A stretch of 64,000 nucleotides of DNA, from assembly GCA_015178975.1 (NCBI GenBank), contig WHVD01000040.1:124001-188000 (forward strand). Reading direction: 5' to 3'. Under the pieces are notes generated by a model. The model made no database searches and was not told the origin of the DNA. It saw only the letters and a list, made by a program, of their open reading frames with translations. Position numbers and translations under genes: made by a program. This document shows positions 1-64,000 of the stretch, in pieces; position 1 is the first letter of the stretch; every line of letters begins with the position of its first letter. Source of the stretch: Hysterangium stoloniferum (lineage: Eukaryota > Basidiomycota > Agaricomycetes > Hysterangiales > Hysterangiaceae).

Positions 1-991
1 AATTACAACATCTTGACAGATGTTGCTAGTCAGTGTGTTGGATCAGATGCTCGCACCTTCCAAAATCTCCTGGGATCACATTTCATTAGTTAAACGATGC
101 CAACTGTAGTTGAAAATTGGGAAAGTTCAAGATATTTGGGATTGATGAAGACGAAAAGGTATTACTTGACATCTCTCTATACATAAGAGAGGAAAATGCC
201 GTAGTAACATTACCAAACAACCGTTGTTAGATGGATACGCGTACCACCTCAAATATGTCCCATCGCAACGCCTGTTCCGTTCGTTGCAAGACACGCATGG
301 CTTTTCCGGTGTAAATATCACGCAGTTTCTACACAGGTGCCACAAATCTTTGGATCCAAGACATTTTCCAGTGTTATACTCTTTCTGGTTCTTTCGTATT
401 TCATTAGTAGCGGGATAACTCTGAACACAATCAAATAATTAATTCCCAGTAGTGCATTAGCAGTTTTGGAACCAAAAAAAAAAAGACAAGCTCCAGGTTG
501 AATATCAAACACTTTGAACATCCGACGAGTCAGTGACAAAATATTGCAAACGCCAGAGGATTTCCGCCATTGCGAAGATCTTAAACAACCTCCACAGACC
601 TCCAAAAACGCAGGAATGTTTCCGAAGAACTCTAGTCATTTCATTTGTCCTTTTGATTATGGAAACAGTGGAGTTTATTTCGCTTCACTAAATAATATTA
701 TGGAGTATACCTCCGCACATAGAATTTATACCTCCGATTTACCTGCAAACACCTCAGTCGTTTTCACCCATCTTAGGCAACGGCCGATGCGAGTACATTT
801 ATTCAGTCTCTATTCCCTAAGTTGATGTACAGTAGTTTCGGGCAACTTCTGCCTTCAAATAGATTTTGTCAGTCATGAATATCTCAAACAATGTGATGGC
901 CTGTAAATACCCAATGGACACACCCCCTTACTGGTACTCCATCCTGCTACTTCATGGCCGACCCGGGAGTAAAATACGGTACACTCGCACA
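1..991. other. no gene recognised; 3' flank of caspase-like gene
   Basis: Only short overlapping open frames are present on both strands, and none shows a family motif. The last part (about 940-991) is the 3' flank of the minus-strand caspase-like gene. It still resembles the 3' flank of the second caspase-like gene near 62100, where both contain GTCCGCCT followed by a GTG-rich stretch. Confidence 0.5.
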
Positions 992-2908
992 CTAGGCGGA
1001 CCGCACTCCCGTACGGTATCTCTCTACAGTTTTGACGAGGCATGTGCACCAATAATCATTTTCTTCACTTTCTACAACCAGGTCGCGGGTCGTAGACGTT
1101 GTGAATGGCGACACTGTCATAGGTGTTGTTGACAAAGGCCAAGTCGTAAGGAAAATTTTGATGAATCCATATTGCATTTGTAGTGAAGAAGAATTGCGGA
1201 AGTATAATTTATTCCTTGCAGTTGTACCATAACCAATAGTGAACTCTGAACCATGGGGCAGCGGTGCATCAACCCTCCGTGGACTAGAGGAAAAAATATG
1301 ACCCAGATCATCTGAATAGAGAGAGTGAGAAATGCTCGGGTATTGAAAAGCAATATTCACCAAATTTCAAGGATCTTACGTTGAAGTAATATATGTAAGG
1401 ATAGAAATCGTAATCTGTGTTGTTCGTCAACTTCATTCCGTAGGTGTTTTGTGGATGGACAGTGATATCAATAATTCCGTCACTAATTAGATTTTCGATC
1501 GGTTCGACTGGTCTCCGAATCGCTCTAAAACCTCTAGAGGCTTCCGTTCGTTGCTCTACACGAAAAAAATCCATCGAAATGCCTCTTTCTTCTCGGACAT
1601 CCCTACACAAATGCCAATGAAAGTCTGCAGCCTCGAGTAAGACGTCCGATATTGCTGAAGGATCTTTGTCAGTGGTTTTGCTAAGCCTCTCCTCGTGCTG
1701 TAGACTTCGTAACTGTATGGTAAAAGTCACCTTGTGGTCTTCGATGTGCACAAGAATATTGGCCGCGACCTCTGTATCACATTTGATCCGATGGTTTGTC
1801 GACGCCTCCACACACCGCACAAATTCATCGGTAAATGACGTCGAAAAGTGAACCTTGAATTTGTCTTCATCCCGCAGCGTCGTCTGAACGAGGCGTCCCC
1901 TCGCACGTTTAAGGAATTCCGGGCTGGTGTTTGACGTGTCTATTGAACCAGACTCGGGGTGAAGTATCATGTCTTCTCGCGTAATGTCGATAGGCTTGAA
2001 GCTGCCTAGAATATTACGGTATATTGTAAGTGGTAGGTCAGGTAGTAGCTTCAAGAGTTCAGTACATGTGGCGTTTCCGAAGTCAATATCATTCAATATA
2101 TTGATCAAGGCCTTTTTAAAACACTCCCTGCTCTCAAAGGCGACTTCTGTACGACCGCATGCCGTAATGAGAATGTGACTGCAAATTCCAGAATACAAAG
2201 AATCGAGTGAAGGTTTATAAACAGCTGAGGTAGAGTTCAAGACGTCCCTATCCAGATGCTCCGGAAGAGTGCGACGGAGCCATGCACACCTGACCACGAA
2301 CTCGGACTCAATGCCTCTTGTGTCAGAGTTTGAATGACAACAATCTAAAATAACAGTCTGCCAAGATTGTTGGCTAGTGAACGGTAAATTCGAGCTCACA
2401 TTATAAATGAGCTACCTACAATGTCACAACACTTGCGCTCCGCCAATCCCACTAGCATGTCGTGTAAGCCGCGATCGGAAATCATATTATGGATGACGTC
2501 ACGATCCGTAATAGTATCATGAGGTACTATGGTCTGAATCATGTGATGTTCTGTATCCCAATGCCATGCGTCAGGCTCAACAGACACATTACCATTTACG
2601 GTATAGGAAATGAGGATCGGGTCGAAGTGGTTGATCCGATCATCAATCCCAAGACCACGGATTCCAGCAATGATCGCCTCGCGTGTCGCTTGTTGGTTGG
2701 GTAGCGTCTGAGGCCCGAAGTCGTACCTGTCAACCAAGAGCGTTGCCTTGCCCTTTGAATCAACGACTGCGATTTGAAGGGAAGAAATTGATTTTTTCTG
2801 ATATTCGTCAACGCCAATCAGCAATGCGAATGTGAAGGATGTGAGCAGTACCTCAGGTAAGCAGCTGAACAACGACTGGACAGACAAAGATGGAGAATGT
2901 GGTGTCAT
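992..2908 (-). CDS. caspase-like (peptidase C14) paralogue, probable pseudo-enzyme
   Basis: Three exons on the minus strand (2908-2420, 2357-1361, 1311-992) give 601 residues. The introns 2358-2419 (62 nt) and 1312-1360 (49 nt) have GT...AG ends and keep the frame. The N-terminal half is a caspase fold: FALLIGVDEYQ strand, ATREAI helix and the catalytic-cysteine motif ILDCCHS just after intron 1. The C-terminal half carries the conserved YGMKLTN, PLPHG and IGYG motifs seen in the paralogue at 59924-62095. Where the paralogue reads YYAGHGD, this protein reads SYTVNGN, so the catalytic His is Asn. It also lacks about 60 residues of linker, including one intron, after LLPDLP. The start is the first ATG, upstream of the fold and inside a flank shared with the paralogue. 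In fungi, C14 proteins act in stress and cell death. This copy is more likely regulatory or decaying than proteolytic. The open frame over 600 codons argues against a very old pseudogene. Confidence 0.85.
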
Positions 2909-2979
2909 GTTGAGAAGAAGATGGTTAGAAGGCTGAGAGGTATAACGATGGAGGAGAAAGAGGTTTTATTGTTTAGGCT
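2909..2979 (-). promoter_or_regulatory. 5' flank conserved between the two caspase-like genes
   Basis: Read on the minus strand this flank contains CTAAACAATAAA, then CCATCG.TATACCTCTCA, then a pyrimidine-rich run up to the ATG. The same order and spacing occurs on the plus strand just before 59924. The pyrimidine tract next to the start is typical of fungal core promoters. Shared retention suggests that promoter and 5' leader were duplicated with the gene. Confidence 0.5.
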
Positions 2980-3064
2980 ATAGTCGACTCTGTAGTAACC
3001 CATACCCTTCCGCGGACATCTCAGGGTATGGGTTATTGTGAATATGGTTACAGCGCTATGGTGA

Positions 3065-3576
3065 GGCGTGATTGGGCTTGTCTCAGGTCTGACAACGTGC
3101 GCATTCCGTGTGTCAACGCATTAGCCATAAACGCACGCATACAATAAGTATCAACTAGATGATACGCTCAATTCAGACAACTTTATCATATTTAATTTTA
3201 AAGAACTCTCGGATTTAGTACACGAAGTGATATTGGAAATGAAAAACCCCCACAGACGGTGGAACATTATAATAGATCAGTCGACGAGAAGTGTGTAAAT
3301 CGACTGGGGCTGTGAGGAATTTCTTGGGAAATGGAAACAATAGATTATCAGAACAATAAGAAAGGGGAAAATAACTGCGATATACTGCCAAGTAAGAAAG
3401 GATATAGGGGGTACAATAGGTGCCAGGATAAGTCCTATGACTCCGGAAGCGCCGGTATCTGGGGCACGCGTTAATCTTGATCTGTAACACTCTACATAAA
3501 CATACTCCTTAGAATCGCAAACACCGGGAAAACCCCTCTCCAAAATATTTTAGGATCCGTAGTAGAGCCTTGTCTT
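3065..3576. repeat. degenerate direct repeat, copy 1 (about 0.5 kb)
   Basis: This block recurs at 3943-4399 in the same orientation. Shared landmarks in order are GCGCATTCCGTGT, AAGTATCAACTAGATG, CACAGACGGTGGAA, GTGTGTAAATCGACTG, AGAAAGGATATAGGG and TTTTAGGATCC. No coding potential or terminal repeat was recognised. Substitutions and small indels are spread evenly, so the duplication is old. Confidence 0.75.
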
Positions 3577-3862
3577 ATATAAAGTCCAATAATCTCTATT
3601 GGATCCTAATAAGATTTAAAATTGGTTAGGGATCTTTTGAGATCCTAAAATTTATTGGATTCTAAACCCTGCAATCACATGTTAGATCGTCAGCCGATAT
3701 GAACTCGGTTATAGATCTTTTAAGATCCAAAAGTTCGATGGATTCTAAACCCGCCAATCACACGTTGGATCCTTAACCGACTTTAAATCGGTTAAGGATC
3801 TGATGAGTGTTTGGCGGAGTCTATATACAATAAGCCTCTATTGAGGATCCTAAAAAATTTTG
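3577..3862. repeat. GATC-dense tandem pair with short hairpins
   Basis: About ten GATC sites fall in under 300 bases. Two units of about 85 bp lie in tandem (near 3623 and 3708), each with GGTTA, GATCTTTT.AGATCC, TGGATTCTAAACCC and CAATCACA. Short stems are visible: GGATCT/AGATCC, and TTAACCGA/TCGGTTAA near 3768-3790. The block sits between the two copies of the 0.5-kb direct repeat. Its function is unknown. Confidence 0.55.
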
Positions 3863-3942
3863 GAACAAAGGCTTTTCCCGGTGAAAGGTGGAGAACAGCG
3901 CATTGTCTTGCATGCTCGGCATGCGTGAGCGGGTTGGTGAAC

Positions 3943-4399
3943 ATGCGTGACTGGGGGTGTCTCGACTCTGACATCGCGCGCATTCCGTGTCTCAACGCGA
4001 TATTAGCCCCAAGGGCACGCACACGATAAGTATCAACTAGATGGCACGCTCAATCCAGTCAACTTTATCCAAATCTACTTCTAAAGAAATCTCTAATTTA
4101 GTTGACGAAGTGATATTCGAAATGAACCACCACAGACGGTGGAATATTATACCAGATCAGTCAACGCGAAGTGTGTAAATCGACTGAGGTTACCATACTA
4201 GTTGTGAAGTATGTAGGCGATCAGAACAATAATAAAGGGAAAAATAACTGCGAGTTATTTCCAAGAAAGAAAGGATATAGGGTACAATAAAGTGGGTAAG
4301 TCCTATGATGCCGAAAGTATCAGTATCTGGAGCATGTGTTACACCGGGAAAACACCTCTCACCAAAAGATTTTAGGATCCATAGTAGAGCCTTATCTTT
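3943..4399. repeat. degenerate direct repeat, copy 2
   Basis: Partner of 3065-3576, with the same landmarks in the same order and somewhat shorter through deletions. Confidence 0.75.
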
Positions 4400-5221
4400 A
4401 TCTCACTCCGGTCTGGTGGACAACATCATGTTTCGGTCTAAAGCGGGAGCCGGCTGCGACCACAGGTGACAGACAGGCATCCATGGCAGCAGGCGCGGGC
4501 CAAACAGGGCAGAGCTTAGAGAGGCCGGAGGACTGGGAGAAGCGATCTGTGAATGCGGCCATGACCCGATGTTGTTATGAGATGACAGAAACAATAGGAC
4601 GAGTTGCGGTAGGGCTGCAGGTTGATTTGAGAGAAAGAACCTTAAAAAAAAACATTAAAATTGAGGGTGGGGGCAATGGAGAAGATGAGGGTTAATTCAA
4701 AGCGAGAGGCAGCATCAGCAATGGAATTATCCTTGGAAGGGAGCCATTCAGGTTCGAAATGTTAGGATTTGCGGGTCCGTGATACGCTTGACTCAGTTTG
4801 GGTACAAAGAACGTGTTGCAAACGTATGGAGTGTATAGTACAAGTACCTAGTTTAAGTACCTACTACCGCTAATACTATACCCGGTTACTCATCAATCAC
4901 ATGCTACATTGTTTGCAAACCCAAAAAATTTGATACAAAAAGGAAGTCAAGTTGGGATGCAAGCTCAAGAAATTGACACAAGAGCTCCTTTGTGGCCTGT
5001 GGGAGATGAGCAGATGGAGAGCTTTGCAATAGTGGAACATACATGTTGGTTATCACTATGAAAGATAACATGATGGCCCTGGAAATCAGGGCCTCAGCAT
5101 AAAATATCATGAATGATGGCATAAAATTCTTTAACATGGATGTCAGCACCTGAATAACAATGAGGAATCTGACAAGAAAACCATTGATTGCCCAAAACAC
5201 CACCTGCACCCTTTTGTCAAG
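4400..5221. other. no gene recognised
   Basis: Short open frames occur (for example 4336-4695 plus and 4904-5209 minus), but neither shows a known motif or intron structure. Nothing else stands out. Confidence 0.4.
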
Positions 5222-5583
5222 TGTTGGGTTTGTGGGAACTATTCTGGAACTATTGGGAAGTTACAGGGAATCGGAAACTTCTAGATAGGGTCAGGATGTT
5301 GGCTTCAGCTTATATGCTGTGCCCCTACACAGACACTAGTTGTCCTTAATTTTAGAATAGAGCATTACCCTGGAAGATACAGATATTCAGAGTTCCAAAG
5401 AGTTCCAAATATTGAGTGTACAATAAGACAGAAGGAATAGTGGACTAAGTTGATATCAGATCTAAGGTATAGACACAAATGTGTGGGACTAATATATGTT
5501 TCATGGTTATTATACTGCAAACTAAGATCACAATAAGACAGAATAGGATAGGGATTACAGATTAGGGATACAATAAACAAATG
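5222..5583 (+). repeat. old LTR (family C), left part
   Basis: Begins TGTTGGG and contains the motif GGCTTCAGCTTAT that is shared with the other LTR families. It continues at 21329-21489 on the far side of the chromovirus, and a related 3' part occurs at 44456-44671. It is therefore older than the chromovirus inserted in it. Confidence 0.55.
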
Positions 5584-6403
5584 TGTTAAGTTGCATGCAG
5601 AGCTTATCAGAGGGTTTCTGGAGAAACCTGTGAGAACACCAGTAGGACTTGGCTTCAGCTTATAGGCTGCACCCTCGCGAGATCGTCTTGTCCAATTTCA
5701 AATGCGTAGATGGGAATCCTGGGGAGTCTGGGCAGGGTTTGTGGGTTGAGAGGTTGGGGAGTCGAGATGAATAGGTTGGAGGTTGAGTGATAGATGGGTC
5801 GGAGCCTGTGGGCTCTGACAAGTAAGAGCAGTGTCTTTCAAAGAGGAGAATAGAGTGGAAAATATACTGAGATTACTGGGGAGAATCTAAGCTGATTTTC
5901 TGACTGGATTGTATGTACAACATCTGCCAGACTATGTAGACTGTGGAATGAATAACATACCAAATCCAGTTATAATGAAAACTAAACTAGCAAACATGAA
6001 ATGAGATAAATAAACACCAAACTTGGTGTTAGGAATGGAATGGAACAGAGTGGAGTCTGAATTGTGACAGATCGTAAAACCATAATGGGAATGGGGCAGG
6101 AGCGGAGTCTGAATCGTGACAGGTCATTTGACCATAACGGGAATGGGGCTCAGTTAGAGTTAGAGAGCTGTCAGGTTTTCCAAGTGAGCTCCAGTGACTG
6201 GTGTGTGGGATAGGGTTGGAGATAGACAGGAGCGGAGTCCAGTGGGTATTCTAGTGACTGATACATGAAGTAACAAAGGTCAAGTATGGACAGGTCTGAC
6301 ATACAGAGTCCGGCGGGTTTTCCAGTAAACTGATAATTGGTGTGTGTAGGGTGTGGGTGTATAGGTTAGTGCCCGGAGTCCAGCAGGTTTTCCAGTCGTA
6401 ACA
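5584..6403 (-). repeat. 3' LTR of the chromovirus (family A)
   Basis: Has TG...CA type ends when read on the minus strand (TGTTACGAC...). It contains a TATATAAA-like core promoter region and the conserved CTTCAGCTTATAGGCTGC motif. It is about 57 bp longer than the 5' LTR through indels. Confidence 0.85.
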
Positions 6404-6420
6404 GTACCCTCCCTTTATCC
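6404..6420 (-). promoter_or_regulatory. polypurine tract
   Basis: On the minus strand GGATAAAGGGAGGGTAC abuts the 3' LTR, the normal position of the plus-strand primer of LTR elements. Confidence 0.65.
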
Positions 6421-6459
6421 TGAAGTCCCAAAGAGGCTCTAGAACTTGATAAGGTTTGG

Positions 6460-6561
6460 TCGGCTACATGCATGTGTCAGAAATTCATGTCGGTTACATG
6501 TATGTGTCAAAGAGTCACATGATCTAGAAGGCAAGGTTCAGATGCGATGAGCCTATATAAA
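6460..6561 (+). promoter_or_regulatory. candidate promoter of the antisense frame
   Basis: Two near-identical 20-mers 30 bases apart (6460-6479 and 6490-6509, TCGG.TACATG.ATGTGTCA) precede a TATATAAA box at 6554-6561. A reading frame on the plus strand starts about 50 bases downstream. The spacing suits a fungal core promoter with a duplicated upstream site. No regulator is known. Confidence 0.4.
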
Positions 6562-6791
6562 GAATTGAAAAAATGAAAATTTCTTCTTCTTTATTACCCC
6601 CATCATCAAATGGGTCCCAAGCCAATGCTGCGCAAGCCAATGCCAAGTGCTGGGCCCTCCATGGGCACTCCATATCAGGCTCCACTCACCATGGCCCAAA
6701 TTCTGGTGCAGTGGGAGGAGCAGTGCCGACAATGAGAGGAGGCAGAGAGGAAGGCCAAGGAGGCCGAAGAGGAATTGGACAGGGAGTACCA

Positions 6792-6820
6792 GGGTTTAGG
6801 GTTTAGGGTTTAGGGTTTTA
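6792..6820 (+). repeat. short telomere-like array (TTTAGGG)
   Basis: About four GGGTTTA heptamers lie exactly where the antisense frame meets the left end of the Copia-like remnant. The unit is the TTTAGGG variant, not the TTAGGG usual in fungi. Confidence 0.6.
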
Positions 6821-6907
6821 ATACACATCACTATACAAAGTACTTGAATTTGGAGACATAAAAAATCAACTTTCATCTTTGGTTGTGCCTGTCATTTTTC
6901 CCATGCT

Positions 6908-7065
6908 GTGACAACAATGACATCCTCAGACTCATTACCAAAATTCAAACCACTAAACAACCAAAATTATCCAGAATGGTCTGGAGAAATGAAGGCATGG
7001 TTGATGAAGTTGGGTTATTGGAAGATTATTTGTTGTTTGCACGCTCTGCCATTCCATTTTGCTGA
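6908..7065 (+). pseudogene. Copia gag N-terminal piece
   Basis: Reads as the start of a Copia Gag (short Ser-rich lead, then FKPLNNQNYPEWSGEMKAWL). This is the pattern of retrotransposon Gag proteins that open with L-N-x-x-N-Y-x-x-W. Confidence 0.7.
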
Positions 7066-7168
7066 GGTCTATTGCGGACTGTATGCTGATGCAAGATACC
7101 ATGTTTATTGGTGAATTCAATGAATGCCCTTGACATGTATTCTCCACCCTTATCATTCCTAAGTGTCT

Positions 7169-8613
7169 TTATTTTTCATCCAAGGAGGTTTTCTGCAAAT
7201 GCTTTGTACTGTTTGAATGCCCAAAAAACACCACTTTGGACTTGATTGGGATGACATTATAGAATATTGAAGCATCATCAATAAATGTGACCCAATAGTA
7301 GTATCCAGATGGGGATCTTGTACCAATGTAGTGTACATCTGTATCTACCAACTCCAAAGGTTCATTGCAGTGATGTTCTGAGGAGGGAAATGGATTGGCA
7401 TGCATCTTTCCTGCAAGACATGGTTCACGAATTGGATCCAGTTTAGCCTTTGAATTGAGTACCAATCCTTTAACCATGTTTCTTCTCATTAGATTTTTTA
7501 TTCCCTCATAGTGGTGGTGTCCCAATTGTCTATGCCATAGAGACAAATCTAGAGGTAAAGTAGAGGACATGTGCACATTCTCCATTTTATTTATAATAGT
7601 CTTGCCATCCAAGTAGCCCACATTCTGATTGGTGATTGATGCAGTGAACAAAAGATTCCCATGGCAATTAAATTGTATAGTTTTGGATGAAATGTGTACA
7701 TCAAATTCTTTATGACGTGTGAGGTATAGAACAGCAAGAAGATTATTATGTAAAGCTGGAACATGTAATACTTTTGTGAATTCAACCTCCCAGCCAACTC
7801 TTCCATCAATGATTGGTTGAAAAATAACACTCCCAACACCTTCAGAGTATACAATCCTACTGTCTGCAAGTTTGATTGGGGTTCTGTGTGGGATATAGGT
7901 ATGGAACCAGTTGTAGTGGGGTGTCATATGCAATGTGGCCCCTGTGTCTGTGTTCCAATCATAGATGTTAGCCAAGGTTGCACATGCATCATGTTGTGAA
8001 AAGACACTTGCTTTTCCTGTCTGTTCCTCTACTTCCTCTATTTTTGCCTCTTCCATCTTGTTAGCACTGTTGCGTGACTGCCAGTTGTGCTGTAGCTTTT
8101 CTTTATTCCTTGGCTTTGGACAGTCATAACTGAGATGCCCTTCCTTGTCACAATTATAGCAAACCATTTTTCGATGATGCTTGATGGGTGCTTTGGCCCT
8201 ATTACCTATTAACCATTTCTCCACGGCAATTGTGATTTAATTCTTCACTTCTAAATGCCTGGAGAATAGTATTCTTGTCCAGCTTCTCCATGAGTAATAA
8301 TGATGAGGAGAGGTGTGGCATATTCATCAGGAAGAGCCCATATGAGTGCCATGCATTGTAATTCTTCATCCAGCTTTTCAATTGTGAAGTCCTTTGGGCA
8401 CAGGTTTTGAATAGTCCCCATTTCTTTATCAATTCTGACACCCAAATCCATCCAAGACTCCTTTTCATCCTTTTGGATTGAGAAAAGGTCATCATAAGCA
8501 TTGAAGTGGGCTACTGGTTTTTGTTGTAAATGTGTCCTTTCCAATAAGTCCCACATTTTGATTGGATCTTCTTCAAATCCACGGAAATGCACCCTCTGAT
8601 CATTTTCCACCAT
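7169..8613 (-). pseudogene. Copia gag-zinc knuckle-protease-pre-integrase piece
   Basis: Two consecutive minus-strand frames (8613-8251 and 8224-7169) carry the UBN2-type Gag body, a CCHC knuckle, the aspartic protease motif DTGATLHM and the GAG-pre-integrase LWHRQLGH, then the start of the integrase core (DTDVHYIG). The orientation is opposite to the rest of the remnant. Confidence 0.8.
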
Positions 8614-8714
8614 AAGATATATATCTCTGCAGCTGCTTTCTCTGCCTTTGTTTCCTACTTCTCAATGTTATCACTGCCATTTATTGGCTTGTTTTCTTAG
8701 AAGGAATTACAACC

Positions 8715-10197
8715 ATGCTAACAAAGTCTGAACTAGCCAAGAACTTCTGGGAATACTGCCTGGCTGCATTTGTATACATCTGGAACCACTGTCCATCATC
8801 TGCCCTAAAGGTCAAAACACCATATGAAATTTGGCACAAAAGGAAACCAGATATCCATCACATCAGAGTTTGGGGATGCATTGCATATGTGCACATTCAA
8901 AAGGACAAACGACCAAGCTTGGGATCTCACATGGAAAAATGCATCTTTATTGGGTATCCTGAAGGATATAAGGGATGGTTATTCTACAACCCAGTGACAA
9001 GAGGGATAGTGATCAGTGAATGAGCTGAATTTGATGAACAATACACATGGAAACACCAACCACCACAAGTTACAGATACTGGTGGGAAGGATGAATCATG
9101 TATTAGGGATTATACCCCAGGGGGTCCAGTTGTTGAAGAAGAAGATAATCCACCAACTGACTTACCAACTGCCTCTGTGGAGGATCATGAATTCCCTACA
9201 CCTGAATCTGAAGACAAGGGTGTCACACCATCCTCCCAGATCACAGATAATGAGGAGGAAGAAGATAATAGACCAATTGCCATTTATCATGAATTTGAAG
9301 ACAATGCTGCCATACCATCCCCCAGATCACATTACAGGAATTTGGGATGTCAAACTGTCATGCAGTGGGTCCACCCATGGATCCAGGGGCTAAACTATCA
9401 TCAGATCAGTCACCCAAAACCATGGAGGAACAGAATGAAATGTGTGACATTCCCTACATTAATGCAGTTGGGTCCATGATGTACTTGCCACTACCACCCG
9501 TCCCTACATTGCATACACTGCAGGAGTATTGGCTCGGTTTAACTCAAACTCCACATGGGGATTGTGCTTCGGACTGTGCCTTGGCGAGTGATGGGTTGAT
9601 TAATCTCGGACATTTTGGTGGTAATGGTATACTGTAGCACATTGGAAGGCTGTCAAGCACCTATTCTGATATTTGAAGGGAACTATGGATATGAAACTCA
9701 CATATGGTCCTGATCCCTTAAATACAGATCTATTTGTTGGCTTCAGTGATGCTAGTTATGGTGGAGACAAGGACAGTGGAAAATCAACAACAGGGTACAT
9801 AATCAAAGTGGGATCAGGAGCAGTATGTTGGAGCAGCAAACTACAACCATTTGTGACACTATCCACCACAGAAGCTGAATATGTTGCTGCAGTTGCAGCA
9901 GGGAAGGAGATCTGTTGGATGCAGAACCTGTTAAAGGAATTGGGATACAATGCACCATGTCCATCAAAACTCTTCATTGACAACCAGTCAGCACTAACTG
10001 TAGCCAAGAATCCAGAACATCATGGACGAATGAAACATCTGGACCTATGCTACTACTGGTTATGTGACATGGTAGAAAAGGAATCAATCAACCCTATCTA
10101 CCTACAAACAGATGAAATGCCAGCAGATATCTTAACCACAGCATTACTAAAACCAAAGGTGGAAAAGTTCAGATCTATGATGCAATTAGGAAATTGA
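8715..10197 (+). pseudogene. Copia integrase end and RNase H piece
   Basis: 8715-9023 is the typical end of the integrase region (ELAKNFWEYCLAAFVYIWNH...IRVWGCIAYVHI). 9673-10197 is the Copia RNase H (GFSDASYGG, TLSTTEAEYVA, ADILTTAL). The stretch between is acidic linker and partial sequence. Confidence 0.8.
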
Positions 10198-10566
10198 ACA
10201 GATATGGGATTAAAAAAGTGTTTCATCAAGGGGGTATGTTAAATTTGATGATGAAACACACCTTTTATAGGGGGAGTCCACCAATTATTGCAACTTTTCA
10301 TATGAAGATGCTAATTGTGGACCATGCTTTTGGAGGTTAATGTGTGTCAGAACCACTATACACCTCCCAGAGCACCAAAACTATATTGTCAGGAGGTGCT
10401 ACACTAACTGACACAAGATATTGAGACACAAGTACTTTCATTACAAGCTTATTAAACTGGCACTAGTCACGGAGAAAGAGGCCGAGGAGCAGAGGAAGAG
10501 GGGTGAGGAGGAGGCTGCACAGGTTGCTGCGGAGAAAGCCAAGGCAGCCGCAGTCACCACAGGTAA

Positions 10567-11786
10567 TGTGATGTATCCAGTCTATTTTCACAATTTTTCC
10601 CTTAATTTTCCCAAATTTATTTCAATTTATTTTATTTTATTTATTATTCCAAGAATATGGCTATTTCCTTTTAACTTCACATACTCAAAGCTTCGAATGA
10701 GGTCACATTACATAATCAAAGCCTAGAGTGGGCCAAAGTTAAGATTAATAAGCCAATTTATCTATTTTTAGTGATTTGGCCCCTTTTCTCATAATCACTG
10801 GATATATGCACACTTTTTCGGCCCTATCACGTGACATTACATAATCATTGACTCGATGACACATTTACAAGTCGATGCATGCTGTTTCCACAGCTGAGTG
10901 GCTGGTTTTATTCAAATCCGGCTTTTGAAGCGGTTTTGCTTCTAGCCCAGGCCATCTTGGGCATGGCTTATGACTCGTCGGATCGGATCTTCAAGTCAGG
11001 TGATAGCTATGATATCATAGCAGAATTATGGAAACCTGTAGAAGCTTCTAATAATTTCCTAATTAGTTATTTAGATATTATTAAGCAGAACTCTCTACAT
11101 GTATAAAAAGAGGCCCAAATCACTGAATAAATCAACCTACTTTACTACTATCAACAGCACAGCTCAGAAGCTTATCTCATCATCCTAAGGACAATAATAG
11201 CCTTAGTCTGATATATTAACTGCAAGCACCTACACTTGTAGAATCTTGAACTTAGCTAATTCATCTAAGTTCCCTCAGCTTCCCAGAACCCTTTAGGCTT
11301 ACTAATCACTTGAGTAAATCTAAATTCTTATTACTGAAATCCCTGCCCATTTAGGTAATTCAAGAGCCCACATTAACAGCACAGTTAATCAATCTTTAAA
11401 CAAATGCTTGGATATTCAACTCTCCAACAATCTCTCTATTTATAAATTATTTAACAGCTTGTTAAATCTTTATAAATAGTAAACTAAAAGGCTACAAGAA
11501 AGTGAAGGCTTATGACAAGTTTCTGCTGACTTATTGCACATACATTCAGCTCCCAAACCTTTATTCTCAAGGAGAACTTAACTTTCATAAAGCACATCAC
11601 TACAAGTTCATCTGAATTTGTCAAGAGACCAAACAAATATTGACTTTAGTTGTTTAAGCTTAATAGTGCAGCTAATTAATCTATCAGTATTTAAATTACT
11701 GGACCTTTATTTGTTTATTTCTTGAAGCCCTTGCTGTGTCAATGTTTGTTAACTATTTGAGAGAGTAAATAGCCAAATCCATTACA
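10567..11786 (+). repeat. solo LTR (family D), 1.2 kb
   Basis: Ends TGTGATG...ATTACA, flanked by the 5-bp duplication GGTAA (10562-10566 and 11787-11791). A TATAAAAAG box lies near 11103. It is inserted into the antisense frame of the chromovirus. Related copies are at 26566-28001 and, in pieces, 48707-49989. No internal coding region remains. Confidence 0.75.
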
Positions 11787-12654
11787 GGTAAGGTAAGTAC
11801 CAATTTTCCACAATGTCACTTAGCTGATTTTGCCTTTTTAGTGCAAAGTGGTAGAGGTTGAATCAGAGTCTGAGGGGGGAGCCAGGGAGCCCCCAAAAGG
11901 TAAGTCTCAGGTCCAAGGGTATTCTGGGGAACTAATCACATCAACAGAAGGCAAAGAAAGTGGCTCCAGTCCACCTGCAAATCAAGAACAATCCACAGTG
12001 CTCCAGTTGCAATGACCAGAACACAGACTGCCATTGGAAGTACGGGTGGAGACTGGGCTGCTGGCAATGTGTGCACCTAAAAGCGAGGTGCTCACTTGTC
12101 CACGAGCCCATGGGGTCCATGGGGTGGGAAGTGAGTGGATCAGACAGGACCATGGGCTTGGAGGAGGTCCTGGGGCGGATTGCTGAGGGCATAGAGGCCC
12201 AAAATGAGCTGCTTGAAAAGAGCAACTGGGTGCAGATGGTGGTGGCAAAAGAACTCCGAGGACTCCATGTGGAGTTTTGGATATTCCTGGTGGAGTTTGG
12301 CGGTTATGGGTATGAGGAACTGCAAATTGGGAGTTCCGAGGAAGCCAGTTCAGATGAGGATGGGGTTCCCACAGAGGTAGTGGAGCTCCCTGAGGAGATG
12401 GCTGAGGTTGGGCAAAAGCATAGCCCCATAAATGTAGATTGAAAAACATAATAAAGTTTAATAATTTTTGAAAATAAAAGTAAAGCGTGAAAAACATAAA
12501 AATCAAAGTCTGTGGAGAAATCCGCTTAGGACTTGAAAACATGTCAGAAACCTGTAAAAGCAAAGAGAGACATAGGGCGACAGGGAAAAATGAAAATGAA
12601 TCTAATCGTAACATGGGGTCTGTGGAGTGCAGTCAGAGAGAAGATAGTGGTCTG

Positions 12655-14015
12655 GGTTTGAACAAGTAAGCTATATGAAAGTCAGTAATGATTTCGGTGG
12701 CATTACTGAGTTCTGTGGCCAAAATCCATGAAGTCTCTTTGTCAGTGCCCTTGGAACCTGCCCACTTGACCAAGTAAAGCAGTTTACAAATGCATCAATG
12801 CTTATCAATTTTTGAATGTAAAATTTGTGAGATTTCAAACTCAGGTTCTCCATCAATAATGACTGGAGGAGGTGGAGATTGCATGTGATCTGGGATAGTG
12901 TTAGCAGTACAAGGTTCTAGCATAGAAACATGAAATACCGGGTGTACTGCATGCATGCTATCCAGAAGCTGTAGGGTCCTTGAAACTGAACCTACTTGTG
13001 CTATTATTTCAAAAGGACCTAAATATTTTTCAGCAAGCTTTTTTGATGGATGGGTAGTCCAGAAGAATTGAGCTTTGACAAAAATGTGATTGCCAATTTT
13101 GAAGTTGGGTGGTGGAATCCTGTGTTTGTCCGCTGAATGCTGATATTGCTCTTGGGTGGACATTATTGCAGTCCAGAGTTCCTCATGGAGCTCGTGGAGG
13201 TCTGTGATGAACTCTTGAGTATGGGTGGAGGTGAGATTTCATTCTGGATGTACTGTAATATTTGGATTATATCCTTTATTTGCAAAGAATGGGGAAACAC
13301 CAGTAGTGGCCGAAGGTGCATTGTTGTGAGCAAATTCTGCAAGTGGTAGTAGGATTTCCAATTGTCTTGTTGATAGTTGCAATATACATACATGGAGGTA
13401 TTGTTCCAATGTCTGATTGACATGTTCGGTTTGTCCGTCACCTTCCAGGTGATGTCCAGACGTGAAGTGTAACTTCATGTCGAAGGATTTCCTGAGGGAT
13501 CTAAAGAAGTGAGATACGAACTCTGATCCTCGATTGGAAGTTACATGGGATGGAACTCCATGCTTGGAAAATACATGGATAATAAAAATCTCTGCTAACT
13601 GCATGGACATGATGGTATCATGTGTGGGAATGAATATACATACCTTGTTTTGAGAATCTGTCAACAATGACTAGAATGGTGGAAAAGCCTTCGGAGTCCA
13701 GTAGGTGTTCAATGAAATCCATAGAGATGGAATTCCATGGGTATTCCGGTACTGGGAGTTGTTTCAAAAGGCCGTATGGCTTGTGTCACTGTGGTTTAGA
13801 GTGTGGACAAGTAATGCAAGATTTACAATAGTGCTTAACGAATCCTCAGAGTCCAGGCCAAGTATATTGTCTTCTTATTATTGATAGAGTTTTGTTGAAC
13901 CCAAAATGTCCTGAGAGTGGATGGTCATGTTTGTACTGGAGGATCCTGAGGCAGAGGCCTTCCAAGTCCGCTACATACAGTAGATGTGATCATCAAGTCT
14001 AATGAAACCATGCTG
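12655..14015 (-). pseudogene. chromovirus integrase and chromodomain
   Basis: Minus strand, broken. An HHCC zinc-binding region (HPLSGHFG...CKSCITC) is followed by the catalytic core (IVDRF, GVPSHVTSNRGSEF, HLEGDGQTEHVNQTLEQYL) and the C-terminal region (FVKAQFFWTTHPSKKLAEKY). The piece ends with a chromodomain (YLVKWAG, ETSW, ITDFH) at about 12680-12810. The chromodomain places the element among the chromoviruses. Confidence 0.85.
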
Positions 14016-14589
14016 GGAGGATATCTGAAAACTATTAAGTATACCAAATTCTAATATACTCTAAAGGTCATTTAAACATCTGGGATGTGATTCAAACATA
14101 ATTTGCTTTTTAAAACTTTCAAAAAGTTTTAAACTCTCTCATACATTACAAACTAAAGAATCTTTCCGGACACAAGTAGACAATAAAAAAAATTAGTAGT
14201 TTGAAACACTAATATATTTAAAAAATAGATACCTTTAGATAGTCCATTCCATGCATATGTATATCATTGGCACCTCTAAATACATATGTATTACTTCAGA
14301 ATGGATCTGTCAATCTGAACAGATTTCTACTTGATTCAATGTACCAGAATATATAGGGGGTTTTACTTAATAAAGACAGCTGTGGTATGAAAAATTTCCA
14401 ATAATATTTTACATATTTTACATGAAAATAACTACATTACAACTTTTAAAAAACAAAGTACTAATAAAAGTATTAGTAGGCATCTGTAAAAGGAAGGAAA
14501 TTATATACAATGGGTTCTATTAATTGACTCTGAATTGTTTAGGATGTAATATGGAGAATTGTTTCTGATGGTTGTTTTTTGATGATATA

Positions 14590-16189
14590 CAGTGGCTTCC
14601 AAAACTGTCCCAATGGTTTGGTAATTCTCAATAAATGCTTTATAACCCACCAAATAAATTTTCTAAAATAATGGAAGTATTCTCACATATACCCTAGCAG
14701 GCTACTTTGATATACCCAAATAATACATAATATAGATGGATATTGGTGTCACAGTGAATATTTAAAAATGACCAATCATTGGGACTGTTTTGCAACCACC
14801 CTTTTTGAATAAGATATCTTGTTATTCTAGTACTTTGTATGGCCTCCCTTAGGCTTTATTACAGCATCAAGTCTTCTGGGCATATTTTCAATCAGTTTCT
14901 GACACTTCTGAGGCTCAATCTTTGCCCATTCCACTTCCACCCTCTCCTATGACCCCTAAACTCCCTTTAATGGTGAAGGATATTTCTGGAGCTGTTTCTT
15001 CAAGTGGAATCAAAGATGTTCTATGGGATTCAGGTCAGGAGACAGTGCTGTCCAGTCTAATACCTGAATATGATTTTCAAAAAACCATTTTTGTGCCATC
15101 TTGGATATGTGTTTAGGTTATTATCCTGCTGGAAAATGGCCTCATCTGCTGGAATATCCAAATCTTCAATGCTCTGGGACAAATTATGAGCCAGGATCTC
15201 CACATATTGTGCAGAATCCATCCTTCCTTCAATCTCTGCAAGCATTCCCACTCCATTCCAACCCATACAGCCCTACACCATGATATCTCCACCTCCATAC
15301 TTGACTGTAAGTTGGGTTGTCCTATCAGAAAGTGGTTCTCCAGCTTTCTTCAACACATATTGATGTTCATCTGACCCAGTATTATTGATATTGGTCTCAT
15401 CAGACCACAAGGCCCTTTTCTGATCATCCACAGTCCAGTTTTGGTACTTGAGGGCAAAGCTTAACCTGGCCTTTCTATGTTGAGCCTTGAGCAAAGGTCT
15501 TTTTGCATTGACTACAGCTTTGAAACCATGCTGTTTCAAGGTCCTTCTGACTATTTTGGGTGAGACATGATATTTATTGATGGAATTAATGTAGTGTGTG
15601 GCCTGGATAGTATTATCTAGTTTGCCAGAGGTGATTTGATATATGATCCTCCTTTGGTCAGTAGGAGAAAGCTTGGATGGACATTCTCCTTTCAGGTTTT
15701 CTTTCTCTATATCTATCTCCTGAGCAATTCTACTGATAGTAGATTTGCTAAGACCTGTTGTAGAGGCTACATTCCTAGTGGAGAGTCCATTTTGTAGGAG
15801 GGAGATGGCTTGTTCTCTTTTGAGAGGGGAAATAGCTTTCATGATAAGAATGATAATTAAAATGTGACATTTCATATCACATATTAATTAGAACATCGAA
15901 TAGATGTCATGTGAACTTTCCTGTAATTTTCCTGGCCCTCTAGAATATAATATGATATAATGAAATGTGTGAAAAGAGAGGGTTGCAAAACTGTCCCAAT
16001 GATTGGTCATTCTTAAATATTCACTGTGACACCAATATCCATCTATATTATGTGATATTTGGGTATATCAAAGCTAGTATGTTAAGGTATATGTGAGAAT
16101 AATTTCACTATTTTAAAAAATTTATTTGGTAGGTTATAAAGCATTTATTGAGAATTACCAAAATATTGGGACAGTTTTGGAAGCCACTG
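14590..16189 (-). mobile_element. Tc1-like DNA transposon, 1.6 kb
   Basis: Terminal inverted repeats CAGTGGCTTCCAAAACTGTC / mirror image at the right end, with TA duplicated on each side (14588-14589 and 16190-16191). Encloses a DD34E-type transposase gene on the minus strand. The ends look intact, so it could be moved in trans even though the gene is broken. Confidence 0.9.
14833..15875 (-). pseudogene. Tc1-like DDE transposase, broken
   Basis: An N-terminal helix-turn-helix (KREQAISLLQNGLSTRNVA...GLSKSTISRIAQE) is followed by a second HTH region and the catalytic core: first Asp in ALWSDETN, second Asp in FQQDNN, Glu in DLNPIEHLW. This order and spacing are those of Tc1/mariner DD34E enzymes. 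Length is about 340 codons, normal for the family. A TAG replaces the expected Trp in the GGGDIMVWGC block near 15270. A one-base shift follows the second Asp near 15110, and another stop lies in the last third. The enzyme is therefore inactive, although most motifs survive. Confidence 0.85.
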
Positions 16190-16291
16190 TACTTGTTTCA
16201 GAATAGATATCACTATTTAAAGATGGAGTTTTGTAAAAATAAGACTTTTATTAGTAAATATCTAAGATTATAGTAATTATAAACACCCTCC

Positions 16292-17176
16292 CTGATCAAG
16301 AGACCAGGATTGACCAAGGTCCACAAGATTGTCAAGGTGTGCTTTAGTTATCGGGTCTAGTGGAATTGCTGATAGAATATCTTGATGTAACTTCTCAATA
16401 TCCATAATGATAATTCCATGGACAATGGCATGGATCAGGAACATTGCACAGACTGATGTGGTAAGTTGCTGATTCATGAAAATGGGTTTCAAGTTGTGTG
16501 GGTTTACCGTGGCATAGTCATTGCTCCCCTCTTTAGGATAGATGTCCCATCATCTAGTTAAAGCATTGGCTTTGCCACCGAGATGGCCTGGTTGAAAGTG
16601 GATAATGATATTGAAAGCTGATAGGTATTCAGACCAGTAGGCCTGCCAACGGGTCAAAAGTTTCATAGTAGAAAAGTATTCCAGGTTTTTGTGATCTGTT
16701 GCAATGTCAATCAGAATTCCTGAGCCTTCCAAGTAGTGTTGCCATGTTTTGAAAGCTGAACAAATTGCTAGGAGTTCCTTATCATGAATGTCATAATTGA
16801 GCTCTGCTCAGGTGAAAGTCTGGGACAGAAAAGCCACAGGGTGGACTTCTCCATCAGAGTCCTGGATAGACAGAATGGCTCCAAGTGCATAGTCTGAGGC
16901 ATACATTTCAACAATGAGCAGGAAGTCTGGTTTCCAATGTGACAGAATAGGGGCTGAAGAAAAAGAATCTTTTAAAAGATTGAAAGCTTTTTGACACTTA
17001 TCATTAAAATTCCACAGGGTATCCTTGCACGTAAGATGGGTAAGGGGTACTGTGATGTCAGAATATCTGTGGATAAACCATCAGTAAAAATTGGCAAAGC
17101 CAAGGAAAGATTGTATATCTTTGACTTTTCTTGGTTCTGGCCAGTCTTTGATGACTTGTACTTTAGTTTCATCCAT
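16292..17176 (-). pseudogene. chromovirus RNase H and connecting region
   Basis: Minus strand, broken. Contains the RT-to-RNase H connection, the RNase H strand near [10 protein letters not shown] and [17 protein letters not shown], and the start of the linker to integrase. It is bounded on both sides by MITE copies. Confidence 0.75.
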
Positions 17177-17851
17177 GGAGGTTGTCCATAATCATTATAA
17201 TATCAAATGTTTACTAATAACAGCAAAATTGCTACAAAAATCCATCTTTAAATAGTGACATATCCTCTGAGAGTATTATATTGTTAACCACCAATCATAA
17301 GAAACAATTCTTCATATTACATCCTAAATAATTCAGAGTCAATTAATAGAACCTATTGTATATAGTTTTCCAATTTATGTAAATACTTGCTAATACTTTT
17401 GTTGTTAATTTGTTTTTTAAAAACTAAACTGTAGTTATTTCCTAGTAAAACATATGAGATGTTATTGGAAATTTTTCATCCTATGGCCTTCTTTATTAAG
17501 TGAGATTACCTATATATTCTGGGTATGTTGAATCAAGTAGAAATCTGTTCAGATTGACAGATCTATTCCGAAGTAATACATATGTATTTAGAGGTGCCAA
17601 TGATATACATATGCATGGAATGGACTATCTAAAGGTATCTATTTTTCAAAAGTATTAGTGTTTCAAACTACTAATTTATTTCATTGTCTACTCGTGTCCA
17701 GAAAGATTCTTTAGTTTGTAATGTATGAGAGAGTTTAAAATTTTTTGAAAGTTTTAAAAAGCAAATTATGTTTGAATCACATCCCAGATGTTTAAATGAC
17801 CTTTAGAGTATATTAGAATTTGGTATACTTAATATTTTTCAGATATCCTCC
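17177..17851 (+). mobile_element. 675-bp MITE, complete copy
   Basis: GGAGGTTGTCC...GATATCCTCC ends, no coding region, AT-rich. Flanked by a 3-bp duplication CAT (17174-17176 and 17852-17854), although the bases allow other short readings of the same duplication. Inserted in the reverse transcriptase region of the chromovirus. Confidence 0.8.
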
Positions 17852-18572
17852 CATGTGGAGTCTGCCAGGTCCCATTATGAAATCTAGGTATTCCACGGAG
17901 TCCATGTCAAAAGTACATTTTTTTACCATTTGCGAATAAACCATGTTGTCTGAGTCTCTGGAGAACTTCATGGACTTGTTTGTTGTGTTCTGCAGGGTCC
18001 TCAGAGTAGATAAGAATGTCATCCAAGTAAACAATGACACATACATTGAGCATGTCGGAGAAAATGTCATTAATAAAACATTGAAAAACAGATGGAGCAT
18101 TGGTGAGTCCAAAGGGCATCACCAACCACTCAAAGGCCCCATAACGGGTTCTGAAAGTGGTTTTCCATTTGTCTCCTGCAGAGATCCAGACCAAATGGTA
18201 GGCATGTTTAAGGTTTATTTTGGTGTAAATCTGGGCATTCCGTGAAGCATTGAGGAGGTCAGATATAAGTGGGAGTGGATACTTATCCTTTTTTGTGACA
18301 GCATTGAGTCCTCTGAAATCAACACATAGTCTGAGGGATCCATCCTTTTTGTTGAAAAACAGAACAGGTTCTCCAAAAGGAGACTTAGAGGGTCTGATAA
18401 AACCTATGGACAGATGTTCATCCAGGAAATTGCGGATTGCAGAAAGTTCTGTGGAGGAAAGTGGGTAAATATGTCCAAGGGGTGGCTGAGCACCTTCTTT
18501 GAGGTTGATTTTTAAGTCATACTCTCTGTGAGGTGGAAGTCGGTCAGCTTTTCGCTTACTAAAAACATCCAT
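17852..18572 (-). pseudogene. chromovirus reverse transcriptase
   Basis: Typical Ty3/Gypsy RT: YPLSSTELSAIRNFLDEHL, FFNKKDGSLRLCVDFRGLN, KYPLPLISDLL, FGLTNAPSVFQ and the catalytic VIVYLDDILIYS (YLDD form). One long open frame covers most of the domain before the MITE junction. Confidence 0.9.
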
Positions 18573-19399
18573 GAAATCATGAAATCTGGGATGCCTTCTA
18601 GGTCAGCGGTTTGCTCAGATGTGGATACCAGAGTTAAAAAATGACTGGTTGCTTCATCAATTTCCAAATTGATAGTGAACGCCTGGGATCCATCCATTTT
18701 TGGAGCCCTAATAAACACTGCAGCATTAATGAGAGAAATAGATGGAGGTGCTGTGGGTTCCAGGGAAGCCATGGGTGCTGTAGGGATCACAGGAGTCTTT
18801 GAGACTGCAGGTGCCAGGAAGGCCATAGGTGCTGTGGAGGCCATAGGTGCCATGGAGACCATGTTGGGTACAGTTTCCTCAGAAGCCACAGGTGTCCAGA
18901 AAATTATGCTGTTTGCTACCCAGTCAATAAATGGATTGTAGCAGGTAAGCCAGTTATGTCCTAGGACAATCGAGCAACTTGAGTCTAACTGGGTCACATA
19001 GAAAGTGACCAATTGAGATGTTCCACATGGGAACTGGATGGGTAAATCACAAGCTTGGGTGATAACTGCATTGTGTGTGCCATTGAAAAGTCGGAGGCCA
19101 ACCAGATTTATCAAATAAGTTGACAACAGGTTATTTTGCGTGAATTTTGTATCTAACAAACAATGAGTTGAGCCAGAATCTATGAGTGCTGAAAAAACAC
19201 ATTTCGGAATCATATTAGACATATGCAACCCCAACCCGGAGTCTGTGGGGTTGCTTACTCTTTTTTTGAGTCGGAAGCCAGTTTGGCCTTCGATGGGGAT
19301 TCCATGGAGGAAGTCTTGGCTGTTCAACCTTTTGCAGAGTGTGCTTTTGCCAACAGACATTCTGGAACTTGATGACTGGGTTTTCCACACAAGAAACAA
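18512..19399 (-). pseudogene. chromovirus protease region
   Basis: Retroviral-type aspartic protease: FSALIDSGSTHCLLD with the DSGS active site, and the flap/ILG strand IVLGHNWLTCYNP. A repetitive linker of Ala/Pro/Met/Thr (APMASTAPMA...) follows before RT. Confidence 0.85.
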
Positions 19400-20483
19400 A
19401 GGTTATTGTCCATACAACATTGTCTTTCTTGTGGGGTCAATTTGCCATCAGGTCCAAGCTTGCCTGTGAGGTCAGGTTTTCCAGTTTGCCTGCCGGACTG
19501 TTGACCTTTGTTGTTGTTATTATTATTATTGTTGTTGTTAGAAGACTTTTTATCATTCTTCTTATCAGATTGGGTGGAGTTTTGGTTGTTGGTTGACAAG
19601 TTGTTGTTGTTGGTTTTATTGGCCGTGGACTTGTTGACTTTGTCTGTGGAGGTCTCGTCGGCAACTTCTGTGTGACATTCCCAATAGCATGCATCTGCAT
19701 TTTGAGCCTTGAGGTGCATACAGGACAGTGTTTTTGGCTTGCCATCTTCTCCTTTTGAGACTTCATCTTAAGGTGGGATGGCAGACTGGCATAGAATTGG
19801 TGGCAGAGAGTGGGATTGCCCCACTGACAACAAGCTGCAAGATTGTTGAATTGGACAATATAGTCCATGATGCACTGTGTGTCCTTCATATGAAGATTAG
19901 TGAGACTATTCTCGGCTTCTCTGGTCAGGTCATATGGGCCAAAGTTGGTTTCTAGCTCCTCAACAAAAGCATTCCAATCTTTGAGCCAAAGTGGCTCTTC
20001 CTTGGAAAGACCGCTAAAAGCCAGTTCAAACCATTTCAATGTGGATCCCAAGAGGTATGAAAGTGTGTAATTGACTTTTCGGGAGTCCATGGAAAATGTG
20101 GCAGATCGATCATGGAAATTGAAATGACATTGCCTGAGGAAAGTGGAAAGTTTGTTTGGGTTGGAACCTGTGAAGGGTTCCAGAGCATTGACTTTTGACT
20201 GTGGAGGTTCTGGATCCTTCTTACTGCCTTCTCTGAGCTTGTGATTCATCAATCTCTCTAAAGTGATTGCTAACAAGTCAGAGGTGGGGTCCGAAAGTGG
20301 TGGTCGATCATTAGATGGGGGATTTTCAACATCTTTGCCCTTGTCAGGGGCCACGGACTCGTCCTTGTACTCAGATTTGTCTGGGTTTTCTGGGACTTCT
20401 TCAATATGGGCTTCTTCCATGGTGTCCGGCTGGTTTGTGAGTGTCTGGCTGGTATACAAAGTAAGTGGGGAATGAAGAGTCAA
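19324..20483 (-). pseudogene. chromovirus gag
   Basis: Acidic N-terminus, then the Gag/capsid-like body (FLRQCHFNFHDR, YTLSYLLGSTLKWFELAF, LKDWNAFVEELETNFGP). An Asn-rich run encoded by a trinucleotide stretch (about 19510-19545) comes next, then a CCHC knuckle (CFLCGKPSHQVPEC). Two overlapping frames are present. The family can use frameshift or read-through between gag and pol, but which applies here is not shown. Confidence 0.85.
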
Positions 20484-20565
20484 TGGTCCAGGGAATCATT
20501 CATGTATGTGTGCTTTTCTTCTTGGTGGCATATTGAACAATCTGTGAGTCTTAGTCAGAAAATAC

Positions 20566-21328
20566 TGTTAGGTTGCATGCAGAGCTTATCGGAGGGTTTC
20601 CAGAGAAACCCACAGGAAAACCGGTAGGACTTGGCTTCAGCTTATAGGCTGCACCCTTGTGAGATTGTCTTGTCCAATTTCAAATGAGTGGATGGGAATC
20701 CCAGGGAGTCTGGGTGGGGTTCATGGGCTGAGAGGTCAGGGAGTCAAGATGAATAGGTCGAGGTCAAGTGATAGATGGGTTGGAGCCCACAGGCTCCAAC
20801 AAGTAAGAGTGGTGTGTTTCAAAGAGGAGAATAGAGTGGAAAATATACTGAGATTACTGGGGAGAATCTAAGCTGATTTTCTGACTGGATTGTATGTACA
20901 ACATCTGCCAGACTATATAGACTGTGGAATGAATAACATACCAAATCCAGTAATAATGAAAACTAAACTAGCAAACATGAAAGGAGATAAATAAACACCA
21001 AACCTGGTGTTAGGAATGGAATGGAATGGAGTGGAGTCTGAATCGTGACAGGTCATTTGACCACAACAGGAACGGGGCTCAGTTAGAGAGCTGTTGGGTT
21101 TTCCGAGTGGGGTCCGGTGACTGGTGTGTGGGACAGGGTCGGAGATAGACAGGAGCAGAGTCTGGTGGGTATTCCGGTGACTGATACATGAAGTAACAAA
21201 GGTCGAGTGTGGACAGGTCTGACATACGGAGTCTGGCGGGTTTTCCAGTAAACTGATAATTGGTGTGTGTAGGGTGTGGGTGCATATAAGTTAGTGCCCA
21301 GAATCTGGTGGGTTTTCTGGTCATAACA
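20566..21328 (-). repeat. 5' LTR of the chromovirus (family A)
   Basis: Minus-strand LTR reading TGTTATGACC...CCTAACA. It pairs with 5584-6403 and is followed on its outer side by the duplication AAATG. A CTATATAGACTG-type TATA region is near 20920. Confidence 0.85.
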
Positions 21329-21489
21329 AAATGAATGAATACTTGTCAAACAGACAAGTTGCCAAATACAGAACAAAGTGGGATAGTAGAATATTGGGAA
21401 CTGAGGAGATTCTGTAGACAGAAGATGGGGTTGGAAAGTGGATACGGAAATTGTGGAAGATGGAAGTAACCAGGAATGGATCATAACGC
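21329..21489 (+). repeat. old LTR (family C), right part
   Basis: Continues the LTR begun at 5222-5583. It shares GAATG.TTGT.AA.GGACAA.TT.CCAAAT-type landmarks with 44530-44575 and ends GATCATAAC. Confidence 0.5.
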
Positions 21490-22244
21490 CTTTGCACCAC
21501 TTGCATCAGTGAAGATGTGGAGAGTAGGTCAGGAAGGGGAGATAAAATGTGGGGGCATAAGTGACCCACCAAGTAATGTCTTGACATGCAGGGAGAGTAA
21601 GACAGTGGCATGCAAAAGGGAAGGTAAATGATGTTGAGAAGTCAAACAGTGAGTGTATAAAGACTTTGGAGAAAGGGATGATCTGGGAGTGGAATTGAAG
21701 GAACCCAGTTAGTGTTAGAATTCATAGTGGTTGCATATTGTTGATGCTCAGCTTAGTCATACTTTACAGTAGGTTAGTCATCAGTTGTATTTTAGTAGGG
21801 ACTTTGTCACCCCCTCACCCACATGAAAACCTGTTGCATATTCTTACAGTTAGTTCCTCCAACTCAGGGAGGGTGCAATGCATCTTGGCCTACCATTTGA
21901 TGAGAAGGTTTGACAGATGGATTTACTCAATAAAGTTGAATAAACAATCAAAGAATATTCAACAATATTAAGTACAGATGCCTTGTTTGACAAAGTATAT
22001 ATTCATCCTGTTGATAAGGTGTGAGGCAAAGAGAGGACACAGAGGCTCACACATAGAAAAGTTGAAATGAAGACTTGGAAAAGTTCAATGATCATATAAT
22101 ACATTTAATAATGAAACCATTCATGACATCAAACTGAGACCTGTCAAAGATATTCAAGATAGTCGAGTCAGCTTAGTTCCTGATTTTGCAATTTGCGTAG
22201 AACCACCGTGAGGCTTTCTGGAATCGCCAGGAATTAATCAAGGC
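21490..22244. other. no gene recognised
   Basis: No open frame with a known motif. The base composition resembles old repeat sequence. Confidence 0.4.
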
Positions 22245-23109
22245 ATGTCCAACGTTGAAGGTGCTGCCATAGCGGCATGGATGGAACCCGTTATTCATAA
22301 TCCCATGGAAGTCGAAGCCGAGCCTGGTTATATTTGTGGTCTGGCAATGGAGTGGATCAGGACAAAGCTACTGTATGGCACCAAGATATCCATTTTGGTG
22401 GGAAGGTGCTTGTTCAACACGCGACGTGTGGAGGAGTACCAAAGAATCGCCCTCAGGCTCAGGAACACAGGCAATGACGATGACTAGACTACTTAACAAA
22501 CAGCTAACTGTCCGGCAAATGAGCATAATAGTTAAAGAGGGGGTAGATCTCTTGAGGCATGTTCACATCATCCTCCAAAGTAACCCTCAGTTCCTTCTCA
22601 AAACCGACTCTTCACTCCCAAATAGAACTCCAGCCAATAACATCTCGCTTCTCCTCATCCTCAGACATCATTTCCAAGCCCCTACCAGCCCACTCATGCT
22701 CCTCCAAGGAATACCATTGTTTCCTCCATCGACAAGGTATCCGACTCCCATATGCTCCAGACGATCCTGCCTTCATTCGTATAGAACACTATGATGGCTC
22801 CTCTGAAATCCTCCACTATCGATTTGATTGAGTGTTCCAGCAAGATTGTTCCCCACCATCATCAGGAATCTGTTACATGGCAATGTTCACTCCAATAGGA
22901 GATCACAGAGGACCCAAGTTATTCAGGACCCCAGTTCCAGAGGGAAGTCAAGTAGAGCCTTGTCGATTCGTGTTCCTCACGTGGTTGTGGAGCCTACTCA
23001 CCACCTGGTTCTAAAATGGTGATTGATTGTGTCCCCTCCTTATACTGCAAAACTAGGAACAGGATACGTCCAATCTCAGTTCATCGATTGGTAGTATTGT
23101 CAAGGTTTC
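22245..23109 (+). pseudogene. unrecognised ORF, cut by a solo LTR
   Basis: Several overlapping plus-strand frames occur: 22245-22487 (MSNVEGAAIAAWMEPVI...), 22336-22794, and a stretch to about 23012 containing YHCFLHRQGIRLPYAPDDP and IRIEHYDGSS. The CpG content is higher than in nearby repeats, as expected of non-repeat sequence. I recognise no family, and frame changes would be needed to read it as one protein. The solo LTR at 23110 ends it, and sequence resumes at 23971 without a clear frame. It may be a decayed host gene. Confidence 0.3.
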
Positions 23110-23970
23110 TGTTACGACCGGACAATCCCGCCGGACTCCGGGCACTAACCCGTATGCCCCCACGCACTACAAGCACCAATCATCTGTTTATAGGATTTCC
23201 TGCCCAGACTCCGTTACGTCAAGACTAGTTACGTTCGACCCCTTACAACACATATCAGTCACCAGACTTCCCCCAGACCCTGTCTCTGTCTATGTCCGTC
23301 TTCGTCCCACGCATCAGTCACCAGATCCCGCTTAGAATCCCGTCACCGCTCTAATCGAGCCCCGTTCCCATTTTAGTCAAATGACCTGTCACAATTTAGG
23401 ACTCCGCTCCCGCTCCATTTCCCGTTATGGGTTATGCTTTGTCATGATTCGGACTCCGCTCCATTCCATCCCGTTCCTAACACCAAACTTGGTGTTTACT
23501 ATTCCTGTTTTATGTTCTGTTAGTTTCATTTCGTTATTACTGGATTTGGTATGTCATTCACTCCATGGTCTATATAAACTGGAAGATGTTGTACATACAA
23601 TCCAGTCAGAAAATTAGCTTAGATTCCCCCCAGTAATCTAATATATTTTCTGCTCTAAAAACCCTACTCTTATCAGACCGCTCACACTAGTCAGAGCCCA
23701 CGGGCTCCGGCGCATCTATCTCTCTCGACCATCTCGACTCACGACTCACGACCTCCGACCTACAACCTACAACCTACAACCTACAACCTACAACCTACAA
23801 CCTACAACCTACAACCCACGACCCCTGCCCGGACTCCCCGGGATTCCCATCTGCCTGTTTGAAATTGGACAATACGATCTAGCGAGGGCGCAGCCTATAA
23901 GCTGAAGCCAAGTCCTACCGGATATCCCACGGGTTTCTCCGGAGACCCGGCCTGTGTGTGTATCCTAACA
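23110..23970 (-). repeat. solo LTR (family A), CpG-rich copy
   Basis: Flanked by the 5-bp duplication GTTTC (23105-23109 and 23971-23975). Ends TGTTACGACC...CCTAACA. It holds a private 7-bp array (CTACAAC, about eight units, 23760-23815). Many CpG sites are retained, unlike the chromovirus LTRs, so it is a younger insertion. TATATAAAC lies near 23572. Confidence 0.85.
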
Positions 23971-24231
23971 GTTTCGAAATCAAGCATAGCATTTGAGGGT
24001 GACACATTATCATGGGATTCTTGAGTGTTTCTGACTCATATCATCGATGTTTCATCAGCCATCACTTCTATTACTCCATCATCCCTATTGTCTGACTCAC
24101 TTCCCCTATTGTTCTATTGTGTTTCTCCATTTATCCGTATCACATGTCTGATTTCATCTTTTGTTTGTCATTCTCTTATTGTTCAGCGCAGCCTCCCCCT
24201 ATTATTGTTCACAGCTTTACTAACACTCCTA

Positions 24232-24672
24232 TTGTGATGACTCAGAAATGACTCACACCATGTCACATCGTTATTGTGTCATTGTTTGTAGATGTTTGAT
24301 TTGACCTGTGCTTCCTCATGTATATAAGGGCCTCTCTTTTGCCCACTATTGAACAAGCAATTTCGTTGTATCTCATTTCGAAGCTCATTCTTAAGGACAA
24401 TCTCTTAAGTCTTACTCTCAGTCTCACTCCTACGGCCAGTAAGGGATACTATAGTGTGTCTTATTGTTGAAGTTCTAGATTCTACGACATTGGACTTATG
24501 TCAGCCTTTTGTATTCATCTTAGATTACATCATCCAAGGTCCGATCTCTAGCCTCTCGCTCCGAGTGTGTTTGGTTATAGACTGGTTTCAAGAACAACTG
24601 TGTTAGTGACCGTCATAAAGACTTGACCGTTGTGCACAGGTTATTAGGTCTATTCCTAGTAACAAACTTACA
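24232..24672 (+). repeat. LTR-like promoter block, ends unresolved
   Basis: Contains GTATATAAGGGCC at 24321, followed by TTCTTAAGGACAATCT and a CTTACA end near 24672. The TATA box followed by ATCCTAAGGACAAT-type sequence also occurs in family D LTRs (about 11103-11195) and near 56505-56590. No target duplication was found. Confidence 0.4.
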
Positions 24673-24675
24673 ACA

Positions 24676-25000
24676 GGAGAGAGTTGTGGGAAATATTCCC
24701 ATTAGGGTGTGTGAACTGGTTCCACAAATGTGAGAAATACTCCCATGCATGTAACAATACTCCCATGGCATTACAAAATACCTCCGTGCACCCTGATATA
24801 ATACTCCCGCATATGTCAAAATACTCCCGTGCATGTAAAAATACCTCCGCGTCTCACAAAATACTTCTGTGCGTGACATAGTAATTCCACACCTGTTACA
24901 AAATACTCCTGTGGCGCCAAAAATACTCCTGTGAGTGCAAGAAAAACTCCTGTGGCACTATGAAATACTCCCGCAAGCACAGAAATGCACCCACACTGAC
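24676..25000 (+). repeat. ACTCC short-unit array
   Basis: Degenerate tandem units of about 20-27 bases built on AATACTCC(C/T)GTG.ATGT. The same array type recurs at 32410-32520, 39665-39830, 42830-43110, 45330-45655 and 47745-48035. The first 110 bases are repeated inverted at 25455-25575. Confidence 0.75.
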
Positions 25001-25059
25001 TAATAAGAGAATTTGGGCGCTCCTCGGGTAGTCACATCCATGACTTGTGTGACATCCCG

Positions 25060-25455
25060 ACACTGGAGGCTTATCTAATAAGTTACGTGACTAGTGTTAC
25101 AGTCACTCATGTGACTAAATGCTAGTCACTAGTGTGACTCTATGAGCCAGATTAGGTAATGTGTCATGTGACACCCAAATACACACATACAAGCAAGGCA
25201 ATGTGCCGGGCAGTAATAACTAAGTAAATAAAATATAAATAATTAGTTTAAAATTATAATAATTTAATTAAGTAATAATAGCATAATATGAGTCCATATA
25301 TGCTATTATTTATGCGAAGTTAAAAGGAATAAGGCCTATTTTTCACAATAAACATAGTTCACAATAAACATAGTAAAAATTCAATAACAATTCAAGAAAA
25401 TATTAAGTAATTCAAAGAAAATTAAGAGAACATTATGAGATAATGCTGATACCTC
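25060..25455 (-). repeat. dispersed AT-rich repeat E, copy 1
   Basis: Reverse complement of 55803-56126. Landmarks: TATCAGCATTATCTCATAA, TTCGCATAAATAATAGCATATATG and GTGACTGTAAC. It is bracketed by the inverted ACTCC segments at 24676 and 25455. Confidence 0.65.
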
Positions 25456-25680
25456 ACAGGTGTGCAGAGGTATTTTCTAATGCCATGGGAGTATTGTTAC
25501 ACGTGTGGGAGTATTTCTCACATTTGTGGAACCAGTTCACACACCCTAATGGAGATATTTCCCACGACTCTCTCCCACACCGTTCACATAACCATTTCCC
25601 ACACCGTTGACATAACCATTTCCCATGTTGTTGATGTAACCATTTTTCTGTTTCTACAAACACTTTCTGTTTCTACAAAC
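25455..25680 (-). repeat. inverted partner of the ACTCC array and short Val-Asp arrays
   Basis: 25455-25575 is about 90% identical to the reverse complement of 24676-24790. It is followed by three units of ACCATTTCCCA..GTTG.. and two of TTTCTACAAACACT. Confidence 0.65.
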
Positions 25681-25689
25681 ACTTTGACA

Positions 25690-26500
25690 TCAGAGGAGGA
25701 TGAAGAGAGAAGGAAATGGTAGATGCACTTCTTGGAGGAAAGAGAGAGGGGGATGAAGGGAGAGGGAAAGGGTACATGCACCGGCTGGAGGAAAGAGGAG
25801 GCCAATTAGAGGAGGACAAAGGGAGGAGGAAACAGTACACGCACCAGCGGGAGGAAAGAGAGAGGGGCAAAGAGAGAAGGAGCAGTACACGCACTGGCTG
25901 GAGGAAAGAGAGAGGGGTGAAGAGAGAAGGAGCAGTACACGCACCAGCTGGAGGAAAAAGAGGGGAGGCTGATCAGAGGACAAAGAGACAACACCCGTGC
26001 ACCCCCACACACTCACAAATGGGTGAGTTCGTGAGGTAACATGCCCAGTTGTGCGATGTTAGTGAGGTGCGTGAGTGTGCATATGGCAACACCCACACAT
26101 GAATGGGCACGTTTGCGTGTGCGCATTCTTGAGGTAACACACCCAGTCACGGGATGTGAGTAAGGTGGTGTGTGAGTGCACATGTGGCAATACCTGTGGA
26201 CCCCACCCATGCATGACATGCCGCACACACCGGCTGGAGGAAAGAAACAGGAGGTAAATCAGCATAGGACGGAGGGAGAGCAGGACAGAGGAAGAAGGAA
26301 ATGGTAGACACAGTGGCTGGATGAAGGAGAGAGGGGCCCAATCAGGGCAGGAGGAAGAGAGAAGGAAAGGGTATATGCACCATCTGGAGGAAAGACAGAG
26401 GGGCGAAGAGAGAAGGAATGGGGACACAAATCCTGGAGGAAAGAGAGGAGGTCAATCAGAGGAGGACAAAGAGAGAAGGAAAGGGGACATGCACCAACTG
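25690..26500 (+). repeat. purine-rich GGAGG minisatellite, block 1
   Basis: Variable units of about 50-70 bp centred on GGCTGGAGGAAAGAGAG and GAAGGAAA.GGTACA.GCACC. The block is interrupted by GTGTGTGAG-type sequence at 25995-26225. Frames are open on both strands only because the unit lacks T-rich stops. Confidence 0.8.
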
Positions 26501-26565
26501 GAAGGGCCAATGAGAGCAGGGTGCACACCCAATCGGGCACAGCACACTGGGAACAGGTGCGGCGT

Positions 26566-28001
26566 TGTTATGTATTTTTAAAGGTTTTTCCTATTTTTCA
26601 CAATTTCCCCAAAATGAAATTCTTAAAAAAGGCTGTTAAAATGTACTTATATCGCGATTATGAAATTCTACAATATTCTCTTGATTTATATTGAATTTAT
26701 GCAATTTATTTTGTATTTTTATCTTATAAATTGAGGGAGCTATGAAATTTCTACCTTTTATTCTTTTTTAACTAATATATCTTCAAAACCTGGCACTTAT
26801 TACACAACGTGTGGGAATAGTCATCACAACAAGTGACCGCCATCACAACAAGTGACAGTCACAAGGGCACGCGACAGTCACACAAGGTGCACAACAGTCA
26901 CAAGGTGTGATGGGTGTCACACGCACACTAGTGCGGGAATATTATGTCATATATTATGTCATCATATATGCTACAATAGAGAATGGCGGAAATGTCTAAA
27001 ACTTTCCAAGTAAAATAGCTAAAATAGGATAGAAATAAAGTTCAATATGTCTCTAAATGTCTCAAATCTCAGTGTATATAAGGAGCTCTGCTCCAGGCAT
27101 GAAATATAACCATTTACACCACATCTGTGTGTCACTGCAGCGAGCAGCCTAATCCACCCCAATCTGGGCAGTTGGACATCTAATTCCACCTCTATCAGAG
27201 CTGTTGGAAACCCTTGCCACCTCTATCAGAGCTGTTGGAAACCCTTGCCACCTCTATCAGAGTTGTTGGCCCAAGTAGTTCACCTTGTCACCTTAATCTG
27301 AGTTGTTGACTTATTTGTTCCCCCTTGCCACCTCTTAATTGAGTAGCTGGCTTTATTACTTTTTCTGACTTCTATTTAAGTTGTTGGAATCATTTGCCAC
27401 CTCGGTTAGAGTTGTTGGCTATCAACCAAGTAATAAATAAATTGTTTGTTTGATTGTTTGAAATTAGAATATAATTCTAATTTCTCCTGGTTTGGCTTAT
27501 AGTTAAATACTGAGAATATTCTTGCAGAATCATTAAGACTACATTAAGATCCTGATAAGTTAGTATCACAGTAGAACCAGTAGATTAATTTAAATAAAGC
27601 ATATATTATCAACTATTGTTTTATTCTATAATTGATCTTTTGACCTGTTTATTAATATTTTTACTGTTTGATAAATAGTATAAAATATATATAAACTAGC
27701 TAGATCAAAGTTGAATCTAGTTTTGGAATCAGTAAATTGTTATTCATATTTTAGTGGTTGTTTTCACAGAAAAAGAACAAGCTTACATAAGCAGCTCTCA
27801 AAACTTTCTTTGTGAAGTAGGGTGCATATATTCAAGTAAACTCTTGACTTCCAGGGTTCTAAGTCTATTTAGGCTGCCACTGATTAATATCAAATACTTA
27901 AATTATTTTACCTTGCAGTGAATTGAGTATTTGCACAATTTGATTGAGCATTGGACTCCTTTTTCAGGAAATAAGTATTAAAATAAGGCTAATACATTAC
28001 A
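26566..28001 (+). repeat. solo LTR (family D), 1.44 kb
   Basis: TGTTATG...ATTACA ends with imperfect 5-bp flanks GGCGT (26561-26565) and GGCAT (28002-28006). GTATATAAGG lies at 27073. Tandem units of CACCTCTATCAGAG.TGTTGG occur at 27190-27265. The flanking sequence on both sides is the same GTGCACACCCAAT...CAGGTGCGGC repeat, which supports insertion into that repeat. Confidence 0.65.
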
Positions 28002-28290
28002 GGCATGTGCGTGCATTGGCAAATGCAATGCACACCCAATAGGGCATAGCACATTGCAAACAGGTGCGGCACGTGCGCACATTGGCAAATGCAATGCACT
28101 GTGCCTGTTTGTGCTCGAGTGGGTGTGCACACATTGGCAAATGATGCAGCATGCCCGTTTGTGCCCAAGTTGGTGGGCAGGCATGTGCCTATGGATGGGA
28201 GTGGGTGCACTGTGGATGAGAGTAGGTGGGCCGTGCCTGTTCACGCTCACACACAAAGCGCTGTGCCCATTTGGCCCGAGTGGGTGTGCA
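28002..28290 (+). repeat. GTGCATTGGCAAATGCAATG tandem units
   Basis: Three to four units of about 60-65 bp with GCACATTGGCAAATG and TGTGCCTGTTTG..CC.AGTTGGTG. A single related unit is seen near 26520-26560, left of the solo LTR. Confidence 0.6.
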
Positions 28291-28294
28291 GGCT

Positions 28295-29150
28295 GTTGAG
28301 GAGGCCGATCAGAGGAGGAAGAAGAGAGAAGGACAGGGTACATGCACCTCCTGGAGGAAAGACTGAGGAGGCTGATTATAGGAGGACAGAGAGAGAAGGA
28401 CACGGTACACGGACTGGCTGGAGGGAAGAGAGGACGCTCGGAGGAGGACAAAGAGAGAAAGAAAGGGGACAACACATGACCTGAAGGAAAAAGAGGAGCA
28501 TGATCAGAGGAGGATGAAAAAAGAGGAAATGATACACACACCAGCTGGACGAAAGAGAAGAGGTCAATCAGAGGAGGATGGAGAGAGAAGGAAATGGTAC
28601 ATGCACTGGCTACAGGAAAGAGAAGAGGAGGGTGAAGAGAGAAGGAAACAGTACATGCACTGGCTGGAGGAAAGAGAGGATGATCAGTGCAGGATCATTG
28701 TGCCTGCCAGCACCCACACACATTTTGCATTTGCAAATGCACACCTGAACAGCACATGCGTTGTTGCCAGGTTGTGCCTGGCCAATCAGAGCAGGACCGA
28801 GAGAGAAGGAACGGGTACACATGCTGCTGTCTGCAGGAAAGAGAAAGGAGGCCGATCAGAGGAGGACAAAGAGAGAATGAAAGGGTACATGCACTCGCTG
28901 GAGGAAAGAAAGACGAGGACGAATAGAGAAGGAAATGGTACATGCACCGACTGGAGGAAAGAGAGAGGAGGATGATCAGAACAGGACAAATAGAGAAGGA
29001 AATGGTACATGCACCGACTGGAGGAAAGAGAGAGGAGGAGGATGATCAGAAGAAAACAAAGAGAGGAAATGGTACATGCACCGACTGGAGGAAAGAGAGA
29101 GGAGGATGATCAGAGAAGGAACAGTACATGCACCTGGATGGAGAGAGCAG
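28295..29150 (+). repeat. purine-rich GGAGG minisatellite, block 2
   Basis: The same family as 25690-26500. A non-repeat insert at 28690-28800 contains GCATTTGCAAATGCAC. Unit lengths vary and are often not multiples of three. Confidence 0.8.
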
Positions 29151-29324
29151 GATGCACAAAGAGAGGAGCACAATTGAGAAACAACCAGTGACAGGCACAA
29201 CATCTGTGACCATAACACCGTGGGAAGGCTAAGGCTCACTTCACTTGCAGGTGACCGTGGGAAACAGACTGCTCACTTCACTCGCAGATGCTGACCTAAT
29301 GCTGACAAATAGTGACTAAGCAGC

Positions 29325-29490
29325 ACCCATGGACCCACCAAGGAGAATTCACTTATATGACAAGCCTGGGAACCCTTGCTACACTGCGGGGTGGTCACTT
29401 CATGACCTGCCCCACAACTTCAATGTGGGCTCCGGCTTGTTGGGGGGCTCAGCCCCCCAAACCCCCCCACGTCGACAACTCTTAAGTGTT
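29325..29490 (+). repeat. hairpin module a
   Basis: GACCCACCA...CACTTATATGACAAGCCTGGGAACCC is followed by three stems: GGTCA/TGACC, CCCACA/TGTGGG and GGGGGGC-TCA-GCCCCCC. It ends CGACAACTCTTAAGTGTT. The module recurs complete or partial near 32640, 39990, 43255, 45765 and 46980, always in the same orientation. Confidence 0.75.
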
Positions 29491-29639
29491 GCCAAATGGA
29501 AAGTCTCACCAAACAGAATGTGTTGCCAAATGGAAAGTCTCACCAAACGGAAAGTGTTACGGAACAGAAAGCCTTTAAAGGAAGGAAAGTCTTTACAGGG
29601 GAGACTGTTCAGAGAATGGAAAGAAAGGTTACAGAAGGA

Positions 29640-29822
29640 AACAACAGTTACAGAAGGAAACAACAGTTACAGAAGGAAACAACAGTTACAGAAGGAAACA
29701 ACAGTTACAGAAGGAAACAACAGTTACAGAAGGAAACAACAGTTACAGAAGGAAACAACAGTTACAGAAGGAAACAACAGTTACAGAAGGAAACAACAGT
29801 TACAGAAGGAAACAACAGTGAC
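29640..29822 (+). repeat. 19-bp tandem array
   Basis: About ten near-perfect units of ACAGTTACAGAAGGAAACA. Because 19 is not a multiple of three, any reading frame cycles through all three phases. The neighbouring bases (29870-29960) hold diverged, unamplified 18-bp units. Confidence 0.9.
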
Positions 29823-30589
29823 AAAGAAACCTACAGTTACAGAAGGAAACTATAGTCACAAAGGAAACACCAATGGTTACAAAGGAATCAAAGGTTTCAA
29901 AAGAATCCAAGGAATCAACAATTACAAAGGAATCAATGATTACAGTTACAAAAGCAACAACAGCCACAAAGGAAAGACAGCTCAGAAAAGGAATGATGTT
30001 AAAGAAAGACAAAAGGAACAACAGTTACAAAGTACACAATGGTTACAAAGTAAACAACACTTACAAAGGAAACAATGGTTAAAAAGTAAATAACAGAAAC
30101 CCTTGGAGAATGGAAACCAATGTTACAAAAGAAACAAAAGAACAACAGTTACAAAAGGAATAAAAAGGTACAAAAGGAATACAGGTCAAAAAGGTAATCA
30201 CATGTCAGAAAAGTAATGATAGGCCAGAAAAGCAATGATAGCTCACAAAAGTAATCACAGGCCTGAAAAGTAATCCCAGGTCAGAAAAGCAATGACAAAG
30301 ACATTGATTGAGAGAAAATTGATAAGCATTCATTAAGCATGGATGGATCATTGCCATGACTTCATATGCATGGTTGGATTTCAAAAGTTACAAAAGGAAA
30401 GAGTGGTTAAATTGACTCTCAACTGCAAGTAATTACTGTGATCATTCAATTTATTTATTTTGATTTTATTTTGATTTATTGAATTTTATTTTATTTTATT
30501 GTTTTTCATTTCGATTTATTTTATTTTAAAACATTTTATATTCATTTATTATATTTTATTTGAATTATTCTGATTTTATTGAGGCCGAT

Positions 30590-32150
30590 CAGAGGGGGAT
30601 GGAGGAAGAAGGAAATAGCACACACAGCAGCTGGACAAAGAGAGAAGGAAACAGTACACACACTCACTGAAGCAAGGGTACACACACCACCTGGAGGAAA
30701 GAGAGGGCTGGTCAGAGGAGGATGGTGGAAGAAGGAAATGGTAGACATACTGTAGGAAAGAGAGAGTAGGCCACTCAGAGGAACACGCACTGGCTGGAGG
30801 AAAGAGAATGGAGGCCAATCAGGGCAGGATGAAGAGAGAAGGAAAGGGTACACAAACCACCTGGAGGGAAGAGAGAGGGCCAATTAAAGCAGGATGGAGA
30901 GAGAAGGAAATAGTACATGCACTTGCTGGAGGAAAGAGAGAGGGGGCCAATCAGAGCAGGACAGAGGGAGGAGGAAAGGGGACATGGACCTCCTGGAGAA
31001 AAGAGAGAGGAGGATGAAGGGAGAAGGACATGGTACATGCAGTGGCTGGAGGAAAGAGAGAAGGAAATGGTACACACACCTCCTGGAGGAAAGAGAGAGG
31101 ATGAAGGGAGAAGGAAACGGTACATGCATCGGCTGGAGGAAAGAGAGAGGAGGCCAATTAGAGGAGGACAAAGAGAGAAGGAAATGGTACACGCATGTCC
31201 TGGAGGAAAGAGAGAGAGAGGAGGCCAATCAGAGGAGGACAAAGGGAGTAAGAAACGGTACACCCACCGGCTGGAGGAAAGAGAGGAGGCCAATCAGAGG
31301 ACAAAGGGAGAAAGAAACAGTACACACACTGGCTGGAGGAAAGAGGGGAGGCCAATTAGAGGGGGATGAAGAGAGAAGGAAACGGTACACACACCTCCTG
31401 GAGGAAAGAGAGAGGAGGCGGATCAGAGGAGGATGAAGGGAGGAGGAAATGGTACATGCACCGGCTGGAGGAAAGAGAGAGGAGGACAGAGGGAGAAGGA
31501 GCAGTACACCCACCAGCTGGAGGAAAGAGAGGGGGCCGATCAGAAGAGGACAGAGAGAGAGGGAAATGGAACATGCACTGGCTGGAGGAAAGAGAGAGAG
31601 GAGGCAAATGAGTGCAGGACAGAGGAAGAAGGAAATGGTAGATGCACCGGCTGGAGGAAAGAGAGGGGGACAATCAGAGGAGGACAAAGAGAGGGGAAAG
31701 GGAGTACGCACTGGCTGGAGGAAAGAGAAGGGGACAATGCTAGAGGAAAGAGAGGGGGCCAATCAGAAGAGGACAGAGAGAGAGGGAAATGGAACACACA
31801 CTGGCTGGAGGAAAGAGAGAGGAGGCAAATCAGCACAGGACAGAGGAAGAAGGAAATGGTAGACGCACCAGCTGGAGGAAAGAGAGAGGGTCCTGATGAG
31901 AGGAGGATGGAGAGAGAAGGAAATGGTACACGCACCTGGAGGAAAAAGAGGAGGATGATCAGAGGACAAAGAAAGAGGAAATGGTACATGCACCGGCTGG
32001 AAGAAAGAGAGAAGAGGTCAATCAGAGGAGGATAGAGAGAGAAGGAAACAGTATGCTGGAGGAAAGAGAGAGGAGGTGGATTAGCGCAGGATGGAGGGAG
32101 AAGGAAAGAGTACACGCATCACCTGGAGGAAAGAGAGAGGGTGTGCCGTG
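30590..32150 (+). repeat. purine-rich GGAGG minisatellite, block 3, with CCAAT boxes
   Basis: More than twenty units of about 50-71 bp. Many contain GGCCAATCAG or GGCCAATTAG between the GGAGG and GGACAAAG segments. Indels that break the frame are common between units. Confidence 0.85.
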
Positions 32151-32151
32151 A

Positions 32152-32400
32152 ATGGGAGTGGGTCTGCAGTGGATGGGTGCGGGTGGATGGGTACACGGTG
32201 GATGGGTACACGGTGGATGGGTACAGGTGGATGGGTGCGTGGTGGATGGGAGCAGGTGCGTGATGGATGGGAGCAGGTGTGTGGTGGATGGGTGCGCGGT
32301 GGATGGGAGCAGGTGCGCAGTGGATGGGAGCAGGTGCACGGTGGATGGGTGCGGGTGGGTGTGCTGTGGATGGGAGTGGGTGCGCCGTAGATGTGCCGTG
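32152..32400 (+). repeat. G-rich GTGGATGGG array
   Basis: About fifteen units of GGATGGG(T/A)(G/A)C..GGTG. Runs such as GGGTGCGGGTGGATGGG meet the spacing rule for G-quadruplexes on the plus strand. Confidence 0.75.
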
Positions 32401-32409
32401 CCTGTATGA

Positions 32410-32530
32410 ATGAAGAAAAACCCATGTGGCATTGAAAAAGCTCCCAAAAAGCTCCCATGGCATCACAAAAGGTCCTGCGGCATGCATCCGTGCTGGCACA
32501 GAAATGCCTCCATGCTGACACATTGTGCTT
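32410..32530 (+). repeat. short ACTCC-type array
   Basis: AAAGCTCCCA.. and AAATGCCTCCATGCTGACA units, related to the arrays at 24676 and 39665. Confidence 0.5.
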
Positions 32531-32559
32531 ATGTCATGGCACCTAGCGGCACCCTCGCT

Positions 32560-32770
32560 ACCAAAAAAGGAAAACGGGACCCACCACCCACTGTACAACT
32601 TTACTTTATATGATGATATGATGATGATGATGATGATGGACAAGCCTGGGAACCCTTGCTACGCTGCGGGGCAGTCGCTTCATGACTGGCCCCACAACTT
32701 CGCTGCGGGCTCCGGCTTGTTGGGGGGCAAAGCCCCCAAACCCCCCCCCCGTCCATCACTCTTAAGTATT
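32560..32770 (+). repeat. hairpin module b with ATG microsatellite
   Basis: A (GAT/ATG) run at 32608-32638 interrupts the module start. The stems GGGGC-AGTC/GACT-GGCCCC and GGGGGGC-AAA-GCCCCC remain. It lies directly 3' of the Helitron helicase stop in the Helitron's orientation. Confidence 0.7.
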
Positions 32771-32876
32771 TCTCAGCACTTCTAAGTATTTCTGAGCATT
32801 TCTAAGTATTTGCATATCACAATCACTGTTAGAAGTTACAAAAGTTAGAAACAATCAATCAAAATACATTAAAACT

Positions 32877-34900
32877 TCAATCTAATAATACATCTTTGTA
32901 CACTATATTTGCTGTTCTCTTTGTCACTTTTAATAATATTTTTATCCTATTCCAACTTCTTCCCCTTGAAAGTCCCACATACAATTGCCCATGTCCAAAC
33001 ACTGCCATTCTCAAATCTATTCCTACCACTTTCAACGACTGTCCTTGTGACTTGTTAATTGTCATTGCAAATGCCAACCGCACTGGAAACTGAATACGAT
33101 GCAGTTTAAATGGCAGTTGATCATCATTTGTAATTATTTTGATCCATGAAAGAAATGCCATTTTTCCAGTACATGGTCCAGTTAGGATCCACACTTGAAG
33201 CAAATGATTTTCCATTTTCACCAATCGCAATCGTGTCCCATTGAAAAGCCCCCTCTGTGGATCTATGTTCCGTAACAGCATCAAAGGCACTCCTGGCTTC
33301 ACCTCAAGTCGACTTGGTGAGATTCCACCAAAATTCAGGCTGTTCAAATACTCTACAGGATACATCTCTGTCTCACTGTCTCCTTCTGCAGTATCAGCAC
33401 TGTGGTATACATGACTCTCCCCAGGGAATTTATTCAGAAGTTCTGAATTAATCTCATCAACCTCTGAATTAATCTCATCAACCTCTGAATTAATCTCATC
33501 AACCTCTGAATTCCTTGGACACAGAATTGCCCGGTCTAAGAAGTCTTCATCTTGTGGATATATCTCAGTAATTAGATCAGACATTTCTGGACCACAGATC
33601 ATATGAGGAGGGATATTCATTGTATGATCCAAAGGTAAATCCTTTCCATGGCCTATATCCAATAGCCACTGAGCAAACTGTTGACTGTCTGGATCATCCT
33701 GGTCCACCCGCATATTCTTTTTCAAGAAGAGTACCTTGATATGCTTCCACAGTTCTGATTTCTGGATACATTGTCCAATGATCTGTTCTTTTGAACCCTT
33801 TGGTACAACAGGCAAAGTCTGCTGAAAGTCACCTCCCCAGGCCACAGGAATCCCTCCAAAGGGAAGATCCTCCTTGTCTAATAAATCCCTCAGGGTTCTG
33901 TCAACTGCCTCACATATGAAATGTGACTGCATTGGAACTTCATCCCAGATAATCAGTCAGACATTCTTCATGAGCTCTGCCCTTTCTGAACCCTTTTTGA
34001 TATGACACAGAGCATCCTTCTCACAGGGAACAGGGATTGAAAATGTACTGTGAGAAGTGCAACCACCCTTGAGAATCATTGATGCAATTCCAGAAGATGC
34101 CACACAAAGCACAATGTAGCCCTTGGCCCTACATGCATGTGCCAGAGTATTCCATACAAAGGACTTGCCAGTGCCTCCTGGACCATTGACAAAGAACAAT
34201 TTGCCTTCTTGTTGCTCATCCACTGCCTTCATGATAGTCTCAAAGGCAGCATGTTGTTCAGGATTACACTTTTCAAGATTAGCTTGGGCACTGGCAAGCT
34301 CATGTTGAATATTATAACTCTTTTGCTCATTAATGAGATGGTTGCCAACAATGGCATCCCAATTATCAGTGCAGTTTGGCATGGTTGGATAGTGTGAGAG
34401 GGACTTTCCAGAATAGCGTAGGATCTTATCAATTTCATAGAGACCAAAGTCATAAACTTGGATTGGTGATGGATTGTCAATGCCATGTGTTTGCTGAAGT
34501 ATGAACTCCAAATCATCACAAAGAAATACTTAAAGTCATTCCAGAGTTCATGGGGTTGTGCAGGGGAGGACATGGTCAAAATGATGGCAAACAACCTGCA
34601 AAGTTGAAACCCAGACTCTATGTGACTGGCTTCTGTAAGGCACATGTGCCACTGGCAGTCATCTTCAAGCAAACCACATGCAACACAGGCTTGCTGAAAT
34701 GTGGGATAAGTCTCACCCTGAAAAGTCCTGAGCTGTTCAAATGAAGTGGCACCTTTGACAACAGTGAGCAATGTACAGAGGTGGAATCTTTCCCCACTGG
34801 CAATGTTAACAAAATGAATGCGCCCTATGGAAAACCCACTTTGATGTGGCTTCCATGATTTCTTCTTGGGTACATATGTGAAATACTCAGGAAAGTCCAT
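32877..34900 (-). pseudogene. Helitron Pif1-like helicase domain
   Basis: Walker A GPGGTGKS at 34161-34184, Walker B-type WDEVPM near 33930, WGGDFQQTLPVV, and the C-terminal superfamily-1 motif AMTINKSQGQSLKVVGIDL and LYVGLSRG. A 21-bp unit is repeated three times at about 33438-33510 (EINSEVD). Frames change near 34500, and a stop sits between LMKNV and the Walker B block. Pif1-type helicases unwind DNA during rolling-circle transposition. Confidence 0.85.
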
Positions 34901-34921
34901 ATAAAATGTGTCCTGGGCATG

Positions 34922-36353
34922 CTATCCATTATATCCAATGAGACCTTTGGCATTAGCTTCAAAATAAGCCATGAGAGTTGTCCCTGAATGCTCTGCCCTT
35001 TGTAAAGCTTCAGCAGGACCTTGATCACCATCAAAAAGTACAGTGTTTTCTCCAGGAAGATGGACCCCAAGTGCCATTACTGCAGGAACCTGGGTGTGGA
35101 GTTCATTACGCATTAATCGCCAAACAGATTCATGTGCACTGACATAACGTGCATCAAGGTACTGTTGAATTTCATCTGGTGTCCTTCCAAATTCCATAGT
35201 TGTACGATCATGGCCCTTGTAACAGTATTTATGCATGTACTTCATTGACCTATTGGTAAAGGTCAACTCTACATTGATATGGCATTCAAAGGTAAGAATC
35301 AAAATGGGGGAGTAAGGGACAACATGTCTGTTGTCATATGTAAACTTGGGAGTTTCATAAACCCTTCCATTGTTGGGGGGATGGCATGTTGGATAACCTT
35401 CCTCATTGACAATAGTGGCTTCACACCAATCCTTTGGATAGTTTTTACTGCATTCCTTATCTACCATACAGGCAGCATTTGGATGATCAGTTCCACAGGG
35501 ACCATGGGTCATGAGTTGACCTACTAAATTAAACAGTCTGGGATGTGTTTCAGGATCTGGAAAACAGGCAGAAATTATGGAGTCGACATCTTCTGGTGTC
35601 CTTGGCTTATTCTGGTCATCAAACCATATGAGGCAGTGCATGTGTGGAAGACCACGCTTTTGGAATTCAATGACATGGATATGGGCTACTGTTCTACCAA
35701 AGATCTGGTCCTCTGTAATCATCTTGAGCAACTTAGCCTTTGGCAGCAAAGACACGGGAGACCAAATCAGGATGATCAGCTGGAGTCTGGCCAGGAAGCA
35801 ATTCATCAGTAACCTCCTTCCACTTGGGATTGGCTGTCATGGTGATGAAGCAGCTGGCATTGCCATACTTTCGTGCAATTGCAAATGAATTTTGCAAACT
35901 TTGTCTCATATCCCTTGAACTGCCAGTAAATGTGGAAGGGAGTATGACCCTCTGGCCAATACTATTGGCATCTGTACTGACATCCTGATTTGTAAATGCA
36001 TCGACCACCTGGTTGTAGAGTTCTGCACGTAACCTTGGTTGATTATCCCTGAGAAATCTCAATCTGCGCTGCTCTGTTACTGCCCAGGCATTGACAATAT
36101 ACTGCTGGAATAGCTTTTGTGCATAAAAAAGGGTCATGGCTTCATATGCTCTGGGAAATAGGCGATAGGCATAATATTCACATTGGGTCACCTTCCGACT
36201 TTTATCTTCATCTTCACCTTCTTCATCCTGCTGTCCAGGCTGGGGCTGCCAATTTTGATTGGCATAGGGAATGTCCCATGACCAACCACGCTCACCCCTG
36301 GGAAAGAGCATAACATAATGAAGGGGTGTACAAATGGCCTGTCCTTCATGCAA
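34922..36353 (-). pseudogene. Helitron_like_N and HUH Rep domain
   Basis: Helitron_like_N signature (LHYVMLFPRGERGWSWDIP, YYAYRLFPR, RLFQQYIVNAWAV-like, MTANPKWKEV) is followed by the rolling-circle nuclease. The HUH-type motif LPHMHCLIWF is at 35621-35650. The Tyr-containing helix KYMHKYCYKGHD (35210-35245) holds the Tyr/Lys residues that nick and join the single strand. A frame change occurs near 35740, and a stop separates the domain from the following MDFPEYFTY block. Confidence 0.85.
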
Positions 36354-36377
36354 TCGATGGAAAGGCCCCCCCCTTCT

Positions 36378-38472
36378 CTAAACAATAATATCCCTTGGGT
36401 CACCCTGACCTGTATCACCATCTCCAGGCACAATGACTGCAAGTTCATCACCGGTTTGAAGGTTGTACCATCGGGGATCAGTAAAAGCCTTGTAGCTTAG
36501 TCTAACATGTAACCTTGGAGTCTCTGCCTGTGTCCTCAATCGCTCATGTGCCTGGTGATAGAGTGCTATAAAGGGATTATATTGCTCCATCATGTCCTGC
36601 AAGTCAGAAAAGTTTTGATTGATTAGATTTTGATTTGCCCTGTTATTCTGCCTTATCTGCAATGCATTCCCCAGTGCATCCTCACGTGCAAGTGCAGGAT
36701 CATGGATGTAAAGCTGAGCATAACTGGGTGATACATCTTCCCCGTATGGGATTACAGAACCATGCTCATGATACAATCCACCATGTATTTTAAAGACATA
36801 TGGGCCCTGACCACCTTGCAAGACAGACTCATCCAATTTGACACCAAGTGATATAAATGCAAATGCATTATTATATGCACAAATATTTTTGCGAAATTCC
36901 TTGGCATTGTCTGTATTATCCTCAAGAAGAGACTTTAAGGTATGAGGGACTGGTTCAAGTATTGGAAGGATGATCTTTCCTTGCTTGCAACAGTTGCCAA
37001 ACTTTGGTGTTGTCCGAGAGCTAGCTGCCAGACGCTCATCCATCCAGTGTAAAGCTCCACAGTGTGAACACTGTATCTTCATATGTCCCACATCATGTCT
37101 TGGAAACCTGGCCTCCACAACTGGCTGCCGTCCAATGGGTAATTGTGCAACAGGAAGTGGAAGTGGAGGGATGGCTGCAGGATCTGGAATGGCTGGGGGT
37201 GGGGCAAGTGGGAGAATAACTGGAGGTGGAGGAATGGCTGGGAGTGGGGCCAACTGTAGTTGTTGCTGTACATTTACTGCTGGATGACCAGGAGCATGGT
37301 GATGCTGTAGTGGTGCTAACTGCAACATGGGTACCTGTTGTTGTGGAGATGGATTTCCAGGTGGATGGTGAAGCTGTGGTGGTGCCCACTGCACAATAGG
37401 TGGGTGTTGTTGCTGTGGAACTGGATCTCCAGGTGGATGGTGATGCTGTGGTGGTTCCCACTGCACAATAGGTAGGTGTTGCTGTTGTAGAACTGGATTT
37501 CCAGGTGGATGGTGATGCTGTGGTGGTTCCCACTGCACAATAGGTGGGTGTTGCTGTTGTGGAACTGGATTTCCAGGTGGATGGTGTGGTGGTGCCCACT
37601 GCAAAATAGGCTGTTGTTGTTGTTGTGGAACTGGATTTCCAGGTGGATGCTGTGGTACCCACTGCAAAATAGGTGGTAGTGGTAATTGTACAGCTGGATT
37701 TCCAGGTGGATGGTGATGCTGTGGTGGGTCTAACTGCAAAATGGGTACCTGTTCCTGGAATTGTGGAATGGCATCATGGTGTAGTGGTACAGATGGATGA
37801 CCATGCTGGTCTGGTGCTAATTGGACAATTGGTGCCTGTGGCTGAACAGATACATTTACTGGTTGATGACCCTGTTGATGTGGTGCTAACTGCAAAATAG
37901 GTCGCTGCAGTTGAGTAGCTACATTGCCTTGTGTATGACCTGGTGCCTGTGGCTGAGCAGCTATATTTCCTTGTCCACAACCCCGCCTAATAGGTTTTCT
38001 TAATGGTGGCAAAGCTAAATACTGCCTATGCAAGGCAGCCACTGCATCAGAGCCAACTATATCAGAGCCACCTGCAGCAGAGCCACCTGCAGCAGAGCCA
38101 CCTGCAGCAGAGCCACCTGCAGCAGAGCCACCTGCAGCAGAGCCACCTGCAGCAGAGCCACCTGCAGCAGAGCCACCTGCAGCAGAGCCAGCCACCTGGC
38201 TGAGCAACCAAAAATGGATTATCAGATTGACCTCTACCAACAGGAAGATGGAGATGTCCAAATGGTTGAGCAGGGGGTGGTATATCAGAATTCACAGTTA
38301 AACAATGATGACGATCAGATGGAGATGTCATTTGCAATTGTGCCCTATGCTGCCTTCGCTCCTCCTCCCAATTACGCTCAGGTGTTTGATCCATAATGAT
38401 AGAGGGATCCACACCAAAGCAAAATGCCAGTGCAATGTCACAAAGAGAGCTATATGGCTTATCTAAAGCCAA
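36378..38472 (-). pseudogene. Helitron N-terminal region with Pro/Gln/His repeats
   Basis: Two overlapping minus frames. The first (38472-38062) starts MALDKPYSSLCDIALAFCFG and includes the basic TPERNWEEERRQHRAQ stretch common at Helitron N-termini. The second (38261-36378) has a 15-bp GGSAA array at 38063-38190. It then has about eight units of roughly 31 residues rich in P, Q and H (PPQHHHPPGNPV, QWEPP; about 37100-37900). A CX2C pair (IQCSHCGALHW) and the conserved approach to Helitron_like_N (RLSYKAFTDPRWYNLQTGDELAVIVPGDG, 36540-36420) follow. A run of eight C's near 36366 coincides with a frame change. The repeat region is unusual for this protein and may be fast-evolving linker. Confidence 0.75.
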
Positions 38473-38606
38473 GTGGCAGCAGTAGCAGACACAGAAAACC
38501 TGTTATAAAGAGGGGGAGAGGAGTGAGAGGGTAAGTTGATTTGAATTAGGCTAAAATAAATCATTGATGTGAAAAATAAAGCATAAATCAATTTTCACAG
38601 AATGAG

Positions 38607-39125
38607 GGAAGGTATCAATACTAACCTTGAGGAACTTCTTATCTTCCAGGGGGAATAGAAACAGCAACAAAGCAAAAAGCCACACAATAGGAGTTAATTC
38701 TACTATATGAATAATCCTTAAGCAAAGAATGGTGAAATTAAGCACAGGGGTAGGACTTACCTTCAATACTCCACTCTACCTACAGGGAGTACTCACAAAA
38801 GCAGTGGAAAGTGCCAGGGAAAAAGAAATCAGACAAATATGTAGGTCTAAAATAACCCAAAAATACCAAAAATAAGCATAAATATTTTTTTAATAATATG
38901 AAAGAGAGTATCAATACTAACCTGGAGGTGTTTTATATCTCCCAGGGAGAGTAGAAACAGCAATGAACCAAAAAGGCCACACAATAGGAGTCAATGGCAA
39001 CTGTATAAATTATCTTTAGGCAAAAAAGGTAAAGTTAATTCCAGACACATGACTCACCTTCAGTACTCTACCTATACTCACAGGGAGTACTCACAAAAGC
39101 AGTGGAGAGTGTCAGAGAAAAATAA
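38607..39125. repeat. tandem duplication, unit about 298 bp
   Basis: TATCAATACTAACCT...CACACAATAGGAGT...CAGGGAGTACTCACAAAAGCAGTGGA occurs twice, 298 bases apart. On the minus strand each unit shows AAG|GTTAGT and GAAG|GTAAGT-like donor sites, so this may be a duplicated leader exon of the Helitron transcript. Confidence 0.65.
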
Positions 39126-39129
39126 GCTG

Positions 39130-39660
39130 GATAATGGGCTCTAAAATAGTCCAAAAATGCAAAGAATACAGCATAAATAACTTAAAACAGCATCAGGAAG
39201 CCCAAAATACACCTGGAAATTATATAGTAGCCTTCAAACAGTGTATGGGAAAATTATGAATAAAGAAGAAGTGCCAGGAAAAGGCAATTTGACTGCAAAT
39301 AAATTATTTAATCAATTAAAAGGCAAGAATTGATTAATAATAACTACAGATTCACCACACCTATGATATATCCCCAAGAGTCCAGAAATACTTCAGAGAA
39401 GAGCCTCCTGTAATATGGAGAGTAGAGGGCCAGAAGGGAGGCAGATTCTGTCTGCAGGATAATATGATAATAAATAATTATTAATTAAAAAAAAGAACAT
39501 TAAATGGGATTGAATACAGTGTTAACACACCTTGACAAAGGTTTAATACCTTGAGAAATAATTGCAGGTGGCAACTTTGAGTAGAAGACAGCTGGGTGAG
39601 AGAGGGAAGGGAGATAAGAGTGGCAGCCTTGAGGCTTGACCACGGGCTTCCTGTGTTCCC
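39130..39660. other. no gene recognised
   Basis: AT-rich sequence upstream of the Helitron reading frames. No motif beyond the neighbouring repeats. Confidence 0.4.
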
Positions 39661-39664
39661 ATGC

Positions 39665-39960
39665 TGGCAAAGAGAAAGTTCCCACAGGGTTGACAAAGTT
39701 CCCACGGCATTACAGTGCATGAAAATACTCCTGCAGTGCCAAGAATACTCCTGCGAGTGGAGAAAAACACCTGTGGCGTGATGAAATACTCCCGTGAATG
39801 CCCAAATGCTCCCGCGCTGAGGTAATAAGAGCATTCGGGTGCTAACGTGCCCTCATCGGGGCGACTGACCCCCATCGGGACAACTCCCCTGATTGGGATT
39901 CCTGGGACCTATCAGGGACAATTTGGGTGCTCCATGCCCTCACGCAGCACCTAAAAGCAC
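39665..39960 (+). repeat. ACTCC array and TCGGG-rich tail
   Basis: Units AAAATACTCCTGC.GTG..A, then GATCGGGACAACTCCCCTGATTGGGA-like sequence with CATCGGGGCGACTGACCCCCATCGGG. It shares AATAAGAG.ATT.GGG.GCT with 25000-25025. Confidence 0.6.
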
Positions 39961-40532
39961 CCACAGACCCACCATGCTCCTTTCACTTATTTGACAAGCT
40001 TAGGAACCCTTGCTATGCTGTGGGGTGGTCACTTTGGCCCCACAAAACCCCCCACGTCGACAACTCTTAAGTGTTGCCAACCAGAAAGTGTTGCCAAACA
40101 GAAAGTGTTGCCAAATGGAACATGTCACCAAAGAGAAAGTGTCACCAAAGAGAAAGTGTCACCAAATGGAAAGTGTCACCAAATGGAAAGTGTCACCAAA
40201 CAGAAAGTGTCATGGAACAGAAAGTGTCAAGGAACAGAAAGTGTCACAGATGGTGACAACAACTATTATGTATTTCTCAGACACATTGTCAGAGAACATA
40301 CAACTTGTGTTAGAAGGAAAACCATTTAAGGAACAGAAAGCCTTTAAAGGAAGGAAAGTCTTTACAGGGGAGACTGTTCAGAGAATGGAAAGAATGACTA
40401 CAGAAGGAAACAACAGTCACAAAGAAACCTACAGTTACAGAAGGAAACTACAGTTACAAAAGGAAACTGCAGTTACAAAGGAAACACTGATGGCTACAAA
40501 GGAATCAATGGTTACAAAAGAATCAAGTTACA

Positions 40533-40850
40533 AAGGAATCAACAGTTACAAAGGAATCAACAGTTACAAAGGAATCAACAGTTACAAAGGAATCAACAGT
40601 TACAAAGGAATCAACAGTTACAAAGGAATCAACAGTTACAAAGGAATCAACAGTTACAAAGGAATCAACAGTTACAAAGGAATCAACAGTTACAAAGGAA
40701 TCAACAGTTACAAAGGAATCAACAGTTACAAAGGAATCAACAGTTACAAAGGAATCAACAGTTACAAAGGAATCAACAGTTACAAAGGAATCAACAGTTA
40801 CAAAGGAATCAACAGTTACAAAGGAATCAACAGTTACAAAAGAATCAATG
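40533..40850 (+). repeat. 18-bp tandem array
   Basis: About seventeen near-perfect units of AGTTACAAAGGAATCAAC. One frame reads SYKGIN repeated and the reverse reads VTVDSF. The unamplified 19-bp-type units remain just to the left (40395-40475). Confidence 0.9.
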
Positions 40851-41459
40851 ATTACAGTTATAAAAGCAACAACAGCCACAAAGGAAAGACAGCTCAGAAA
40901 AGGAATGATGGTAAAGAAAGACAAAAGGAACAACAGTTACAAAGTACACAATGGTTACAAAGTAAACAACAGAAACCCTTGGAGAATGGAAACCAAGGTT
41001 ACAAAAGAAACAAAATAACAACAGTTACAAAAGGAATGAAGGGGGACAAAAGGAATACAGGTCACAAAGGTAATAACAGGTCAGAAAAGTAATGATAGGC
41101 CAGAAAAGCAATGATAGCTCACAAAAGTAATCACAGGCCTGAAAAGTAATCCCAGGTCAGAAAAACAATGACAAAGACATTGATTAAGAGAAAATTGATA
41201 AGCATTCATTAAGCATGGATGGATCATTGCCATGACTTCATATGCATGGTTGGATTTCAAAAGTTACAAAAGGAAAGAGTGGTTAAATTGACTCTCAACT
41301 GCAAGTAATTACTGTGATCATTCAATTTATTTATTTTGATTTTATTTTGATTTATTGAATTTTATTTTATTTTATTGTTTTTCATTTCGATTTATTTTAT
41401 TTTAAAACATTTTATATTCATTTATTTTATTTTATTTGAATTATTCTGATTTTATTGAG

Positions 41460-42830
41460 GCCGATCAGAGGGGGATGGAGGAAGAAGGAAACAGTACACA
41501 CAGCAGCTGGACAAAGAGAGAAGGAAACAGTACACACACCTGGAGAAAAGAGAGGGCTGGTCAGCAGAGGATGGTGGAAGAAGGAAATGGTAGACACAGT
41601 GTAGGAAAGAGAGAGTAGGTCAATCAGAGGAACATGCACTGGCTGGAGGAAAGAGAATGGAGGCCAATCAGGGCAGGATGAAGAGAGAAGGAAAGGGTAC
41701 ACAAACCACCTGGAGGGAAGAGAGAGGGCCAATCAGAGTAGGATGGAGAGAGAAGGAAATAGTACATGCACTTGCTGGAGGAAAGAGAGAGGAGGCCAAT
41801 CAGAGCAGGATGGAGGGAGGAGGAAAGGGGACATGCACCTCCTGGAGAAACGAGAGAGGAGGACAAAGGAAGAAGGAAACGGTACACACAGTGGCTGGAG
41901 GAAAGAGAGAGGAGCCCGATCAGAGGACAAAGAGAGAAGGAAACAGTACATGCACCTCCTGGAGGAAAGAGAGAGGACAAAGGGAGAAGGAAATGGTACA
42001 TGCACTGGCTGGAGGAAAGAGAGAGGAGGCCAATTAGAGGAGGATGAAGAGAGAAGGAAATGGTACACGCACCCTCCTGGAGGAAAGAGAGAGGAGGCCA
42101 ATCAGAGGAGAACAAAGGGAGATAGAAATCGTACACCCACTGGCTGGAGGAAAGAGAGGAGGCCAATCAGAGGGGGACAAAGGGAGAAAGAAATAGTACA
42201 CACCGGCTGCAGGAAAGAGAGGAGGCCAATTAGAGGAGGACAAAGAGAGAAGGAAATGGCACACACACCTCTTGGAGGAAAGAGAGAGGAGGACAGAGGG
42301 AGAAGGAGCAGTACAAGCACCAGCTGGAGGAAAGAGAGGGGGCTGATCAGAAGAGGACAGAGAGAGGGAAAGGGAACACACCAGCTGGAGGAAAGAGAGG
42401 GGGACAATCAGAGGAGGACAAAGAGAGAGGGGAAAGGGAATGCGCACCGGCTGGAGGGGGACAATCAGAGGAGGACAAAGAGAGAGGGGAAAGGGAATGT
42501 GCACCGGCTGGAGGGGGACAATCAGAGGAGGACAAAGAGAGAGGGGAAAGGGAATGCGCACTGGCTGGAGGAAAGAGAGGGGGCCAATCAGAAGAGGACA
42601 GAGAGAGAGGGAAATGGAACGGGCACTGGCTGTAGGAAAGAGAGAGGAGGCAAATCAGCGCAGGACAGAGGAAGAAGGAAATGGTAGACACACTGGCTGG
42701 AGGAAAGAGAGAGGGTCCCAATGAGAGGAGGATGGAGAGAGAAGGAAACGGTACACACACCTGGAGGAAAGAGAGGAGGATGATCAGAGGACAAAGAGAG
42801 AGGAAATGGTACACGCAAGAAATGCTTCTG
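41460..42830 (+). repeat. purine-rich GGAGG minisatellite, block 4, with CCAAT boxes
   Basis: As block 3. At least six exact GGCCAATCAG boxes are seen between 41655 and 42590. Confidence 0.85.
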
Positions 42831-43345
42831 TAAAGGCGTGGGAAATGCTTATGGAAGGTGCAGGGAGTGTCATGGGAAATATGTCCTGCACATGAAATGG
42901 TTCCACACATTTGATAAATACTCCTGCAGTGTCACGAAATACTCCTGCACATCACAAAATACCTTCATGCATACTTCTGTGTGTTACAAATGCTCCAGTG
43001 GCATTACCCAATGTCACAGAATGCTCCTGTGGTGCTACAAAATATGCCCACAAGTGCCAAAAAGCTCCCATGGTGTTAGAAATACCCCTGTGACTGAAAA
43101 AATGCTTCCAGATTTGGTTCTGTGTTGACATAACAATGCAAGCTGAGTCACTAATGGTACCTTTTATTTTTCCGGCATTTTCCTTTGCCCAGTTGGGATT
43201 TTTGCATATTTCTGCACCCACAACCCACCAAGCAAAATTAATTTATATGGATATGACGAGCCTGGGAACCCTTGCTATGCTGTGGGTGCCAGCTTGTTGG
43301 AGGGTAAATCCCCCCAAACCCCCTCCATATCAACAACTCTTAAGT
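42830..43345 (+). repeat. ACTCC array followed by partial hairpin module
   Basis: Array 42850-43110, then GACGAGCCTGGGAACCC at 43256 with a shortened module. A fragment with the perfect stem CCCACAGC-TTT-GCTGTGGG follows at about 43380. Confidence 0.65.
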
Positions 43346-43593
43346 ATTCTTCAACTCTGGTCACTTTGCAATCTACCCCACAGCTTTGCTGTGGGCTCCG
43401 ACTTATTGGTGGGGCATGTCAAGAACCACAAAACCTGCCAGACCTCTGGGCTCCCAGACCCCATCCTACATGCTCCCGGCCCTCTATATTGTATAGTTAC
43501 AACTGGAGTTCCTGCTGGAGCCCACACATCAACTTGTTTATAGCTGACTCTGTATATGCACCTCACCCTATCTGCCCCCAACTAGACCCCTTC

Positions 43594-44450
43594 TGTTATG
43601 ACCCAGAATCCATCGGACTCTGCCCTTTGCCATGTGACTTCTTTGCATGTTCTCGGTCATCTCCCGACCCAGACTCCGACTGGACTCCCAGAACTTGCAC
43701 GTCACCCTATATGTATGCACCAGCTGTCACCAGACCTGCACATCAACCTGTCTATATCTGACACTGTGTCATATACACCAGTCCTTGGACTCCACTGGAC
43801 CCGGACATCAACCTGCTTATACCTGACACTCTGTCTATCACGGACCAGTCACCGGAGTCCAACCGAACTCTTGGAACCCCTCTAACAGAGCATAGAACCC
43901 TGCTCCCATTATGGTCAAACAGTCTGTCATGTGTCTCATACACCAGTCCTTGGACTCTGCCGGACCCCCTGCACATCCAACCTGTCTATACCCAACATTG
44001 TCTCATGAACCAAGTCCCCAGACTCCACCTGGAGCCCTCTAACTGAGCCCTGCTCCAGATATGGTCTAATGACCTGTCATGTTTCAGACCCCACTCCCAT
44101 TCCATTCTGTCCCTAATACCTAGTTTGGTATTTACTTGTTTTGTTTTATGTTTAATAGTTCTGCCCCTCATTAATATCCAATTTGGTATTATTATTACAT
44201 TTCACAGTCTATATAAGTCTCCTATATTCATGTACTTAGAATCCAGTTTGACCCTCAAACAAGTTACACCCCTGCTCCAGTCTCTACTCTCTTGTCTGTC
44301 TGCACACTCGATTCCTGGAACTCCCACAGGAACTCCAGAATCTACATCTCCTTGTATGTGTTCTGTCAGCTCAAAATATGGACACCCGAATGAGTGTACG
44401 AGGATGCAGCCTATAAGCTGAAGCCAAGTCCATCTCAGTGTTACTCTTCT
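43594..44450 (-). repeat. diverged LTR of family A, right end unresolved
   Basis: TGTTATGACCC start, many C(A/C)GAC(T)CC units, GTCTATATAAG at 44209, and the CAGCCTATAAGCTGAAGCC motif at 44407. Most CpG sites are gone. No clean target duplication. Confidence 0.6.
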
Positions 44451-44455
44451 GGTAA

Positions 44456-44671
44456 TTATTCTGATACCACGCTCCTTGTTCTACTAATCCCTGGAAACTC
44501 CCCGCAATATTCCGAAACAGGAATATAATAGACAAATGAGTGAATGCTTGTTAACGGACAAATTACCAAATGTGGAACAAGGAAGAATGCAGAAGATACG
44601 GTAACTATGATGTTCCATAGTTGGAGATTGGAAGTCAGATATTGAAACATCCGGGAACGGGTCGTAACAAC
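44456..44671 (+). repeat. LTR family C fragment
   Basis: Related to 5500-5583 plus 21329-21489. Ends GTCGTAACA. Confidence 0.45.
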
Positions 44672-44674
44672 ACC

Positions 44675-45260
44675 TTGAGGAATCACCACTCCAACAGTTA
44701 CCTGTCTAAGTGTTTATATTTGACCTCACATTCCTTCCTTTGCATGTTTGCCACAGTGGCTGGGCAAGCAAATTGACCCTTGTTTTCCAGTGTTGTTTAC
44801 AATGAAATCTGAAGTCAGTCCAATGTGCAGGAAAATGATTTTTCCATAACACCAGTGTCAACAAATCACACATAAACACACCTGCAAGATATCCATAGTT
44901 GGCAATAAAAGTTGAAAATTAGAATATGTGCTGAGAAAGGATGAGGATTTGTACTTACCTTGAAGATGTGTCCCAGTTGGTATTTTACATATAATATTGA
45001 AAATATTGTTTCGTCAAGCATTGAGTTGCACTGATGGTGTCTTGTAATTATATTGTAAATATTGTATAATATATATATATATATTTACATTTCAGCCAGG
45101 TGGGATGAAGTGTGGGAAGGTGATACCTAATTGGGAACATGGGGTATCCCAGGTAGCTGAGCGCCTGGAGTATCCTGAGAGAGGCATGAACATGGAGGCA
45201 AAAAAATGGCTTAAAATTGGCAAACTAAGTTATTTTAATTTTCCTGGAAATCTCTACCAG
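44675..45260. other. no gene recognised; (TA)n microsatellite
   Basis: Unannotated AT-rich sequence with a TATATATATATATA run near 45066-45085. Confidence 0.4.
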
Positions 45261-45264
45261 GAGA

Positions 45265-45655
45265 ACTGGTGATTGAAATGCCTCTGTAAGGGGCATGGGA
45301 AATTGGTCAGTGAAGGGCATGGCAAAGGTTTCCATGCATGCACACAATACTTCCATGCATGTGTAAATACTCCTGTGCATGTGAAAAACTCTTGTGCATG
45401 TCAAAATACTTCTGTGCATTATAAATCTACTTCTGTGCATTTTACAATATCTCTGCACAGAGGTAAAAAATACTCCCGTGCATATGAAAAACTCCCACAC
45501 ATGACAGAAATACCTGTGTGGGATAAAAATACTCCTACACACATGAAAATACCTCCGTGAGGAGACAAAATACTCCCACAAGTGGAGATTTATCCCCATG
45601 AGTGCAGATTTGCTTCCACAATAGCAGATTTGCTCCCATTTGATCCTGCACTGAC
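45265..45655 (+). repeat. ACTCC array with its GAAATGCCTC lead
   Basis: TTTTCC.GGAAATCTC..C.GG.GAACTGG..ATTGAAATGCCTC leads into units AAATACT(C/T)C(T/C)GTGCATGT. The same lead precedes the array at 47690 and occurs inverted at 48430-48500. Confidence 0.7.
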
Positions 45656-45729
45656 TAACAGATTTGTCAGGCTGAGGTCAGCTGATGGTGCCTTTTCTTA
45701 TGTGAGTCGGTGCCTTACGGCACCTCCCA

Positions 45730-45910
45730 GATGCCCACCACCCACCATACAACTTTACTTTATTAGACGAGCCTGGGAACCCTTGCTACACTGTGGGGTG
45801 GTCACTTCACAACCTTCTCACAGCTTCACTGCGGGCTCCAGCTCATTGGGGGGCAAAGCCCCCCAAACCCCCAGGCATCAACAACTCTTAAGTATTCTTC
45901 AATTTTTTTG
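45730..45910 (+). repeat. hairpin module e
   Basis: CCACCCACCATACAACTTTACTTTAT then GACGAGCCTGGGAACCC, with stem GGGGGGC-AAA-GCCCCCC intact. The upstream 30 bases match module b. Confidence 0.7.
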
Positions 45911-45974
45911 TTAAAAAGGAATTTCAGGTCACAAAGCGACCTGCTCCATTTCAAAAGAGAACTTAATGGTCTGG

Positions 45975-46803
45975 TGTTATGACTGGAATTCCCGCAGACT
46001 CTGGGCACTAACTTACATATACACACCTGTGCCCTATATGCACCAATTGTCAGTTTACCAAACTTCCCGCCAGACTCCATACATCAGACTTGTCCATGTT
46101 CGACTTCGTTACTTCATGTATCGGTCGCCAGAATACCTGCCGGACTCTGTCCCTGTCTATGTCCGACTCTGTCCCACACATCAGTCACTGGACCCTGCTT
46201 GGAAAACCTGTCATCCCTCTAACTGAGCCCCGTTCCCATTTTAGTCAAATCACCTGTCACGATTCGGACTCTGCTCCTGCTCCATTCCTGTTTTAGTCAA
46301 ATCACCTGTCACATTTCAGACTCCACTCCTGCCCCATTCCCATTATGGTCTAACCTGTCACATTTCGGACTCCACTCTGTTCCATTCCATTCCTAACACC
46401 AAGTTTGGTGTTTTCTTATCCCATTTCATGTTTGATTAGTTAGCTTTCATTATTACTGGATTTGGTATTGCATACACTCAGCAGTCTATATAAACTAGCT
46501 AAAGTTGTACATACAATCCAGTCAGAAAATCAGCTTAGATTCTCCCCAGTAATCTAGTACATTTTCTGCTCTAAATTCCTCTTTGAATAACACCGCTCTC
46601 ACTAGTCGGAGCCCATGGGCTCCAACGCACCTATCACTCAACCTCTGACTTATTTGTCTCGACTCCCCAGACCTCCCATCCACCCATTTGAAATTGGACA
46701 ACACGATCTAGTGAGGGTGCAGCCTATACAGTAAGCTGAAGCCAAGTCCTACCGGATTTCCTGTGGGTTTCTCCGGAAACCCTCCATGTATGCAACCTGA
46801 ACA
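45975..46803 (-). repeat. solo LTR (family A)
   Basis: TGTTATGACTGG...CTGAACA with the 5-bp duplication TCTGG (45970-45974 and 46804-46808). TATATAAAC at 46488. The motif CAGCCTATA..AGCTGAAGCC is split by a short insertion (46722-46742). Confidence 0.85.
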
Positions 46804-46809
46804 TCTGGT

Positions 46810-47440
46810 CAGACTTCAAAGTTTGGTCAGAGTCATGGTCCAGAATATCTCATGGTCCAGAATATTTCATAGTTCAGAATACTTTCCTAGTTCAAAGGAT
46901 TGGACAGATTCAACAGTTCAGAAAGTTTCATAATTCAGAAAGATTTTATGGTTCAGAAAATTTTAGAGTGTATTCTTCAACTCTGGTTGCTTCATGACCT
47001 ACCCCACAGCTTTGCTATAGGCTCTGGCTCATTGGGGGGCTTTGCCCCCTAAACCTCCTCTGCATCAACAACTCTTAAGTATTCTTCAATTTTCTTGCTA
47101 AAAAAGGAATTTCAGGTCACTTCACAACCTGCTTCAAAGTTGAGTCAGACTCCATAGTTTGGTCAGATTTCAAGGTTGGGTAAGATTTCACAGTTTAAAA
47201 AGGATCAATGGTGGAGAAAGAATCAATAGTTCAGAAAGGTTTTATAGTTCAAAAAGATTTCATAGTTCAGAAAGTTTGATAGTTCAGCATAGTTTAGAAA
47301 GATTTTATAGTTCAGAAAAGGTTCATAGTCCAGAATATTTAATGGTCCAGAATGTTTCATAGTTCAGAATAGTTTAAAAAGATTTTATAGTTCAGAAAAG
47401 GTTCATGGTCCAGAACATTTTCTGGTCAGAAAGTTTCAAC
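46810..47440 (+). repeat. TTCAGAA short-unit array around hairpin module f
   Basis: Degenerate 14-18-bp units (TTCAGAAAG.TTT.ATAG) at 46810-46970 and 47120-47440. The module with GGGGGGC-TTT-GCCCCC lies between them (46975-47095). Confidence 0.7.
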
Positions 47441-47454
47441 AGTTCCAATTATTT

Positions 47455-47660
47455 GAGTTTTATTGCCATACATTGTTTTTTTTCATTTTGATTGATTGTA
47501 TTTTACTTTAATTTATTGTATTTTATTGTATTGTATTTTATTTGGATTTATTGAAGTTTATTTTAATTTATTGTATTTTATTGTATTTTATTGTATTTTA
47601 TTGTATTTTATTGTATTGTATTTTATTGTATTTTATTTTATTTTATTTCGAGTTTCCCGG
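47455..47660 (+). repeat. TTTTATTGTA AT-rich microsatellite
   Basis: About ten units of TATTTTATTG. Inverted AAATAAAAT tracts lie at 48090-48210 and 48490-48620. Confidence 0.75.
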
Positions 47661-47689
47661 AAATCTCCACTGGGAAACTGGGTGTTTGA

Positions 47690-48060
47690 AATGCCTCCAT
47701 GAGAGGCATGGGAAATTGGTCAGTGAAGGGTGTGGGAAATGTTTGCATGTGAACACAATACTCCCACACATGTGCAAATACTCCCATGCATGTGTAAATA
47801 CTCTCATGCAGTTGCAAATACTCTTGGATGTGACACATGATGAAAATACCTCTGTGCAAAGGCAGAATTACTCCCATGAGTGTCAAAAATTTATTGTATT
47901 TTATTTTCATGGTAGTTTAATTGTATTTAATTTATTGCCAGTTCCCACATGTGATGAAACACTTCCGCACATGATGAAATATTCCCACACTTTGGAAATT
48001 CTCCCGTGTGTGGAAAATACTCCCATGGGGGGGTGTCCATTGCATTTGTCAGTATGTGTG
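47690..48060 (+). repeat. ACTCC array, two parts
   Basis: Units at 47745-47890 and 47940-48030, separated by AT-rich sequence. Confidence 0.65.
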
Positions 48061-48079
48061 TGAGTGGAGCAGCATGGAA

Positions 48080-48700
48080 CCAATGCATTATTCCCCAAAA
48101 TAAAATACAATAAAATACTTGAAAGCAAAATAAAATGTGGTAAATCAAAATAAAATACTATAAAATAAAATAAAATAAAAATAAAATACAATGAATTGAA
48201 ATCAAATTAAATAAATCAACATGAATCAAATAATAATAAATCAATGCTAATCAATTAATGGTCAATCAATGCTTCATCAATACTCTATCAATGTTCAATC
48301 TATGCTCATCTATTCTCAATCAATGCTCAAATTCACAATATTCAAACAATACTCAAACAATACTCAAACAATACTCAAACAATCATCATTCCTCAATCTA
48401 TACACAATCAAACCCACACTTTTCACTGGCCAAGTTCTTGCACACCTCATAAAGGCATTTCAAATACCAGTTTTCTGGATATTTCTGGGAAATAAAATAA
48501 AATAAAAATACAATAAATAAAAATCCAATAAATAAAAATAAGATAGAATAGAATAAAATAAAATAAAATAAAACCAGAGAAAATTAGAAAAAAATACCAA
48601 TTAAATTTTTAAAAAATCAAAAAAAAAAATCAAAGAAAACCAGAGAAAAATTTCAATAAAAGCCTGATAAAATTCAAACAGTTGGAACTGTTGAACCTTT
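48080..48700. repeat. AT-rich tracts and 11-bp AATACTCAAAC units
   Basis: AAATAAAATA tracts, CAATCAATGCT units at 48240-48330, four AATACTCAAAC units near 48345-48390, and an inverted copy of the GAAATGCCTC lead at 48440-48500. Confidence 0.65.
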
Positions 48701-48706
48701 CTGAAC

Positions 48707-49989
48707 TGTGATGTATTAGCCTTATTTTAAGACTATCTTCTGAAAAAGGAGTCCAATGCTCTATGTTAAGAGCAGAAACTGACGGATGTCGGCAGACCAA
48801 CGGGGACCGAACGGAAGGACTTGGCTTCAGCTTATGTGCTGCGCCCTCGCAAGTTACCGTCAGGTGTCCTTAAATTTCGGGCGGGCGAGAACTAGTCCTG
48901 TCAAGTAAACCTCTCGGTAAACTACCGATCGGAAACCGAAGGATAAGTTGAGGGTTGGGTTGAGGGGTCGGAGACCAAGAGTCGGAGGCTGAGAGAGTCA
49001 GAGACTGAGAGAGTCGGAGACCGAGAGAGTCGGAGACTGAGAGTCGGAGACTGAGACAGTCGGAGACTGAGACAGTTGGAGACTGAGACAGTCGGAGACT
49101 GAGACAGTCGGAGACTGAGACAGTCGGGGACTGAGACAGTCGGGGACTGAGAGTCGGAGATTAGAGGTTGAAGTCGTAAATGTAGGTTGAATCGTAAATC
49201 GGATGGAGTCGGAATGTGGTGGTTGTGAATAGATAATGGAGTTGGAAATTAGAGGGATATATAAGTCGATCTAAGTCGATATTCTGATTGTTTTATAACT
49301 ACATTTACAGTGGGTTTATATATGAGTTATCGGCGTCTAGAAACTACTAACTAAGGGAAGAGCGGAAAACGGCATTGACAAATAAGCTTGACTAGGAACC
49401 AGAAAGTTACGATAAGATCGGAAGCCGAGATTTAGCCGAGAGCGGAATTACGAGAAAAGGGAATAGTCCACGGGCTACAGGTATATATGGGCATATGTGA
49501 AACATAGAGTAAAACGGATCATCATAATGAAAGGGGACGTATCAAAGCATAACCAGATGGTAGAGTATATTTTGACAGGGGCGTAAACGAGGTTTGATCG
49601 CCGTGAAGGTATACGTCAGTGTCGGTATTCCGAAGGTTGCCGAAATGATGACTTGATCAATAACTTGGAACATCGATAGACTGTAGTATTCTCGGAGACC
49701 ATCGGGTTGCGACATGGGTTACGACCGTGTCGTAACACTCTATCAAAATGTGCAAATACTCAATTCCCTGCAAGGTAAAATAATTTAAGTATTTGATATT
49801 AATCAGTGGCAGCCTGAATAGACTTAGAACTCCTGAAGTCAAGAGTTTAATTGAATATATGCACCCTACTTCACAAAGAAGGTTTTGAGAGCTGCTTTTG
49901 CAAGCTGTTCTTTTTCTGTGAAAACAACTACTAAAATATGAATAACAATTCACTGATTCCAAAACTAGATTCAACTTCGATTCTAGCTA
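48707..49989 (-). repeat. LTR family D fragment, interrupted by LTR-B
   Basis: 48707-48763 and 49738-49989 are the reverse complement of the last 300 bases of the family D LTR at 26566-28001. The LTR at 48764-49737 sits between them and a MITE cuts the fragment at 49990. Confidence 0.75.
48764..49737 (+). repeat. solo LTR (family B), 974 bp
   Basis: TGTTAAGAG...CGTAACA with the 5-bp duplication CTCTA (48759-48763 and 49738-49742). Contains a 16-bp array (GAGACTGAGACAGTCG, about eight units, 48990-49140) and the motif CTTGGCTTCAGCTTAT. Confidence 0.85.
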
Positions 49990-50664
49990 GGAGGTTGTCC
50001 GTAATCATTATAATATCAAATGTTTACTAATAAAAGCAAAATTGCTACAAAACTCCATCTTTAAATAGTAGTATCTATTCTGAGACTATTATATTGTTAG
50101 CCACCAATCATAAGAAACAATTCTCCATATTACATCCTAAACAATTCAGAATCAATTAATAGAACCTGTTGTATATAGTTTTCCAATTTATGTAAATACT
50201 TGCTAATACTTTTGTTGTTAATTTGTTTTTTAAAAACTAAACTGTAGTTATTTCCTAGTAAAATATATGAGATGTCATTGGAAATTTTTCATCCTATGGC
50301 CTTCTTTATTAAGTGAAATTACCTATATATTCTGGGTATGTTGAATCAAATAGAAATCTGTTCAGATTGACAGATCTATTCCGAAGTAATACATATGTAT
50401 TTAGAGGTGCCAATGATATATACATATGCATGGAATGGACTATCTAAAGGTATCTATTTTTTAAAAGTATTAGTGTTTAAACTACTAATTTTTTTCATTG
50501 TCTACTCGTGTCCAGAAAGATTCTTTAGTTTGTAATGTATGAGAGAGTTTAAAACTTTTTGAAAGTTTTAAAACCAAATTATGTTTGAATCACATCCCAG
50601 ATGTTTAAATGACCTTTAGAGTATATTAGAATTTGGTATACTTAATATTTTTCAGATATCCTCC
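49990..50664 (+). mobile_element. 675-bp MITE, complete copy with mismatched flanks
   Basis: Same length and ends as 17177-17851 and highly similar throughout. The left flank is the LTR family D fragment (CTA) and the right flank is the Harbinger transposase (AAT), so no target duplication is present. Confidence 0.8.
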
Positions 50665-50674
50665 AATGTGCTGA

Positions 50675-51720
50675 ACACTGAAATCCTGTACACCTTTACC
50701 TTACACATCCAGATTTGCCTCCTCCACAAGGGGACACAGCCTGGCAGTATATGTGGACTGCTCAAAATGACTGTGCATTCATAACAACAATGGGTTTTGA
50801 TGTGAAAATATTCAATCATATTCTAGAATCTGGGTTTGAGATACACTGGAATACCACACCTGTGGAATGATCAGATATTAGCCAGTATGCTGCTCCCCGG
50901 CTCAAAAGGTAGTCTTTGAATGCTGCTGGAGGACTAGGATTGGAATTGCATTATATTCATTCTTGCATGGTTCGAACAAGCTTGCAACAATTTTTTGGGT
51001 TGATCCCATCAACAGTCAACTGGTACCTGAACTTTTCACTGAATATACTCAAGATGACACTCAACAATATATCTGAGGTACTTGTTGTCCAGCCAAATGG
51101 TGCAAAAATGCAGTCATTTCAAGATATGATTGTTATTTGTCACGCCCTGCTTTTTGGAAGTATTGATGGATTAAAATTACCAGTTGAAGTCCCAGATGAT
51201 CCAATGATGGAAAATGCAACATACTGTGGCTGGACTCATAATCATTATTCTAACCAAGTCTTTGTCTTTGGACCAGATGGCAGGTTAGAGGCTTGATCTC
51301 TTCAAACCATTCCATTTATACAGTATTTCTAATTATTCAGGTACCATTCTTGAAGCAGTGCTCAATGCACCTGGTAGCTGGCATGATTCACATGTTTCTC
51401 ATCCAATTTATAAGCAATTGCAGGATAACACACCAGATGGATTTTATTTGGTTGCAGATACTGCTTTTCCCTGAGGTGCTCAAAGCATTCAGAACAAGAT
51501 CAAAACTCCACTGAAGTCTGGCAATTGATTGCCACAATCCCACTTGGGACACTTTGTACAGCTAGCAGTCTATCAGGAACTACTTTCATATTGGCAGACA
51601 GCTGAGTGGGGTATGCAAGCATTACAAGGTGGTTTTGGTCAACTTTGTGTGCCTTTGCCTGTGGATCCTCAATTATTAGAAAATTACCCAATATAGTATG
51701 GCATCTTAGCCTGAAATTGA
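50675..51720 (+). pseudogene. PIF/Harbinger DDE transposase, broken
   Basis: Coding remains in family order: TAWQYMWTAQND and AFITTMGFDVKIFNHILESGFE, then LNAAGGLGLELHYIHSCM, LQQFFGLIPSTVNWYLNFSL, the DDE core start FGSIDGLKLPVE, GWTHNHYSNQVFVFGPDG, NAPGSWHDSHVS and PDGFYLVADTAFP. This pattern is that of HARBI1-like (DDE_Tnp_4) enzymes. Stops occur at about 50868 and 50911, and more after ADTAFP. A probable intron lies at about 51282-51342, with AG acceptor but a GC-type or mutated donor. It is inactive as it stands. The left end of the gene is cut at the MITE. Confidence 0.85.
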
Positions 51721-52073
51721 GACTTGGCTTATGTAATTTGGATCCAAATTGGTGGAATAATAAATAAAAAAAAGTAATCACTCATTGGAATGATTTTTTG
51801 CTCTCTATTACATTGACAGAAAAGCTACTATTTCAGTAAAAATATAAGTTTAAACCACTTGTAAGAATAATAAACATGTCATGTGACTTTGTTTATATCT
51901 GTTTGACATGTTGATAGTTGGTTCAACCATTCCTTAGCGTTTACCACTACCATGAAAGCTATTTCTGCTACTCAGGACTTGACTATTATCTCTCTTCTTC
52001 AAGGGGGGGACATTTGACACTCAAATCCACACTAAAATTTGTTTAGGGAGGGCAACAATCAGCAGGATCAAGG
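51721..52073. other. no gene recognised; purine tract
   Basis: Apart from the decayed end of the transposase region, the only landmark is a purine run AAGGGGGGGACA near 52000. It resembles a polypurine tract, but no LTR follows directly. Confidence 0.35.
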
Positions 52074-52814
52074 TGTTAAGAACTGAAAACTGATTAATGT
52101 TGGTAGGCCGACAGGGACCGATTGGAAGGACTTGGCTTCAGCTTATGTGCTGCACCCTCGCAACTTTCCGTCGGCTGTCCTTAAATTTTGGATGGGCAAA
52201 GACTAATCCTAACGAATACCTCTCAGCGGAACTACCGATCGGAACTGAAGGATAAGTCGAGTGTCGGGCCAAGGGATTGGAGACCGAGAGTGGGCGAGCG
52301 CACGCAGAGGCGGATAGTGGAGTACTTAGTATGAGACTGCCAAAGGTATAAGAGGGTATTCTGAGTCGATATTCTGATTGCCTAGTAACTACAACTACAA
52401 CAGGTTCATATACAAGTATTCAGCATCTAGGAAATATTAACTAGGAGAAGAGTGGAAAACGGTATTGACAAATAAGCTCGACTAGGAACAGGAAGGTTAC
52501 GATTAGTTTGGAGGCTGTGAGAGAACTGAGAGTGGAATTATGAAGAAAGGAAATAGTTCGAGGGTTACAAGTACATATAGACATAGGTGAAACATAGAGT
52601 AGAACAGATCATCATAATAAAAGGGACGTATCAGAGTTTAACCAGATAGTACGAGTATATTTTGATGGGGGCATAAATGGAGTTTGATCACTGCGAAAGC
52701 ATACATCAGCATCGGGAAACTGATGGCTTCCGAGGTGGGACTTGAGTGATGACTTGAATCGTCCATAGGTGGCAATAACCTCAGGGACCATTGGGTTGTG
52801 ACACGGTTGTAATA
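52074..52814 (+). repeat. solo LTR (family B), 741 bp
   Basis: TGTTAAGAAC...TTGTAATA with the 5-bp duplication CAAGG (52069-52073 and 52815-52819). The end is TAATA where the other copy has TAACA. Lacks the 16-bp array of 48764-49737. Confidence 0.75.
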
Positions 52815-52819
52815 CAAGG

Positions 52820-53478
52820 CTGAAGTGCTTGCAGATAAAGAAAACAACCTAGCTGGCTGTCCTTCCAAGCTTACTATTTCACAGCAGTCAGTAAAAAAAC
52901 CCTTCCAATGAGTCTCTTGTATACAAATATTTGTAGTATTTCTATATTTGGAGTTTATGTAATGGCAGTGTATTTCCACAATCTAGTATGATAAAATATT
53001 CACAATACTTGTGATATTTTTGTATTTTTATTCTGAATTATCAGGGATGTAAGTGTGAAAAATCAAATATTGGAAGAGTTTTTTGATACACTGTATTCCT
53101 TCTAGCTATGACTACATATTTGAGTTTATATGCCATTAACTCTAAAATTTTATCTTTAAAACTTGTATATCCTTTAAAATGCACAAATGTATGGTTAAAC
53201 CATAGATTATGACCTGATCTTCAGGATAAGATGTATTCTCTGGTATCTGTGTGACTTCTCAAAAATAGTTAATATAATTTAACTTTATTTGATTCAGAAG
53301 CTTAGCCAGATCTGTCTAGCTTGTCAATCCATGTTGTAGAATTCAAAAGATGATACATAAATGACTGTTTGGCTAATTTTTATTTGATGCAGAATATACA
53401 TTAATATTTCCCCATTCTCCAGAATATTGTGCAATGGACTGTATTTCATGACATATTAATTCTTTGTGAAACAATATA
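52820..53478. other. no gene recognised
   Basis: AT-rich sequence without open frames or repeats that I could relate to the rest of the window. Confidence 0.4.
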
Positions 53479-53666
53479 CAGTAGGCAACAAAACCATTAC
53501 AATATTTTGTACTTTTTGAAAGACATGTTTATTCCTCAAGAAATAAATTCTCTTAATTTCTGAAAATATTATGTAATGTACTTCAACATCATACCTTCTT
53601 GCATGCACAGCCACAAGGTACCATGTCCTTATTGTTAGATTGTGTAATGCTATAATTGTTTCCCAG

Positions 53667-53738
53667 GGTTAGATGGTGTAATGGGTTAACACCTCTGTTA
53701 TATAAGCAGAAGCCCTGGGTTCAATTCCCAGTCTGGCC
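53667..53738 (+). ncRNA. tRNA-like sequence, probable SINE head
   Basis: Folds as a full cloverleaf: acceptor GGTTAGA/TCTGGCC (7 pairs, two G-U), D stem GTGT/ACAC, anticodon stem TCTGT/GCAGA with loop TATATAA, and T arm CTGGG-TTCAATT-CCCAG. It has internal promoter boxes TGGTGTAATGG and GGTTCAATTCC. Loop position 33 is A, not U, so a working tRNA (nominally anticodon UAU) is doubtful. The 3' flank ATTC.TTTTCTA.AC.TTTAA is shared with the tRNA-like sequence near 63586, which favours a tRNA-derived SINE. It lies in the 3' flank of the Tc1-like transposase. Confidence 0.6.
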
Positions 53739-53851
53739 ATTCATTTTCTACACTTTTAACACTTATTTGGTAAGTCCATCATCTCACACAACCCAACAAC
53801 TTAGTGTAAGGGTTTTATTGCACACTATTTTGAAACTATTATTATAAAAAA

Positions 53852-54869
53852 TTAGTATTTAGTATAGCCCCCCTTTGCCCTGATCACTGCTGCAAGCCTT
53901 CTAGGCATGCTTTCAATAGGTTTCTGACATTCCTCCTTTGTAATCTCTTCCCACAACTTCTGTACCCTCTCCCAAAGTTCATGAACACTATTTGCAGGTT
54001 GTTCATACTCTCCCAGCTTCTTCTTGGGATGATTCCAGAGATGTTCAATAGGATTCATGTCTGGAGATTGTGCAGGCCACTTGAGGACTGTAATTCCATC
54101 GTCATTGAACTATTTCTGGGCCTTTTTGCTGGTACACTCAGGATTATTATCTTGCTGAAAGAGAATATTATTTATTGATTTGTTGTAATACAGTATTTGA
54201 GGGTTTGCTGGAGTTCATAATGCAAGCTCCTCACATAAAGGTCAATCCATCTTCCCATCAATTTTGGTTGCAAACCAACCCCATCTAGCCCATGCATTCA
54301 CACATCATCAAATTTCCTCCTCCAAACTTGACTGTTCCCTCCACCAACCTATCACTTAAGCCCTTACCCACATTTTTCCATACATATTTCCTTCCATCTG
54401 ACCCCAGCTGATAAAGTTTAGTCTCATCAGACCATATTACCCTCTTCCAGTCATCCAGAGTCCATTCCAAATGCCTTTCTGCAAACTCCAACCTTGATTT
54501 CCAATGATGAGTTTTAAGAAGTGGCCTTTTTCTCTTCACCACAGCCCTCATGCCTTTTGGTTTTGAGGTAGCAATGCAATGGTTGTGAAGTAGTGGGAGT
54601 GTTGATGATGTCCTGAAGTGCCTTTGTTGCCTTTGTAGTATGATCAACCTTTCCCATGCAAATTATCCATCTAGCATAGTCAATATTTGTATTGGCAAGC
54701 TTGGTGGGACAGCCACCAGAGGACTTGGGGAGGTCAGGATGATGCTCAGAGTGAATACAACTAATGTGGCACTGCTGATATGAGTTTGGTGACAGATTTG
54801 AGCTCCAGAAATTCCAGAGTCAAGTGGAGTAAGAATGGGCTGAATTTTGCTGGAGGAGAGCTTCTTCAT
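53852..54869 (-). pseudogene. Tc1-like DDE transposase, broken
   Basis: Minus-strand pieces: N-terminal HTH (KIQPILTPLDSGISGAQICHQTHIS), middle (RPLLKTHHWKSRLEFAERHLEWTLDDWKRVIWSDETKL with the first catalytic Asp, FGGGNLMM), and C-terminal NPIEHLWNHPKKKLGEYE with the catalytic Glu and RAKGGYTKY end. About 340 codons, as normal for the family. Frame changes separate the three pieces, and the block around the second Asp (54060-54285) is degraded. Confidence 0.8.
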
Positions 54870-54896
54870 TGTGGGCTAAGGCACTTTGTTAGGATA

Positions 54897-55706
54897 CACA
54901 CACAGGCTGGGTCTCCGGAGAAACCTGTGGGATATCCGGTAGGACTTGGCTTCAGCTTATAGACTGCGCCCTCGCTAGATCGTGTTGTCCAATTTCAAAC
55001 AGGTGGACAGGAATCCCGGGGAGTCCGGGCAGGGGTCGTGGGTCGTAGGTCGGAGGTCGGAGGTCATGAGTCGTGAGTCGAGATGGTCGAGAGAGATAGA
55101 TGCGCTGGAGCCCGTGGGCTCCGACTAGTGTGAGCGGTCTGATAAGAGTAGGGTTTTTAGAGCGGAAAATATATTAGATTACTGGGGGGAATCTAAGCTA
55201 ATTTTCTGACTGGATTGTATGTACAACATCTGCCAGTTTACATAGACCATGGAGTGAATGACATACCAAATCCAGTAATAATGAAACGAAACTAACAAAA
55301 CATAAAACGGGAATAGTAAACACCAAGTTTGGTGTTAGGAATGGGACGGAACGGAGTGGAGTCCGAATCGTGACAATGCATAACCCATGACGGGAAACGG
55401 AGCAGGAGCGGAGTCCTAAATTGTGACAGGTCATTTGACTAAAACGGGAATGGGGCTCGATTAGAGCGGTGACAGGATTCTAAGCAGGATCCGGTGACTG
55501 ATGCATGGGACGAAGACGGACATAGACAGAGACGGGGTCTGGGGGAAGTCCGGTGACTGATATGTGTCTTAATGAGGTCGAACGTAACTAGTCTTGACGT
55601 AACGGAGTCTGGGCAGGAAATCCTATAAACAGATGATTGGTGCTTGTAGCGCGTGGGGGCGTACGAGTTAGTGCCCAGAGTCCGGCGGGATTGTCCAGTC
55701 GTAACA
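54897..55706 (+). repeat. solo LTR (family A), CpG-rich copy
   Basis: TGTTAGGATAC...GTCGTAACA with the 5-bp duplication CACTT (54892-54896 and 55707-55711). It is about 95% identical by eye to the reverse complement of 23110-23970, with differences mostly at CpG sites. It has GTCGGAG units at 55040-55075 in place of that copy's CTACAAC array. Confidence 0.85.
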
Positions 55707-55802
55707 CACTTATGGGATCAACTGGTTGCTTTCACCTTATATACATTGGGGAGGGTGGTTACATGACCTTGTTGAATGTAACAAACAAAGTCTTGTGACT
55801 AG

Positions 55803-56126
55803 GTGTGGTATCAGCATTATCTCATAAGATCCTCTTAATTTTCTTTGAATTATTTAATATTTTATCGAATTTATTGTATTTTTATTATGCATATTGTGAA
55901 AATTAAGCCTTATTCCTTTTAACTTCGCATAAATAATAGCATATATGGGCTCATATTATGCTATTATTACTTATTTAATTTATTATAATTTTTAACTAAT
56001 TATTTTACATCTATTTATTTAGTTATTGCTTTGTGGCACTTTGCTGCACCTTGTTTGCACTTTTTTAGTGTCATGTGACCTATTAAATAAGCAGGATAGC
56101 ATACAGTCACAGATGTGACTGTAACG
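55803..56126 (+). repeat. dispersed AT-rich repeat E, copy 2
   Basis: Reverse-complement partner of 25060-25455. Confidence 0.65.
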
Positions 56127-56129
56127 ACC

Positions 56130-56640
56130 TGCTCAAGTCATCATTTGCTTCCGCCAACTCACCATTTGCTTCCATCCCGGGACCGCGGCCCAATGAAATA
56201 ATGAACCTTCGAGTTCAAGCAAAGGTTGGAATGCTTGTCTCTGTTAAAATGGTAATTGAAACTTTAATGGATATTTGTGGGTAACTAGGCATTAGGCTAT
56301 GTATTGTTACAGTTGCTTAGTAATACTTAACCTTTTTGCTATCAACCATATGTAATGATGCTCACTTTCAATAGTCTCAGACTTGGGAGTCATAATATAA
56401 ATAAAGGGTAATAATGAGTTAAATATGAGATCATTATTAGCTAAATAAGGATCTCATTAAATAATTAAATAGATAAATAATTAGTTATCAAAGTGTATAT
56501 AAGGAGGGCCAAGTTTCCAATAAGAATAACTTATCACACACATATTTTACAGCACATCTTGGAAGATTATCTCATTATCCTAAGGACAATAATAGCCTTC
56601 CATGGTACAGTTGTCATTTGATGCCAGATTGCACTGTCAA
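56130..56640 (+). repeat. LTR-like sequence 3' of the KDZ gene
   Basis: GTATATAAGGAGGGCC at 56503 followed by ATCTCATTATCCTAAGGACAATAATAGCC, as in the family D LTR at 11103-11195. The block near 56300 (ACAGTTGCTTAGTAATACT) resembles 63960-63990. Ends not resolved. Confidence 0.4.
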
Positions 56641-56694
56641 TAGCACCATTAGCATTAGTGATCATTAAGCAATATCAACTGAATAGAGAAGTAC

Positions 56695-59035
56695 TTACTT
56701 ATACTTTTTCAATTTCTCAAGAGCTTCAACATATGCAACACATAAAATATCTTCAGAGGATTCTTTAGTAGCTTTTGCAAGGAAGGCAGCCTCCTCAGAG
56801 TGCCACATCTCAATTATTACTGAAGTATATCCAGTAGATGACTTGTAGGCTTCAATGATTGGTGTAACATCATTGATGATCTTGAGTGCCTGTTTGTAAT
56901 TGTTATATAGAAAATTGCCTAACAATGTAAGTGAGATGTGGCACACAGAAAGAGAAAAAACTTACTTAATTCTAAATATTTACCTTCATCCCATTGTTGA
57001 AAATGAAGATCAAGAAATTGTCCCCAATGGAAGTGTGAAGCATGACGAACACCCCATGCTACTGAGTTAGATGCTGAAAAGACACATTCACATGTTTCCA
57101 TATCTTCAAGACCAATGCTAGTATGGTACATAGGATGATAGACAAGTTGGCATTTACGTTCATGTGCATAACCATGAAATGAATTGAGTAGTAGTTGGAG
57201 ATGACATTGGTGTGCCTGTTTGGAAAGAGAGCTGTTATTGACAGTGGAAGTAAATGAACATGCAATATCACATCCAACCAATAGATCATCACCAAAGGTG
57301 GTGAGAAGGTGGTTGAGTGTAGCAAGACCATACTTAGCAAGTTCCCCACTCTGGCACATTTCTGCATATGTTTGAACAAGTCCATGACAACAAGCACTTA
57401 CATAAATTCCAGTCTGATCAAAAACCCGAATTGTGTCCTCACTGATAGCATGAGAAGCTTTCCAATTGTTGCTACATATGCCTTCATCATCATCAAATGG
57501 GCTGTCACTATCACCAAGCTTGTGTTTGCCTTTGGCTGACTGACAGGATCTCTTAACATCATCCTTAAATAGGTCAACATTCTCATTTCCAATATCATAA
57601 TCACTGGTGAATGTGTGGTTATCAGCAGCTGCCAATGGCATACACTTCATAGATTGGTTTCCATCCATGGCTTGAATCCGAGAAGGAATGAGGCGCACTT
57701 CATTTTCAAGCTGTAGTTACTGGCATTAATACAAAGTAAATAAAGAATAGAAAATATATACATACATTGTAAGAACATGGAGGACATGCATGCCGAAGAT
57801 GCCACTGGGGTGTTGTCCGGCCTAATGCAGTGTTCACTAGGTGTTCTACTCGTCTAAGGAGGTCTAGGTACACATCAAATGGAATAGAAATTTGGGTTCG
57901 AAACACTGGAGAATATGTTACCTTGAGAAATAAGTCAGCTTGACATACACAACAGGTAATCAAATGAAGTTGGCTGACTTACATTGTTAAGGGCACATAG
58001 TACTTTGCAGATAGCCTGGACAGTGAAGGATGATTGGTGTCTTCAGATTTGGTGGTATAATTCTAAACACTGTAGGGAAATGGCAACTGAGGGCATAGTG
58101 GGGGAACAGCCAAGTAATCCAGTACGTATGAGAGAAACATTAGCTAACTCCCCAGAGTCCTGTCAAACACTATAATTTGGAAAATACTCTAAAAGTCAAT
58201 ACAAAAGTTATTAAATTAGTGTAGTAGTATGCAAACAGAAAATAATATATACACATGGTGTGTATCCACAGCTGTCACTGTGAAGTATGTAGGTGTTGGA
58301 AGAGAAGCATCAGGTAGATTGTTGGCCAGAGGAGCAGAGTGTCGAGAAGTGTTGGTAGAACAAGGGGGTGGCAGTGACCACAAACCTTTTGTATTGAATT
58401 TCCAACTCATGAATGCCACCAGAAGGTGAGGTGCTTGTGCTTCCCATTCACTATGGATAATATTTATATGCTCAGAGTGTTCCTGTTTAGATCTCCTGAG
58501 CTTCAGCCTTTTAGGATTAGCATAACTATTAATCCAGATAATGATTAAATATTAATGTTATAAAACATACAATGCGCTCACCGATATACTGCATTGAGCT
58601 GTGCATTATCAATTATTGAAGTGTTACAACTCGTCTCATTGTCATCCATTTGAGCCTGAATGTCAGAGTCAGAGTCCTGCACATTGTTGTCATTCACAGA
58701 ATGTTCATTGTCCAAATGGCCATCTAGATAATCATGGTCATATATATCCTGTGTACCCGTCTCCATGTGCGCTTCAGCAAGTTTGAGATTGGCCGCTGTC
58801 ATTGCTAAAGGACCAAGGTGGGTCAGTGTACATCATAAAGTCAGTATGTTACTATATGTAATAATAATAAAGTGTAATTTACTTACATTTCAACCTCCTG
58901 ATGCTCTTGAATAAAATTAGCGGCATTCTGGCGGATGTGCGCAGTAGTAATCCTAGACATTACAAGACGTCCATTTGGCCCAACACTAGATACAGAGACC
59001 TTTGAAGAGAGCCCTAACTTGTGCTTCTTGCCCAT
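56695..59035 (-). CDS. KDZ (Kyakuja-Dileera-Zisupton) transposase
   Basis: Minus-strand gene. Exons I can support: 58802-58582, 58507-58255, 58159-57983, 57921-57766, 57710-56966 and 56918-56695. Their introns of 47-95 nt have GT-AG ends and keep the frame (about 590 codons). An upstream exon 59035-58887 (MGKKHKLGLSSKV...) probably holds the start, but its junction at 58886/58804 does not keep frame. Family blocks in order are SLIRTGLLGCSPTMPSVAISLQCLELY, FDVYLDLLRRV, LRHACPPCSYN-LENE, the first acid in AMDGNQS, FDQTGIYVSACCHG, VGCDIACSF, FHGYAHERKCQL, GLEDMETCECVFS and KYLELSNFLYNNY. A single in-frame TGA at 58043-58045 (where Arg is usual) makes the copy probably inactive. KDZ enzymes are DDE-type transposases abundant in mushrooms. 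Confidence 0.85.
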
Positions 59036-59303
59036 GAAATGATAGGAAAGCAAAGCCCAGGAATGAAATGGCGGCAGGTGGGGGACAAGCAAAGTGCAGG
59101 GAGACACATTATGTCAGCTATGTACAGTTGTGTACAACTAGAGGTCGCGTGGAGGATTGCAAGCGAAGGGTGACTCATCTAGCAGCCGGGAAGTGCAGGA
59201 ATCCAGCAGGGTGCGGCAAAACAGCTTATTCATTCTAACTAGGTCGGGGCTCAGGGGGCTATGCGGCAAGCTAATTAGGTCGGAAATAGAAGATACACAG
59301 GTG

Positions 59304-59760
59304 GCAATGCATTGGAAGGAAACCTGTGCCGTCCTTGGATCGAAAAAACATGGAATAAAATTAAAAATCTTGTATAAACACTGTTGGTTTTTTTAGAACT
59401 TATGGTGTAACATACGATCTCCATGCTCGCCACTCTGTTGACTGTCATCGATATGACTTGCATTCACGGTTTACTTCGCAAATGATAAATAGTCCCGTCA
59501 CAGCACATTTCGCCTTTTCCCAACTCACCTACGTATCGTACGTATCCAATAAGATCAAAACAGATAATTTTTGCCATAATGAAACAAAATCGCGTCATTC
59601 TCAAACTTTCTATATTTTTCGACAAACGCGATATCCTCGTCTCCGGAGCTGTCACTTAAGAACCGGCTTTTCCCGATGGCTCAGATAAAACCACGCCACA
59701 GTTAAGGGACAGCCCCCAGCCGCTGCCAACCCTAGTTGATGCAATCGTGGTATCATGGGT
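59304..59760 (+). repeat. 457-bp inverted repeat, left arm
   Basis: From GCAATGCATTGGAAGG to GTATCATGGGT. Appears base-for-base identical, with equal length, to the reverse complement of 62583-63039. The arms enclose a caspase-like gene. Both outer edges abut GTG (59301-59303 and 63040-63042), compatible with a 3-bp target duplication. Short frames inside (59458-59688) are duplicated with the arm and show no family motif. Confidence 0.9.
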
Positions 59761-59854
59761 TATATGTGCCTGATTAGCAGAATAGTTCAGTTGTGTAATA
59801 TATATTGTTTTGCATATATACTAAGTGCTGGTGTCAATATGGATAGCAAAACCT

Positions 59855-59923
59855 CTCTAAACAATAAACCCTCGCTTCCCCCATCGCTATACCTCTCACC
59901 CTTCCATCATCTTTCCTCTCAAC
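59855..59923 (+). promoter_or_regulatory. 5' flank of the second caspase-like gene
   Basis: CTAAACAATAAA (59858-59869), CCATCGCTATACCTCTCACC and a pyrimidine-rich run up to the ATG at 59924, matching the minus-strand flank of the paralogue at 2909-2979. Confidence 0.5.
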
Positions 59924-62095
59924 ATGGCACCACTCTCTCCATATTCACCTACAATCCCGTGCGTCATTCAGATGCTTACATGAGGTATTGTTCACATCAT
60001 CCCGTAGTAACAAGAAAAAACTATTCGCCTTGCTGATTGGCATTAACGAATATCTGGACAAATCAATTGATTGCCTGCACGGCGCAGTCGCTGATATAAA
60101 TCTCGTAGCAGAACTCTTGGAGAAGACGTACGACCTCCGCTGTAAGAAGCTATTCAACGCAGAAGCGACACGCAGGGCGATCATTTCTCAATTCCATGCT
60201 CTTGAGACTGATGGTCTGATCCACAAGGGTGACCCTATCCTGATATACTATGCCGGACATGGTGACGAGTTTGCTGAGCCTGACGGATGGAACTGGCACC
60301 CAGAATATGGCAAGATCCAGACCATCATACCATACGATACTATTAAGAAGAATGGCACTGAAGTCCATAATATGATTTCTGATCGCGGCTTATATGTTAT
60401 GCTGGAGAGCTTGGCGAAGAGGAAGGGTTGTAACATTGTAGGTAGCTCATTTAGTATGTGGGCTCGAATTTTCTGGTCACTAACCAACAATATTGGCAGA
60501 CAGTTATTTTAGACTGTTGCCATTCCAATTCTGGTGCAAGAGACCTTCAGGAGCCTGAGTTCGCATGTAGGCGTGCAAGGACCGGCGGCACTCTTCCACA
60601 GAATCAGGATAGGGACATCTTCAACTCTACCTCGGCACAATCTTCACATAATTATACATATTCTGAATCTGGAAGTTACGTTCTACTTGCGGCATGCGGC
60701 CATGCACAAACCGCCGGTGAGGACCGGGGGTACGGGCGTTTTACAAAGGCCTTGGCCGATACATTGGAGCGTATTGGCTTCGAAAAAGTTACATATAGTG
60801 AACTCCTAAAGCTTCTACCCATCTTACCAGAGTAACGTCCCCTTGCGCAGTCTCAGTTTCAAATTCTTTTGTTGATGGGATTTTTTTATATAGTCAAAAC
60901 CCGCATTATCAAGGCAAAGTCCCGGAGCGGTTTTTATTCAGTCTTGAAAAACTGGACAAATTCGTTATTCCTGTGATAAAAACAAAGAATAACGATCTCG
61001 TGTTGTTGGCTGGGTCAGTGCAAGGGGTTGCAGAAAGGCTTGTTTTCGAAGTTAGGACCATAGACGGGGAGATTCTGGGTAAATTCAAACCCATCAATAT
61101 TCAACAGGAACAAGCGACACTCGACCCCGCCTTCGAGTCTGGTTCAAGAGACATCTTCAAATCCCTTGAACGCGCGAGAGCACATCTGGTTGAGGGGGAG
61201 CTGCACAATTTCAAGGTTCATTTTTCGACCTCATTTACCCATGATTTTGTGGCGTCTGTGGAGAATGCGACAAATTATTGCATCACAATTGTTGCAGAGG
61301 ATGCGGCGGCTGACCTACTTGTGTGTATCGAAAACTCTGCGGTCGCCTTTACCATGCGGTTCCCAGGTTTACAATACCAGCAGAGGCTTGATATAGACAC
61401 TAAGAATACATCGGAAGAAATATCGGGTGTCTTAGAGAGGGCTGCAGGTGTTCATTGGCATCTTTGTAGGGAAAGCCAAGATTCAAGTGATCTTTCTATT
61501 CAGTTTCCCCGTGGAGCGGAACAAAAGGAACAAAATGATAGTGTTTTGATCGAGTTTTTTCCTGTAGCAGCGCAAGCAAATGATCCCATTCGAAGACCAG
61601 TCGAGAGGTACCAAAATCTAATTCAAGACGGAGTTATTGATATACTCATCAATCCCAAGAAAAACAACTACGGAATGAAGTTGACGAACAACACAAGTTT
61701 CAATTTTTATCCTTACGTCTATTACATCAACGTGAAATCCTTGGAAATAAGTGAATATTTCATCTAAATCCCCAAACATTTCTTACTCTCTCTATTCAGA
61801 ACACATCCACGATATTAGTCCAATAGGTGTTAAAGGGGCTGATTCACCGCTGCCATCCCAGGGTGGAGAGGTCGCGATTGGTTATGGCACAATAAAAAGG
61901 AATTCATTAACCTTCAGGAATCCTTCTTCACTACCAACGCGATACGGATTTTTCAAAATTTTCCTTACGACTTCGGCTTTGTCAACGTCACCTATTGCAT
62001 TGTCGCCATTCACATCTGTGCGCCGCGCCCTGTATTTAGAAGTAGATGAGCGTTGGTACTCGTGCCTCCTAAACATTGTAGAAAGGACAGAATAG
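59924..62095 (+). CDS. caspase-like protease (peptidase C14), catalytic residues present
   Basis: Exons to 60437, 60500-60831, 60894-61750 and 61800-62095. The introns are 60438-60499 (62 nt), 60832-60893 (62 nt) and 61751-61799 (49 nt), all GT-AG and frame-keeping. Introns 1 and 3 match the two introns of the paralogue. The protein is about 645 residues from the caspase frame. Fold landmarks: KLFALLIGINEY, HGAVADINLVAELL, catalytic His in IYYAGHGDEF, catalytic Cys in ILDCCHS, then LLAACGHAQTAGE and PHYQGKVPERFLFS. A C-terminal beta-rich region follows (YGMKLTN, GADSPLPSQGG, IGYG, FKIFLTT). Fungal C14 proteins of this build are soluble cysteine proteases linked to stress and death responses. 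The start is unsure: the ATG homologous to the paralogue's start (59924) runs into TGA at 59981, and the caspase frame has no upstream ATG. This leaves a small indel, a near-cognate start or an unseen exon. The gene sits alone between 457-bp inverted repeats. Confidence 0.85.
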
Positions 62096-62269
62096 GGAAG
62101 TAGGGATCGTCGTCCGCCTGGTGTATGAGTGTGCGGTTCTAGCTTTGTATATTACGTGGCTGTTGTAATTTTGGCCGTTAGGTAGTAATCTCACTGTGAT
62201 GACACTTGTGAGTCCCCAGGATATTTGGTGCTAGACTATGTAGTTCTTACATTGCTTGAGCTTGTCCCT

Positions 62270-62362
62270 AATCGTGCCGGGGTTTTATTTGAGACATCGG
62301 TAAAAGCCAGTTCATAAGTGACAGCTCCGGAGACGAGGAGTTCTGCTAATCAGGCACATATA
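62270..62362 (+). repeat. diverged partial copy of the inverted-repeat arm
   Basis: GACATCGGTAAAAGCCAGTT...AGTGACAGCTCCGGAGACGAGGA matches 62660-62710 at roughly 85%. It is followed by CTGCTAATCAGGCACATATA, the reverse complement of the bases just inside the left arm (59761-59783). Older trace of the same duplication. Confidence 0.7.
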
Positions 62363-62582
62363 TAGCTTTTCTCCGGCATTGTAATGTAGTTTTAAAGCCC
62401 TGCATGATTTATGCGGCTTTCGGAAAACTTGTGAATCATAGTTGAGATGGACCATACTCGAAACCACGGCGCTCAACAAGCCTATCTCAATTCCTAATTG
62501 AGTTATAGCGTTATTCTTAATTATACCTTATACGGAATCGTATTTCAACGAATTTGTGTTTTGGTTTGTGTTTTGTGCCAGT

Positions 62583-63039
62583 ACCCATGATACCACGATT
62601 GCATCAACTAGGGTTGGCAGCGGCTGGGGGCTGTCCCTTAACTGTGGCGTGGTTTTATCTGAGCCATCGGGAAAAGCCGGTTCTTAAGTGACAGCTCCGG
62701 AGACGAGGATATCGCGTTTGTCGAAAAATATAGAAAGTTTGAGAATGACGCGATTTTGTTTCATTATGGCAAAAATTATCTGTTTTGATCTTATTGGATA
62801 CGTACGATACGTAGGTGAGTTGGGAAAAGGCGAAATGTGCTGTGACGGGACTATTTATCATTTGCGAAGTAAACCGTGAATGCAAGTCATATCGATGACA
62901 GTCAACAGAGTGGCGAGCATGGAGATCGTATGTTACACCATAAGTTCTAAAAAAACCAACAGTGTTTATACAAGATTTTTAATTTTATTCCATGTTTTTT
63001 CGATCCAAGGACGGCACAGGTTTCCTTCCAATGCATTGC
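62583..63039 (-). repeat. 457-bp inverted repeat, right arm
   Basis: Reverse complement of 59304-59760 with no mismatch seen. The sequence diverges immediately at both edges. Confidence 0.9.
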
Positions 63040-63580
63040 GTGCAGGCTGTCGTACCCCGTTGAAAACTAGGAGGTCGTGCCAAAGTGACAGCGCTAAGTT
63101 GACACGATTCCTGAATGCCTTTATAACTTTAGGTCTTTGGAGCTTTCTCTCAGATGATGCGGCTAGCGGGTGGGGTCCATGCAGCACTGAACCGCTGTAT
63201 ATCTGGTTAGGGTAAGATGCACTGCTAATAGCAAAATAAGTTTCACAGCCTGACAGAATTTGGGTGACAGCTCTTCTACATGGCCATCCGCAGTGATTCT
63301 GAAAACGATATATAATGATAGATATAAGCGAAAGAAGAAAACCTTACTTTGTTTCAGGCGCATTCAAAAGTGAAGCGCACACGGTTGGAAGATGACGCGA
63401 AGGGGGCAGGGAAGTTTATGGCAGAAACCGGACGCTGCCTCTCCCCGTCACTCGAAATCGCGGTCTATCTGCCACCACCGTGTGCACTCCGTCTCTGTAA
63501 GTCTCATTAACAAGAAAATGGAGACTCAACAGAGGAGTGAATCCTGGCATCCTTACTAGTATCTATTAAAGGTATAGAAA
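63040..63580. other. no gene recognised
   Basis: Short frames only. CpG content is moderate and no repeat partner was found in the window. Confidence 0.4.
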
Positions 63581-63585
63581 AGAAT

Positions 63586-63661
63586 TCACCCAGCCTGGGA
63601 TTGAACCAAGGACCTCCTAGCTTTATATAAGTGGTGCTCTTAACCACTGAGCTACTGGACC
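63586..63661 (-). ncRNA. tRNA-like sequence, degenerate (SINE head or pseudo-tRNA)
   Basis: Minus strand GGTCCAG-TA-GCTC...GAGC with boxes TAGCTCAGTGG and GGTTCAATCCC, T arm CTTGG/CCAGG, and acceptor 6 of 7 pairs with a G-G at the end. The anticodon arm (CCACT-TATATAA-) does not pair well. Shares TTATATAA and the 3' flank with 53667-53738. Confidence 0.5.
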
Positions 63662-64000
63662 TATTGGTCTAGTGTTATACCAAGGATTATATATACATAT
63701 TCTAAAGGGATGTCTAATGCCTACTGGGACTTATAACAGTCACATATGGACCGATGCCTACTTGGGACTTACAATAGCCTGCACACTGATAGATATTGTA
63801 TTTCCAATTCTAACACTTCCCCTGAAATCAATATCTAATCTATTTACCCTACACAGTGTATATAATCTGCCAGGGCCCATAACCTATTAAAATGTTGAAG
63901 TATAATAATCATGCATTTGTCTTGTTAATAAAACTTGTACTTCAATAAGTAAATACTGTACAGTTGCTTACTAATACTAATATTTTTTGTTTGCATCCAC
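63662..64000. other. LTR-like sequence, no gene
   Basis: Two GTCCCA.GTAGGCAT units (minus strand) and a purine run TTCAGGGGAAG before TGTTAG near 63820 (minus strand) look like the edge of a Copia-type LTR. The last 40 bases resemble 56300-56330. Ends unresolved. Confidence 0.35.

Follow-up and report, generated by a model that had tools for sequence, protein, structure and literature searches.

The caspase-like (Peptidase_C14) gene at 59924–62095 (plus strand) of the Hysterangium stoloniferum sequence lies between two 457-bp arms, at 59304–59760 (plus strand) and 62583–63039 (minus strand), which are exact reverse complements of one another (457 of 457 positions, 100 %) with 2822 nt in between. 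Our current working hypothesis, to which we would give about an even chance, is that the arms arose when a nearby stretch was recently duplicated in inverted orientation, either through template switching or through a templated insertion at a break, with no transposon involved; we cautiously favour this over the capture of the gene by a transposon. The sequence-only reading of the same 64 000 nt (the whole stretch analysed here, referred to as the window; GC content 0.42) had described two 457-bp arms without mismatch, GTG adjoining both outer edges, an interior holding one intron-containing C14 caspase gene and nothing resembling a transposase, and a paralogous caspase gene that has no such arms, and all of these descriptions are borne out by the present analysis. 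The same reading had held that nearby repeats are diverged, which is correct for repeats of more than 200 bp (the next pairs are 95.9, 93.7, 92.4 and 89.7 % identical) but not for shorter ones (98.6 % over 69 bp).

Arms, edges and two asymmetries

With 0 differences in 457 positions the upper 95 % bound on the divergence of the arms is about 0.66 % (3/457, calculated by hand), and the arms are therefore either young or recently homogenized. Their termini are GCAATG..CATTGC. On the plus strand the left outer edge reads ...CACAGGTG|GCAATGCATTGG... and the right outer edge ...CCAATGCATTGC|GTGCAGG..., the flanking sequence supplying GTG at 59301–59303 and again at 63040–63042; by hand calculation an exact match of three bases at two edges has a chance probability of 1/64. 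No full copy of the arm other than its partner is present in the 64-kb window, neither as a second pair nor as a solo arm, and the terminal motif GCAATGCATTGGAAG, allowing at most three mismatches, gave four matches including the two arms (2.85 expected). Folding at the left outer edge showed no notable hairpin (z −0.29). When the flanks were joined without the intervening unit and read by eye, nothing recognizable appeared; an open frame on the minus strand, roughly 100 codons long, spans the join, and its part at 62969–63343 has no Pfam match.

Two features distinguish the surroundings of one arm from those of the other. The first is a block of 22 nt at 59761–59782 (plus strand), directly adjoining the left arm on its inner side, which is an exact inverted match to 62341–62362 (minus strand), 220 bp inside the right arm, and which we read as templated filler with the latter as its putative donor. 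Allowing at most three mismatches, this 22-mer has two occurrences in the window, compared with a mean of 0 over 100 shuffles, and of the five exact matches of at least 12 nt between the sequences bordering the arms (59150–59303, 59761–59923, 62363–62582 and 63040–63300) and the rest of the window it is the only one that touches an arm junction. The second is the arm's one match in the window besides its partner, an older partial copy of the inner arm part at 62263–62339 (plus strand; 87 % over a 78-column alignment), which ends one base short of the putative donor. It lies 370 bp from its counterpart in the right arm (62632–62709) and in the same, direct, orientation, and no diverged arm copy of this kind lies beside the left arm. 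Taken together, the 22-nt block and the older repeat found on the right side only suggest that the right arm is native and that the left arm is a derived inverted copy of 457+22 bp.

Exact arms around a gene are also the picture expected of an older palindrome in which gene conversion prevents the arms from diverging and the interior may also invert. However, at the sensitivity of our shuffle comparison there is no diverged margin of similarity outside the exact arms: save for the 22-nt and 78-nt blocks, neither the flanks nor the interior edges resembled each other above 30 shuffles by the margin set, so that long-term gene conversion is unnecessary, just as the 0/457 differences make ongoing conversion unneeded. 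The filler, moreover, is one-sided, and we consider a palindrome of this type very unlikely. Much the same low probability attaches to an assembly artefact or haplotype join that introduced a second, inverted copy of the 457 bp; such an error would yield exactly identical arms, yet an interior of 2.8 kb and a 22-nt block taken from a third place appear unlike a simple hairpin or overlap artefact.

The plus strand of the window has four occurrences of the pattern GTGACAGC[GT]C (62318, 62688, 63085 and 63264), all within 1 kb around the right arm, and the minus strand has one, inside the left arm. As a feature common to the right arm and the right flank it was set aside as too post hoc, the alignment of arm and flank not rising above shuffles.

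A proposed copying model for the left arm

We hypothesize that 62583–63039, downstream of the caspase gene, is native and that a copying event during repair or replication took place on the upstream side of the gene. The native stretch would have been copied in reverse, from 63039 to 62583, after which 220 bases would have been skipped and 62362 to 62341 copied; native upstream sequence would resume at 59783, where the product was joined on. The outcome would be an inverted insert of 479 bp (the 457-bp arm and the 22-nt filler), with 141 bp between its end and the start codon. What was observed here is the exactness of the arms, the match of the filler, including how it is oriented and ordered, and an older repeat present on one side only; from these we infer the copying direction, a single event and a repair pathway. 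The source of the filler lies on the same strand as that of the arm and further along the same copying direction, and hence one path, in one direction and on one strand, gives the left arm and the filler in the order seen. The model thus explains both the filler and the one-sided older repeat, while the GTG match is better explained by a transposon.

As in a templated inverted insertion, the left arm repeats nearby DNA in inverted orientation, and the filler at the left inner junction (22 nt) has its source in the same neighbourhood. The likeness to templated insertions and to MMBIR/FoSTeS extends to the insertion of inverted nearby DNA a few kilobases away and to its composition of two pieces (457 and 22 nt) from one neighbourhood. 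At yeast breaks, templated insertions are joined to the break ends with 0–4 bp of microhomology; local foldbacks are mostly about 5–34 bp and distant inverted pairs have medians of 50 and 150 bp, according to the excerpted sections of that study (PMC11724301), and in great apes the maximum for templated inversions is given as 128 (PMC7954356, in extract). The present insert differs in being longer, and both of its pieces have the same orientation, an arrangement that the excerpts of PMC11724301 describe as very rare for pairs derived from a single locus. An arm of 457 bp would accordingly be long for a templated inversion beside the published cases, and the duplication also leaves the GTG match to a chance of 1/64.

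Possible transposition and the surrounding DNA

The alternative is a DNA transposon of the non-autonomous kind, whose terminal inverted repeats (TIRs) would be the 457-bp arms. In the manner of Pack-type elements it would have captured a complete caspase gene, and its insertion close to a KDZ transposase gene would have duplicated 3 bp of the target, GTG. We regard this as possible, but, by a modest margin, less probable than a local inverted duplication. The terminal inverted repeats are present at 457/457, and the putative target-site duplication, GTG/GTG, is of 3 bp only, a match expected by chance in 1/64 of cases; exact arms with GTG at both edges, around one intact gene and no recognized transposase, are nonetheless what such an element would leave. 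There is precedent in other fungi in hAT elements that carry a histone H3 gene (PMC6710886, PMC3538342, both in extract). The unit resembles these transduplications and Pack-TYPE/Pack-TIR elements in having a host gene between long inverted arms with short direct flanks, and differs from them in the lack of a second copy in 64 kb, the unmatched termini, the complete gene with its introns, and the one-sided filler and older repeat. Among the titles and abstract openings of open-licence PMC articles, no report uniting a caspase with transposon cargo stood out.

Against transposition stand the absence from the window of a second arm pair or a solo arm, termini unlike those of any family for which termini were compared, and the 22-nt and 78-nt blocks, which make the right arm look native. 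The filler is not decisive in this respect, since TIR transposons capture DNA through gap filling with template switching (PMC8277862, in extract). The identity of two TIRs, for its part, would date a duplication or conversion and not a transposition. No match was obtained in viral contigs with a 20-nt arm end, an arm pattern of 18 nt or the filler itself (22 nt), nor in prokaryote genome contigs with a 22-nt arm pattern, which weighs little against a transposon as these collections are not fungal; in the same non-fungal viral contigs the caspase protein gave six pattern matches, with 0 confirmed as a relative, and the KDZ protein gave none. Of the two readings proposed from sequence alone, namely a long-TIR transposon that had captured a death-pathway gene and a palindrome kept identical by gene conversion, what survives is the recent origin of the second arm, which is supported, and the fit of GTG to a 3-bp duplication; the junction block and the one-sided older copy point instead to a local inverted duplication.

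Known transposon families were compared on their termini and duplications. PIF/Harbinger elements have a TWA-type target, and GTG is not TWA, although the 3-bp length fits. By duplication length alone EnSpm, PlavakaB or Harbinger would fit, the canonical Harbinger duplication being 3 bp in the portion of PMC12730594 available. The same portion gives EnSpm as having CAC..GTG termini and 3 bp, PlavakaA TGT..ACA and 2 bp, PlavakaB CATCA..TGATG and 2–3 bp, two Laccaria families of Kyakuja CA..TG ends, no TIRs and 7-bp duplications, and Zisupton 8-bp duplications (PMC12730594). In Cryptococcus, CNIRT6 is a CACTA element with 3-bp duplications and 24-bp TIRs starting CACTG, and KDZ elements have TIRs of 139–241 bp and duplications of 4–8 bp (PMC12810828, in extract). 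GCAATG..CATTGC does not match the termini of Kyakuja, EnSpm, PlavakaA/B or CNIRT6 as these extracts give them. EnSpm/CACTA does not agree with the unit because the arms, for all that the 3-bp length fits, start GCAATG and end CATTGC in place of CAC..GTG (PMC12730594), and Plavaka because arms that start GCAATG have neither TGT..ACA nor CATCA..TGATG (PMC12730594). KDZ does not agree either: there is a KDZ transposase domain 1.6 kb left of the unit and some KDZ elements carry cargo genes (TET/JBP; PMC12730594), but KDZ duplications are of 7–8 bp, or 4–8 bp in Cryptococcus (PMC12730594, PMC12810828, both in extract), and the 8-bp edges here, CACAGGTG on the left and GTGCAGGC on the right, agree at 1 of 8 positions.

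The window is rich in transposable elements, which is what a transposon reading would lead one to expect. Pfam matches identify copia (7172–9020), gypsy (12798–13670 and 17910–20495), Tc1/mariner-like (15276–15887) and Helitron (32880–36377) sequences, together with the KDZ transposase domain (PF18758) at 56922–57716 on the minus strand (E 7e-63), outside the unit and on its left. The scan covered 27 of the 60 stop-to-stop ORFs of at least 130 aa; the 33 left out comprise many in tandem-repeat stretches at about 28–33 and 40–43 kb and two caspase-exon ORFs, the product of which was scanned separately. The KDZ gene probably starts at 59035, so that its 5′ side faces the left arm from 268 bp away, and the gene is probably a silenced remnant, as it lies in CpG-poor DNA (0.16). 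No sign was found that the caspase unit is KDZ cargo, the ends of the KDZ element not having been placed: of the 161 pairs from an inverted-repeat search of 52000–64000, none of the 25 longest was convincing.

A separate, unrelated inverted structure at 14014–17853 has arms of about 680 bp (89 % over 562 bp), the left one split by a mariner-like element (14588–16191) with TIRs of about 210 bp (92 %). A further copy of its arm, 96 % identical to the right arm, is present at 49990–50670, which shows that a long-armed repeat is dispersed in this genome and agrees with a transposon reading of the caspase unit. To the right of the unit, a weak tRNA match at 63586–63661 (minus strand; 33.5 bits, gathering score 29), not found by ARAGORN, may represent a decayed tRNA or a tRNA-derived element.

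The ratio of observed to expected CpG has a median of 0.25 in 457-bp windows and rises to near 1 at the caspase genes and two repeat copies, a two-state landscape such as methylation-driven decay of transposons would leave. Values are 0.02–0.30 in transposon remnants, 0.89 and 1.04 in the two caspase genes and 1.20 in the arm; inside the unit they are 0.97 to the right of the gene and 0.37 in the short stretch to its left. Within 57000–64000 the best bounds of the CpG-normal island are 59138 and 63493 (gain 42.6 log units), falling to 29.7 log units if the right edge, and to 39.3 if the left edge, is held to within 60 bp of the arm edge; left edges at 58906 and 58758 are almost as good (42.1 and 42.0, within 0.6 log units). 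The island therefore extends about 450 bp past the right arm and some 165–545 bp past the left. Support for a duplication from CpG asymmetry was withdrawn, which slightly lowered our confidence in the duplication and raised that in a transposon, as the left edge is poorly placed and the immediate flanks are alike (first 200–268 bp: left 0.67 and 0.57, right 0.69 and 0.64); similar flanks would be expected where an element has inserted at a single site. The repeat copies at 23110–23970 and 54887–55706 also sit in CpG-normal stretches, and normal CpG is thus compatible with a young transposon. CpG content does not decide between duplication and transposon.

The caspase gene and its paralog

The enclosed gene was modelled by eye on GT..AG sites as a single open frame of 649 aa in five exons (59924–59958, 60008–60437, 60500–60831, 60894–61750 and 61800–62095, plus strand). 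Its product matches Peptidase_C14 (PF00656) with 63.5 bits (cut-off 21.4, E 3.1e-17), and contains YYAGHGDE and DCCHSNSG, of which GHG and DCCHS are presumably the catalytic His and Cys motifs of a caspase. It is by PF00656 membership and by these two motifs that the gene resembles other Peptidase_C14 caspase-like genes; the difference is that past residue 258 it has no Pfam match (E 0.001). A comparison of 282 residues of the protein with solved structures gave no match, and a Pfam scan of the gene product and one arm ORF, with the other small ORFs of the unit left out, recognized no transposase.

The paralog, at 1020–2976 on the minus strand, aligns with 59857–62085. It has SYTVNGNV in place of the first motif, and so has lost the catalytic-His motif, and it retains DCCHSNS. 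The two are 51 % identical over 458 aligned codons, both with long open frames, and give dN 0.343, dS 0.457 and dN/dS 0.75 (bootstrap 0.57–0.97); exon 2 gives 1.13 with a wide interval (0.72–1.96). In simulations of neutral change at 0.20 per site a mean of 7.5 stop codons arose and two of 500 runs had none, a figure to be taken as a guide only, the aligned stretches having been picked as open frames. It thus seems, from this comparison, that the frames were retained as the protein sequences diverged rapidly. In 48 comparisons involving the flanks of the paralog (two flanks, six segments, two strands, two scorings) two matches stood out, the leader from 59857 and one of 21 nt to the right flank; the latter was taken as chance.

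It is tempting to speculate that the unit belongs to a new long-TIR transposon family, characterized by GCAATGCATTGG ends and 3-bp duplications, which took up an entire, functional caspase gene, mobilizes it as a cassette and spreads fast-evolving cell-death genes genome-wide, but we regard this fuller proposal as doubtful. A mobile cassette, if true, would show a transposon with a whole caspase gene aboard. If, as we favour, the arms arose by inverted duplication, they would provide a clean example of perfect inverted repeats arising with a gene-sized spacer, in which the scar preserves the sequence of copying steps. Arms this perfect could in time bring about inversion, the formation of hairpin RNA or further rearrangements affecting a cell-death gene.
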